From: Henricia sp. BOLD:AAB3569
Lineage: Eukaryota > Echinodermata > Asteroidea > Spinulosida > Echinasteridae
Direction of reading: 5' to 3'
DNA length: 64,000 nucleotides
Assembly (NCBI GenBank): GCA_037783545.1
Contig: JBBELK010000368.1
Location: 1,639,764-1,703,763, forward strand
Below are positions 1 through 64,000 of the stretch, piece after piece. How positions within the stretch are numbered: the stretch's first letter is position 1; the number at the start of each line of letters is the position of its first letter. The notes below the pieces were generated by a model. The model was not told the origin of the DNA, did no database searches, and worked only from the letters and a program-made list of their open reading frames with translations. The translations under genes were made by a program, and so were the position numbers.

Positions 1-330
1 TTATTGCAATGAAATCTTCAAAGTTGAAAAAGGCCACCTTTTATTGATTTTACATCCAAACGAACAATAGTATGTCTTGCTCAACAAGTAATCCGTCATT
101 ATGAAGCAAAGCTTAGGCACAAAATTGTTTAGCATGTCACAGGCCCTTTAACTGCAAATGATGTATCTAACAAGTAGCAAATAACCCTTTAAAATGTTCT
201 GGCCAAGCACAAAATGTCCATGTCCTCTGTCGTCCAATAGATACATGTAGGAGCATGACTAAAAAAGCAGAAACAATGAATTGATCATTTCAGTATTAAC
301 GTCACAGAAAATTGTTTTTCTTTATTCCAG
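1..330 (+). other. Intron, no feature seen
   Basis: AT-rich non-coding sequence ending in the acceptor of the first exon in the window. No open frame, RNA or repeat recognised. Confidence 0.6.
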
Positions 331-447
331 GGAGTTCAACCAACAGGAAGCAAAAAGTCAGCTGCCCCCGGTGGCCCCAATCCTAGCGCCTCCATTACAT
401 CGCAGACACCCGCTAGGAACCCGTTTAGCCCCTCCCCCCAGCATCAC
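331..447 (+). CDS. ADGB: ADGB exon 1 of window: Ser/Pro-rich linker
   Basis: The acceptor ends in TTTATTCCAG and the donor is GTAAGC; 117 bases, phase 0 at both ends. It encodes a low-complexity linker (GVQPTGSKKSAAPGG and following, ending SPSPQHH), without a recognisable domain. I found no exon for the conserved Asp-Phe-rich block expected before the next exon, so that block is probably upstream of this linker and outside the window. Support is splice signals and phase only. Confidence 0.6.
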
Positions 448-3400
448 GTAAGCTCCACCAATTTATTGGTCCTTGGTCAGTTGTGATTGGTTCTGCCAAT
501 GGGTTAGCCTTGTCCAAGGCTGTGGGCTTGTCTCACCGTGTCGGCGATGGCCAAGCCGTGGAGAAAGGCCCCAAGGAAAACCCTGCCAAGCAGTGACTGT
601 ATACGGCAAACAGTGCCCAACAGTGAATAGACTAGTTTCTGGAATCTCTTGGTCTGTGTCTTTAGACCTTTATCACGGTGCGGCCATCTTCCCTTTTACC
701 CTATTAAAATGAACGTAACCAAAGCGAGGCTTGCCGAAATAAAATAGTTTGGCCCCGTGTTGAAAATGTTCATTGTGTGCATCACAATGACGTGCGCGCG
801 GTGCGATCAAGAAAACGCGCAGCGCGGACAGTGATTCTCTCAAAACAGCAACGGAAGACTGCACGCGCTATCGCGCAGACACGCACACGCACTGATCATG
901 CCCCACACGTACACGTACTATGCAGTGTGGAACAAGACGGAAGATGGAATCACCGTGATAAAGGTCTATAGCACAGCCTGTTTCTTTATATTTGCGTAGG
1001 AAATCTGATGGAAATATAAAGAAACACGTAACCGTGCCGTGTGCACTTAGAACAAGGCTGTGCTTTAGATAAAGACCAAGAGATTCTGTGAACCAGTCTA
1101 TTCACTGTTGGGCACTGTTCGCCCCATGTGGTCGCTGCTTGGCTGGATTTTTCTTGCGCCTTTCTCCGCGGCTTGGCCTTCGCCGGCACGGTGAGACAAG
1201 ATCACAGCCTTGGACAAGGCTACCAATGGGTTAAACCCAACCATCTCATATTTTGATGAGTCTTGGCTTACTTATTGATTGGGATCTACCCTTAGAACTA
1301 TGGGGGATATGTACAGTTGAAGTCAGAAGTACAAATATATGTACACCACTACCATCATCACCCAAAATGGTAAACAGGACTACCCGAACCATTGCAAGGT
1401 GTACAAGCTATGTTTTAAGTACTGCATGCACGTGAGGAATTCCACAAAATCAAGACTTTAGTAAAGACTGTTACAAAAATGGTGTAAGCACACCAGTTTT
1501 AACACTTGGTTGCATACAGTTGCATTTATACTTCTGACTTCAACTGTTTATTCCCCATAGTTCTAGGGGTAATTGGGATCCCATAGCACCAAATCTGAAA
1601 TTTTAGATTAATCGGACCAGTGGTTTGGGAGATACGTCAATATAAAGATTTGGGGATTTTGCAAAACGTAGTCGTGTCTGCTAACCGTGCGCGCCTAAAC
1701 CTAACTAATATTAAATTTGTTTGCTTTCTTTTGCAATAATTAAACCGCATTAGGACAAGGATAAGGTAATTTTTTTGCGGAATTTAATTCATTTCTAAAA
1801 TCTCTATTAAATTTCTATTCCTCTTTTGCCGTTTACCTGTCGTCATAGTTTCCAAAGCTTTATCATCAAATTTTTAAGATGTTTGTCTCTTTCTTGAAAT
1901 ATTTTGTTTCTAATTGTAAGTATGCTACTTAAAATTTGCTGAGGATCGATGATGTTTCCAGATATAATTTTTAAGAATCTTTAAGACAAATGTTTATTGA
2001 TCCCTTAAGCCCTGCGCAAAAAACACGAAACACGAAAAACATGAAACAAAAACGTTTTTCTCGTGACTTTAACATTCGTCTGCGTTACCCAAAACAGAAA
2101 ACAGTGCTTGTTCCGCGAAACATGTTTTCATCGAAACAGACTTTTCGGTCTACCGTCTGTGGTACTTGTTTCGATACTGGAGAAACGATGACTTACCGAT
2201 GACCAATCATCAATCGTATTCCGGATCACGTGGTATCAAGATATCATGTGACTGTACTGCTTTATTGTCACAGCTGGCGGCGCTGTATCCATTTCGGTGG
2301 CATTTTTGTTTCGTTGTGTGGCATTTCTGTTTTCTGTTTGCGGGATGGATACACTGAAACGCGAAACGGGGGGTAAACAAATTTGTTTTGTGTTTCAAGT
2401 TTTTTGCCTCCCGTTTGCGCCGGTCTTTATAAGAAAGCCGATTACAAAACATTAGCCTATTTTTCCTGCATTAAAAAAAATTTTATATTAAAATGTTATA
2501 TCAAAACTAGCAGGTGATCCTCAAACATTTTTGAGTAGTATAGTTTAATACATCATGTATTAAGCATTGCACAGATTTTCTTAAAAAATCAGTTTCTTAA
2601 AATGTTATCTGAACTTGCACTTTTATAAGTGTAAGGCCCGCTTCAAACGTCGCGCTTATGCCGTGTCGAATTAAATTTAACTTGGCACGACTATGGCACG
2701 ACGTTAGCACCGCAGTGGCTTCAAACGTCGAACTTAATTGGAAACTCCCAGTCGAGCTTAAATACATCCAACATGGCGGATGAGTATTGTGCACGTCATG
2801 GACGTTGTGCACGTGCGTTTTCCATTCTGTCCATTATACGTCGCCATTTTATTATTTTGATGCACTTGTTTGTTGGTTATTTCTTTACTCACATACGCGC
2901 TGCGAGCATGCGCATTTCTAGTTGTGAACAAAATTGCGGACCAACTTCGAACTGGAATTAAATTCGACACGGCAGAAGCACGACGTTTGAAGCCAAGCCG
3001 TGCTTGTGCCGCACTAAATTGAGTTAGCACGGCAGACCCTGTCGAGCTCAAATCTTCTGCCGTGTCGAACTCATTTTGCCGAGCCAAATGGCTTCAAACG
3101 TCGTGCTTGTGCCGTGTCGAATTTAACAAAATCAAGTTAAATTGAATTCAACATGGCATAAGCGCGACGTTTGAAGCGGGCTTTACACATGTTTTATGTG
3201 TATATTTACTTTATCCTTCGCACCCACGTCGCCAGTTAAATTATTAAACTGTATTTTTTCACCCTGTTCGTAATGTAACTATAATGATTTTATTTCTCTT
3301 TTTTCTGCAGGCTTCTTTGGACGACAGAGCTCCCCACTACTTCTGTATCCTTTATTAATCCTCAAATCCTTTGGAATAATTGTTTATTCAAACTTGTGTA

Positions 3401-6400
3401 TGACCACCAGTTCTTTTTCGTGGCTGCACAGTCGTCCAAAATTTTTTTCAGTACAAAGATTGTGACCTTGGTTCTTTATAAAAAATAATAACATTCGTGT
3501 CTTATATGAGTCTTTCCACGGTAAAGGGGGCATTTTGGCAACACATACCATATTTTCCAGAAAATACCTTTGTCTGGTCTCAAAATAAAAGCAATAAGTT
3601 TCAGTTGTTCTGAAGAGATAACTTGGGCCCAAAAAGGGTTACAAATAGTGTGACAACATGCCTTTCTAAAAACTCTGCGTACAAATTTCCAATATACGCT
3701 CGTAACCGGGACGGCCTAAAATGTAACACAAGTGTCCGTCCTGGTTACGAGCGTATATTGGAAATTTGTACCAGAGTTTTTAGAAAGGCATGTTGTCACA
3801 CTATTTGTAATCCTTTTTGGGCCTAAGTTATCTCCTCAGAACAACTGAAACTTATTTATTTTATTTTGAGACCAGACAAAGTTATTTCCTCGAAATAAAA
3901 TGTTTTAATAAGGAGCTTCAAATCGCAGCTGAATGCAAAGGTCCGACCTGTCAATCAACCGAACCCGCCGACCAATCACAACAGAACTAGCAGACAGCAC
4001 CCACATAGGTCAAAGTGCATTGCCTCACAAACAAATTGATTGCGATTTTATGCTGATACGTTGTATGCGGTGTTCCGGGTGAATTTTTGGTTTCAAGGCC
4101 GGGCGATTCGCTGTTCAAAGGTAAGAAAGCGAATTGTTATGAATATATGACATCTCTGTATCACTGGCCTTTTACCAAGTACATGCTACAGTAACTGGCG
4201 ACCCTGAAACATGAATACCTTTGAGTTTTCTCCAATGAGTCTGTGCTTTCCGTCGAAAGTCCCATTGGTTTGTGCAGTGTGTGTGGACATTTTGACAATA
4301 GCGAGTGAGGCATAGCACAATATCCAAGGGGGCGGGGTTAATTGAGCAATCTCGGAACTATGCATTGCATGAAGCTTACAAGTGTCTCCCACCTAAACAT
4401 TGAGATACATGAGTGGGTGGCGCCATTGGCAGCCAACGACCAGAGACACCGGGGAATTCCCTTAGTCTTCACGACAGAATGCTCTGGGATCTTTTAAGTG
4501 CGTTACACAACACATTAGACCAACGGCTTTACATCCCTTCCAAAGGATTGAACAATTGTGGTTGAGTGCCTTGCTCAAGGGCACAGGTACCACGGCCAGG
4601 TATCGAACCCGCAACACCAAGTTTTCACCCCTGTTACGGGTCAATGACCAAAACCATTCGGCCACTATACTAGTTCCTTAACTTCGTGGTTCTACAGTCG
4701 TGGATAACTTAGAGACGAGTGAAGTCATTGTAAGTTTCTCGTCCCTGTCGCGTTGGTTTGACCCTCCCCCGGAGCTCCCTAAGACTTCCCATAGTTCAAC
4801 GCGTGAGAAGGAGAAACACAAGGATGGTGATTCTGTGGCTGGATCCAGTAGCGTGGCCGATGGTGTTGGTGAGGAGATGAAATTGAAAACTTGTTAATTA
4901 AAGCCTAGCGTACATCGACCTTGCAACTGGAAGCAACTAGTGGCAACTGGTGTTTCTGGCAACTGGAAGCAACTCGCAGCAACTGGGAGCAACTGATCAG
5001 TTGCTTAAAAAAGTCGATGTACGCACACTTGCAACTACTGGCAACTGGAAAAATCCCATTTGCTGCGAGTTGCTCATGTTCTACTTTCTGGCAACTAGTT
5101 GTACCCAGTTGCGTTGATGTATGCGTACATGCAACTAGTTGCTGTCAGTTGCTCGCGTGCATCTGATCACGTGCGCGCACATCGACAGCAACTGCAAGCA
5201 ACAGTTGCTTCCAGTTACGAGGTCATCGTATTCTAGGCTTTACCGAGTTGCCGTGTTGATGTGCGCGCTCTGGAAATGTAGACATGGCTGGATGGTCCCA
5301 GTTGCCGCTAGTTGCGCAACTGATCAGTTGCTGTCGATGAGCGTGCTACGCACACATCGACAGCAACTGATCAGTTGAGTTGCTTCCAGTTGCAATGTCG
5401 ATGTACGCTAGGCTTGAGGTTTTTCCCTTACCCGACATAACTCGATTACCACTGTTTACTCTGTAGACACTATGCACCAATCCGAGAGCTGAAGTCCTCT
5501 TCTCTGTACGTTTCGCCATAACTGGGGGCCATCCAGTGCCATAAACTGTGCCTATTGTGTTGGGGTTATTCCACGAGGCTGGGTACAAAAAGTGTGACAT
5601 ACCATATCTTAAATATGAGTAACATTCCAGCCCAGCTACTTTAGTATTAAAGTATATTCATTTCATAAAGAAACACATGTTACACTACAATAGAAGTATT
5701 TACATCACATTGTAACAAAACTACAGACCTCCAAAATGTACTTGTAGTGTTAAACATACCGGTGTCCATGTTGCGTAGGTAAGACAAATATTTCATGATC
5801 TGTGAGAGATTGGTCAGTGAAAACAACATGTTAATATTGGGACACCTAGCCATATTCAGTACAACAAATATTTCATGATCTGTGAGAGATTGGTCAGTGA
5901 AAACAACATGATTATATTGGAACACCTAGCCATATTCAGTACAACAAATATTTCACCAGATAAATAATTCTCCAGTCTTTAAATAAAAGAACTTGTACCA
6001 ACGCAACATGGACACTGCTTTGTTTTATATACCCAACCTCATGGAATGACCCGTTGATGATAAGCCGTTACATTATGTTGTCACTTCGACAGATTTTGCC
6101 CCTTTATTGTAAACTTGCGACGCCTGTGTACGCGAAGGGGGAGCGTTGTGCGCTGTTCAATTTAACAACAAGACAGAATGCCCAGTTCATGGCAGTGGAT
6201 GGCCCCCAGTAGTGGCGGGCGTGCAGGGAAGGAGTCCTTAGCAACCAGATTAGTGTATAGCCATGTTCGCACTAGACTTTTTTGGATGGTTTTACCAAGA
6301 GGACGGTAAAATGGAAAATGGTCAAATTTGACCAATGTCCACATTTTGATTTTTTGACACTGGGAAATTTTACCGAGACCGCGGGAATGCATTATATTGA

Positions 6401-9400
6401 CCAAGCTATCAATATATGCTAAGCGCATGCATGCGTGGTGTACATGCACTCATGCCCACCCAGATGTATGACGTGCTTCTAGCTCCTCGCTGTGTCCGCA
6501 CTGCACTTATCGTCTTGGGCAGTGGTTGGCCAAGAAAAGTAACGTCCCAGGTTGTCCCCATATTGGACTTAAAATGCGGACAGCCAAAAAAAGTCCAATG
6601 CGGACTGGGCTTATGAGAAAAAACTTCATAGCATGCTCAGGTGGGACTCGAACCCACAACCTCTCACATACTGGGCAGACATACCACTCGACCACTGAGC
6701 TGGCTGGTTCGACTCGGGAAGTACTGAGTTTACAAAAAATGCCCAATAAATGAGATAAATAGTCTTAATAAATAAATTGGTTTTCATAAATTTATTTTCA
6801 TTTCCAGCAATATCAAAGGAAAACCCCAATCCCAGCATTCCAGGCCTTTTGGTTGCTGAACCGTATTCCTGGAAGAGCCTGGTCGTAGGTCAACCGATTC
6901 TACGCATCCGCACCACGTCTACCAAGGCTGCCGCCCTCACGCTGCCGCCGGGACGACACGTTTTGCGGTTTACCATGAATGCGCCCCTCGGTCATCACGT
7001 GCACCTCTGCTCGACCGTTCCATTTGTGTACGGGGATGAGGAAATAGTCATGACGCATCTCGTGAAAGTAATTATTTATGTTAAATGCCCATTGTATGAT
7101 TTACAATGACCCAATTTTGTTTTTCATAAGTTGACAAGAAAAACCTTACTCAAAGTGTTGATAGCAATGGTAACAAACGCCACATAAATTTATTTCCCTC
7201 CAAAATGGTATTTCATGCTGGAAATTGACGATTGAAAGTCCCATGCACGGGACGTTTTTACCATTCACTTGTACACAATCCATATATAGATTTTCAAGGT
7301 TTTCTGAAGCATTGATGCATCTAATGGCCCGGTCACACACAGACGACGCACGTCGCGGGCTGTGCGTTGAGCGCGCGGTGCACGCGCTGGCCATTCGTCC
7401 CACACGCTAGCAACACGTGATGCATTTGTTGGTGTTTTTGACATGTGCGCTCTGTATACGGTCTGTATGTATGCGCCCAGTATACGCGCAGCGCGTCAGC
7501 AACACGCTATGCATTCGGTGTCAGCTCGCTAGCCTCTCCCAAATCCTGACAAAAGTTGGGCGCACAACGACGCACTGATCCTATTTTCAATTTTTTGCTG
7601 AATTTTCAGTGCGCGGGCCGTGCGTCGTCTATGTGTGACCGGGCCATTAGGCCCGCTTCAAACATCGCGCTTGTGCCGTGTCGAATTAAATTAAACTTGA
7701 TTTTTAAATTCGACACGGCACAAGCACGACACTCATCCGCCATGTTGGATGTAGTTAAGCTCGACTGGGAGTTTGCAATTAAGTTTGACGTTTGAAGCCA
7801 CTTTAAAAGTTAAATTTAATTCGACACGGCATAAGCGCGACGTTTGAAGCGGGCCTAAGTAGCTAAAATTTCTTTAGGCTAGTTTACCAATATTCTTCCT
7901 TAGATATGTTACACTCTTATTCCACGAATCTGTAAAAAAATTATCTTGCAAATGATACATAATTAGTTTACTAAACTTTGGTGGATTTTTATCACATACA
8001 TTTGTGTAAAATGGCACCTTTGTGGGAGAAATTGCCAACTAAAGGTGTTTCTTTTATAAATTGTCTGCAGACAATTTTTTTACCATTCATTCAACACAAA
8101 AACCATGCATGGATTTTTCAGGTTTTCTGAAGTATTACTGCATCTATGTGGCTGAAATTTCTACAAGGCAGTTTATCAACATTAGTCTTTAGTTATGTAA
8201 TGCTGTTGTTCCTGTTTTTAAAAGTTTTCTAATCATGTATTGTAATCTGTCTTTAAAGTTATATTGTCTGTGGTTCTCAGCAAATTCATTTTTTTTTCGG
8301 ACAAAATTTGAAAGCATTTACTTTATTTTAATGAAAAAACATCATATTTTGTTTTTTAGACATCAGCAACCCTCTGAAAAATGTCATTTTTATACGGCCG
8401 TTTTTGTAGCTTGCCTAAATTTGCCTTGCTCAAGGCTGTAATGCATACAGGACTAGTGGCCTGTCTAATCACTTTTCGAATATATCTCGGAAAGAAGTAA
8501 ACAGATTAGACAGGCCGCTAGTCCAGAGGGCACGCCGTACACTGCGCATTACAGACTAAACACAGGAAGTCAGACTTGGCAAGTCTACACCTTACCGTGG
8601 TTGAATTATTGGTGGACCGCCAATAATTCAAAATTTTGACAGTAATCGTTCGTTTACTAAACCTTGGTCAATTTTTTTTAAATCATGTAATCTGTCTTTC
8701 TTGCTTCCTAGGAGAGTTGTCGTTTTGTGGATCACGCAACACGGTTAATGCGGTCTATCGGTAACGTTATCCAACATTTAGACAACAAAGAGAGTTTGAA
8801 GGAAGCCAATTCAGCTATGATTAACATTCATTGTCCTGTCAGGAAAAATAGGGAATCAGTGCTTCGTAACTTTGAGGTAAAGTCACCATGGTTATTTAAA
8901 GGCACAGACTCGTCAGCAATGCGCGCGCGTCAAATTCGTGCCACGAAATACGAGCTCTATGCCTTTGCTATGGAGCTGCGTATTTCGTTCCACGAATTTG
9001 GCGCGCGCGCATTGCTGACGAGCCTGTGCCTTTAAGGCAAGATACCATTTATGGAAGACAATATTTAAAAGGACCTTTGTCATCCAGAACTTTCTTGGCA
9101 TATTAGAACATAAAATGGCCAAATTTTTTTTTTAGCAATTTATGTTTTTGGTATAATTTGACTTTATTTGATATCCTTAACATTTCTGCAAAGTTTCGTG
9201 ACTTGAAAATTTGTATTTTTTAAATTACAGAATTTTCCAAAACCCAGGTGACTAATGGGTATGCAAATTGGCATTTTTACGAAGTGACGAATTGGAAAAG
9301 ATAGCATGTGCACGAAATGCGTTTTCACAGAGTTGCAATAATGTTATTCGTGGGCAAGACACTTAATCTCAATCGCCTCATCCACCCAAGCGATATTTGG

Positions 9401-10291
9401 GGAGCTGTTAGGGGAAGTGCTGATAGGGTTGTGCGCCTTGGCCGGGCAGCCACCTAGTTGAAGCAAAATGGTTCTAGTGATTTCCTGATGGCAGCGGTAA
9501 TAATGGCAACAGTGCCAGGAGTACCCTGTAGGGGGAATGCCAAATCCAAGTGCTGATACAATGTAGGGTTGTGCACCTTGGCCGGGCAGCCACCTAGTTG
9601 AAGTGAAATGGTTCTGGTGATTCCCTGATAGCAGCGGTAATAATGGCAACAGTGCCAGATGTATCCTGCATTATTTCTCTATTTTATCCAATGGGGCGAC
9701 ACTTTTTGTGTAGAGAGCCCTATTAGGTCGACAATTTGGCGTAGTCCCAATATTTTGGAAGTCAAAATCAATTTGTTTAGGTCAAAATCCATCTTTTTCA
9801 AATCGAGAACCATTTTTATTAGGTCTAGAACCATCTCTCTTAGGTCTGGAACCATTTTGGGAACCTTTGGGTAACAGAATTTTGGTGTCCAATTGATGTC
9901 TTTTAGCCGAAATTTCGGTGGTAGTTTGGCAAAGTCTTTCCGGCATGTCGTCCCTTTGCAGCATTAAGTGATATTATTTCTCTATTTTATCCAATGGGTC
10001 GACACTTTTTGCGTAGAGAGCCCTATTAGGATGACGCGCCCTATTGGTCGACAATTTGGTGTAGGCCCAATATTTTGGAAGTCAAAATCAATTTGTTTAG
10101 GTCAAAATCCATCTTTTTCAAATCGAGAACCATTTTTATTAGGTCTAGAACCGTCTCTCTTAGGTCTGGAACCATTTTGGGAACCTTTGGGTAACAGAAT
10201 TTTGGTGTCCAATTGATGTCTTTTAGCCGAAATTTCGGTGGTAGTTTGGCAAAGTCTTTCCGGCGTGTCGTCCCTTTGCGGCATTAAGTGA

Positions 10292-10322
<31 letters not shown>

Positions 10323-13300
10323 GGACCAACGGACATGCGCGATCGGCCTAGTATGATAGTAGACTTAATAACTAGTCTAGCATCAGAGTTGTTGTGTTTG
10401 CAATTTCTGTGGTTATTTTTTACCAGTTCCTAGAAGTAGTTTTGGTCGACTAGTTTGGGTCATCGACCCGCAACACTCGGTGAAAAGTTGGTGTCACGGG
10501 TGTGAAACCTGGCCGTGGTACCTGTGCCCTTGAGCAAGGCACTTAAACACACTTGCTCCATCCTTCGGAAGGGATGTAAAGCCGTTGGTCCAGTGTATTG
10601 TGTAGAGCACACTTTCGTGAAGAGTTAGGGGATTCCGCGGTGTCTCTGGCCGTCGGTTGCCAATGGCACCACCCACCTATGTATCTCGATGTTTAGGTGG
10701 AAGACACTTGTAAGCTTCATGCAATTCAGCCTACGCGCTGCGAATTGAAGTTCATTAAACCCATTAAATAAACATAAATATTAATATTTCTCCACAAGGT
10801 CTTTGGGGATGCATTGTACCAGACAATCCGCAAAGCTAACGGCGAGAACTTCACGGCAGACACCGCCTATGCATGGAAGCTGTTCACACTGGACGTTAAC
10901 TCCAAACTTGTTTCTGGTGTCAATAATCCCAGCAGTCGACCAGGTAAATACAAATCAATTTGATACAAATCGTAAACAGGTCTTTGCCAATCTTATTTTC
11001 TGAGTATGTACTACGACGTCATGGGGAACACAAATTATACTTCATTTTTGAGCCTCGACCAATTTTTTTGGGCACAGAAAAAAATGTGCCTAGCAATAGG
11101 TTACCAACTAAACGTATATGTTTGTATTACGTTGACTGGTACTCTATTTTTTGTTGAGCAGATAAATTTGTCTAATTTGCCTTAATACTAATTTAACATA
11201 TATCCCAAACTCATTTTGGCAGTTTTCAAAATGAAATTCTGAAATTGTTTTCAGGTCCAGGGTTGGCAGTGCCAACAGGTACGGTCCTGTTAAAATGGAA
11301 CAAAAATGTACTTTTATGAAAATGTCTCAGAAATTTTCCTAATTGGAAATTTAGCATTTCCCAAACTCATTTTTGGCAGTTTTCGAAAGAAAATTATAAT
11401 AAAAGAAGAAAAATTCTTAGGTCCCGGGTCGCCAGTGCCAACAGGTCTGGTCCTGTCAAAATTGACCAAACATAGATTTTTCTGAAAATGTCTCAGAAAT
11501 AATCCTTGCCCTACCATCTTGCAATAATTTTACATATGCTATGCCATTTTCAAAAGTTTTGCAAGCTATGGACTTTTTGCATTTCTTTAGTAGATTTAGA
11601 GTAGAATAACATTTTACTCAAAGTTACTTCTAGTCATGATTATCTCAAAACCTGAAACATAAGGTGCAGAGACATTTTGTACAGTCATGTTGGTTTTTTT
11701 GACGAGTTGGCAACACTGCATACGACAAACATAATTTTACATAAAAGCCAAATGCTGACATTATTTTGTCAGAAATGTTCGCTTAGTTTTTAAAATTGAC
11801 CGACATTATTTTTAAACTTGGGATCACTGAGAAAAATTGTAATGGCCTTATCGGGATTCGAACTCGAGACCTCGGACTCACTGAGCAGACGCTATACCAG
11901 CTGAGCTATAAGGCACAGTTGGTATACTCCCTCAGGTTTTCCTTATGGACCCAATTCTTCTCTCGGTGTTGCATGGTAGCGCAACTGGGCAAAGTAATAA
12001 ACGCAACATCTGGTATGGTGCCTGATCACCATTGAAATGAAACAACCAAACTTGGGATGAGAGAAAAATCGTGAGGGCCTTATCGGGATTCGAACCCGAG
12101 AACTCTGAGGGAGTATACCAACTGTGCTTTATAGCTCAGATGGTAGAGTGTCTGCCCGGTGAGTCAGAGGTCTCGGGTTCGAATCCCGATAGGGCCCTTA
12201 TGATTTTTCTCTCATCCTAAGTTTGGTTGTTTCGTAGGTGAAATAGAAAATTCCAGAGCAACTTTTTATGCTTTTTTGCACATTTATGGTAAATTTCAGG
12301 ACCTATTACTACATTGCTGGCTACAGAGAGCAGGCCAGGTATAATGTGTGTGTGCAATGTGATTGGATGACACAGTGATGAATATGCAAATGTTCATGAA
12401 TATGCAAATTTTGTCATGAATATGCAAATACGGCACGAATATGCAAAAGTAGTGCTGTTGCAAGTACAGTGTAGTGTGAATATGCAAATACATGTAGATG
12501 TTTTTGGTTGTTTATAGAATTCATGCTTCATTTGCTAGTTTTAGAAGCATCTGAACAGGGATACTTTCAAATTTGATTTTGAGAATTATACAATATTGGA
12601 TGGCTTTGAGGGTGATATGAGTATTTTCCTCGGTATTTTCATGACGAGTGCGGTATATTCTCATATTACCCGAAAAGACATCCAATATTATTACTTTGTT
12701 TTGAAAGATTTCCGCAAGATTTTTGTCTGTTTGGTGTTGAAAACTTCATTTCTTTTCCAACGTTTACAACTGCATGAACTTTTGTTACTGTTGTACAGTA
12801 TTTTTGTTACTGTACTCACGTGCGCGTTTCATGCACGCGTTTCACGCACATGTGCATTGCACGTACATGCACGTTGCACGCACATGCACAGTGCATTGAC
12901 TTGATCCACGATGCGCAAGTACGCGTGTGCTTTGCTGCGCCCAGCGTGGACGCACATCAGATCGGTGCTCTGTGCTGCACAGTATCGCAAACGCACAGTA
13001 TCCGCAAAAGCTTAATTTTATAAAATATCAATTCTTGATCAGAACAGACGTTTGTTGAATACAGTGAACTTGTGGATAACAAGGCACTGATCGACCAATC
13101 ACTTTGGAATTACTTTCAAGACTGTTTTGCTTCATTGATTTCCTCCAGGTCCAAGAGGACCTGTTTGAACAAAGTGATTCCCACTCCTTCCCCGTAATTT
13201 TTCTCAAAAACTTCATATCCGTGTAGTTGTAGCACAGTTAATATAATGTCATTTTCCCCTATACCTCCACCATGCCCATTACTTCCCATAGAGGATCCTA

Positions 13301-16300
13301 GTACTACATATGACAATGCAGGTATTTTTCCCCACATGTTCTGTATGCACAGCGTGTGTGTGTGACTTGACTATGACCCCGCTCACATTAGGGAAATCGC
13401 TTGATTCAATGAAGATTTGACGATTATAATTTCATTTGATGAAGCAAATAGCTTCATTCGACGAAGAGATTGCTTCATTCGACGAAGAGATTTCTTCGTT
13501 CGATTAAGCGAATTGACATGTGGGTAATTCCCAAAATTAGTGATCCAAAAGTGTGACATGCTTTTAAAGATTTTCAAGTGTGTTTAGTGATTGAAAGTGG
13601 TTTTCCAGTAGAAAATATTAATTTTTATTTACATAAATGCCACTTAAATTTAACGTTTGTGTGTGGATAAGGCACCAAGGTTAATGCAAACTCATTCTAC
13701 AGCTAATTTTCATTGGCATAAGTAACCCGGGACACCAAATTCCTATTCAATATAATGTAACAAATTATCTTTTGTTTCAAATATTTGTCAGTAATCACAA
13801 AACAAAATATTAAAAAATTTGTGCTGTCCCCTGTAATCACAGGCCACAGTCTATTACTGAGAATCTGTGATCATGAGTGGCGATTTTTGATGCACAGGGT
13901 GTCGTACGTAACTGGGACACCAAACGTTTTGGACCCCTAATTTTGGTAATTACCCACGTACTAAGATGGGGGCGTCGCACAGCTTCATTCGATCTTCGTT
14001 AGTGGTTGTCTAATGTGAACGGTACCGCTCTTCGTTCGATCTTCGTTAAGTGATATGTTAACGCACGCCTCATTAACTAACGATGATTAACTATTAACTA
14101 ATCTTCGTCAAATGAAGCGATTTCTCTTGTGAGAATGGGGTCTTTTTCACTGCACAGTTTTCACGTCTCCCTTGCACACAATAATAATGTTCAACACAAA
14201 TTAATAATGGTGTAGTTTGCTTTACAAGATACATGGCGATTTATAACATTATTACCCTGGTCATTGGGCATAACTCTCTGGGGAGTATGCAGCCCTGGCA
14301 GCCTGACACAAGCGCTCAAAGGCTGCAACGCTTGCAGTCCATGGTGTATGTGCTCTTGTATGGGCAAAGCTTACACCATGGACACAGAGAGGATTCGAAC
14401 CCACAGCCATTTGAATTATACAAGATCTTGGGATCAGTTCAGTGTCTGAACATGCTTTATAATGAACTCAACTGCAAATGGACATTTTGCCATTCTACGA
14501 CCTTCAAATGTTAAAATTCCTAATTTTATCGGTTGGTTATAGTTTGGGTTTTACCTAACACATGTGTTTTTAGTGTAGTATTTGCATGTTTTAGTATAGT
14601 TTTGCACTGTGTTACTACACATTTAATCTGCATGTTGTGAGTATTAATGGTTTGTAACTTTGAGGTTGCCAAATTGTCCGGATTTTGCAGAGGTTACCTG
14701 GAATATATACTAAGCAACAGAAGGCCTTTTCAATCTCGGGGTTGACGCGGGGCTGGAGCGGGATTTTAAAAATGCGACATTTCAAACGAGAACATTTTCA
14801 ACCCTGCGGCAACCCCCCATCAACCCCGAGATTAGTTTCAATCCGGGTTGAACTCAACCCTGCTCGGGACCAGGGTTGAGATTTTTGGCCCCGGGTTGAA
14901 ACTGTCGCCCCAGATTGAAAACGGTTGTCTGTTTCACCGAAATTTATTTAGTGAAAATAACTCAAGGCCCAAACAAAATGCAGAATTAGTCAAAAGGTGA
15001 TCTTGTCATTTTAAGTGAAACAGAAAATCAGCTGGCTCTAAGGGGCCATTCAAAATAATCAATGTTAAAAAATGTTGATTTTTTGGTTTTTTTGTTTGAA
15101 ATTTTTTGGCCCACCCACCCCAAATTTAGATTTTAAAATCTTGAACAACACAGCCCACAAATGTATGCTATACGTACAACCGTTCCACAGCCTACACTCT
15201 TTCCTGAATAACGAACGTTCTACTTTGTCCTACATTCAATGGTACATAAAAGTGTCACCGTTACACAACGTCGCACATGCACAATAACATTGAGGTGCGA
15301 GCGTTTTTGGTTAGGCAGCTGGTCCCGTGCAAAACGCTGCATCAACTTAATACCTGATGGGTACCAGTGCAAATGTACCCTTAAACGACTAACCATCGTA
15401 CCAGTGCGTTCGGTTGTCCCCATGTTCAATGATTTGTTTACGCGATCTCCAGGCATGCGGAGGAGCTGAGGTACGGTATTCATATGCAGCACGCGGCAGA
15501 GGGTACGCCCCCTTCTATTGTTCCCCATTGTGTCTCAAACATCCAAGGAATTTCAAAGGAACTCCTTTCAGTCCCTTTGTCCCATATTGTGCTGGGTATA
15601 ACGGTATCAAAACAAGGTTCACTGAGGTGAAAGGAAGCAAAGCGCGACTTTCGATTTTCAGTTGTTGTTTTTTTACCTACCCATCCACAATTTCGAAAAA
15701 AGATTGAAATTTGTTAACATTGACTATTTTGAATGGCCCCTAATATTGCATCACTAGTTTTGTGTTCACAAGTTTTTTCCCAGAACTTTACATCCAGACT
15801 TAATAGTATGAGTTTGTGCAAATGGAAATCTTAAACAGTAATTTAAAGTGGTTACAGACAATTTAAAACCAACAAAAATTTATTTTCAGCTACTGGGGCA
15901 TCCAGGAAGTCGGCAAAAATGAAGAAACGTAAGTTCAGACAGATTGAAGTCTGTCGCCCTCTAGTGTTGTCAATCTGCTGTCAACAACGCATTTATGAAC
16001 CTATTTTTGTTCCAATCATAATCATATCCCACGAATCACTTCGGTTAAACCCGCACGCTGATTGGAAAGGTGCCAGTCGTATTTGCAACAAGGCCTAGAA
16101 TGCTTGTATGCTTTAAATGCCCTGTATATGATCTGTTTTTGAGCGATTATGCGAATTATAAATCAAAAGAAAGACATCAACAAACTCATCCGAAGAAATT
16201 TCAGCTTTGTCAAATGTACCAGGTTAAAAAAAAACCATGAAAATCCATATGCGTTTTCCTGGTCTTGGCGTGGTGTTTCAAATATTCGTTCTCAGTTAAT

Positions 16301-19300
16301 CGGGTACTATGTGGCTTGCGTCATCACTCTGTGGCGCACATCATATACTGCGTGTGCGCGCGATCCATAAAAATGCATCGCGTTGGAACACGCACACGCA
16401 GTACACAGCGCCCATGCATTTTGGACCGCGTAGATGCGAACCAAAGATAAGTAAATCGTTTGCAAACGATCTAAATAATTTCATCTTTACGGATTATTTT
16501 CTGGTAAAATTATATCATTTTGAGCGAAAACCTTTCATTGGGTAGTTGCTATTAATTCAATCTTTACTTTCAGAACTTTTGCCCGGTAAACTCGTCGATT
16601 ACTTTTTGGGGTCATTGCAAATTATACACTGGGCCTTTAAAGATTACATGATTGGGCAACTTTTAAAAACAGGAACAGCAGCATTACATAACTAAAGAAT
16701 AATTTTGATAAACTGCCTTGTAGAAATTTCAGCCACATAGATGCAGTAATACTTCAGAAAAACTAAATAATACATGCATAGTTTTTGTGTTGAATGAATG
16801 GTAAAAGATTGTCTGCAGACAATTTAAAAAAATAAAATCACCGTCATTTGGTAATTTCTCCCACAAAGGAAAAACTACTTAATTAGTGCATTCTTCACAA
16901 AATGTCATCACAAAAATCGTCATTCAGCAGCTGTGTCAAATTGCTGCTTTTAAAAAAAAAAATTATATCTCAGTTTTGTGTTGAGAATGTTGCTTACTTA
17001 ATCTGTAACTTGCATGTCCGAGGTTCAATCCCAACTAAAGCCTTTTTATGATAATTTATCTGCTTTTCTTTTTCAAGTTGGCTGTATGCATGATCCGAAA
17101 TAGCCATTTTAAATAGAATACTAAACTAAAAATCGTAAATAGACTGCTAAAGTGTGAAGTTAGTTACCACGGTAACTTGATCTAAACATTCGCTGGTAAT
17201 CTGAAACGTCTATTTCCAAAGCACAGGGAAACAGTTTACCGGTTTTAGTGTAGACACCGTAAATGTTGGATTTTTTTTTCTTCAAATGACTGTTTTCACC
17301 TATTCCTGTGACAATGTGCTTCTGTCATGCAGATACAATTGTCTAATCATTTACAAACTCATTCAAGCGGAATGCATACCCTGAATAAAATATCCCACAA
17401 TTTCCCTAACTTATACACCGTGTTTACACTCGAATCGGCAAAGGTGGATACAGATCCAGCATTTTTATTGCGACCACAAAACTGAACATTTGCCGCGTTT
17501 ACACTACACCCCAAATCGTTTCAACTTGCTTCAGAAACCGCAAAAGTCACCACTAAATGTAACTGCAGCGCATGCGTGAGCTATTAGGTGTTGCTGTGCC
17601 AGATTGGTCAATTAAGTCTACTCCACTGCGGGCACCGCCCCAAGGACACTCAAATTGCCGAATCTGTATTCGGGTAGCGTTTACACTACAAGCGACCTTG
17701 ACGATTGCAGGGTTCAACCCCGCAATTGCGGGGTTCAACCCAACCCCAAAGGTGACTTAAAAACGGCGAATCAGACCCGGGTCTGATCCTCCTATTTCAA
17801 TTCACCTTTTGCGTTTACACTTAGCGCCTACCCGGCTTCAACTCCCCTTTTTGGAAATTGCAGAGTTCGATTCGGCAAAGGTGAATCGAGTGTAAACAGG
17901 GTTATTGTGAGTAGTTTATGTGAATTAATCCTTTTTGTAAACCTTATACCCTTTTCAAATTAATGCTGCTAATCCAACATTCTTTGTTGCTGCAAATTGT
18001 ACATCTTTTTAATGACGCCATTAAACATATTCCTGTTTCAGTCTGCTATTTGTTATTAACTGTACCACCATTTCCTGCAACAAAGAAAAACATTCATAAA
18101 CTATAAATCCATTGTTCATAAATTGTAACCATTTCATTCCTGTTTCAATCTTTTCATGTCTTGGCTCACTTTGCATTTCCCCTGCCTTCCTTTTACGGCC
18201 TCGTCAAATTTCCTTTGAAATGTAAGCTCAGAGATTTTAAGAAAGACATGCGTGTTAATTTGTTTTTCTCTTTTGCCCTTTTTGTGTGTGCACAGGAGAG
18301 ATTCCAGACTCATGGCAAAACCGGTGAGTAAATAAAATAAACTGATCCAGTAAGCTCTGCCCATTTAGAAATTGCCTAGCAACATGCCACACATGTGAGA
18401 CACGTGTGCAGTAGAGTCGCGTGGCCGCGCCGTGCGTTAGCGTCCGCGCCCTGGTCAGCGTCCGCGCCCTGGTCAGCGTCCGCGCCCTGGTCAGCGCGTA
18501 TTGAAACATGCACACGCACACAGAAACTGCACGCTCGAAAGCAAAATGTGCGTATTCTGTCGTGTGCGTGCACGTACAACACGCCTGCAATACGCGTAAC
18601 GCGCGCGATCGAACAAAAACATCTCGACACACATCTAGAACGCAGTGAATGCACAACATAGCAAAACGACAAGCTAATTTTGTTGAGTTTTTCCCGTTTA
18701 CACAAAAACACATTTATGAAAGGCTAGGGTCCTCTGCGCTGATAAAAATGATGTTTATGGTGTTTTTGCGTCACTCGTGCTGCATTTGCCGTAGCTCTGT
18801 GCAAAAATTTTTGAGGACTCGGACTAAGGTACCCAAAATGGAGATCCACTTTTTGGTAACCTGAGGCTGTGATTGGTCAATTCCAAAATGGGCGGAGCTT
18901 ACTGGATCGGTCTATTGCCCTAGCAACATGGCACACATGCGAGACACGTGTGCAGTGGAGTCACGTAGCAACATAACATTTTTTTTACTGCTTTCCGGCC
19001 GCGCCCGTGCCCTGGTCACATGTATGAAACATGCACACAGAAACTGCACGCTGGAAAGCAAAATGTGTACCGTGACAAGTATCTGGTCATGTGTGTGCGC
19101 CTACAACACGCTACCTTTACGCAAAACGCACATGATCGAACAAAAACAACTCAACGATCTAGAACGCGGTGTAGTAAAGTGAATGCAAAATATGGCAAAA
19201 CGACAAGCTCATTTTGGTGAGTTTTACCGATTTACACAAGTATTTATGAATGTATTAAAAGTAGGATTGGCCAATCTTAAACAATCCGTTGAAAACTAGC

Positions 19301-22300
19301 TAGGGTCCTGGGTGCTGATAAAAATTATGTTTATTCTGTGTCACTCGTGCTGTAGTTTGCCGTATCTCTGCACAAAATTATCAATTTAAACTTTTGTCTT
19401 GGAGAATTTAATTCTGTTTAACATCGTATCTATAGACGCAATTTCGTTTACTATTATAGTTACTTTTTTTGTTATCCTTAGTGAACCGACTAACGAGGAG
19501 GGAGATGCCACGACCACAATTGCCAAACACTGGAGAGGGTACTGCATCCGCAAAATCAGGGTCGCAAGAACACCGGGTGAGTTGGTTTGCATGTCTACAT
19601 CGAGTGTAACCATCTGACAAATTACATTACTTGTTGAACAACCATCGATTACATGTACATTGATATTGTCAGTTGTGAAACACAAATGTCGAGCGATTTG
19701 GGGCACTTATTTTTCAAAAATATTGACTGGAAACAAATGTCCCATTAAGTTAAGTAACAAGGACAGACACTCGTGGGAAACTCATGGTCTGCCATGTTAT
19801 GTAAGTAACATGGGCATTTTCAAAGTTTGTAACATTACGTGTCATGCACCTATCAATTGTTTCCCCCATTCCCCGCACTGCCAGTATGCCCCACCCCTTG
19901 GGTAGTGGTTTAGTCACGTTTTTCATGCCCGAGGGTGGGGATTTTGACCCATTGATATAAAAACGTCTGTGCATCTGATAGCAAGATGCGCATGTTAGTT
20001 ATCTTCTTAGAGTTAGTTATCTTCTTAGAACAAGTTACAGCTACATGTATTTGGGTCTTTCCACAGGAAAAGGGGTATTTTGGCAACACATACCGTATTT
20101 TCTCAAAAATATTTATACTTCTTTGTTTGGTCTTAAAATAAAAGAAATAAGTTTCAGTTGTTCTGAAGAGATAACTTAGGCCCAAAAAGGATTACAAATA
20201 GTGTGACAACATGCCTTTCTAAAAACCCTGTGTACAAATGTTCAATATACACTCGTAACCGTGACGGACACTTGTGTTACATTTTAGGCCGTCCCGGTTA
20301 CGAGCGTATATTGGACATTTGTACAGGGTTTTTAAAAAGGCATGTTGTCATACTATTTGTAACCCTTTTGGGGCCTAAGTTATCTCTTGAGAACAACTGA
20401 AACTTATTTCTTTTATTTTTAGAACCAGACAAAGGTATTTTATGGGAAATATGGTCTGTGTTGCCAAAATGCCCCCTTTACTGTGGAAAGACTCATTTCT
20501 ATTTTGAGAGAAAATATCTCGATCACCAAAATAGGCTTCAGTTCTGAGAAAGATCCAAGCATGACTCTAATTCATTAATACTGATCACCATTTAAATCCA
20601 ACAGGAACTGAAGAGAACTTACAAGCCAAGGAACAACTCCTTAAAATCTGGTCCACCTTGGAGCCTAACATGGAGCAGCATGCTTTGCATCTGTTTAGGT
20701 AAAGACAGCCCTATGGATGTATTCCTTGAAAGAAACATCTGAATACATGTATACTTCTTAACAATGCCTATTACCAAACTTGGGATAAGAGAAAAATCGT
20801 AAGGGCCTTATCGGGATTCGAACCCGAGATCTGACTCACTAGGCAGATGCTCTACGAGCTGAGCTATAAGGCACAGTTGGTATACTCCCGCAGGTTTTCC
20901 CTGTTATTCTTTATTCATAAATACCTTAGACAGTTCACGCATCCCTATTGGCTGAGAGCACGTCACATGGGCAGTTTTAAACTAGCGATAATGACCAGTG
21001 ATAATGCCCGGCCGGCTGGTCCGCGTTTGTGCCCTAGTCAGCGCGTATATGGAACACGCACATGCACACAGAAACTTCCCGCGCCCGAAGCCAAATTCCG
21101 GTTATGTGCGTACGTGCGCAACACACCTGCATTACGCGTAACGCGCGCGATCGAACAAAAAAACTTGACGCACAGCTAGTAGCAGTTGTACGAACGCGGT
21201 GTTGACACTGTGGGTGTAGGAAAGTGAATGCAAAACTTGGCAAAACGACGAGCAAATTTTGGTGAGTTTTACCAATTTACACAAAAAGGTATTTATGAAT
21301 GGGATTAAAAGTAGGTTTGGCCAATCTTAAATAGCCCGTTTGAAACCAGCTAGGGGTCCTGGGCACTGATGATGCCCTCGCCTGGCGGATCGGGCATTAT
21401 CAGTGCCCAGGACCCCTAGCTGGTTTTAAACGTATGTTTAAGATTGGCCAAACCTACTTTTAATCCCCAAGTTATGTAATGCTGCTGTTCCTGTTTTTAA
21501 ACGTTTTCCAATCATGTACATATAATCTATCTTTAAACTCACAAATTTCGTCAGTATTTTCCCCCCTTCTTTTCTCAGGACGATGTTCAAGATCGATCCA
21601 GGGATGATGCCCGACTTCCCATTCTTCCAGGATGAATGGAATCGCATCTCCTACGTTGACTTCCAGGGGACGTATCAAGACCAGCCAGTCAACTCATGGT
21701 TTGTCGTATTCAGGTAAGGGCGCTGTGCTTTGCATTGTGCACGCGGAACAGTCCAGGCTCAAACCCAAATTTACGTGCGTTCACGCACGTAAATTTGATG
21801 CGTTTTGCTTTGAGAAAAAGCGGCGTGGAGGGAATTTAGAATCAAAGAACGCACTGAAAATCACAGTATCAATTTGGACGGAAAGTGTTTTTGTGGTTCT
21901 GTTTAATGTCAGCTCACACCAAATTACCTTCTCGCTGCTTTTTCTCAAAGCGACACGCATGTCAAATTTACACGTGTTAACACGTAAAAAGGCTCAGTGT
22001 GAATCAATAGACCGATCCAGTAAGCTCCGCCCATTTAGAAATTGCCTAGCAACACATGTGAGGCACGTGTGCAGTAGAGTCGCGTGGCCGCGCCGTGCTC
22101 AGCGTGCGCGTCCTGGTCAGCGCGTATTAAAACACGCACACGCACATAGAAACTGCACGCTCGAAAGCAAAATGTGCACTTAAGTATCCAGTCGTGTGCG
22201 TGCACGTACAACACGCTTGCATTACGCGTATACGCGCGCGATCGAACAAAAACATCTCGACACACATCTAGAACGCAGTGAATGCACAACATAGCAAAAC

Positions 22301-25300
22301 GACAAGCTAATTTTGGCGAGTTTTACTGATTTAAACAAAAACACATTTATGAAGGGATTAAAAGTAGGTTTGGCCAGTCTTATACAATCCGTTTTAAACC
22401 GGCTAGGGTCCTCTACGCTGATAAAAATTGATGTTTATGGTGTTTTTGCGTCACTCGTGCTGCATTTCGCCGTAGCTCTGTGCACACAATTTTGAGGACT
22501 CGGGTAGCCAAAATGGCGATCTGCTTTTTGGCTACCTGAGGCTGTGATTGGTCAAGTCCAAAATGGGCGGAGCTTACTGGATCGGTCTATTCTTATGAAA
22601 GGCACGGGTAACGCGCTTCTAGGAAAGTATTCGGTTCTGACTGTTAGTGGGGATTTGTGGTGTTAGCATTCATTTAACAATAAAAATGATACTAGCAACA
22701 TTTGTTTTTGCCGTTCACAGGGACGTATTCTTTGTCCAAGAACCAATGCTAGTTGTTCCTAAGCTCTACGTGTCCATTCCGACGTGCATGCTGAGGGTCA
22801 TTGATAATGACACTGGCGAAGAAATACCAAGAGTTTTCCAGCGAGTTGCTCCGTACGAGTACAAGCGCAATAAGGCAAGTAGAATTATTCCTCAAATGAG
22901 TCTTTCCACAGTAAAGGGGGCATTTTGGCAACACAGACCATATTTTCGAGAAAATACCTTTGGTCTCAAAATAAAAGAAATAAGTTTCAGTTGTTCTGGA
23001 GAGATAACTTAGGCCCTAAAAGGGTTACAAATAGTGTGACAACATGCCTTTCTAAAAACCCTGTGTAACCCTTTTTGGGCCTAAGTTTAGAACAACTGAA
23101 AATTATTTCTTTTATTTTGAGACCAGACAAAGGTATTTCCTCGAAAATATGGTCTGTGTTGCCAAAATGCCCCCTGTGGAAAGACTCATATTGCGGCTGA
23201 CAGTAGCACGTTTAATGCTGCTCCCCACTCCCACAATGAAGACATAAAATGAAGAGAAAACCTAATAAACCAATAAATTTTGTTTAATTTATTTTTCAAA
23301 TCTCAGATTTGAATAATAATAACAATTAAGGTTTCCTTGTTCCCTTGATTAATTTAATTTAATTTTATTATGTTTTATTTTATTTTTCTCAGAGGGGTTA
23401 CACCTTTGTCGCCGAAGCCCGCACCACCGACGTCCCTCTCCCCAGCGGCAAGTGGAGAATGCGCCTGATTGGCTCATCCAGCCCGCTACCCCAGCCAAGT
23501 CGGGATCATCTCAACAGCAGCTTTGTCGTCAGAGAGATCAAGGACTACTACATCCCCAACAAAGATGACGTTATCATGAGGTAGGGATCAGGGCTGTAGT
23601 CGAATCCCCTCTTTCTGATTCTGAGTCAGAATCCAAGTCCTTAGTGTCCGAGTTTGAGTCTAACATACATCCGAATCCCGAGTCCTTGGTTTCCAATTAT
23701 TTTTTTATTGCTTTAAGCCAAGGAAAATATTTCTTTGGTAGGTATACAATTTGAGTGCGCAAAATCTTTTCAAGCGGTCAAAATTTCATATGTTCTGAAT
23801 ATTTTTGGGCCCAAACAATTTGGGTCATTGACTCGCAATCATAGGTGAAAACTTGGAGTTGCGGGTTCAAACCCCCCCCCCCCCCCCCCCCCCCACCCCC
23901 CACCCCAAATTGTCCATTTACGTATGTAATGGTGTGCGTATATATGGGTCTTTCCACGCTAATGGGCCTATTTGAAAAATAAGTCAATAATTCCTTTCAG
24001 ATGTCTTCAGTTTATCTCAAACTTAAAGAAATTCCCTTGTACTATTCCCAGGAGATAACTTTTTCCCCAAAAGGTAAGAAATGGCTGCTGAAAAGCTTAT
24101 GTACAAATTTTCCATTTACGTATGTAATGGTGGACAGACAAAATTGTGACATTTTTGTCTGTCCAGTCATCTGTGTACACAGGGGTTTATGGGGTACTTG
24201 CATTGTTGTCCTATTTTCCCTTTTCTTTAGAATTCCTCTGTGGGGTACCACTGTTCCTTTTGAATTTCTTTATGGGGTACCATTGTTCCATTGTGTTTGG
24301 TACCCCACAAGTGTGTCCGTGTTAGACCAGCGCACTACGCGTGATGGATATGTGGATTTTAGGCTATATGCACACATGCATTTTCAAAATATGCATCACG
24401 CATGTACGCACAACGCACTATGCATGACAGATATTTTCGGCCTTACGATTTGACAGATACGCCATCAGACCACAGGAAGATCACGTCGTCAGCATCCAGT
24501 TGAGTACATCCAAACCAGACGTCTACATCAGTCTGCAAGTACTAGACCAAGAGGAGGTGCTGGCGAAGACCTCGGGCAAGGGGCATGCGGTGATCCCGGC
24601 TTTTACCTTCCATAAAGATGGAGAACAAGGGGACGAGGATCGGCGGTCTGGCAGCAAAGTTTGTAAGTGTCTTGTAATAATAATAATGGGTATAGATGGA
24701 CCTCGGGCAAGGGGCATGCTGTGATCCCGGCTTTCACCTTCTATAAAGACAGAGAACAAGGGGACGAGGATCGGCGGTCTGGCTGCAGAGTTTGTAAGTG
24801 TTTAGTAATAATAATACTGGGCCGAATACATAAAAACTAGCAATGCATAGTTCCGACCTGTTAATCAACCGAACCCGCCGACCAATCACAACAGAGCTAG
24901 CAGACATCACCCACATAGGTCAAAGTGCACTGTCTCACAACAACATGATCACGCGATATGTTCTGCCGGCCCCATACAATTTGTACAGTGTTGTATGCGA
25001 TGATCCGGGTGAATTTTTGGTTTCAAGGCCGGTTGTTTCGTTGTTCAAAGGTACGAAAGCACGTATGTCATGATATCACATCCCGGCCTGTATTACTGGC
25101 CCTTTACTCGGTGTGTTCTAAGATAACTGTCGACCCTGAAACATGAATACCTTTGAGTTTTCTCCAATGAATCTGTGCTTTCCGTTGAAAGTCCCATTGC
25201 TTTGTGTGTTGTGTGTCGCCATTTTGACGATAGCGTGTGAGCCATAGCAACAATATCCAAGGGGGCGGGGCTAACTAGGCAAACTCGGAACTATGCATTG

Positions 25301-28300
25301 CATTTCTAGGCTTTTACTTACATTCGTATACATAAAAATAAGCTAGTGCGCACAAGCAAAAGCTTCTACTTGGAAGCAAAAGCACAAACTAATTTCCTTC
25401 AAGCAAAAGCTTCCCAGATTAGCAATTACTTTTTGTGGTTTTCATTAAATATAATAATAGTAGAGGGTGTGTTTTACACATTTCGGTCAATTTCAGAAAA
25501 TTTGATTGTTCCGTTTTGGTGTAATTGCAAGTTTTCTATTTTTATGCTAATGAATTTCCATATTCATGAGCAAATCCGTGATGTCATCTCAGGACAACAG
25601 AGGAAATCTCCATTGACTTGTGTACAAAAGTTGTTGTCATTTTCAGTGACTTCTTGGTGTTATGATCTGTATCAGTTTACTGAGTTTGTTTTAGTATGTC
25701 ATTTGCAACAATCCCAACAAGTTTGTTTGGGTCAGAAATGGATCAGTGGGCTACTGCTACTGTTTGAAATGTAATGTTCTTTCTTTGTTTTTCAACTGTG
25801 GGTTCCCTCCATGACTAGCAATTAAAGCGCCCTTGTCTGTCAAGAAGTAGAGAAAAGGTCACTTCTTTCTGAAATGAAAATAAATTTGAGTTTTCCCCTT
25901 TGTCTGCAACACTTTGATCTTCTGATTCGTGTATAAAAACAAATGGTTGATAATTTTAACATAAAAACAAGATTTTGCTTTTGTCACTAAGCAATTGTCT
26001 GTAGTGTTTCAAGATCCCCACATAGGATCTTGAGCTCTTGCTTATCACACAAGATTTACTGTTATTAACCCCTATAAACGTTACCTACCTTTAGAAACGG
26101 TCAGTAGAAGTAAAAAATGTACAGAAGCAGGATGAATCGCTGAGGCCCGCTTCAAACGTCGCGCTTATGCCATGCCGAATTAAATTCAACTTGATTTTTT
26201 TAATTCGACATGGCACAAGCATGACGTTTGAAGCCATTTGGCTCGGCAAAATGAGTTCGACACGGCAGAAGATTTTAGCTCGACAGGGTCTGCCGTGCTA
26301 ACTCTATTTAGTGCGGCACTAGCACGGCTTGGCTTCAAACGTCGTGCTTCTGCCGTGTCGAACTTAATACCAGTTCAAAGTTGGTCCGCAATTTTGTTCA
26401 CAACTAGGAATGCGCATGCTCGCAGCGCGTATGTGAGTAAAGAAATAACCAACAAACAAGTGCATTAAAATAATAAAATGGGGACGTACAATGGACAGAA
26501 TGGAAAACGCACGTGTACAACGTCCATGACGTGCACAATACTCATCCGCCATGTTGGATGTATTTAAGCTCGACTGGGAGTTTGCAATTAAGTTCGACGT
26601 TTGAAGCCACTGCCGTGCTAACGTTGTGCCAATGTCGTGCCAAGTTGAATTTAATTCGACACGGCATAAGCGCGACGTTTGAAGCGGGCCTTAGATGTCT
26701 GCATACAACCTTAAAAAAAACCTTCAGTTGGCGATTTCTCCCACAAAGGCACAATTTTACCGAAAAAAAAAAATCACGTGGTATTTCTTACCATTGCTAT
26801 CAACACTTTTAGTCGGGTTTTTCTCGTCAACTCGTGAAGTAAAATTTTGGGTCACTGCCATTATTATTGGGGCTTTAATCTTTTTTTTTCAAAGCTACTT
26901 TCTTCATTACTTGTGTTTTTTTCCCGCCTTATTTTTTTTAAGATATTACTCTGTTGGGACATTACAGTTTTTCCATCCCCGTCCAGAGAAACACCAAGGC
27001 ATAAAGCCAACGACATTTTGTTTGTCTTTTGTTTCTTCAGCTGTTGTAGGCCGAGGTGCCAAGCAACATGGCAGCTCATCCAGTCTCAACTCGGGAAAGA
27101 AACGTCAACCATCGGCAGGCAGCCACGATGACAGAGCATCAGTAAGTATGGTGATCTGTCACTTAGGTAGCCGTGACATTTATCTGACAATTCCTATTTT
27201 AATTTGAATTATGTGAACTTTGAAATGGGTCATTCCATGAAGTTGAGGAACACGGTTTCCGTGTTACATCCACAACCATTTTTACTTTTTTCTTTGCCCT
27301 TGATAACCCCATGAATCAATACTATTCAGAAATTCAAGCTGTTGGATGAGAGAAATTTAAAACATTCATTACTTGTAACAAAATCCTCATTGATTGAAAT
27401 TTAGATGTCAACTAAATATAATTTTGTTCAAATGGAGGTGTGACATTTGGTGCTTTTTAGCAGAATTTCCTGAATCACACAGAAATATAATCTAGAATCC
27501 TCCAAATTCAAATTAAAAAGGATTGTTTAGTTTGAGAACTGTGTGTTTATTTCATATTCAATATGAAAAAAAATTGTATTTGGAGTGAAATCAGTTGAAC
27601 TGTATTGGTTCCAAGTTACATCCACAACCACCACTTTGTTAAATAATTCAAAATGGCAGCACTTTGTCAACACTGAAGACTCCCAAATTACCCCCAAATT
27701 ACCCCCAAACAGTGTAAGCCACCACATCATGCAACATCGTTATATAAATGGTGATTCATTGCTCCCTTATTGACCATTTTGTGGAAATGAAGAAATGTCA
27801 CACTTTGTTCCTCAACTTCATGGAATGACCCAAATATGTTCCTTCTATTCTTTTTTAAATTTTCATTTTCCTGTTTTTTATTTTTCTCAGGAAACCAATT
27901 TAATAAAATCAAAAACAATGAAAGAAGAATTTTTTAATTGCCATTGACATACAGCTGTGTCTTCAACATCAAACTGATACAGTTGGGTAATTCCCAAAAT
28001 TAGGGGTCCAAAAGTGTGACATGCTTTTTAAGATTTCCAAGTGTTTTTAGTGATTGAAAGTGGTTTCCCAGTAAAAAGTAATTATTTTAATTTTAAGAAA
28101 TGCCACTTAAGTTTAATGTTTGTGTGTAGATATGGCACCAAGGTTAATGCAAACTCATTCTACAGCCAATTTTCATTGGCGTAAGTAACCCGGGACACCA
28201 AACTCCTATTCAATACAGATTATAAGCCTTTATGGTCTTTTGTTTTGAATATTTTTCAGTAATCAGAGAACAAAATATTCAAGAAAATGATGCTGCCCCC

Positions 28301-31300
28301 TATAATCACAGGCCACAGTCCATTACTGAGAATTTGTGGTCATAAGTGGTGATTTTTGAAGCAGAGAGTGTCGTACGTAACTGGGACACTAAATATTTTG
28401 GACCCCTAATTTTGGGAATTACCCAGTTCTGCTTGTCTTTTACATGTGGTGCCTCATTATGTAATTTTCGTTGCACAATAAATATTTGTAAACAATTTAA
28501 ATCCTTGTTCTATTGAGAGTATTCAGTGTTTGGCTAGATCGCCTTCAGCCTTGATGACAGCCTGCAATTTATTTGATTTGGGGGGGGGGGGTGGGGGGGG
28601 GGAGGGGGGGGCATATAGGCTACTAACTTAGCGCAGGTTTGATGTTGATAAGAAAGCTGTATAACATAGTAATTAAAATGATTCCTTCACAGTTTTTAAA
28701 TTTTATTTAAATTTTATTTAAATTTTATTTAAATTTTATTTAAATTTTATTTAAGTTTTATTTAAGTTTTATTTAAGTTTTATTTAAGTTAAATTGATGA
28801 CTGGTTCATTTGTATCCCACAGAGAGCAAGCAAGGCCTCCGGCGATCCGTTTCAGGATGCGGGTGATGAGACAGAAGTTAGGGTAAGTAAATTTATTTAA
28901 ATTTCATATCTGCTGTGGAGATCCTGTTCAAAAGATGAACTCGGGATTGCCGTTAAGTGGAAATCATTCCCAAATTTATACCATGCACAGGGGTAAATGG
29001 TGGAGATGCAACTTACCAATAAACGGGATAAAATTATATGTGAAACAGGCTAGAAACGTGCAGCAGGCATATTCCGTTGGCAATTTCCCCCACAAAGGTA
29101 CCATTTTACCGGACAAAAAAAATAATGTGGTGTTTGTTACCATTGCTGTCAACACTTTTAGTCAGATTTCAAAGTAAAATTGTTGGTAACTGCAACGATT
29201 GTATGGATGACGTCACGATTGATGCCTTGGTTCCCGACTCCCATACGCTGTGAAGTATGTTAAAATCTGTTGTGTCCTGACTCACGCCACGCCCTCTCAA
29301 GTCCGAGCGCCGAACTGCAAAAGATGGTGACTTACTTGAAGCCTACAGAGTTAGGCAACCCTTTGCAAATGTTGTCCCTTCCTTTAAAGATAGTATACAT
29401 GATTGGTAAACTGTTACAAATAGTTTTATCCCCCTTTGTGATTGAAGATATGCATGATTAAAACCAACCTGAGCAAAAACCAGCTCCGTACTTCGTCTAA
29501 CTTTTGAGAAAACCGGTCAAAAAAGGGTTTGCAGCCATTTCGCCCCAAAACCACTTCGCCCTGAACCATTTCGCCCTGAACCACGGCCTGTGCACAAAGT
29601 GGTTTTGGGGCGAAGTGGCATTTGGGCGATGTAGTGTTTGGACGAAGTAATTTGGGGCGAAATGGCACTCGGGCGAAGTGGTTTGGGGCGAAATGGCACT
29701 TGGGCGAAATGGTTTTGGGGCGAATTGAATTTTCGTCTCATGAGACGAAAACTAATGGTTTTACTCATTTCTCAAAGACTATAGCACTCCAGACAAAACT
29801 ATTTCAGGGGAAGTTTTCTACGGTCATCATGTTTATATTGTGTAAGTTAGGCGTAAATCTGTGAACATTTCTGATTTTCAAGAATACCAATGATGTATAC
29901 TACCTTTAAAGGTGCCTGACCTCTGCTTTAAATGCTCAAAAATTTCAGCTTAAAATCCCAATATTGATGGGTTATTATAGCCCTCTTTGACATAGAGCCT
30001 TTTTTCTCAATGCTTGTTGATGCTATTATTGCAAACCCACAGCCACACAAGTACGTCATTCAAGCCAAGGTCTTACGCAAGAGTTGGCCGCTGTCTGAGA
30101 GCAGTTGGGCATTTGTGCAGGTGTTGAAGGATTTGGAGAAGAATGAACTCAAAGGTAGGCCAACAAAATGATGTAATTTTAGAGTTATTGTTTATCATTG
30201 GCTGACTGAAATTACCGGCATTTTTTTCTCCAAGCAAATGAACCACCCATTCATGGTGAAAGCACGTATCGGTTTAAAATATTAAGTCATATTTTCTAAA
30301 ACTGAGATTCAATGTATCAATTACTTGTTTTCATTGAAAACACCGTATTTTTTAGGGCATTTTCAGCTACAATTTTGAAGAATCTGACAAAAGTTCTTAT
30401 CTTTTCCAGTCGATAAATTGTACACAAAGCAGAAGTCCCTAACTAAACTTGATGTTTTTCTATACAGAAACTAATCAAAAAGACTTGAAATGTAATTGTA
30501 AGAGTTCAAAAATGCCTTGGACTCCCCCCTTACGTCGTGAAACAATTTTTCTGAATATTTTCAAGACTATGCTACCAAGACATGTCTAACCGTTTGTAAA
30601 TTATTTTAAATATTCTACAATTTAGAAAATGCCACACTTTGGCTCCTGTTTTTATGGAAATACCCCTTATCACAATTTTGCTGACGAATACTCTGACCTC
30701 TTGTGCCCCTTAAATCTACACCACACAGCTAACGCAGAGTTTGTACCAACCGCGTTGTTCAAGGACCATAGAATCGGGGATGACATTGAGACAGATTTTA
30801 CTTCAGATGCGAGAGGCAAACGAGGCAAATAACTCCCAAATTGTTTATCATTCATTTGATATTCACAACCTCTGATAATTCATACTCATATCTCTTTAGA
30901 CATTCGGCAATAGTATCCTCATTTCTTGCTCTGAGATCTTCATAAATTTCTAACTCTTTCAATATGAAAGATGAATTTAGAAACACGAGAAAATTGCAGT
31001 ACCCCGACTGGGATTTGTTATGAATATATGACATCTCTGTATCACTGGCCTTTTACTAAGTGTATGCTACGGTAACTGTCGACCCTGAAACACGAATTCC
31101 TTTGAGTTTTCTCCAATGAATCTGTGCTTTCCGTTGAAAGGCCTATTGGTTTGTGCAGTGTGTGTAGCCATTCTGACGATAGCATGTGAGGCATAGCAAC
31201 AATATCTAAGGGGGCGGGGTTAATTGGGCAACCAGTTTTGGCCGAAAATGGGCGGGCTTCGGATATGCGAGTATGCAAGGTATGAATATTTAAAATCTGT

Positions 31301-34300
31301 CTTGAGCCAATCAAGAGCTTCATGAGTAGCACTTAATGATGCGAAGCTGCATTATGCATGTCATGGCGTCCTCCATGTTACGAGAACCGTGGCATGATCG
31401 ATGGACGAAAACAACAAATATTCTCGGGTTCGTAGCATTTACTGTGCTTTCCTGTTTACGTATTTGATTACTCTTCTGGGGGACAATGGTCGTAATATGA
31501 CAGCTTTCCTGAATGATTTGTGTGAGCTCTTAATACTGCCTCGGATAAACAAACTGGGGATCGCAGATCATAGCGTTTTTCAAACATAACCTGTCGTGCG
31601 TCGACCAATGAAATTTCAGCTCACGCTGGGGTGGTTTCCCTATTACTGTAATGAGTTTCGCTGGCTGAATGCAGAACCATTAAGGCGTTGGGTTTAGGAC
31701 CGTACTGATACATGTACGTGCGTGTGTGCATATTCGTAGCGCAGCGCGCTGTGAGCCCAATACGTGCAACAGATGCCATAGCTGGTAAGCGCTTTGTTTA
31801 TCTTCAGCGGGCCGTCTAGAAGACGAGCCCAATGCCTTGATCAAGGCTATCATCTTCTGTGAAACATCTTAAAGGAGCAAGAAATAAGAATTGCTATTGC
31901 TTGCGCATGCAGCATATATAGCTGTATACCACCACAACTTTACTATCAAATCAATAAACATGTACTAACTCTAAATACATGAGGGTTTTCACATTTCATT
32001 GACGCAGGGTTTAAAGCAATTGTGTACCAATTTTTTGACAAATAATTGTCCTTTCCTTTCCTGACAAATCTTTTTCAATAAATAGATTGTGTTGCCGTCT
32101 GGGGCCAATTTCATGGCGCCGTTTAGCAGCCGATTTTGTGCTGACGGAGGCTCCGGCTATATTATGGAGACTGTAACCATAAGCACTGCTAAACGTTTGC
32201 TAGCTTCAGAGGCAAAATTTGCTAAACACTAGTGATGCAACAATGCCTGTTTCCAAGCATGCGCATGCTTAAGCACACCGCAGCCATGAAATAGCCTTAA
32301 CGTTAGCACAACCTTTCTGCTACAGTAAACATGCATTTTTAGCTAACGTTTAAGCAGCGCCATGAAATTGCCCCCTTTTGTTGCCAAAATAGTTTGACGT
32401 GATCCGTCCACTATTGTTTGTTATTTTGAGCATGCACACTTTAGCTCTGAAAGAGTAACATGAAACAGTAGTGGACAGGTCACGAGGAACCATTATGTTT
32501 GCTGCCACCAAGTATCTCAAAAGCGGTGTCTGCATTGGACTTGTTTTTCGGGAGGTTTTACCGAGACGATGGTAAAATGAAAAATGGCTAAATTGTACTG
32601 CTGTCCGCATTTAGACTTTTTCGACACAGGAAAATTTTACCGAGATCGTGGGAGAGCATGCGCAGTGTCCCTTTGCAGTTTGACCTTCATCACGACGCTT
32701 CCAGAGCACTTTTACCAACTCGATGTGTCCACATTGGACTTATCGTCTCGGGAAAAGTTCCCTGGTAAATTTTCCTGGGCAGCATTTGGCCAGGAAAAGT
32801 AACTGCTGGACTCAGGAAAACTTACTGAGAGGAAAACGTCCTAGGCTGTCCGCATTGGACTTAAAATGGGAAAAGTACCCATCGTCTTGGTAAGTTATCC
32901 CAAAAAAAGTCCAATGCGGACGGGGCTAATGTCTCCCATTATTCCCAACTTCTAAGCCATAATTGCTATTTGTTTGTTTTATAATCCTAAAGTCTTAACT
33001 CCAGAGGGGAAGCTGGGTATGGTATTGTTTCCTTATTTGCATGCTTACATGAATGTAGAACAGTCCGAACATTGAATGTTTAAAGGCCCTGTAGATGATC
33101 TGTTTTTGAGCGATTCTGCGGAGAAAACCATTATAAATCAAAAGAAAGACATCAACAAACTCATCCGAAGAAATTTCAGCTTTGTCAAATGTACCACGTT
33201 TAAAAAAACCATGAAAATCCATATGCGTTTTCCTGGTCTTGGCGGGGTGTTTCTAATATTCGTTCTCAGTTGATTGGGTACTATGTGGCTTGCGTCATGC
33301 ACTCTGTGGCGCACATCATATACTGCGTGTGCCCGCGATCCATAAAAATGCATCGCGTTGGAACACGCACACGCAGTACACAGCGCCCATGCATTTTGGA
33401 CCGCGTAGATGCGAGCCAAAAATAAGTAAATCGTTTGCAAACGATCTAAATAATTTCATCTTTACGGATTATTTTCTAATAAAATTATATCATTTTGAGC
33501 GGAAACCTTTCATTTGGTAGTTGCTATTAATTCAATCTTTACTTTCAGAACTTTTCCCCTGTAAATTTAACTCGTCGATTACTTTTTGGGGTCATTGCAA
33601 ATGATACACTGGGCCTTTAAATGTCTTGCCAGTTGGGATGTCTCGCCCATTCATTCAGATCACATATACTAATGTACATGTAGTCAGTCATTTCCATCAC
33701 AGGGATATCATAACACATTTCACATAGAGTAGACTTGATACTCCGTGTAGTGGTGGTCAGTTCAAGGTAAATCTTCAAATACATTTCAGAAAAGTAGCAT
33801 GTTCAACATTTAAACTTTGTCATTAGAGCTTTTTGTATTTGTTCTCACAAGAAAAAGAGGAAAAAAAAAACTAAACTCCTCAACAAAAGTTTGAAAAGTC
33901 AAGTTTGACGGGCGATTTCTCTCTTGTTACTAAATCATTTCCCTTGAATTTGGTATCATTGGAAAGCCCTGTTATTCCTCTTTACAGTGATGTGTCATTT
34001 GTTACGATTAATCAATTGGGGGATGTGCAGTATAGCGGAATACAGGGGTGGGTGGAAAGTGAAATGTCACAAAATTCACTGCTATTGTCATGCATGCAGT
34101 GCATTCCCCTTTTGCTTGGAGGATGGGAATGTGTCAATGCACTTTTTGACAATAGCAATGCATTTCACTTTACACCCGCCCCCGTATTCAGCTGTGCTGC
34201 ACATCCCCCAATTGCTTAATCATAACAAATGACACATCATCGTAAAGAGGAATAACAGGGCTTTCCAATGATATAAAATTCAAGGAAAATTATTTTGCAA

Positions 34301-37300
34301 CAAGAGAGAAATCGTCAGTTGAACTTGACTTTCCGAACTTTTTTTGAGGAGTTTAGATATATTCTTTTGCTAGAAAAGAGACAGATAATTTAACATTTTT
34401 GTAGTGTTTAGCCAAATCATCATTTGCAACCATTCATTTAATAATAAGCTGTAAAATAACGTTCATTCTCTCTGGCATAAGTTCTTGCTGCTGAATGATT
34501 TGAATCATTCAACACCGTCCAGCTCGGTGTTCGAGTGGTTAAGATCAATTTAGTATAATGAGTTTATAAATTCGAACAATATTAATTATCAGTCTCCCCG
34601 ACGCAAGCTAAATCAATTTCTGACTTTCTTTGTTATGTAAACAAAAGATGTGATTTTGAGAAAGGTTTGGGAAAAGTTCATAAATTTGTTTTTCTTCTTC
34701 CCATTTTAGCTAACAAGGAGCGCCCCGTCTCGCCCGGTAAGGAGGGCATTAAAGGAACGACGGCCAAGGGAGAAAAGAAGGGCAAGGGAAAGGACAAAGG
34801 AAAGGACAAGGACCGAGATAAAGACCGTGATAAGGGGAACCCGTCGTCTCGACCGCCGTCGCAGCAGTTTGACTTCACTAAACCCAACTGGACACTGCGG
34901 GTTGTGCTCGACCAGACACCAACAGTAAGACAGAAAGGCACTTAAAGGCCCAGTGGATCATTTGCAATGACCCCGAAAAGTATTCGACGAGTTTACTGGG
35001 GAAAAGTTCTGAAAGTAAAGATTGAATTAATAGCAACTACCCAATGAAAGGTTTTCGCTCAAAATGATATAATTTTACCAGAAAATAATCCGTACAGATG
35101 AAATTATTTAGATCGTTTGCAAACGATTTACTTATTTTTGGTTCGCATCTACACGGTCTAAAATGCATGGGCGCTGTGTACTCCGCGTGAGTGTTCCAAC
35201 GCGATGCATTTTTATGGAGCGCGCGCAGTATATGATGTGCGCCACAGAGTGCATGACGCAAGCCACATAGTACCCGAATATTTGAAACACCCCGCCAAGA
35301 CCAGAAAAACGCATGTGGATTTTCATGGTTTTTTTAAACGTGGTACATTTGACAAAGCTGAAATTTCTTCGGATGAGTTTGTTGATGTCTTTCTTTTGAT
35401 TTATAATGGTTTTATTCGCAAAATCGCTCAAAAACAGATCATCTACAGGGCCTTTAACTACATGTAGTTCAGTTTTGTTTTCTAATTTTGTTTTGACTTT
35501 TTTTGGAGCAGGCTGACAGAATTATAAAAAAAGTCAGAACAATTTCCAGCAAGTTCACCCTTTTAGAGCTTAATTTATCATCTTAGAACAAGTTAAAGTT
35601 ATTTCATATTTTGAGAGAAGATAATGAAAATATTATATGACTGAAAAAAGGACCCATTTGACAAAAAACACCAAATTTGTTTCCTTTTTATCAGGAGGAG
35701 GTTGAGATCAGACGCGACACCGAGCGCCAAGACGAGATTCGAGCCTTGAAGCAAGCTTGGGAGGCTGCCGATCCAGGCCGAGCAGCCAAGGCACTAGCTG
35801 CTAGGGAGAAGTTCCTTAAAGAGCATCTTATTAAGGTGGAGACGGGAGAAGATGGGGAGGGTGAGGAGAGGGCGATGGAACTGGAAACTGAAGGTATATG
35901 TTCTTTGGGGTTGTTTTCATTTTATTACACTTAATATTCACTGGCAACACCCAAAAATAAATATTTAAAAAAGATTAAGATAAACTCCTCAAAAAAAGTT
36001 TGAAAAGTCAAGTTTGACTGACGATTTCTCTCTTGTTACTAAATCATTTCCCTTGAATTTGGTATCATTGTAAAGCCCTGTTATTCATCTTTACAGTGAT
36101 GTGTCATTTGTTATGATTAATCAATTGGGGGATGTGCAGTATAGCGGAATACAGGGGTGGGTGGAAAGTGAAAGTCACAAAATTCACTGCTATTGTCATG
36201 CAGTGCATTCCCCTTTTGCTTGGAGGATGGGAATGTGTCAATGCACTTTTTGACAATAGCAATGCATTTTGTGACATTTCACTTTGCACCCGCCCCCGTA
36301 TTCAGCTGTGCTGCACATCCCCCAATTGCTTAATCATAACAAATGACACATCATCGTAGAAAGGAATAACAGGGCTTTCCAAGGATATAAAATTCAAGGA
36401 AAATTATTTTGCAACAAGAGAGAAATCGTCAGTCAAACTTGACTTTCCGAACTTTTTTTGAGTAGTCTATATTTAAAAAAAAAAAATTTCAAGACAGATA
36501 CTATTTATATAAAGTAATGATAATAATAATAAAGTAAAAATCTGTCAAATTATACTGTACAGGAACAGAAACTTCAAGCTTTAATCAGTAGCGTACCGAG
36601 GGGAGAGGCATGGCACCCCCTCCCCCCAAAAAAGTGTGATATAGGTTTTTAGGCATAGTTTACATATTTTATTCCTTTTTTAGTGTATAATTTTTTTAAA
36701 CATTTTCTGTGCCCATATTAGTATTAAAACTTGGGATGATAGAAAAATCATAAGGGCCCTATTGGGATTCGATAAGGCCCAATTATTGCACCTATGCAAC
36801 ACCGAGAGAAAAAATTGGTTCATAGGGAAATCTTGAGGGAGTACACCACTGTGACTTACAGCTCAGCTGGTAGCGAGTCTCCCCTGTAAGTTAGAGGTCT
36901 CGGGTTCGAATCCCTATTGGGGCCTTTACGATTTTCTCTCGTCCCAAGTTTGGTTGTTTCATTTCAATGGTGATTAGGCACCATACCAGATATTTCCTGT
37001 AAATGGTGAATTAGTCGCTGTTGGATTTGGTTAAATAAATAAATATTGCATTCATATATTTTACTGTCTTTGCTTGTCGTTTTTCAAAAAAATATTTTTT
37101 TTCAAGAACTGACAATTTTATTTATTTATTTATTTTTACTCATAACCGCAGGTGGACCTCCTCAGACTCCAGCCTCGGAGCTTGAACATCTTCCTTCAGA
37201 GGCTGTTCTTACAAATGAACCTCCTCCCCCACCTCCACCCAAGGAGATTCTGCGAACAATGGATCTCACTCCATATATTAGGTATAGAAAGTGTGTGAAT

Positions 37301-40300
37301 CATATACTTTTGATATTTCAGTATTAAAGGCCTACAAAAAAAAAATAGTTGTGTTGCCCTGTCCCGACTGATCTGAAAATCTGGCGCCTGTTTTTTTTTT
37401 AAACAAATAGTTTTTTTTCTTTGTAAATGCGTGCCTTTCGCAACGAAATGCAAATTATTTGATTGGCTCATACCTACCACCCTTACAGGGCGCTGGGAAT
37501 GGCAAATCTCTTTGAGCTTTCATTGGCAAAATTTTATGCAACACGTTACCGTGAGGTCATCTCTTCCTCTTGTAAACAGGCATATTGATTGCTTTCCGGT
37601 GACGTCACGCCTTCCATCCACCATTTTGGGTGTCATTTTTCATGACCCACGTGGCCCGAGTGATAACCGGCAAAAAGAGCAAGAAAAGCGCATTGGTTGC
37701 ACTTACCTCTGTTGCTTGAACTTGCTTTATGTTGTTGCGCCATGGCTGTTGTATCGAGAAAGATACAAACGCATTTCTTCAGGCTAAAAATCGCAATCAA
37801 GTAAAAGCACTTTCATTTTTACAAGCCGAGTGCATGCTCAATATTTTGAACGTATCACAACGCCCGCGTGCGGCATCTTCGAATGAAAATACGCTGGTGA
37901 GTATTTTTTACGCGTGTTCATGTGCGTCTATTGGCGCGCATGTATGTGCGTGACTATTGACCACCACACATTCCCGGATGTTCTACGTCATCGAAAGCAA
38001 TCAATAAAGCAAATTTTTCCAGCAGGCTAGACAGATTTACGTACACAACACAAATTATAATTTTTACAATTTGGATATATTATCATTATTGCTAGTATTT
38101 TGCTATTTTGCAAGTGAACCACACTGCCCTGCGTGGGGCCCGTGTGATATATTTCCTTCACGAGAATCTGTGAAACGCATTTTGCAGTTCCCAGCACCCT
38201 GTATTAAAGGCGCTAGGTACGAGTGAAATGATTTTACGGTTTGGGCACTATTAAACTGGTTCCCAGAGCTCATATTCCACACACGTACAAAAATATTCCT
38301 GTCCGTATGTTTGTGTGTGGAAAATGTGGACTGGGAACCAGTCTGCCCATTGTGCTGCTTAATGTGCGCATGTGAAGAGATGGACAGCGTGACGGTGATG
38401 CTGGAAACTAAACAGCTTTTCAGTTGCGTGGCAAATATAATTTTAATAAATTGGCGATTTTGCTGATTTGTTCAGGAAGTACAAGAGAACTCACGTTTTT
38501 ATTTGAATGTTTCCGTTACTTTTTCTTCATAAAAATTGGTTCCGCGAAAGCCAACCTGTTACCGTGTTTGGTGAACTTGGGGTTCCTTTCATGACATTCA
38601 ATAATGTGTAGAACATATTGGACAATGAAGTGCCGCATACTGTGCAAAATGTCCCTCACCAGAATGCATTCAATATTAAAAAGGCCCGACCGACCAACCC
38701 TCCTGATTTTTGTTTGGGGGTGAGGGAAACAAAAATTGTTAAAGGCCTAATGTGTATCACGGCCGAGTGGTCTGGCAAATTGAACTCGAGACCTTGGTTA
38801 GCTCTTCAGGTTGTCAGTTTGAATCCACAGTTGCCTGTGCTTCTCTCTACCCAGGAGGATGTTGGATTAGTCTCTGTATGCTCCCTAGAGAGCTGAGAAA
38901 GATTAAAGGGACACACCGGCTTTGTTGGGCTGATTTGGGCTCGAAATAGACCCATACATTATTCTGAAGCGCTTTCCAGAGTAAATTAGATATATCCTGA
39001 AAGGACGCCGTCAAATTTGGCCGTTTTTTAGCATTTTTCAAAGATTCAAGGTCACGTGACTTTTCGGAACCAGATTCTGGTTCCGAAAAGTCACGTGAGT
39101 TAGTTGTATTTCCAGCCGAAGAAACCATCGCGAAGTGCAAGTTGCTTTTGTCATTCGCGGTTGGTTTCTCTTCTTGTTGAAAAATAATGTCCTTCGAACA
39201 CTATGTACATACCGTATTTTCCAATTTGTACACAAATCTGCCAACAGATTTCATAAGAAGGTGTTGATACGGATGAGAGAATCTCTCAGATTTTCGTGTC
39301 TTTGCTTCGCATTCGCGGCGATAAATAATATCCGAAGAAAAAAACAGCATAGGCCTATTGAGGGCGCTAAAGACACCAAAACGTTGCGTTCGATGTGCTT
39401 CCTCGAGTCAGCGCTGACCTGAGGGATCATGCAAGGTGTGATGAGTCGGGGAAAACAAGGAATCGATGTTAAACACGTGTCGACCCAAATCGAACGTCAC
39501 CTTTATTTACAAACACATGATACATAATACATCACGACGGCTGGTAAAGCATATAGCCCAACATTTGTCTCTTTTGATAATTTTAAACATTTCTAGTTAA
39601 TTACGTGACATTTTTATAATTGTTTTTCACAACGACCATCAAAATATTATTGTCAAGGATGCTGGATTGCTACATTATGTAAACAGTAAGCCGGTGTGTC
39701 CTTTCAGGGAATGATATTGTTGGGTAATATAGACCCGTGAACAGGGCTTCGGATATCCTCAGCCCTGGAGCCGTTTCTACCCAAAATCTGTGGCAAACTC
39801 GCGCAAATGAAATTTGTCCCTTGGCTCTGATATCTGCTCAATAGGTGCACTCACCCCAATGTTAAAATATTCTGAAGAGTACGCATCGATCCGATGTCTA
39901 GTTTCGGTGAAATCGTGCGTAAACTTGAGACCCTCCGTGCGATAAAATACAGCTCCCGTTTGAGGGTCTCAAGTTTGCCCACGATTTCACCGAAACTAGA
40001 CATCGGATCGATGCGTACTCTTCGGAATAGTTGAACATTGGGGTGAGTGCACCTATTGAGCAAAAATCACAGCCAAGGGACAAATTTCATTTGCGTGAGT
40101 TTGCCACAGATTTTGGGTAGAAACGGCTCCAGGGCTGAGGATTTCCGAAGCCCTGTTTACGGGTCTAGGGGTAATAGTGTCACAAAAAGGCTCAGGCTCT
40201 TGTATTTGCTTCTACTTCTTCCATCAGACCAACTGCTTTCAGTGGGGAACCGTGTCTTAAAGACACCGCTGTCGTTGAGCAGCAGACCCACTCTAAGCAA

Positions 40301-41328
40301 GAAGAGGTTCGTCAGTACCGATCATTCAGGCAGGCTGTGACTGAGACTCGGGAAGATGACAAACAGGCTAGAAACTTACTCAAGGAAAGACAGCTGCAGA
40401 AGTGCATCCAACTGCAGGTCAGGACAAAATGAAACGAACATTTAGACCACTTGGAACCTATTTCGGCAGCTAATTTCTGCGGGGAAAAAAAAATCAACAT
40501 TTTTCCTCAAAATTTTAAATTTTCCAAAATTTATATTTCATTCCCAGGGTTAGCAGTCAGGGTCAAATTCATAGAACTTTATCTATAGGTTCTAAGCCAC
40601 ATTTTCTACAATTTTGGAGCAAATCTGAATCATAACATTTTGGGCCAAAAAGTAAAAGAATTCATAAAGGGTAAAATTAGTCGTGCAAATTTTCTCAAAA
40701 TTTGCCAAAATTTACTTTTTTGAAAATTTCTCAATAATTACTCCTAACACAAATTTGGAACCTATTTCGGTATTTCTAAGAAAAATAATTTTTTGTTTTG
40801 CCAATAAATGACATTTTCTGAAATTTTGCACTCTCAATCCATATATTTTTCAGGATATCGTCAAAAAACCACCAATGTTTTGTAAACTAATTTATCCATT
40901 CCATAAAGCAGTGCAGTGATTACACAAACTTTTTGCTTCCACATCCAAATTGGAGACTGCAAATTTCCTGTTTTCTTCCCATGGATAGTATTTTGGGGAG
41001 GTATTTTATATGATTGTTGGGTTAGAATGAAATCCATTTTCTGGAAAAATCTGAACAAGTTCCTTAAACATCTTACATCTTCACCGTCATCCATTCACAG
41101 ACTTCTTTGGACGAGAGGCGTTTCCAAGTCAACGAACCAAGAGAAGCCTTCCGTCAGAAGTTTTTAGAAGCCGAACGAAAACGTCTTGAGGAGATTGCCG
41201 CAGCCGAAGCAGCAATGAAAGCCGAACAAGAAAAGAAAAGGTCTCCGTCGCCGAAAGGACGGAAAAGTCCTAAAGGAAAGAGTCCTAACAAAAAGGGAGC
41301 TAAAAGCGCTAAAGGAAAGAAAAAATGA
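331..41328 (+). CDS. ADGB: Androglobin, C-terminal part (22 exons, 5' partial)
   Basis: Androglobin is a large chimeric globin (calpain-like N-terminus, circularly permuted globin domain split by an IQ motif, coiled-coil tail), known in vertebrates from testis and ciliated cells. Joining the 22 exons listed separately gives 3066 bases in one open frame: 1021 residues plus stop. All 21 introns have matching phases; 20 are GT-AG and one is GC-AG. Diagnostic blocks, recognised from memory of the vertebrate protein, are ESCRF..GNVI (globin E helix), WRGYC (IQ region), LKIWSTLEPNMEQ (A helix), QPVNSWFVVFR, KRGYTFVAEA, REIKDYYIPN, RRDTERQDEIRALKQAWE and the C-terminal EAERKRLEEIAAAEAAMK. The calpain domain and start codon lie upstream of the window. 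Identity is secure; exon 1 and the 3' end of exon 3 are the least certain parts. No expression data can be seen. Confidence 0.93.
498..1236. mobile_element. Long-TIR element with about 170-bp inverted arms
   Basis: The arm at 498-671 is repeated inverted at about 1062-1236; both contain GCCTTGTCCAAGGCTGTG (or its complement) and CAGTGAATAGACT. The interior is GC-richer and non-coding. Probably a non-autonomous DNA transposon; no target duplication was resolved. Open frames here are part of the repeat. Confidence 0.75.
1314..1546. mobile_element. Tc1/mariner-type MITE
   Basis: Inverted ends CAGTTGAAGTCAGAAGTA and its complement, beside TA on the left. These ends closely resemble the Tc1/Sleeping Beauty-class termini (CAGTTGAAGTCGGAAGT, from memory). 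233 bp, no transposase. It lies inside an outer inverted pair (TAGAACTATGGGG / CCCCATAGTTCTA) at about 1292-1568. Confidence 0.8.
1573..2633 (+). other. Intron, AT-rich; CGAAAC-rich stretch
   Basis: No exon was found here. From about 2020 to 2400 GAAAC/GTTTC words recur on both strands (for example GAAACACGAAA, TTCATCGAAACAG, CTGAAACGCGAAAC), suggesting a decayed repeat; no clear termini. Confidence 0.4.
2633..3184. mobile_element. TIR element family A (TAAGGCCCGC), 550 bp, copy 1
   Basis: The termini TAAGGCCCGCTTCAAACGTC and the inverted GACGTTTGAAGCGGGCTTTA bracket a 550-bp non-coding unit with further internal inverted copies of TTCAAACGTCG. Another 550-bp copy lies at 26142-26694 in the opposite orientation, and a 205-bp deletion derivative at 7650-7856. 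Confidence 0.88.
3311..3344 (+). CDS. ADGB: ADGB exon 2: 34-bp microexon
   Basis: Acceptor TTTTCTGCAG, donor GTATCC (weak). It encodes ASLDDRAPHYF plus one base of a split Phe codon. The DDR-x-x-x-Y-F pattern, followed across the junction by FVD, matches the conserved segment that opens the block after the calpain region in androglobins. Phase 1 at the 3' end fits the next exon exactly. Confidence 0.8.
3508..3900. mobile_element. Foldback family B, copy 1
   Basis: Near-perfect palindrome centred near 3735: arms read GAGTCTTTCCAC, TTTCAGTTGTTCTGA, GACAACATGCCTTTCTAAAA and their complements. The right terminus is truncated relative to the copies at 20052 and 22896. No coding capacity. Confidence 0.85.
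3931..4366. mobile_element. TIR element family C (AATGCA..CCGACC), copy 1
   Basis: Ends AATGCAAAGGTCCGACC and CTCGGAACTATGCATT (inverted). Interior words such as AACCGAACCCGCCGACCAAT and ATCTCTGTATCACTGGCC recur in the copies at 24842-25300 and 31018-31232. Non-coding. Confidence 0.8.
4373..4668 (-). mobile_element. SINE-like repeat, copy 1
   Basis: About 295 bp sharing its whole length, inverted, with 10445-10722. It includes GAGTGCCTTGCTCAAGGGCA and a B-box-like GGTATCGAACCCGC, so a Pol III-derived SINE is likely. It ends about 30 bases before the acceptor of ADGB exon 3. Confidence 0.7.
4698..4868 (+). CDS. ADGB: ADGB exon 3: conserved FVDNL..VSFSSLSRW block
   Basis: The acceptor is TGGTTCTACAG. 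The first two bases complete a Phe codon, giving FVDNLETSEVIVSFSSLSRW, which aligns with the conserved beta-type segment after the calpain domain. The remaining part is a hydrophilic linker rich in Ser, Lys and Asp. I place the donor at 4869 (GTGAGG). A second, poorer donor at 4893 (GTTAAT) has the same phase and would add eight residues. A SINE-like repeat ends about 30 bases upstream, and a MITE starts 32 bases after the chosen exon end. Confidence 0.82.
4901..5415. mobile_element. MITE filled with GCAACT motifs
   Basis: Termini AAGCCTAGCGTACATCGAC and the inverse at 5397-5415. The interior contains dozens of GCAACT/AGTTGC words in both orientations, so the element is made largely of a short sub-repeat. 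It begins 32 bases after ADGB exon 3. Confidence 0.82.
5561..6052. mobile_element. TIR element, family D (GGTTATTCCA)
   Basis: Left end TGGGGTTATTCCACGAGGCT; right end is its near complement (CAACCTCATGGAATGACCC). The outer terminal motif is shared with the element at 27226-27831. Non-coding; it contains an 80-bp tandem duplication. Confidence 0.72.
5785..5960. repeat. 80-bp tandem duplication
   Basis: Units start at 5785, 5865 and (partial) 5945 with CAAATATTTCA; the first two differ at a few bases. It lies inside the TIR element at 5561-6052. Confidence 0.9.
6256..6614. mobile_element. TIR element family E (GTCCGCATTGGACTTTTTT), copy 1
   Basis: The right end AAAAAAAGTCCAATGCGGAC is matched inverted by GTTCGCACTAGACTTTTTT at the left. 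The interior shares GGTTTTACCGAGA-type words with 32524-32928. Non-coding. Confidence 0.7.
6637..6713 (-). mobile_element. tRNA-derived SINE head
   Basis: On the minus strand an A-box-like AGCTCAGTGGTCGAGTGG and a B box GGGTTCGAGTCCC are 30-odd bases apart, as in a tRNA. The stems do not form a clean cloverleaf and there is no tRNA identity I would trust, so I call it a SINE or tRNA pseudogene rather than a tRNA gene. Confidence 0.55.
6808..7067 (+). CDS. ADGB: ADGB exon 4: post-calpain block, largest exon
   Basis: Acceptor CATTTCCAG, donor GTAATT; 260 bases, entering with two bases of a split codon and ending in phase 0. It encodes SIPGLLVAEPYSWKSLVVGQ, then RTTSTKAAALTLPPGRHVLR and HHVHLCSTVPFVYGDEE. 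The PGLL..E.(Y/F)(S/T)WKSL and LPPGRH patterns are conserved androglobin landmarks just before the globin E helix. They read as beta strands, resembling a calpain C2-like/domain III fold (inference). Confidence 0.93.
7322..7649. mobile_element. MITE with GGCCCGGTCACAC termini
   Basis: Ends TAATGGCCCGGTCACACACA and the inverted TGTGTGACCGGGCCATTA; both continue into GACGACGCAC or its complement. The interior is GC-rich (CACGCGC, GCGCGCGG) and non-coding. It sits directly against family A copy 7650-7856. Confidence 0.85.
7647..7858. mobile_element. Family A deletion derivative, copy 2
   Basis: TTAGGCCCGCTTCAAACATC and its inverse at the right end; only about 205 bp remain between family A termini. 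Together with the neighbouring MITE it interrupts repeat F2. Confidence 0.85.
8040..8242. repeat. F-family fragment with AATTGTCTGCAGACAATT palindrome
   Basis: Matches 16635-16830 in inverse orientation (shared TTGTCTGCAGACAAT, GTAATGCTG.TGTTCCTGTT). A shorter piece recurs at 21470-21535. Non-coding. Confidence 0.65.
8435..8556. repeat. Short foldback
   Basis: GACTAGTGGCCTGTCTAATC pairs with GATTAGACAGGCCGCTAGTC; stem of about 20 bp plus outer CTGTAATGC/GCATTACAG pairs. Confidence 0.75.
8712..8876 (+). CDS. ADGB: ADGB exon 5: globin E and F helices
   Basis: Acceptor TTGCTTCCTAG, donor GTAAAG; 165 bases, phase 0 at both ends. ESCRFVDHATRLMRSIGNVI reads as globin helix E. His at 8733-8735 lies nine residues before the conserved Gly, as distal His E7 does in myoglobin. 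His at 8829-8831 (in NIHCPV), 32 residues later, is the candidate proximal F8 ligand, with the spacing I recall for vertebrate androglobin. The exon ends in RNFE, start of helix G. A foldback MITE begins 20 bases downstream. Confidence 0.95.
8896..9035. mobile_element. Foldback MITE, about 60-bp arms
   Basis: AAAGGCACAGACTCGTCAGC and its inverse bracket a hairpin with only about 16 unpaired bases at its centre. CpG-rich arms (GCGCGCGCG). It begins 20 bases after ADGB exon 5. Confidence 0.88.
9036..9400 (+). other. Intron, nothing recognised
   Basis: AT-rich, no open frame of interest and no clear inverted ends. Confidence 0.5.
9414..9662. repeat. Tandem duplication, about 140 bp
   Basis: GCCTTGGCCGGGCAGCCACC, GTTGAAGC/TGAAATGGTTCT and GCAGCGGTAATAATGGCAAC each occur twice, in the same order, about 138 bases apart. 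Confidence 0.85.
9671..10289. repeat. Tandem duplication, 303-bp unit
   Basis: Unit 1 starts at 9671 and unit 2 at 9974 with TTATTTCTCTATTTTATCCA; unit 2 carries a 17-bp insertion near 10030. Each unit contains short GGTC.(A/G)AACC sub-repeats. The two are nearly identical, so recent. Confidence 0.92.
10290..10321. repeat. (ATT)n microsatellite
   Basis: About ten uninterrupted ATT units at the end of the 303-bp tandem duplication. Confidence 0.95.
10445..10722 (+). mobile_element. SINE-like repeat, copy 2
   Basis: Inverse copy of 4373-4668: shared TGTGCCCTTGAGCAAGGCAC, GGGATGTAAAGCCGTTGGTC and GCACCACCCACCTATGTATC-type words. It ends about 75 bases before the acceptor of ADGB exon 6. Confidence 0.72.
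10799..10943 (+). CDS. ADGB: ADGB exon 6: globin G and H helices
   Basis: Acceptor TCTCCACAAG, donor GTAAAT; 145 bases. VFGDALYQTIRKANG continues helix G (the FEVFGDAL pattern is typical of globins), and TAYAWKLFTLDVNSKLVSG is helix H. Phase 0 in and phase 1 out agree with the neighbouring exons. Confidence 0.93.
11205..11510. repeat. Diverged satellite relative, two half-units
   Basis: Two imperfect units of about 155-165 bp. Each contains GAAAATGTCTCAGAAAT (11318 and 11484), AACTCATTTT(T)GGCAGTTTTC and GCCAACAGGT..GGTCCTGT. The first word is identical to the 310-bp satellite monomer, and the surrounding TTTAGC..CAGTTT arrangement is similar. Confidence 0.6.
11805..11935 (-). mobile_element. 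tRNA-derived SINE, family G copy 1
   Basis: Minus strand carries CTTATAGCTCAGCTGGTATA (A box) and the B box GAGTTCGAATCCC ahead of GATAAGGCC. The same body recurs at 12042-12235, 20772-20912 and 36727-36985. Confidence 0.75.
12042..12235 (+). mobile_element. tRNA-derived SINE, family G copy 2, inverted pair
   Basis: Plus-strand TTTATAGCTCAGATGGTAGA and GGTTCGAATCCCGATAGGGC form A and B boxes. An inverted fragment of the same element (GGGATTCGAACCCGAG, AACTTGGGATGAGAGAAAAA) precedes it at 12045-12105, so the pair can fold back. A tRNA gene was considered; the acceptor stem is not convincing. Confidence 0.72.
12378..12492. repeat. GAATATGCAAAT repeats (octamer-motif cluster)
   Basis: GAATATGCAAA occurs five times in about 110 bases. 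ATGCAAAT, the POU/Oct-factor octamer, is exact at 12384, 12402, 12422 and 12482, with ATGCAAAA at 12441. Spacing is 18, 20, about 19 and about 41 bases. Confidence 0.85.
12500..13374 (+). other. Intron with CpG-rich ACGCACATGCAC patch
   Basis: 12815-12990 holds many CACGCG/TGCACG words without tandem order. The rest is AT-rich. No exon with androglobin homology was found. Confidence 0.4.
13375..14142. mobile_element. Outer MITE with nested insertion
   Basis: Ends GACCCCGCTCACATTAGGGA and the inverted GAGAATGGGGTC with an inner AAATCGCTT.ATT..A.GAAG match. ATTCGACGAAGAGAT-type words recur inside. It is split by the element at 13520-13957. Confidence 0.8.
13520..13957. mobile_element. TIR element family H, copy 1 (nested)
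   Basis: Ends TGGGTAATTCCCAAAATTAG and the inverse CTAATTTTGGTAATTACCCA. The interior matches 27983-28427 throughout (GGCACCAAGGTTAATGCAAA, CATTGGC.TAAGTAACCCGG). Non-coding. Confidence 0.88.
14143..14690 (+). other. Intron; weak SINE-like trace
   Basis: Around 14385-14420 GAGGATTCGAACCCACAGCC resembles a minus-strand B box, but no A box pairs with it. Nothing else recognised. Confidence 0.35.
14725..14930. repeat. GGGTTGA/TCAACCC-rich repeat
   Basis: CAACCC/GGGTTG words recur in both orientations (CAATCTCGGGGTTGA, TCAACCCCGAGATT, CGGGTTGAA). Probably a decayed inverted-repeat element. Confidence 0.5.
15039..15742. mobile_element. 704-bp TIR element (GGGGCCATTCAAAATA)
   Basis: TAAGGGGCCATTCAAAATAA at the left and the inverted TATTTTGAATGGCCCCTAA at the right, followed internally by AATGTTAA on both sides: about 30-bp TIRs. 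Open frames inside are in the repeat and lack family signal. Confidence 0.85.
15890..15928 (+). CDS. ADGB: ADGB exon 7: 39-bp basic linker microexon
   Basis: Acceptor TTATTTTCAG, donor GTAAGT. With the incoming split codon it encodes ATGASRKSAKMKK, a basic linker between the E-H half of the permuted globin and the IQ region. Phase (1 in, 1 out) matches both neighbours, and the donor is near consensus. Confidence 0.8.
16111..16643. mobile_element. TIR element family F (TTTAAAGGCCC), copy 1
   Basis: About 530 bp, colinear with 33079-33621 and inverse to 34942-35458. Shared words: AAAGAAAGACATCAACAAAC, ATAAAAATGCATCGCGTTGG, TTGCAAACGATCTAAATAAT. Open frames of 60-100 codons in all copies are shared only because the repeat is shared. 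Confidence 0.88.
16644..16900. repeat. F-family fragment
   Basis: Inverse of 8040-8242, abutting the family F copy. From 16900 to 17417 the intron is AT-rich with nothing recognised. Confidence 0.6.
17418..17902. mobile_element. TIR element (TGTTTACACTCGA)
   Basis: CCGTGTTTACACTCGAATCG at the left pairs with CGAGTGTAAACAGG at the right. GCGTTTACACT recurs inside, and AACCCCGCAATTGCGGGGTT is a perfect palindrome at 17714-17733. Confidence 0.72.
18296..18323 (+). CDS. ADGB: ADGB exon 8: 28-bp linker microexon
   Basis: Acceptor TGTGTGCACAG, donor GTGAGT. It encodes REIPDSWQN plus two bases of a split Arg codon. Phases (1 in, 2 out) are exactly those needed between exons 7 and 9. A 575-bp TIR element starts 16 bases downstream of the exon. 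Confidence 0.78.
18339..18915. mobile_element. TIR element family J (ACCGATCCAGTAAGCTC), copy 1
   Basis: Ends ACTGATCCAGTAAGCTCTGC and the inverted GCTTACTGGATCGGTCTATT. The body matches 22006-22591 (TGCCTAGCAACA, CACGTGTGCAGTAGAGTCGC). CGTCCGCGCCCTGGTCAG is tandemly repeated three times at about 18437-18497. It starts 16 bases after ADGB exon 8. A 152-codon minus-strand frame inside is not a gene. Confidence 0.88.
18918..19390. mobile_element. Family J partial copy
   Basis: Starts directly after copy 1 at CCTAGCAACATGGCACACAT and repeats its body, including GATCGAACAAAAAC and AAAACGACAAGCT, but lacks the terminal inverted repeats. Confidence 0.75.
19482..19576 (+). CDS. ADGB: ADGB exon 9: IQ-like calmodulin-binding motif
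   Basis: Acceptor TTATCCTTAG, donor GTGAGT; 95 bases. EPTNEEGDATTTIAKHWRGY continues CIRKIRVARTPG. The IQ consensus I-Q-x3-R-G-x3-R is met at 19519-19551 except that the Gln is Ala (I-A-K-H-W-R-G-Y-C-I-R). In androglobin this motif sits between globin helices H and A, as it does here. Confidence 0.93.
19577..20051 (+). other. Intron, nothing recognised
   Basis: AT-rich with a short duplicated TAGTTATCTTCTTAGA at about 19996-20030. No other feature. Confidence 0.4.
20052..20495. mobile_element. Foldback family B, copy 2 (full length)
   Basis: GGGTCTTTCCACAGG at the left and CTGTGGAAAGACTC at the right with about 210-bp paired arms centred near 20275. The centre carries GGTTACGAGCGTATATTGGA and its inverse. 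Confidence 0.88.
20605..20698 (+). CDS. ADGB: ADGB exon 10: globin helix A/B
   Basis: Acceptor AAATCCAACAG, donor GTAAAG; 94 bases. It encodes TEENLQAKEQLLKIWSTLEP followed by NMEQHALHLFR, an amphipathic pair matching globin helices A and B. They lie C-terminal to helices E-H, which is the hallmark circular permutation of androglobin. Confidence 0.94.
20772..20912 (-). mobile_element. tRNA-derived SINE, family G copy 3
   Basis: Minus-strand A box CTTATAGCTCAGCTCGTAGA and B box GGTTCGAATCCCGATAAGGC; 3' flank CCAAACTTGGGATAAGAGAA as in the other copies. Confidence 0.75.
21010..21300. mobile_element. Family J partial copy
   Basis: Shares ACGCGTAACGCGCGCGATCG, GAACAAAAA and AAAACGACGAGC with the full-length family J elements; no termini. 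Confidence 0.65.
21300..21467. repeat. Foldback, about 70-bp arms
   Basis: GGGATTAAAAGTAGGTTTGG and CAGCTAGGGGTCCTGGGCAC at the left pair with their complements at 21395-21467; the loop is about 20 bases. The left arm is the end of the family J-like sequence, so this is an inverted duplication of its terminus. Confidence 0.85.
21579..21713 (+). CDS. ADGB: ADGB exon 11: end of globin B helix and following block
   Basis: Acceptor TTTTCTCAG, donor GTAAGG; 135 bases. It encodes TMFKIDPGMMPDFPFFQDEW, then the highly conserved androglobin stretch VDFQGTYQDQPVNSWFVVFR. Phases 2 in and 2 out fit the neighbouring exons. Confidence 0.95.
21740..22003. repeat. Inverted repeat around CAAATTTACGTG
   Basis: CAAATTTACGTGCGTTCACG and GCTTTGAGAAAAAGCGGCG at the left match inverted CGCTGCTTTTTCTCAAAGCG and CAAATTTACACGTG at the right. 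It abuts the family J copy. Confidence 0.7.
22006..22591. mobile_element. TIR element family J, copy 2 (best preserved)
   Basis: AATAGACCGATCCAGTAAGC and its exact inverse at the right end: at least 27-bp TIRs. Non-coding body of 586 bp with CpG-rich GCGCG words. Confidence 0.92.
22721..22874 (+). CDS. ADGB: ADGB exon 12: conserved post-globin block, GC donor
   Basis: Acceptor GCCGTTCACAG; 154 bases. It encodes RDVFFVQEPMLVVPKLYVSI, then CMLRVIDNDTGEEIPRVFQR and VAPYEYKRNK. The 3' boundary reads AAG|GCAAGT. Using this GC donor joins in phase 0 to RGYTFVAEA of the next exon, as the family requires. The only nearby GT, four bases downstream, would break the frame. A foldback element starts 21 bases into the intron. 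Confidence 0.93.
22896..23189. mobile_element. Foldback family B, copy 3 (core deleted)
   Basis: ATGAGTCTTTCCACAGTAAA and the inverse GTGGAAAGACTCAT; the central ACGAGCGTATA part is missing. It starts 21 bases after the GC donor of ADGB exon 12. Confidence 0.9.
23393..23580 (+). CDS. ADGB: ADGB exon 13: RGYTFVAEA / YYIPN block
   Basis: Acceptor ATTTTTCTCAG, donor GTAGGG; 188 bases. It encodes RGYTFVAEARTTDVPLPSGK, WRMRLIGSSSPLPQPSRDHL and SSFVVREIKDYYIPNKDD. These are among the strongest androglobin landmarks and resemble a second beta-sandwich (C2-like) repeat; the fold assignment is inference. Confidence 0.96.
23590..24456 (+). other. Intron; decayed SINE trace and family B-like piece
   Basis: At 23813-23870 TTTGGGTCATTGACTCGCAA matches the SINE-like repeat of 10445. 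At 23947-24115 GGGTCTTTCCACGCTAATGG resembles diverged family B. The 150-codon frame at 24001-24453 runs through this repeat and has no family signal. Confidence 0.45.
23871..23907. repeat. Poly-C tract
   Basis: C-run of about 24 bases followed by ACCCCCCACCCC; the opposite strand has strong G-quadruplex potential. Length may be unreliable in sequencing. Confidence 0.9.
24457..24662 (+). CDS. ADGB: ADGB exon 14: TSKPDVYISLQVLDQEE block
   Basis: Acceptor CGATTTGACAG, donor GTAAGT; 206 bases. It encodes YAIRPQEDHVVSIQLSTSKP, DVYISLQVLDQEEVLAKTSG and KGHAVIPAFTF, then an acidic linker. TSKPD..I.LQVL..EE and GKG.A.IPAF are shared with vertebrate androglobin. Its last 94 bases and the donor are tandemly duplicated in the intron (see 24700). 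Confidence 0.95.
24700..24820 (+). pseudogene. Duplicated 3' end of ADGB exon 14 with its donor
   Basis: ACCTCGGGCAAGGGGCATGC starts at 24569 in the exon and again at 24700 in the intron. The copy runs through the donor (TTTGTAAGTG at 24660 and 24791) and the ATAATAAT tract, an offset of exactly 131 bases. It has no acceptor of its own. Reading through from the exon meets TGA in the copy, so use of the second donor would truncate the protein. Confidence 0.9.
24842..25300. mobile_element. TIR element family C, copy 2
   Basis: AATGCATAGTTCCGACC and the inverted CTCGGAACTATGCATT; colinear with 3931-4366. Short frames inside are repeat-derived. Confidence 0.88.
25301..26141 (+). other. Intron, AAGCAAAAGCTT words
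   Basis: AAGCAAAAGC recurs at about 25355-25415. The 142-codon open frame from 25346 has AT-driven composition and no recognisable motif, so I do not call it a gene. Confidence 0.4.
26142..26694. mobile_element. TIR element family A, copy 3 (550 bp)
   Basis: TGAGGCCCGCTTCAAACGTC and the inverse GACGTTTGAAGCGGGCCTTA. It is the reverse complement of 2633-3184 across its length, with a low level of substitutions. Confidence 0.9.
26700..26870. repeat. F2-family fragment
   Basis: GATTTCTCCCACAAAGGCAC, TTACCATTGCTATCAACACT and TTTTCTCGTCAACTCGTGAA match 42900-42960 and 29075-29170. Confidence 0.65.
27041..27141 (+). CDS. ADGB: ADGB exon 15: Ser/Lys-rich linker
   Basis: Acceptor TTGTTTCTTCAG, donor GTAAGT; 101 bases, phase 1 in and 0 out. 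It encodes SVVGRGAKQHGSSSSLNSGK, then KRQPSAGSHDDRAS, a disordered linker. Longer open frames cross this region in the same frame only because the upstream intron happens to be open. Confidence 0.82.
27226..27831. mobile_element. TIR element family D2 (TGGGTCATTCCATGAAG)
   Basis: TGGGTCATTCCATGAAGTTG at the left; exact inverse CAACTTCATGGAATGACCCA at the right; TIR of about 26 bp. 606 bp, non-coding. GTTACATCCACAACCA is duplicated inside. Confidence 0.9.
27983..28427. mobile_element. TIR element family H, copy 2
   Basis: TTGGGTAATTCCCAAAATTA and its inverse, TIR of about 29 bp. Colinear with 13520-13957. Confidence 0.92.
28579..28612. repeat. Poly-G tract
   Basis: Three G-runs of about 10, 10 and 9 bases separated by single T or A; potential G-quadruplex. 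Confidence 0.92.
28695..28790. repeat. 11-bp minisatellite AAATTTTATTT
   Basis: About eight units; the last four read AAGTTTTATTT. It ends about 30 bases before the acceptor of ADGB exon 16. Confidence 0.92.
28823..28882 (+). CDS. ADGB: ADGB exon 16: 60-bp acidic linker
   Basis: Acceptor TTGTATCCCACAG, donor GTAAGT; exactly 20 codons, phase 0 both sides. It encodes RASKASGDPFQDAGDETEVR. A symmetric exon like this could be skipped without frameshift. Support is splice sites, phase and position. Confidence 0.78.
29075..29180. repeat. F2-family fragment
   Basis: CAATTTCCCCCACAAAGGTA and TTACCATTGCTGTCAACACT match the F2 repeats. The rest of 28883-29530 is intronic without recognised features. 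Confidence 0.55.
29536..29725. repeat. GGCGAA(A/G)TGG repeats, inverted halves
   Basis: Four CCA(T/C)TTCGCCC units at 29536-29585 face about seven GGGCGAA(A/G)TGG units at 29605-29725, so the block can form a hairpin. Spacer words TTTTGGGG and CA(C/T)T(T/C)GGG recur. Confidence 0.88.
30043..30154 (+). CDS. ADGB: ADGB exon 17: YVIQAKVLRKSWPLSESS block
   Basis: Acceptor CAAACCCACAG, donor GTAGGC; 112 bases. It encodes PHKYVIQAKVLRKSWPLSES followed by SWAFVQVLKDLEKNELK. The Y-(V/I)-I-Q...V-L..SWPL(S/T)ES pattern is conserved in androglobins. Confidence 0.94.
30155..31017 (+). other. Intron, nothing recognised
   Basis: No family match. ATGCCACACTTTGGCTCCTG..ATGGAAATACCCC at 30628-30667 resembles a decayed family D terminus. 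Confidence 0.4.
31018..31232. mobile_element. Family C partial copy
   Basis: ATATGACATCTCTGTATCAC and CAAT(A)TCTAAGGGGGCGGGGT match 4136-4345; termini missing. Confidence 0.7.
31233..32520 (+). other. Intron, no confident feature
   Basis: 32095-32370 has inverted words (ATTTCATGGCGCCGTTTAGC and GCAGCGCCATGAAAT), suggesting a decayed TIR element of about 265 bp. No exon with family similarity was found between 30155 and 34709. Confidence 0.4.
32524..32928. mobile_element. TIR element family E, copy 2
   Basis: TCTGCATTGGACTTGTTTTT at the left and the inverted CAAAAAAAGTCCAATGCGGA at the right; internal GGTTTTACCGAGACGATGG as in copy 1. Confidence 0.72.
33079..33621. mobile_element. TIR element family F, copy 2
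   Basis: TTTAAAGGCCCTGTAGATGA at the left, ACACTGGGCCTTTAAA at the right. About 95% identical by eye to 16111-16643. Confidence 0.9.
33871..34356. mobile_element. Foldback family K, copy 1
   Basis: CTAAACTCCTCAA and the inverted TTGAGGAGTTTAG close a 486-bp palindrome; arms share GACGATTTCTCTCTTGTT-type, ATGTGTCATTTGTTA and TGGGGGATGTGCAG words. Frames of about 100 codons within are repeat-derived. Confidence 0.9.
34710..34924 (+). CDS. ADGB: ADGB exon 18: Lys/Asp repeat linker and KPNWTLRVV
   Basis: Acceptor CCCATTTTAG, donor GTAAGA; 215 bases. It opens with a basic linker (KEGIKGTTAKGEKKGKGKDK, then KD/RD dipeptide repeats), likely disordered. It closes with FDFTKPNWTLRVVLDQTPT, a conserved segment. 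A MITE starts 17 bases after the exon. Confidence 0.93.
34942..35458. mobile_element. TIR element family F, copy 3 (inverted)
   Basis: TTAAAGGCCCAGTGGATCAT and ATCTACAGGGCCTTTAA; reverse of copies 1 and 2. It starts 17 bases after ADGB exon 18. Confidence 0.9.
35695..35893 (+). CDS. ADGB: ADGB exon 19: RRDTERQDEIRALKQAWE helix
   Basis: Acceptor TTTTTATCAG, donor GTATAT; 199 bases. EEVEIRRDTERQDEIRALKQ continues AWEAADPGRAAKALAAREKF, a long charged helix strongly conserved in androglobin, then an acidic tail. Large foldback elements flank this exon on both sides (33871-34356 and 35981-36470). Confidence 0.95.
35981..36470. mobile_element. Foldback family K, copy 2
   Basis: TAAACTCCTCAAAAAAAGTT to ACTTTTTTTGAGTAGT; nearly identical to 33871-34356. 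The two copies bracket ADGB exon 19. Confidence 0.9.
36727..36985 (+). mobile_element. tRNA-derived SINE, family G copy 4
   Basis: A box ACTTACAGCTCAGCTGGTAG, B box GGTTCGAATCCC and 3' tail CCAAGTTTGGTTGTTTCATT as in the other copies, preceded by an inverted fragment (AACTTGGGATGATAGAAAAA). An extra base in the D-arm argues against a functional tRNA. Confidence 0.75.
37152..37281 (+). CDS. ADGB: ADGB exon 20: Pro-rich linker and MDLTPYIR
   Basis: Acceptor CATAACCGCAG, donor GTATAG; 130 bases. It encodes GGPPQTPASELEHLPSEAVL, a run of seven prolines, then KEILRTMDLTPYIR. The MDL(S/T)xY(V/I)R motif is conserved near the androglobin C-terminus. Confidence 0.92.
37282..38740 (+). other. Intron; one hairpin, otherwise nothing
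   Basis: CTGGTTCCCAGAGCTC at 38255 pairs loosely with GACTGGGAACCAG at 38329. No other structure or exon found. Confidence 0.4.
38750..38845 (+). mobile_element. Possible tRNA(Leu/Ser)-like SINE head
   Basis: CACGGCCGAGTGGTCTGGC resembles a class II A box and GTCAGTTTGAATCCAC a B box, 50-odd bases apart, as in tRNAs with a long variable arm. Stems are poor. Confidence 0.4.
38905..39704. mobile_element. 800-bp TIR element (AAAGGGACACACCGGCT)
   Basis: AAAGGGACACACCGGCTT at the left and the inverted AAGCCGGTGTGTCCTTT at the right. Inside, ACGTGACTTTTCGGAACCAG and its inverse form a 30-bp hairpin at 39050-39105. No transposase. Confidence 0.85.
39731..40166. mobile_element. 436-bp near-perfect foldback
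   Basis: Arms of about 200 bp (for example AGACCCGTGAACAGGGCTTC against GAAGCCCTGTTTACGGGTCT, and ATCGATCCGATGTCTAGTTT against its inverse) meet around a loop of about 25 bases near 39948. It ends 61 bases before the acceptor of ADGB exon 21. Confidence 0.92.
40228..40417 (+). CDS. ADGB: ADGB exon 21: coiled-coil
   Basis: Acceptor TCTTCCATCAG, donor GTCAGG (atypical C at +3); 190 bases. After a short linker it encodes KQEEVRQYRSFRQAVTETRE, then DDKQARNLLKERQLQKCIQL, with heptad-like spacing of a coiled coil. A 436-bp foldback ends 61 bases upstream. Confidence 0.9.
40480..40850. repeat. Diverged single satellite monomer in intron
   Basis: Colinear with the 310-bp satellite monomer: ATTTCATTCCCAGGGTTAGC, GTCA(G)GGTCAAATTCA, TATCTATAGGTTCTAAGCCA, AACATTTTGGGCCAAAAAGT, ACTTTTTTGAAAATTTCTCA, TTTCTAAGAAAAA in the same order. 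Many substitutions separate it from the array. Confidence 0.85.
41101..41328 (+). CDS. ADGB: ADGB terminal exon: coiled-coil and Lys-rich tail
   Basis: Acceptor TCCATTCACAG; 75 codons then TGA at 41326-41328. It encodes SLDERRFQVNEPREAFRQKF, LEAERKRLEEIAAAEAAMKA, then a Ser-Pro-Lys tail with four SPxxG/SPxKxG-like units ending KGKKK. The same helix plus poly-Lys ending occurs in vertebrate androglobin, which fixes the gene end. Confidence 0.95.
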   Translation, partial: TSLDERRFQVNEPREAFRQKFLEAERKRLEEIAAAEAAMKAEQEKKRSPSPKGRKSPKGKSPNKKGAKSAKGKKK

Positions 41329-42338
41329 ACATTGGTCTTCTGGTTAACCATTTGTCGCCGGAGGACGTGTAAACACGTTCTGGCAATGTATAGTCACAGG
41401 GGCGGTTGACGAGTTCAAATGTCAGCTTTGCCGCTGTCTTCCACGTTCCACCATTCATTTGTACCTACCATGTTTTGAACTTGACGGCTGTGGACGGCCT
41501 GTCAGTGTAGCAAATCTCGCTCCGTGGCGGCCGCCTCGGAGTGTTGCAAAGTATGATATTTTGATGAGAAGATTCATACAATGAATGTAGAAATGACTCA
41601 AGAGTTTGTATTTGTGGCGCTTGACCTGGTCTTAACTTTTCGCCAATCACATAATTCGTCTTTTTTTTTAAAACTGGTATTTTTTTGTAAAAGACTTTTT
41701 AACTTGGTTCCATTCGTGTACGTACACGCAAGCGGAATTTCACTGTAGGGACTGGGAACCTGTCTATTTTACTGAGACTGTTAGAACGTCTTTGGAAACT
41801 TGTATGAACTGCCTGGAAAATTCCGAGCGCATTCCGCGCATACCTTTATATACCATGCATCATGGTCAGTCTTATGATCGTTATTCATGAAGAAATGTAG
41901 TTTTGCGTTTGTGTGTTTCCAGATTGACCTTTGTTTGAATATGCCTATGTAATTTTCAAATCACTGTAGGTAAAAATCCTTGGTCCCACGTGACTCTTAT
42001 CCGAAGACGTTCTAACTGCCGCAGTGCATTGCTGCAAAATGGACTAGTTTCCAGTCTCTACGGTGAACGGAACTAAGTTAGAACGTCTTGCACAAAGACT
42101 ATCAAAAACCTGGCGTAAACTGGTTAAACTTTCAAAATGAGCAATGTTTCCAATAAAATGTTAAACTTGGAAATCCATTAAAAAGTTATAAAAAATGTTG
42201 TTAATACTATTGTACTGAATTTTATCACAGAGTAATTTTGGTATAAATTGTTACGTGCATAAATATTTCAATGTTAATTTAATTGGTAAAACGTGTTTCT
42301 GAAGAAAATGTGTTTTTCTTGTGTTATTCGATATATAC
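41329..42338 (+). other. ADGB: ADGB 3' untranslated region (extent inferred)
   Basis: Sequence after the stop has no coding signal. A canonical AATAAA at 42152-42157 is followed about 45 bases later by T/G-rich sequence, so the simplest 3' end is near 42175. No promoter for another gene was recognised. Confidence 0.5.
42152..42157 (+). terminator. Candidate poly(A) signal, proximal
   Basis: AATAAA 824 bases after the ADGB stop codon, before the first downstream transposon. Confidence 0.5.
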
Positions 42339-42339
42339 A

Positions 42340-42620
42340 GGGTGGTTAAAAAAAAAGAACAAAAATAAACCCAGATATTACATGTATTGCTAATTGTAAC
42401 TAAAGTAGGGCACATATGAATCAAAGGGAGATATCCTCTGTTAGGGTGGAATCTCCTCTTTAAAATGACACCCTAATCATATTGTTTCCGGTTGACTGAG
42501 CAATTATCAATGTTATGCAAGGGTGTAGTTATGGATTTGCGCCACTTTCTCTAATGGCGTCCAGTGGCCTAAACCATGCATGGGATATCTCGGTTTTGTT
42601 ATTTTTTTAACCACCCTATG
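42340..42620. mobile_element. mariner-like MITE (CAGGGTGGTTAAAAAA)
   Basis: TACAGGGTGGTTAAAAAAAA and the inverted TTTTTTTAACCACCCTATG, 280 bp, with TA at both edges as expected for a Tc1/mariner target. Confidence 0.78.
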
Positions 42621-42629
42621 GTATAAGGT

Positions 42630-43002
42630 TCTATGAACATGTCATTTGCAAGATAAAACCTTTTTTACAGATTCGTGGAATAAGAGTAACATATCTAAGG
42701 AAGAATGTTGGTAAACTAGCCTGAAGAAATTTGAGCTATTTAGATGCATCAATGCTTTAGAAAACCTTGAAAATTTATATGGATTCTGTGTACAAGTGAA
42801 TGGTAAAAAAGTCCCGTGCACGGGACTTTTTTGAAAAACCACCTTCGGTTGTCAATTTCCAGCATGAAATACCATTTTGGACGGAAATAAATTCATGTGG
42901 TGTTTGTTACCATTGCTATCAACACTTTGAGTAAGGTTTTTCTTGTCAACTCATGAAAAATAAAATTGGGTCATTGCAAATGATACAATGGGCCTTTAAC
43001 AA
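42630..43002. mobile_element. Repeat F2, uninterrupted copy
   Basis: Reverse of 7080-7321 joined to 7858-7945; ends in CAATGGGCCTTTAA. It contains the unoccupied site (GCTATTTAGATGC at 42735-42747) corresponding to the double MITE insertion at 7322-7858. Confidence 0.82.
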
Positions 43003-43289
43003 CTGGTTGTAACATTTTAGGCGCATCATATTTTATGCAGTTATTTCTTAATTTTAATTTTTCAGCAAGATAATACAGAGGATTTAGCAAACATTTTAAG
43101 TAATGTTTCATATGTACAGAGTTAACATTGGTGAATAATATTTCGCATGCCGTCCACTTTTATGTATATTACTAGAATAACAGGGTTTTATTGTACAATT
43201 TGATAGTACTGTTTGCATGTACAGAAGGGAAGTCATCAGTTAGTTCTTTTGTTCTATATAAAAATGTTTAACATATATGTCAGAGCCAC

Positions 43290-43295
43290 AATAAA
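43290..43295 (+). terminator. Candidate poly(A) signal, distal
   Basis: AATAAA followed by a T/G-rich tract, about 45 bases before the satellite array begins. It lies beyond two MITEs, so it is less likely than the proximal signal. Confidence 0.3.
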
Positions 43296-43334
43296 GTAAT
43301 TATCTGATGTTAAAATAATTCATTTTGTTGTCAG

Positions 43335-43549
43335 AAAGAGCCAGTTTACTACAGTTTTGAAGAAAATAATTTTTCTAAAATTTGACAAAACAAATTGACT
43401 TTTAACAAAATCCTCAAAATCTGAAATTTTCTAAAATTCCAGGAATTTCACCCATATAGGTCCTCAGCAACATTTCCTGCAATTTTTAAGAAAATCTTAA
43501 GCATACAATATTTGGCCAAAAATTTAAAAAAAATATAATCCATTCCCTG
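43335..43549. repeat. Decayed edge of the satellite array
   Basis: Shares GCAACATTTCCTGCAAT, TTTGGCCAAAAATTTAAAAA and the order of other words with the monomer but is diverged and rearranged, as expected at an array border. Confidence 0.75.
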
Positions 43550-44173
43550 GATGAGCAGTCAAGGTCAAATTCAAGGAATATCATCTATGGATTCTAAGCA
43601 ACGTTTCCTGCAATATTGAACAAAATCTAAATCTAAACATTTTTGGCCAAAAATGAAAAAAATCACAAGGGGGTTAGTCCAGCCATTTTTATCAAAATTG
43701 GCCCAAAATTGACTTTTTTGAAAATGTCTCAGAAATGCCTCCTAACGAATATTTAGCCCATTTGGCACCTACTTCAGCAGTTTCCAAGTTAAATTTCTAA
43801 GAAAAACGGAAATTTTGGCCAAAAATATATAATTTTCAAAATTTCATATTTTATTCCCTGGATGAGCAGTCAAGGTCAAATTCAAGGAATATCATCTATG
43901 GATTCTAAGCAACGTTTCCTGCAATATTGAACAAAATCTAAATCTAAACATTTTTGGCCAAAAATGAAAAAAATCACAAGGGGTTATTAGTCCAGCCATT
44001 TTTATCAAAATTGGCCCAAAATTGACTTTTTTGAAAATGTCTCAGAAATGCCTCCTAACGAATATTTAGCCCATTTGGCACCTACTTCAGCAGTTTCCAA
44101 GTTAAATTTCTAAGAAAAACGGAAATTTTGGCCAAAAATATATAATTTTCAAAATTTCATATTTTATTCCCTG

Positions 44174-45387
44174 GATGAGCAGTCAAGGTCAAATTCAAGG
44201 AATATCATCTATGGATTCCAAGCAACGTTTCCTGCAATATTGAACAAAATCTAAATCTAAACATTTTTGGCCAAAAATGAAAAAAATCACAGCCATTTTT
44301 ATCAAAATTGGCCCAAAATTGACTTTTTTGAAAATGTCTCAGAAATGCCTCCTAACGAATATTTAGCCCATTTGGCACCTACTTCAGCAGTTTCCAAGTT
44401 AAATTTCTAAGAAAAACGGAAATTTTGGCCAAAAATATATAATTTTCAAAATTTCATATTTTATTCCCTGGATGAGCAGTCAAGGTCAAATTCAAGGAAT
44501 ATCATCTATGGATTCCAAGCAACGTTTCCTGCAATATTGAACAAAATCTAAATCTAAACATTTTTGGCCAAAAATGAAAAAAATCACAAGGGGTTAGTCC
44601 AGCCATTTTTATCAAAATTGGCCCAAAATTGACTTTTTTGAAAATGTCTCAGAAATACCTCCTAACGAATATTTAGCCCATTTGGCACCTACTTCAGCAG
44701 TTTCCAAGTTAAATTTCTAAGAAAAACGGAAATTTTTGCCAAAAATATATAATTTTCAAAATTTCATATTTTATTCCCTGGATGAGCAGTCAAGGTCAAA
44801 TTCAAGGAATATCATCTATGGATTCCAAGCAACGTTTCCTGCAATATTGAACAAAATCTAAATCTAAACATTTTTGGCCAAAAATGAAAAAAATCACAGC
44901 CATTTTTATCAAAATTGGCCCAAAATTGACTTTTTTGAAAATGTCTCAGAAATGCCTCCTAACGAATATTTAGCCCATTTGGCACCTACTTCAGCAGTTT
45001 CCAAGTTAAATTTCTAAGAAAAACGGAAATTTTGGCCAAAAATATATAATTTTCAAAATTTCATATTTTATTCCCTGGATGAGCAGTCAAGGTCAAATTC
45101 AAGGAATATCATCTATGGATTCCAAGCAACGTTTCCTGCAATATTGAACAAAATCTAAATCTAAACATTTTTGGCCAAAAATGAAAAAAATCACAAGGGG
45201 TTAGTCCAGCCATTTTTATCAAAATTGGCCCAAAATTGACTTTTTTGAAAATGTCTCAGAAATACCTCCTAACGAATATTTAGCCCATTTGGCACCTACT
45301 TCAGCAGTTTCCAAGTTAAATTTCTAAGAAAAACGGAAATTTTGGCCAAAAATATATAATTTTCAAAATTTCATATTTTATTCCCTG
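44174..45387. repeat. 607-bp dimeric higher-order repeat, two copies
   Basis: Monomers of 297 bp (lacking the 12 bases around GGGGTTAGTCC) alternate with 310-bp monomers carrying AGAAATACC. Starts 44174, 44781 and 45388 are exactly 607 apart. Confidence 0.9.
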
Positions 45388-48300
45388 GATGAGCAGTCAA
45401 GGTCAAATTCAAGGAATATCATCTATGGATTCCAAGCAACGTTTCCTGCAATATTGAACAAAATCTAAATCTAAACATTTTTTGCCAAAAATGAACAAAA
45501 TCACAAGCCATTTTTATCACAAGCCATTTTTATCAAAATTGGCCCAAAATTGACTTTTTTGAAAATGTCTCAGAAATGCCTCCTAACGAATATTTAGCCC
45601 ATTTGGCACCTACTTCAGCAGTTTCCAAGTTAAATTTCTAAGAAAAACGGAAATTTTGGCCAAAAATATATAATTTTCAAAATTTCATATTTTATTCCCT
45701 GGATGAGCAGTCAAGGTCAAATTCAAGGAATATCATCTATGGATTCCAAGCCACGTTTCCTGCAATATTGAACAAAATCTAAATCTAAACATTTTTGGCC
45801 AAAAATGAAAAAAATCACAAGGGGTTAGTCCAGCCATTTTTATCAAAATTGGCCCAAAATTGACTTTTTTGAAAATGTCTCAGAAATGCCTCCTAACGAA
45901 TATTTAGCCCATTTGGCACCTACTTCAGCAGTTTCCAAGTTAAATTTCTAAGAAAAACGGAAATTTTGGCCAAAAATATATAATTTTCAAAATTTCATAT
46001 TTTATTCCCTGGATGAGCAGTCAAGGTCAAATTCAAGGAATATCATCTATGGATTCTAAGCAACGTTTCCTGCAATATTGAACAAAATCTAAATCTAAAC
46101 ATTTTTGGCCAAAAATGAAAAAAATCACAAGGGGTTAGTCCAGCCATTTTTATCAAAATTGGCCCAAAATTGACTTTTTTGAAAATGTCTCAGAAATGCC
46201 TCCTAACGAATATTTAGCCCATTTGGCACCTACTTCAGCAGTTTCCAAGTTAAATTTCTAAGAAAAACGGAAATTTTGGCCAAAAATATATAATTTTCAA
46301 AATTTCATATTTTATTCCCTGGATGAGCAGTCAAGGTCAAATTCAAGGAATATCATCTATGGATTCTAAGCAACGTTTCCTGCAATATTGAACAAAATCT
46401 AAATCTAAACATTTTTGGCCAAAAATGAAAAAAATCACAAGGGGTTAGTCCAGCCATTTTTATCAAAATTGGCCCAAAATTGACTTTTTTGAAAATGTCT
46501 CAGAAATGCCTCCTAACGAATATTTAGCCCATTTGGCACCTACTTCAGCAGTTTCCAAGTTAAATTTCTAAGAAAAACGGAAATTTTGGCCAAAAATATA
46601 TAATTTTCAAAATTTCATATTTTATTCCCTGGATGAGCAGTCAAGGTCAAATTCAAGGAATATCATCTATGGATTCCAAGCAACGTTTCCTGCAATATTG
46701 AACAAAATCTAAATCTAAACATTTTTGGCCAAAAATGAAAACAATCACAAGGGGTTAGTCCAGCCATTTTTATCAAAATTGGCCCAAAATTGACTTTTTT
46801 GAAAATGTCTCAGAAATGCCTCCTAACGAATATTTAGCCCATTTGGCACCTACTTCAGCAGTTTCCAAGTTAAATTTCTAAGAAAAACGGAAATTTTGGC
46901 CAAAAATATATAATTTTCAAAATTTCATATTTTATTCCCTGGATGAGCAGTCAAGGTCAAATTCAAGGAATATCATCTATGGATTCCAAGCAACGTTTCC
47001 TGCAATATTGAACAAAATCTAAATCTAAACATTTTTGGCCAAAAATGAAAAAAATCACAAGGGGTTAGTCCAGCCATTTTTATCAAAATTGGCCCAAAAT
47101 TGACTTTTTTGAAAATGTCTCAGAAATGCCTCCTAACGAATATTTAGCCCATTTGGCACCTACTTCAGCAGTTTCCAAGTTAAATTTCTAAGAAAAACGG
47201 AAATTTTGGCCAAAAATATATAATTTTCAAAATTTCATATTTTATTCCCTGGATGAGCAGTCAAGGTCAAATTCAAGGAATATCATCTATGGATTCCAAG
47301 CAACGTTTCCTGCAATATTGAACAAAATCTAAATCTAAACATTTTTGGCCAAAAATGAAAAAAATCACAAGGGGTTAGTCCAGCCATTTTTATCAAAATT
47401 GGCCCAAAATTGACTTTTTTGAAAATGTCTGAGAAATGCCTCCTAACGAATATTTAGCCCATTTGGCACCTACTTCAGCAGTTTCCAAGTTAAATTTCTA
47501 AGAAAAACGGAAATTTTGGCCAAAAATATATAATTTTCAAAATTTCATATTTTATTCCCTGGATGAGCAGTCAAGGTCAAATTCAAGGAATATCATCTAT
47601 GGATTCTAAGCAACGTTTCCTGCAATATTGAACAAAATCTAAATCTAAACATTTTTGGCCAAAAATGAAAACAATCACAAGGGGTTAGTCCAGCCATTTT
47701 TATCAAAATTGGCCCAAAATTGACTTTTTTGAAAATGTCTCAGAAATGCCTCCTAACGAATATTTAGCCCATTTGGCACCTACTTCAGCAGTTTCCAAGT
47801 TAAATTTCTAAGAAAAACGGAAATTTTGGCCAAAAATATATAATTTTCAAAATTTCATATTTTATTCCCTGGATGAGCAGTCAAGGTCAAATTCAAGGAA
47901 TATCATCTATGGATTCTAAGCAACGTTTCCTGCAATATTGAACAAAATCTAAATCTAAACATTTTTGGCCAAAAATGAAAAAAATCACAAGGGGTTAGTC
48001 CAGCCATTTTTATCAAAATTGGCCCAAAATTGACTTTTTTGAAAATGTCTGAGAAATGCCTCCTAACGAATATTTAGCCCATTTGGCACCTACTTCAGCA
48101 GTTTCCAAGTTAAATTTCTAAGAAAAACGGAAATTTTGGCCAAAAATATATAATTTTCAAAATTTCATATTTTATTCCCTGGATGAGCAGTCAAGGTCAA
48201 ATTCAAGGAATATCATCTATGGATTCCAAGCAACGTTTCCTGCAATATTGAACAAAATCTAAATCTAAACATTTTTGGCCAAAAATGAAAAAAATCACAA

Positions 48301-49111
48301 GGGGTTAGTCCAGCCATTTTTATCAAAATTGGCCCAAAATTGACTTTTTTGAAAATGTCTCAGAAATGCCTCCTAACGAATATTTAGCCCATTTGGCACC
48401 TACTTCAGCAGTTTCCAAGTTAAATTTCTAAGAAAAACGGAAATTTTGGCCAAAAATATATAATTTTCAAAATTTCATATTTTATTCCCTGGATGAGCAG
48501 TCAAGGTCAAATTCAAGGAATATCATCTATGGATTCCAAGCAACGTTTCCTGCAATATTGAACAAAATCTAAATCTAAACATTTTTGGCCAAAAATGAAA
48601 AAAATCACAAGGGGTTAGTCCAGCCATTTTTATCAAAATTGGCCCAAAATTGACTTTTTTGAAAATGTCTCAGAAATACCTCCTAACGAATATTTAGCCC
48701 ATTTGGCACCTACTTCAGCAGTTTCCAAGTTAAATTTCTAAGAAAAACGGAAATTTTGGCCAAAAATATATAATTTTTAAAATTTCATATTTTATTCCCT
48801 GGATGAGCAGTCAAGGTCAAATTCAAGGAATATCATCTATGGATTCCAAGCAACGTTTCCTGCAATATTGAACAAAATCTAAATCTAAACATTTTTGGCC
48901 AAAAATGAAAACAATCACAAGGGGTTAGTCCAGCCATTTTTATCAAAATTGGCCCAAAATTGACTTTTTTGAAAATGTCTCAGAAATGCCTCCTAACGAA
49001 TATTTAGCCCATTTGGCACCTACTTCAGCAGTTTCCAAGTTAAATTTCTAAGAAAAACGGAAATTTTGGCCAAAAATATATAATTTTCAAAATTTCATAT
49101 TTTATTCCCTG

Positions 49112-52100
49112 GATGAGCAGTCAAGGTCAAATTCAAGGAATATCATCTATGGATTCCAAGCAACGTTTCCTGCAATATTGAACAAAATCTAAATCTAAAC
49201 ATTTTTGGCCAAAAATGAAAAAAAACACAAGGGGTTAGTCCAGCCATTTTTATCAAAATTGGCCCAAAATTGACTTTTTTGAAAATGTCTCAGAAATGCC
49301 TCCTAACGAATATTTAGCCCATTTGGCACCTACTTCAGCAGTTTCCAAGTTAAATTTCTAAGAAAAACGGAAATTTTGGCCAAAAATATATAATTTTCAA
49401 AATTTCATATTTTATTCCCTGGATGAGCAGTCAAGGTCAAATTCAAGGAATATCATCTATGGATTCTAAGCAACGTTTCCTGCAATATTGAACAAAATCT
49501 AAATCTAAACATTTTTGGCCAAAAATGAAAAAAATCACAAGGGGTTAGTCCAGCCATTTTTATCAAAATTGGCCCAAAATTGACTTTTTTGAAAATGTCT
49601 CAGAAATGCCTCCTAACGAATATTTAGCCCATTTGGCACCTACTTCAGCAGTTTCCAAGTTAAATTTCTAAGAAAAACGGAAATTTTGGCCAAAAATATA
49701 TAATTTTCAAAATTTCATATTTTATTCCCTGGATGAGCAGTCAAGGTCAAATTCAAGGAATATCATCTATGGATTCCAAGCAACGTTTCCTGCAATATTG
49801 AACAAAATCTAAATCTAAACATTTTTGGCCAAAAATGAAAAAAATCACAAGGGGTTAGTCCAGCCATTTTTATCAAAATTGGCCCAAAATTGACTTTTTT
49901 GAAAATGTCTCAGAAATACCTCCTAACGAATATTTAGCCCATTTGGCACCTACTTCAGCAGTTTCCAAGTTAAATTTCTAAGAAAAACGGAAATTTTGGC
50001 CAAAAATATATAATTTTCAAAATTTCATATTTTATTCCCTGGATGAGCAGTCAAGGTCAAATTCAAGGAATATCATCTATGGATTCCAAGCAACGTTTCC
50101 TGCAATATTGAACAAAATCTAAATCTAAACATTTTTGGCCAAAAATGAAAAAAATCACAAGGGGTTAGTCCAGCCATTTTTATCAAAATTGGCCCAAAAT
50201 TGACTTTTTTGAAAATGTCTCAGAAATGCCTCCTAACGAATATTTAGCCCATTTGGCACCTACTTCAGCAGTTTCCAAGTTAAATTTCTAAGAAAAACGG
50301 AAATTTTGGCCAAAAATATATAATTTTCAAAATTTCATATTTTATTCCCTGGATGAGCAGTCAAGGTCAAATTCAAGGAATATCATCTATGGATTCTAAG
50401 CAACGTTTCCTGCAATATTGAACAAAATCTAAATCTAAACATTTTTGGCCAAAAATGAAAACAATCACAAGGGGTTAGTCCAGCCATTTTTATCAAAATT
50501 GGCCCAAAATTGACTTTTTTGAAAATGTCTCAGAAATGCCTCCTAACGAATATTTAGCCCATTTGGCACCTACTTCAGCAGTTTCCAAGTTAAATTTCTA
50601 AGAAAAACGGAAATTTTGGCCAAAAATATATAATTTTCAAAATTTCATATTTTATTCCCTGGATGAGCAGTCAAGGTCAAATTCAAGGAATATCATCTAT
50701 GGATTCCAAGCAACGTTTCCTGCAATATTGAACAAAATCTAAATCTAAACATTTTTGGCCAAAAATGAAAAAAAACACAAGGGGTTAGTCCAGCCATTTT
50801 TATCAAAATTGGCCCAAAATTGACTTTTTTGAAAATGTCTCAGAAATGCCTCCTAACGAATATTTAGCCCATTTGGCACCTACTTCAGCAGTTTCCAAGT
50901 TAAATTTCTAAGAAAAACGGAAATTTTGGCCAAAAATATATAATTTTCAAAATTTCATATTTTATTCCCTGGATGAGCAGTCAAGGTCAAATTCAAGGAA
51001 TATCATCTATGGATTCTAAGCAACGTTTCCTGCAATATTGAACAAAATCTAAATCTAAACATTTTTGGCCAAAAATGAAAAAAATCACAAGGGGTTAGTC
51101 CAGCCATTTTTATCAAAATTGGCCCAAAATTGACTTTTTTGAAAATGTCTCAGAAATACCTCCTAACGAATATTTAGCCCATTTGGCACCTACTTCAGCA
51201 GTTTCCAAGTTAAATTTCTAAGAAAAACGGAAATTTTGGCCAAAAATATATAATTTTCAAAATTTCATATTTTATTCCCTGGATGAGCAGTCAAGGTCAA
51301 ATTCAAGGAATATCATCTATGGATTCCAAGCAACGTTTCCTGCAATATTGAACAAAATCTAAATCTAAACATTTTTGGCCAAAAATGAAAAAAATCACAA
51401 GGGGTTAGTCCAGCCATTTTTATCAAAATTGGCCCAAAATTGACTTTTTTGAAAATGTCTCAGAAATGCCTCCTAACGAATATTTAGCCCATTTGGCACC
51501 TACTTCAGCAGTTTCCAAGTTAAATTTCTAAGAAAAACGGAAATTTTGGCCAAAAATATATAATTTTCAAAATTTCATATTTTATTCCCTGGATGAGCAG
51601 TCAAGGTCAAATTCAAGGAATATCATCTATGGATTCCAAGCAACGTTTCCTGCAATATTGAACAAAATCTAAATCTAAACATTTTTGGCCAAAAATGAAA
51701 AAAAACACAAGGGGTTAGTCCAGCCATTTTTATCAAAATTGGCCCAAAATTGACTTTTTTGAAAATGTCTCAGAAATGCCTCCTAACGAATATTTAGCCC
51801 ATTTGGCACCTACTTCAGCAGTTTCCAAGTTAAATTTCTAAGAAAAACGGAAATTTTGGCCAAAAATATATAATTTTCAAAATTTCATATTTTATTCCCT
51901 GGATGAGCAGTCAAGGTCAAATTCAAGGAATATCATCTATGGATTCTAAGCAACGTTTCCTGCAATATTGAACAAAATCTAAATCTAAACATTTTTGGCC
52001 AAAAATGAAAAAAATCACAAGGGGTTAGTCCAGCCATTTTTATCAAAATTGGCCCAAAATTGACTTTTTTGAAAATGTCTCAGAAATGCCTCCTAACGAA

Positions 52101-54071
52101 TATTTAGCCCATTTGGCACCTACTTCAGCAGTTTCCAAGTTAAATTTCTAAGAAAAACGGAAATTTTGGCCAAAAATATATAATTTTCAAAATTTCATAT
52201 TTTATTCCCTGGATGAGCAGTCAAGGTCAAATTCAAGGAATATCATCTATGGATTCCAAGCAACGTTTCCTGCAATATTGAACAAAATCTAAATCTAAAC
52301 ATTTTTGGCCAAAAATGAAAAAAATCACAAGGGGTTAGTCCAGCCATTTTTATCAAAATTGGCCCAAAATTGACTTTTTTGAAAATGTCTCAGAAATACC
52401 TCCTAACGAATATTTAGCCCATTTGGCACCTACTTCAGCAGTTTCCAAGTTAAATTTCTAAGAAAAACGGAAATTTTGGCCAAAAATATATAATTTTCAA
52501 AATTTCATATTTTATTCCCTGGATGAGCAGTCAAGGTCAAATTCAAGGAATATCATCTATGGATTCCAAGCAACGTTTCCTGCAATATTGAACAAAATCT
52601 AAATCTAAACATTTTTGGCCAAAAATGAAAAAAATCACAAGGGGTTAGTCCAGCCATTTTTATCAAAATTGGCCCAAAATTGACTTTTTTGAAAATGTCT
52701 CAGAAATGCCTCCTAACGAATATTTAGCCCATTTGGCACCTACTTCAGCAGTTTCCAAGTTAAATTTCTAAGAAAAACGGAAATTTTGGCCAAAAATATA
52801 TAATTTTCAAAATTTCATATTTTATTCCCTGGATGAGCAGTCAAGGTCAAATTCAAGGAATATCATCTATGGATTCTAAGCAACGTTTCCTGCAATATTG
52901 AACAAAATCTAAATCTAAACATTTTTGGCCAAAAATGAAAACAATCACAAGGGGTTAGTCCAGCCATTTTTATCAAAATTGGCCCAAAATTGACTTTTTT
53001 GAAAATGTCTCAGAAATGCCTCCTAACGAATATTTAGCCCATTTGGCACCTACTTCAGCAGTTTCCAAGTTAAATTTCTAAGAAAAACGGAAATTTTGGC
53101 CAAAAATATATAATTTTCAAAATTTCATATTTTATTCCCTGGATGAGCAGTCAAGGTCAAATTCAAGGAATATCATCTATGGATTCCAAGCAACGTTTCC
53201 TGCAATATTGAACAAAATCTAAATCTAAACATTTTTGGCCAAAAATGAAAAAAAACACAAGGGGTTAGTCCAGCCATTTTTATCAAAATTGGCCCAAAAT
53301 TGACTTTTTTGAAAATGTCTCAGAAATGCCTCCTAACGAATATTTAGCCCATTTGGCACCTACTTCAGCAGTTTCCAAGTTAAATTTCTAAGAAAAACGG
53401 AAATTTTGGCCAAAAATATATAATTTTCAAAATTTCATATTTTATTCCCTGGATGAGCAGTCAAGGTCAAATTCAAGGAATATCATCTATGGATTCTAAG
53501 CAACGTTTCCTGCAATATTGAACAAAATCTAAATCTAAACATTTTTGGCCAAAAATGAAAAAAATCACAAGGGGTTAGTCCAGCCATTTTTATCAAAATT
53601 GGCCCAAAATTGACTTTTTTGAAAATGTCTCAGAAATACCTCCTAACGAATATTTAGCCCATTTGGCACCTACTTCAGCAGTTTCCAAGTTAAATTTCTA
53701 AGAAAAACGGAAATTTTGGCCAAAAATATATAATTTTCAAAATTTCATATTTTATTCCCTGGATGAGCAGTCAAGGTCAAATTCAAGGAATATCATCTAT
53801 GGATTCCAAGCAACGTTTCCTGCAATATTGAACAAAATCTAAATCTAAACATTTTTGGCCAAAAATGAAAAAAATCACAAGGGGTTAGTCCAGCCATTTT
53901 TATCAAAATTGGCCCAAAATTGACTTTTTTGAAAATGTCTCAGAAATGCCTCCTAACGAATATTTAGCCCATTTGGCACCTACTTCAGCAGTTTCCAAGT
54001 TAAATTTCTAAGAAAAACGGAAATTTTGGCCAAAAATATATAATTTTCAAAATTTCATATTTTATTCCCTG
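49112..54071. repeat. 2480-bp octameric higher-order repeat, two copies
   Basis: I typed monomers by three variable sites: TC(T/C)AAG at CTATGGATT, the A-run before CACAAG (AAAATC, ACAATC or AAAAAC), and GAAAT(G/A)CC. The order of eight types from 49112 repeats exactly from 51592. Confidence 0.88.
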
Positions 54072-56551
54072 GATGAGCAGTCAAGGTCAAATTCAAGGAA
54101 TATCATCTATGGATTCCAAGCAACGTTTCCTGCAATATTGAACAAAATCTAAATCTAAACATTTTTGGCCAAAAATGAAAAAAAACACAAGGGGTTAGTC
54201 CAGCCATTTTTATCAAAATTGGCCCAAAATTGACTTTTTTGAAAATGTCTCAGAAATGCCTCCTAACGAATATTTAGCCCATTTGGCACCTACTTCAGCA
54301 GTTTCCAAGTTAAATTTCTAAGAAAAACGGAAATTTTGGCCAAAAATATATAATTTTCAAAATTTCATATTTTATTCCCTGGATGAGCAGTCAAGGTCAA
54401 ATTCAAGGAATATCATCTATGGATTCTAAGCAACGTTTCCTGCAATATTGAACAAAATCTAAATCTAAACATTTTTGGCCAAAAATGAAAAAAATCACAA
54501 GGGGTTAGTCCAGCCATTTTTATCAAAATTGGCCCAAAATTGACTTTTTTGAAAATGTCTCAGAAATACCTCCTAACGAATATTTAGCCCATTTGGCACC
54601 TACTTCAGCAGTTTCCAAGTTAAATTTCTAAGAAAAACGGAAATTTTGGCCAAAAATATATAATTTTCAAAATTTCATATTTTATTCCCTGGATGAGCAG
54701 TCAAGGTCAAATTCAAGGAATATCATCTATGGATTCCAAGCAACGTTTCCTGCAATATTGAACAAAATCTAAATCTAAACATTTTTGGCCAAAAATGAAA
54801 AAAATCACAAGGGGTTAGTCCAGCCATTTTTATCAAAATTGGCCCAAAATTGACTTTTTTGAAAATGTCTCAGAAATGCCTCCTAACGAATATTTAGCCC
54901 ATTTGGCACCTACTTCAGCAGTTTCCAAGTTAAATTTCTAAGAAAAACGGAAATTTTGGCCAAAAATATATAATTTTCAAAATTTCATATTTTATTCCCT
55001 GGATGAGCAGTCAAGGTCAAATTCAAGGAATATCATCTATGGATTCCAAGCAACGTTTCCTGCAATATTGAACAAAATCTAAATCTAAACATTTTTGGCC
55101 AAAAATGAAAAAAAACACAAGGGGTTAGTCCAGCCATTTTTATCAAAATTGGCCCAAAATTGACTTTTTTGAAAATGTCTCAGAAATGCCTCCTAACGAA
55201 TATTTAGCCCATTTGGCACCTACTTCAGCAGTTTCCAAGTTAAATTTCTAAGAAAAACGGAAATTTTGGCCAAAAATATATAATTTTCAAAATTTCATAT
55301 TTTATTCCCTGGATGAGCAGTCAAGGTCAAATTCAAGGAATATCATCTATGGATTCTAAGCAACGTTTCCTGCAATATTGAACAAAATCTAAATCTAAAC
55401 ATTTTTGGCCAAAAATGAAAAAAATCACAAGGGGTTAGTCCAGCCATTTTTATCAAAATTGGCCCAAAATTGACTTTTTTGAAAATGTCTCAGAAATACC
55501 TCCTAACGAATATTTAGCCCATTTGGCACCTACTTCAGCAGTTTCCAAGTTAAATTTCTAAGAAAAACGGAAATTTTGGCCAAAAATATATAATTTTCAA
55601 AATTTCATATTTTATTCCCTGGATGAGCAGTCAAGGTCAAATTCAAGGAATATCATCTATGGATTCCAAGCAACGTTTCCTGCAATATTGAACAAAATCT
55701 AAATCTAAACATTTTTGGCCAAAAATGAAAAAAATCACAAGGGGTTAGTCCAGCCATTTTTATCAAAATTGGCCCAAAATTGACTTTTTTGAAAATGTCT
55801 CAGAAATGCCTCCTAACGAATATTTAGCCCATTTGGCACCTACTTCAGCAGTTTCCAAGTTAAATTTCTAAGAAAAACGGAAATTTTGGCCAAAAATATA
55901 TAATTTTCAAAATTTCATATTTTATTCCCTGGATGAGCAGTCAAGGTCAAATTCAAGGAATATCATCTATGGATTCCAAGCAACGTTTCCTGCAATATTG
56001 AACAAAATCTAAATCTAAACATTTTTGGCCAAAAATGAAAAAAAACACAAGGGGTTAGTCCAGCCATTTTTATCAAAATTGGCCCAAAATTGACTTTTTT
56101 GAAAATGTCTCAGAAATGCCTCCTAACGAATATTTAGCCCATTTGGCACCTACTTCAGCAGTTTCCAAGTTAAATTTCTAAGAAAAACGGAAATTTTGGC
56201 CAAAAATATATAATTTTCAAAATTTCATATTTTATTCCCTGGATGAGCAGTCAAGGTCAAATTCAAGGAATATCATCTATGGATTCTAAGCAACGTTTCC
56301 TGCAATATTGAACAAAATCTAAATCTAAACATTTTTGGCCAAAAATGAAAAAAATCACAAGGGGTTAGTCCAGCCATTTTTATCAAAATTGGCCCAAAAT
56401 TGACTTTTTTGAAAATGTCTCAGAAATACCTCCTAACGAATATTTAGCCCATTTGGCACCTACTTCAGCAGTTTCCAAGTTAAATTTCTAAGAAAAACGG
56501 AAATTTTGGCCAAAAATATATAATTTTCAAAATTTCATATTTTATTCCCTG
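53762..56551. repeat. 930-bp trimeric higher-order repeat, three copies
   Basis: The three-type cycle (standard; AAAAAC variant; TCTAAG plus GAAATACC variant) repeats with starts at 53762, 54692 and 55622. It overlaps the end of the octamer block, which ends in the same trimer, so the trimer probably arose from it. Confidence 0.9.
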
Positions 56552-59500
56552 GATGAGCAGTCAAGGTCAAATTCAAGGAATATCATCTATGGATTCCAAG
56601 CAACGTTTCCTGCAATATTGAACAAAATCTAAATCTAAACATTTTTGGCCAAAAATGAAAAAAATCACAAGGGGTTAGTCCAGCCATTTTTATCAAAATT
56701 GGCCCAAAATTGACTTTTTTGAAAATGTCTCAGAAATGCCTCCTAACGAATATTTAGCCCATTTGGCACCTACTTCAGCAGTTTCCAAGTTAAATTTCTA
56801 AGAAAAACGGAAATTTTGGCCAAAAATATATAATTTTCTAAATTTCATATTTTATTCCCTGGATGAGCAGTCAAGGTCAAATTCAAGGAATATCATCTAT
56901 GGATTCCAAGCAACGTTTCCTGCAATATTGAACAAAATCTAAATCTAAACATTTTTGGCCAAAAATGAAAAAAATCACAAGGGATTTTTATCAAAATTGG
57001 CCCAAAATTGACTTTTTTGAAAATGTCTCAGAAATGCCTCCTAACGAATATTTAGCCCATTTGGCACCTACTTCAGCAGTTTCCAAGTTAAATTTCTAAG
57101 AAAAACGGAAATTTTGGCCAAAAATATATAATTTTCAAAATTTCATATTTTATTCCCTGGATGAGCAGTCAAGGTCAAATTCAAGGAATATCATCTATGG
57201 ATTCCAAGCAACGTTTCCTGCAATATTGAACAAAATCTAAATCTAAACATTTTTGGCCAAAAATGAAAAAAATCACAAGGGGTTAGTCCAGCCATTTTTA
57301 TCAAAATTGGCCCAAAATTGACTTTTTTGAAAATGTCTCAGAAATACCTCCTAACGAATATTTAGCCCATTTGGCACCTACTTCAGCAGTTTCCAAGTTA
57401 AATTTCTAAGAAAAACGGAAATTTTGGCCAAAAATATATAATTTTCAAAATTTCATATTTTATTCCCTGGATGAGCAGTCAAGGTCAAATTCAAGGAATA
57501 TCATCTATGGATTCCAAGCAACGTTTCCTGCAATATTGAACAAAATCTAAATCTAAACATTTTTGGCCAAAAATGAAAAAAATCACAAGGGGTTAGTCCA
57601 GCCATTTTTATCAAAATTGGCCCAAAATTGACTTTTTTGAAAATGTCTCAGAAATGCCTCCTAACGAATATTTAGCCCATTTGGCACCTACTTCAGCAGT
57701 TTCCAAGTTAAATTTCTAAGAAAAACGGAAATTTTGGCCAAAAATATATAATTTTCAAAATTTCATATTTTATTCCCTGGATGAGCAGTCAAGGTCAAAT
57801 TCAAGGAATATCATCTATGGATTCTAAGCAACGTTTCCTGCAATATTGAACAAAATCTAAATCTAAACATTTTTGGCCAAAAATGAAAACAATCACAAGG
57901 GGTTAGTCCAGCCATTTTTATCAAAATTGGCCCAAAATTGACTTTTTTGAAAATGTCTCAGAAATGCCTCCTAACGAATATTTAGCCCATTTGGCACCTA
58001 CTTCAGCAGTTTCCAAGTTAAATTTCTAAGAAAAACGGAAATTTTGGCCAAAAATATATAATTTTCAAAATTTCATATTTTATTCCCTGGATGAGCAGTC
58101 AAGGTCAAATTCAAGGAATATCATCTATGGATTCCAAGCAACGTTTCCTGCAATATTGAACAAAATCTAAATCTAAACATTTTTGGCCAAAAATGAAAAA
58201 AAACACAAGGGGTTAGTCCAGCCATTTTTATCAAAATTGGCCCAAAATTGACTTTTTTGAAAATGTCTCAGAAATGCCTCCTAACGAATATTTAGCCCAT
58301 TTGGCACCTACTTCAGCAGTTTCCAAGTTAAATTTCTAAGAAAAACGGAAATTTTGGCCAAAAATATATAATTTTCAAAATTTCATATTTTATTCCCTGG
58401 ATGAGCAGTCAAGGTCAAATTCAAGGAATATCATCTATGGATTCTAAGCAACGTTTCCTGCAATATTGAACAAAATCTAAATCTAAACATTTTTGGCCAA
58501 AAATGAAAAAAATCACAAGGGGTTAGTCCAGCCATTTTTATCAAAATTGGCCCAAAATTGACTTTTTTGAAAATGTCTCAGAAATACCTCCTAACGAATA
58601 TTTAGCCCATTTGGCACCTACTTCAGCAGTTTCCAAGTTAAATTTCTAAGAAAAACGGAAATTTTGGCCAAAAATATATAATTTTCAAAATTTCATATTT
58701 TATTCCCTGGATGAGCAGTCAAGGTCAAATTCAAGGAATATCATCTATGGATTCCAAGCAACGTTTCCTGCAATATTGAACAAAATCTAAATCTAAACAT
58801 TTTTGGCCAAAAATGAAAAAAATCACAAGGGGTTAGTCCAGCCATTTTTATCAAAATTGGCCCAAAATTGACTTTTTGAAAATGTCTCAGAAATACCTCC
58901 TAACGAATATTTAGCCCATTTGGCACCTACTTCAGCAGTTTCCAAGTTAAATTTCTAAGAAAAACGGAAATTTTGGCCAAAAATATATAATTTTCTAAAT
59001 TTCATATTTTATTCCCTGGATGAGCAGTCAAGGTCAAATTCAAGGAATATCATCTATGGATTCCAAGCAACGTTTCCTGCAATATTGAACAAAATCTAAA
59101 TCTAAACATTTTTGGCCAAAAATGAAAAAAATCACAAGGGGTTAGTCCAGCCATTTTTATCAAAATTGGCCCAAAATTGACTTTTTGAAAATGTCTCAGA
59201 AATGCCTCCTAACGAATATTTAGCCCATTTGGCACCTACTTCAGCAGTTTCCAAGTTAAATTTCTAAGAAAAACGGAAATTTTGGCCAAAAATATATAAT
59301 TTTCAAAATTTCATATTTTATTCCCTGGATGAGCAGTCAAGGTCAAATTCAAGGAATATCATCTATGGATTCCAAGCAACGTTTCCTGCAATATTGAACA
59401 AAATCTAAATCTAAACATTTTTGGCCAAAAATGAAAAAAATCACAAGGGGTTAGTCCAGCCATTTTTATCAAAATTGGCCCAAAATTGACTTTTTTGAAA

Positions 59501-62500
59501 ATGTCTCAGAAATGCCTCCTAACGAATATTTAGCCCATTTGGCACCTACTTCAGCAGTTTCCAAGTTAAATTTCTAAGAAAAACGGAAATTTTGGCCAAA
59601 AATATATAATTTTCAAAATTTCATATTTTATTCCCTGGATGAGCAGTCAAGGTCAAATTCAAGGAATATCATCTATGGATTCTAAGCAACGTTTCCTGCA
59701 ATATTGAACAAAATCTAAATCTAAACATTTTTGGCCAAAAATGAAAAAAATCACAAGGGGTTAGTCCAGCCATTTTTATCAAAATTGGCCCAAAATTGAC
59801 TTTTTTGAAAATGTCTCAGAAATACCTCCTAACGAATATTTAGCCCATTTGGCACCTACTTCAGCAGTTTCCAAGTTAAATTTCTAAGAAAAACGGAAAT
59901 TTTGGCCAAAAATATATAATTTTCAAAATTTCATATTTTATTCCCTGGATGAGCAGTCAAGGTCAAATTCAAGGAATATCATCTATGGATTCCAAGCAAC
60001 GTTTCCTGCAATATTGAACAAAATCTAAATCTAAACATTTTTGGACAAAAATGAAAAAAATCACAAGGGGTTAGTCCAGCCATTTTTATCAAAATTGGCC
60101 CAAAATTGACTTTTTTGAAAATGTCTCAGAAATGCCTCCTAACGAATATTTAGCCCATTTGGCACCTACTTCAGCAGTTTCCAAGTTAAATTTCTAAGAA
60201 AAACGGAAATTTTGGCCAAAAATATATAATTTTCTAAATTTCATATTTTATTCCCTGGATGAGCAGTCAAGGTCAAATTCAAGGAATATCATCTATGGAT
60301 TCCAAGCAACGTTTCCTGCAATATTGAACAAAATCTAAATCTAAACATTTTTGGCCAAAAATGAAAAAAATCACAAGGGGTTAGTCCAGCCATTTTTATC
60401 AAAATTGGCCCAAAATTGACTTTTTTGAAAATGTCTCAGAAATGCCTCCTAACGAATATTTAGCCCATTTGGCACCTACTTCAGCAGTTTCCAAGTTAAA
60501 TTTCTAAGAAAAACGGAAATTTTGGCCAAAAATATATAATTTTCAAAATTTCATATTTTATTCCCTGGATGAGCAGTCAAGGTCAAATTCAAGGAATATC
60601 ATCTATGGATTCTAAGCAACGTTTCCTGCAATATTGAACAAAATCTAAATCTAAACATTTTTGGCCAAAAATGAAAAAAATCACAAGGGGTTAGTCCAGC
60701 CATTTTTATCAAAATTGGCCCAAAATTGACTTTTTTGAAAATGTCTGAGAAATGCCTCCTAACGAATATTTAGCCCATTTGGCACCTACTTCAGCAGTTT
60801 CCAAGTTAAATTTCTAAGAAAAACGGAAATTTTGGCCAAAAATATATAATTTTCAAAATTTCATATTTTATTCCCTGGATGAGCAGTCAAGGTCAAATTC
60901 AAGGAATATCATCTATGGATTCCAAGCAACGTTTCCTGCAATATTGAACAAAATCTAAATCTAAACATTTTTGGCCAAAAATGAAAAAAATCACAAGGGG
61001 TTAGTCCAGCCATTTTTATCAAAATTGGCCCAAAATTGACTTTTTTGAAAATGTCTCAGAAATACCTCCTAACGAATATTTAGCCCATTTGGCACCTACT
61101 TCAGCAGTTTCCAAGTTAAATTTCTAAGAAAAACGGAAATTTTGGCCAAAAATATATAATTTTCAAAATTTCATATTTTATTCCCTGGATGAGCAGTCAA
61201 GGTCAAATTCAAGGAATATCATCTATGGATTCCAAGCAACGTTTCCTGCAATATTGAACAAAATCTAAATCTAAACATTTTTGGCCAAAAATGAAAAAAA
61301 TCACAAGGGGTTAGTCCAGCCATTTTTATCAAAATTGGCCCAAAATTGACTTTTTTGAAAATGTCTCAGAAATGCCTCCTAACGAATATTTAGCCCATTT
61401 GGCACCTACTTCAGCAGTTTCCAAGTTAAATTTCTAAGAAAAACGGAAATTTTGGCCAAAAATATATAATTTTCAAAATTTCATATTTTATTCCCTGGAT
61501 GAGCAGTCAAGGTCAAATTCAAGGAATATCATCTATGGATTCCAAGCAACGTTTCCTGCAATATTGAACAAAATCTAAATCTAAACATTTTTGGCCAAAA
61601 ATGAAAAAAATCACAAGGGGTTAGTCCAGCCATTTTTATCAAAATTGGCCCAAAATTGACTTTTTTGAAAATGTCTCAGAAATGCCTCCTAACGAATATT
61701 TAGCCCATTTGGCACCTACTTCAGCAGTTTCCAAGTTAAATTTCTAAGAAAAACGGAAATTTTGGCCAAAAATATATAATTTTCAAAATTTCATATTTTA
61801 TTCCCTGGATGAGCAGTCAAGGTCAAATTCAAGGAATATCATCTATGGATTCTAAGCAACGTTTCCTGCAATATTGAACAAAATCTAAATCTAAACATTT
61901 TTGGCCAAAAATGAAAAAAATCACAAGGGGTTAGTCCAGCCATTTTTATCAAAATTGGCCCAAAATTGACTTTTTTGAAAATGTCTCAGAAATGCCTCCT
62001 AACGAATATTTAGCCCATTTGGCACCTACTTCAGCAGTTTCCAAGTTAAATTTCTAAGAAAAACGGAAATTTTGGCCAAAAATATATAATTTTCAAAATT
62101 TCATATTTTATTCCCTGGATGAGCAGTCAAGGTCAAATTCAAGGAATATCATCTATGGATTCTAAGCAACGTTTCCTGCAATATTGAACAAAATCTAAAT
62201 CTAAACATTTTTGGCCAAAAATGAAAAAAATCACAAGGGGTTAGTCCAGCCATTTTTATCAAAATTGGCCCAAAATTGACTTTTTTGAAAATGTCTCAGA
62301 AATGCCTCCTAACGAATATTTAGCCCATTTGGCACCTACTTCAGCAGTTTCCAAGTTAAATTTCTAAGAAAAACGGAAATTTTGGCCAAAAATATATAAT
62401 TTTCAAAATTTCATATTTTATTCCCTGGATGAGCAGTCAAGGTCAAATTCAAGGAATATCATCTATGGATTCCAAGCAACGTTTCCTGCAATATTGAACA

Positions 62501-64000
62501 AAATCTAAATCTAAACATTTTTGGCCAAAAATGAAAAAAATCACAAGGGGTTAGTCCAGCCATTTTTATCAAAATTGGCCCAAAATTGACTTTTTTGAAA
62601 ATGTCTCAGAAATGCCTCCTAACGAATATTTAGCCCATTTGGCACCTACTTCAGCAGTTTCCAAGTTAAATTTCTAAGAAAAACGGAAATTTTGGCCAAA
62701 AATATATAATTTTCAAAATTTCATATTTTATTCCCTGGATGAGCAGTCAAGGTCAAATTCAAGGAATATCATCTATGGATTCCAAGCAACGTTTCCTGCA
62801 ATATTGAACAAAATCTAAATCTAAACATTTTTGGCCAAAAATGAAAAAAATCACAAGGGGTTAGTCCAGCCATTTTTATCAAAATTGGCCCAAAATTGAC
62901 TTTTTTGAAAATGTCTCAGAAATGCCTCCTAACGAATATTTAGCCCATTTGGCACCTACTTCAGCAGTTTCCAAGTTAAATTTCTAAGAAAAACGGAAAT
63001 TTTGGCCAAAAATATATAATTTTCAAAATTTCATATTTTATTCCCTGGATGAGCAGTCAAGGTCAAATTCAAGGAATATCATCTATGGATTCCAAGCAAC
63101 GTTTCCTGCAATATTGAACAAAATCTAAATCTAAACATTTTTGGCCAAAAATGAAAAAAAATCACAAGGGGTTAGTCCAGCCATTTTTATCAAAATTGGC
63201 CCAAAATTGACTTTTTTGAAAATGTCTCAGAAATGCCTCCTAACGAATATTTAGCCCATTTGGCACCTACTTCAGCAGTTTCCAAGTTAAATTTCTAAGA
63301 AAAACGGAAATTTTGGCCAAAAATATATAATTTTCAAAATTTCATATTTTATTCCCTGGATGAGCAGTCAAGGTCAAATTCAAGGAATATCATCTATGGA
63401 TTCCAAGCAACGTTTCCTGCAATATTGAACAAAATCTAAATCTAAACATTTTTGGCCAAAAATGAAAAAAATCACAAGGGGTTAGTCCAGCCATTTTTAT
63501 CAAAATTGGCCCAAAATTGACTTTTTTGAAAATGTCTCAGAAATGCCTCCTAACGAATATTTAGCCCATTTGGCACCTACTTCAGCAGTTTCCAAGTTAA
63601 ATTTCTAAGAAAAACGGAAATTTTGGCCAAAAATATATAATTTTCAAAATTTCATATTTTATTCCCTGGATGAGCAGTCAAGGTCAAATTCAAGGAATAT
63701 CATCTATGGATTCCAAGCAACGTTTCCTGCAATATTGAACAAAATCTAAATCTAAACATTTTTGGCCAAAAATGAAAACAATCACAAGGGGTTAGTCCAG
63801 CCATTTTTATCAAAATTGGCCCAAAATTGACTTTTTTGAAAATGTCTCAGAAATGCCTCCTAACGAATATTTAGCCCATTTGGCACCTACTTCAGCAGTT
63901 TCCAAGTTAAATTTCTAAGAAAAACGGAAATTTTGGCCAAAAATATATAATTTTCAAAATTTCATATTTTATTCCCTGGATGAGCAGTCAAGGTCAAATT

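What the first reader, a model, noticed from the sequence alone, without database searches (positions are those of the whole stretch)
43550..64000. Higher-order satellite of at least 20 kb directly after androglobin
66 almost identical 310-bp monomers with nested higher-order periods (607, 930 and 2480 bp) indicate recent amplification of blocks, as in centromeric satellites. Here the array begins only about 2 kb after a protein-coding stop codon, which is unusual for centromere DNA and suggests either a pericentromeric gene or an interstitial array.
Basis: partly seen in the sequence, partly recalled or inferred. Interest (0 to 1): 0.7.

Follow-up and report, generated by a model that had tools for sequence, protein, structure and literature searches.

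The report
Gene-side array of a dispersed satellite
Just past the end of an animal's androglobin gene begins a long run of nearly identical 310-letter repeats, a kind found at many other places in this genome, where fresh copies often sit beside worn-out older ones; it is ordinary satellite DNA with an unusually readable history.

Summary
From 43,542 to the window end lie 66 full units of about 310 bp (22 variants, 0.56% mean divergence), 2.2 kb after the androglobin stop codon. The "higher-order" periods are local block duplications (exact 3,175 bp at offset 2,480; exact 2,966 bp at offset 930), not an array-wide HOR of the centromeric kind. The window end is also the end of its 1.70-Mb contig, so 20.5 kb is a minimum. 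A 28-base piece of the unit occurs 8,532 times in the 740.7-Mb assembly (about 2.6 Mb if each marks one unit). Two arrays lie 1.1 Mb apart on one contig, and one complete 12.5-kb array lies inside another; this favours a dispersed, interstitial satellite over a centromere. In five arrays read, 5 of 6 visible edges carry old copies (75-84% identical) in the same orientation beside the young core; an older relic also lies in the gene's last intron. Cores are alike between loci (1.35-2.7% different), old edges mostly are not. Best reading: a young variant spread recently, often to sites of an older family, then was amplified and homogenised within each array. New member of a known kind; no function shown.

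The parts
43542..64000 (+). Core satellite array, 66 full units of about 310 bp plus 30 bp, open at the contig end
43542..46003 (+). Edge units 1-8: hold five of the array's nine non-310 units (297, 297, 311, 313, 314 bp); mean 6.0 alignment columns off consensus against 1.2 in units 9-66
44166..45379 (+).
48913..54567 (+).
52943..56838 (+).
43357..43531 (+). Degenerate old copy abutting the core: 43434-43531 is 76.5% identical to positions 26-121 of the unit; 43357-43411 matches old copies at other loci (75-79%), and the consensus only insignificantly (E 0.5)
40433..40826 (+). Old relic, about 1.3 tandem units (73-77% to consensus over the main stretch), filling 394 of the 683 bp of the presumed last androglobin intron (40418-41100, splice sites read by eye)
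11174..11506 (+). Diverged tandem pair of a different, roughly 160-bp unit in an upstream part of the gene, shown to share with the 310-bp unit only a box of about 45-65 bp (80-87%)
41101..41328 (+). Presumed last androglobin exon ending in the stop codon (acceptor read by eye; no Pfam match of its own)
6822..7049 (+). Part of an ORF with Pfam Androglobin_II

Best explanation
This is one array of a dispersed, non-coding satellite family with two age layers. An older layer, about 20-25% diverged, was already present at several places, including the last intron and 3' flank of androglobin. A single younger 310-bp variant then spread to many loci, often at sites already holding old copies, and was amplified there; the one complete array is 12.5 kb, the longest ones read exceed 20 kb and are cut by contig ends. 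Each array afterwards grew by duplication of blocks of several units (eight and three units here) and was homogenised within itself by unequal exchange or conversion. Shown, in five arrays: the two layers, cores shared between loci, array-specific consensus bases in three arrays, block duplications, low divergence inside arrays (except C308). Inferred: that spreading used homology with old copies (non-allelic recombination, possibly from excised circles), that unequal exchange did the homogenising, and that the array has no function for the gene.
For: Copies: 8,532 sites of a 28-base stretch with up to 3 mismatches (4,174 +, 4,358 -; reversed-pattern control 0 and 0) in 740.7 Mb. Five arrays were compared (221 units); mean identity to the window consensus is 97.4-99.4%. 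Old copies adjoin the core in the same orientation at 5 of 6 visible edges (C368 left, C607 left, C308 right, C705 left and right; not C397 right) at 75-84%. The C705 array (core 202141-214691) is complete and bracketed by old copies on both sides; its 3' boundary unit is a hybrid, 94-100% identical over positions 1-124, 77-87% after position 155. The nearest relative of a unit lies in its own array for 98-100% in four arrays and 78% in C308; C607 and C397 each have a consensus base, unlike that of the other four, in 100% of their units, and C705 one in 97%; one unit sequence of 128 is shared between arrays. Block duplications. Edge units more irregular than interior ones. Longest stop-free run 56 codons.
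Against: C397's visible edge is sharp, without an old copy. C308 is not more alike within itself (2.63%) than to other arrays (2.08-2.69%). Junctions are mostly out of register: only the C705 3' boundary unit is a clear in-register hybrid; C368, C607 and C705 5' jump within the unit. Only five arrays were read: the window's and the four contigs scored (4 of 115 candidates), so not a random sample. Further places (C5, C9, C11, C15, C23) are known only from listed positions; their edges could not be fetched. How common old relics are in random sequence was seen only in a small sample. Identical units shared between arrays may be undercounted, since some units, above all in C308, were cut one to a few bases short by the BLAST limits.
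Confidence: 0.72

Rival explanations
1. Centromeric or pericentromeric satellite: the contig ends in a centromere and androglobin is a pericentromeric gene.
For: The array runs into a contig end, as do three of the four other arrays read; units are homogeneous with block structure.
Against: Two groups of units on one contig 1.1 Mb apart and a complete internal 12.5-kb array; a gene on the left whose last intron holds an old copy; no CENP-B-box-like site with up to 2 mismatches in the consensus. A holocentric or partly centromeric use of the same family is not excluded.
Confidence: 0.12
2. The arrays are the tandem core of a mobile element (Helitron/Helentron type, as in oysters) and were carried by transposition.
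For: Many places with one recent common variant; such a pattern is reported in the oyster Crassostrea gigas (abstracts of PMC7492417 and PMC8268682 seen).
Against: Six edges with 1.8-3 kb of flank each share no element end: matches between loci are the satellite itself and a few short dispersed repeats away from the border. Old edges differ by 14-31% between loci in matched pieces over 100 bp, with one 98-bp exception at 7% (C368 and C607), while cores differ by 1.35-2.7%.
Confidence: 0.12
3. Assembly artefact: a misjoin at about 43,300, or a false expansion of a short array.
For: The contig ends in the array, where assembly is least sure; units 50 and 51 lack one T in a run at one place and unit 64 has an extra A, as polishing errors would give.
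Against: Old copies of the family lie on the gene side at 43357-43531 and 40433-40826; 22 unit variants in ordered blocks; a similar array is complete inside C705.
Confidence: 0.04

Closest known systems
TCAST satellite families of the beetle Tribolium castaneum (PMC5844308; abstract, start of the introduction and section 13 read)
   Same: One family both clustered and dispersed as single or few copies in euchromatin, associated with genes and enriched in introns.
   Different: There the dispersed copies are mostly single units; here arrays of 12 kb and more lie inside contigs or beside a gene. No sequence comparison was made.
Helitron/Helentron-borne satellites of the oyster Crassostrea gigas (PMC8268682, PMC7492417; abstracts and section lists read)
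   Same: Many scattered arrays over the genome.
   Different: No shared mobile-element ends found at six array edges.
Alpha-satellite higher-order repeats with old monomeric flanks (recalled, no paper read)
   Same: Young homogeneous core, older diverged copies at the edge.
   Different: Here units within a block are about 99% alike, so there is no fixed higher-order unit; no CENP-B box in the consensus.

Membership tests
Satellite DNA | Long head-to-tail array of near-identical units | tested here: met
Satellite DNA | High copy number in the genome | tested here: met
   8,532 sites of a 28-base piece with up to 3 mismatches, reversed control 0
Satellite DNA | Non-coding | tested here: met
   Longest stop-free run 56 codons in six frames of the window's array
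Centromeric higher-order-repeat satellite | Fixed multi-unit repeat whose units differ strongly from one another (definition recalled) | tested here: not met
   Units in a block differ by about 0-3 bases; blocks are local
Centromeric higher-order-repeat satellite | CENP-B box (pattern recalled) | tested here: not met
   None in the consensus with up to 2 mismatches; not all animals have one (recalled)
Centromeric higher-order-repeat satellite | One main location per chromosome | tested here: inconclusive
   Two groups on contig C11, one array inside C705; chromosomes unknown
Centromeric higher-order-repeat satellite | CENP-A occupancy | not testable with these tools
   needs ChIP or CUT&RUN
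Helitron/Helentron central repeats | Common element ends at the borders of arrays | tested here: not met
   six edges of five arrays compared; only C705 could be read on both sides
Dispersed (euchromatic) satellite | Several arrays away from one another, with short relatives near or in genes | tested here: met
Dispersed (euchromatic) satellite | Lies in euchromatin | not testable with these tools
   needs chromatin data or FISH

The most novel reading that the evidence does not exclude
Renewal in place: a young satellite variant uses the worn-out copies of its own family as landing sites, so that arrays reappear at the same loci by homologous recombination, cycle after cycle. The androglobin locus, with old relics in the last intron and 3' flank and a fresh array behind the gene, would be one such re-ignited site, and C607 might be the far end of the same array (their old edges are 92.9% alike over 98 bp).
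Probability: 0.35. Interest if true: 0.55.

Novelty: new member of a known kind. Interest (0 to 1): 0.33.

Why it matters
It is a clean case in which two age layers of one satellite can be read at several loci, so the question whether satellites spread to random places or to sites of their own relics can be counted directly. For users of this genome it explains why this contig and at least three others stop where they do, and warns that the androglobin 3' flank may vary between individuals.

Tried and rejected
Hairpin-driven instability: a stem was predicted at about 98-171 of the unit, but the folding energy of a 261-base stretch is no better than shuffles (z -0.46); dropped. The clustering of indels (6 of 7 event types start within 22 columns, p about 5e-5, events listed by hand) and an 18-bp palindrome at 97-114 (0.6% of shuffles as long) stand without an explanation.

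The roughly 160-bp unit at 11174-11506 as a short form of the 310-bp unit: outside the shared box its four tested modules do not beat shuffles (p 0.2-1.0); only the box is claimed.

Two half-units of 155 bp: no clear direct self-similarity at that lag (0.329 against mean 0.282, sd 0.032); the 155-bp harmonic of AA/TT is weak (p 0.03) and the 10-bp band not significant (p 0.07).

Search for the unit in other collections: 0 matches in genome contigs (two patterns) and in viral contigs (two patterns). Literature: six 20-base strings of the unit in 5.39 million papers, 0 papers; satellite DNA with androglobin, 0 papers; 310-bp satellite, nothing relevant in 2 listed; amphioxus satellites, nothing relevant in 6 listed. 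Searches were broader searches, of which I saw listings. The species was not identified.

Genes beside other arrays: ORFs 6-10 kb from the C607 array look like armadillo-repeat exons (ARMC2 from recall), but Pfam gave only matches below cut-off (10 ORFs from three flanks scanned), and one ORF against PDB gave nothing convincing.

Not obtained: edges of the arrays on C5, C11, C15, C23 and of the single listed copy on C9, and genome-wide searches with the old relics (requests not answered).
Full report
What is there. The window carries the downstream part of an androglobin gene on the + strand: Pfam finds Androglobin_II in the ORF at 6759-7106 and Androglobin_V at 24428-24721 and 29968-30168 (and below cut-off at 34586-34942), among 10 ORFs scanned. 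The frame taken as the last exon ends with a stop codon at 41326-41328; it has no Pfam match of its own. From 43,542 to 64,000 the sequence is one head-to-tail array, period 310 bp: 66 full units plus 30 bp, 22 distinct sequences, 57 of 66 exactly 310 bp long, mean pairwise substitution divergence 0.56%. GC drops to 32%. The array has no long open frame (longest stop-free run 56 codons); the consensus has 3 CpG against 7.9 expected and no CENP-B-box-like site.

The nested periods. Writing each unit type as a letter, the longest repeated block is nine units at a distance of eight; 0 of 2,000 shuffles reached it. In base terms there is an exact repeat of 3,175 bp at offset 2,480 and one of 2,966 bp at offset 930. 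Array-wide, identity of unit types at lag 3 was reached by 9 of 5,000 shuffles and at lag 8 by 188, but at lags 4, 7 and 11 by 1,104, 1,602 and 1,316, so the higher-order signal is modest outside the blocks. The 607-bp period is only the alternation of 297- and 310-bp units at the left edge. Units inside a block differ by at most about three bases, so these are traces of recent block duplication, not a fixed higher-order unit.

Old relatives in and beside the gene. The presumed last intron (40418-41100 by its splice sites, read by eye) holds an old tandem relic at 40433-40826, 73-77% identical to the consensus over its main stretch. Another touches the array: 43434-43531 at 76.5%, extended to 43357 by matches to old copies at other loci. 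At 11174-11506 a tandem pair of a different unit of about 160 bp shares a box of about 45-65 bp with the satellite; the rest does not beat shuffles. The best score of 60 shuffled consensus sequences was 37 bits, against 194, 74, 56 and 49 for the four places. All lie in the orientation of the array. They make a misjoin at the gene-array border unlikely, and suggest that this family has long been at this locus.

The genome. The window is C368:1639764-1703763 of a 740.7-Mb assembly in 2,104 contigs, and C368 ends at 1703763: the array runs into the contig end. A 28-base stretch of the unit, with up to 3 mismatches, occurs 8,532 times (4,174 and 4,358 on the two strands; reversed control 0), about 2.6 Mb or 0.36% of the assembly if each stands for one unit. 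Only 100 of the 8,532 places were listed, all exact matches: C5 (18, near the contig start), C9 (1), C11 (75, in two groups at 540-559 kb and 1,704-1,714 kb), C15 (3, at 319 kb and 677 kb), C23 (3). Contig C11 thus holds two groups 1.1 Mb apart. Single or few listed copies also occur (C9, C15, C23), whose surroundings I could not read.

Five arrays compared. Besides the window I read C607 (890433 to the contig end), C397 (contig start to 23081, with 286 bp at 21788-22073 where no full unit matched), C308 (contig start to 7727) and C705 (202141-214691, complete and internal); the far ends of C397 and C705 come from probes and follow-up stretches. These four contigs were the ones scored (4 of 115 candidates), not a random sample. 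Four of the five arrays run into a contig end. In 221 units (66, 17, 73, 25, 40), mean divergence within arrays is 0.56, 0.53, 1.34, 2.63 and 1.30% (C368, C607, C397, C308, C705) and between arrays 1.35-2.69%. C607 and C397 each have a consensus base, unlike that of the other four arrays, in 100% of their units, and C705 one in 97%; whether these bases occur as a minority elsewhere was not tabulated. One unit sequence of 128 is shared by two arrays, perhaps an undercount because some units were trimmed by BLAST limits. C308 is the exception: it is no more alike within than to others, and only 78% of its nearest relatives are its own.

Young core, old rim. Of six visible edges, five carry copies only 75-84% identical, in the same orientation, beside the core; C397 does not. 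On C705 both sides do, and the 3' boundary unit is a hybrid: 94-100% identical over positions 1-124, 77-87% after position 155. Other junctions jump within the unit. For comparison, the 43.3 kb of the window before the array hold two old places; none were found in 10 kb of C308 (L014), the first 9.7 kb of L009 or the first 5.3 kb of L015, or in 15 of 16 probes of 400 bases (the sixteenth lies in the C705 array). This is a small control. Old edges of different loci differ by 14-31% in matched pieces over 100 bp, far more than cores do, so the arrays were probably not carried with their edges. One pair stands out: the old edge of C368 and that of C607 are 92.9% identical over 98 bp, which would fit two ends of one array; orientation allows it, but C607 has a base in all its 17 units that none of C368's 66 units has, so I leave it open.

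How it most likely arose. Shown: a shared young variant at several loci, older copies at most of the edges read, homogeneity inside four of five arrays, and block duplications. Inferred: the young variant reached old sites through homology, was amplified there, and is kept uniform by exchange within each array. No function for androglobin is shown or needed.

Known or new. Satellites scattered in euchromatin, with relatives in introns, are known from Tribolium (PMC5844308: abstract, start of the introduction and section 13 read) and other animals (PMC10048060: passages read); oyster satellites are scattered largely with Helitron-type elements (PMC8268682, PMC7492417: abstracts read), for which I find no ends here. 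This is a new member of a known kind. Its own sequence was not found in print: six 20-base strings were searched in the open-access library, which lacks most subscription papers.

Noticed in passing
window about 42338-42617: Short element with imperfect inverted ends around AGGGTGGTTAAAAAAA in the 3' flank of androglobin, looking like a Tc1/mariner-type MITE (by eye; exact termini and target duplication not settled).
   Followed up: partly
window 42805-42832 and 42686-42940: A 28-bp perfect palindrome, inside a stretch that is 72.5% identical to one about 2 kb outside the C308 array, in opposite orientation.
   Followed up: no
positions about 115-136 of the 310-bp unit, e.g. window 43656-43677: Indel hot spot: 6 of 7 indel event types start within 22 columns, just after an 18-bp palindrome.
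   Followed up: partly
window 11843-11915 (-), 12125-12197 (+), 20803-20873 (-): Three tRNA-like Rfam matches in the gene, possibly tRNA-derived SINEs.
   Followed up: no
window about 16050-16545, 33076-33520, 35037-35521: A dispersed repeat of about 450 bp present three times (seen as similar ORF translations).
   Followed up: no
L009 140-406, 2615-3010, 3764-4213 (C607:880-884 kb): ORFs resembling armadillo-repeat exons (ARMC2 from recall) 6-10 kb from the C607 array; Pfam only below cut-off.
   Followed up: partly
C11:539910-540290 of the own genome: The first listed unit of the C11 array is on the opposite strand to the next ones, suggesting an inversion at the array edge.
   Followed up: no
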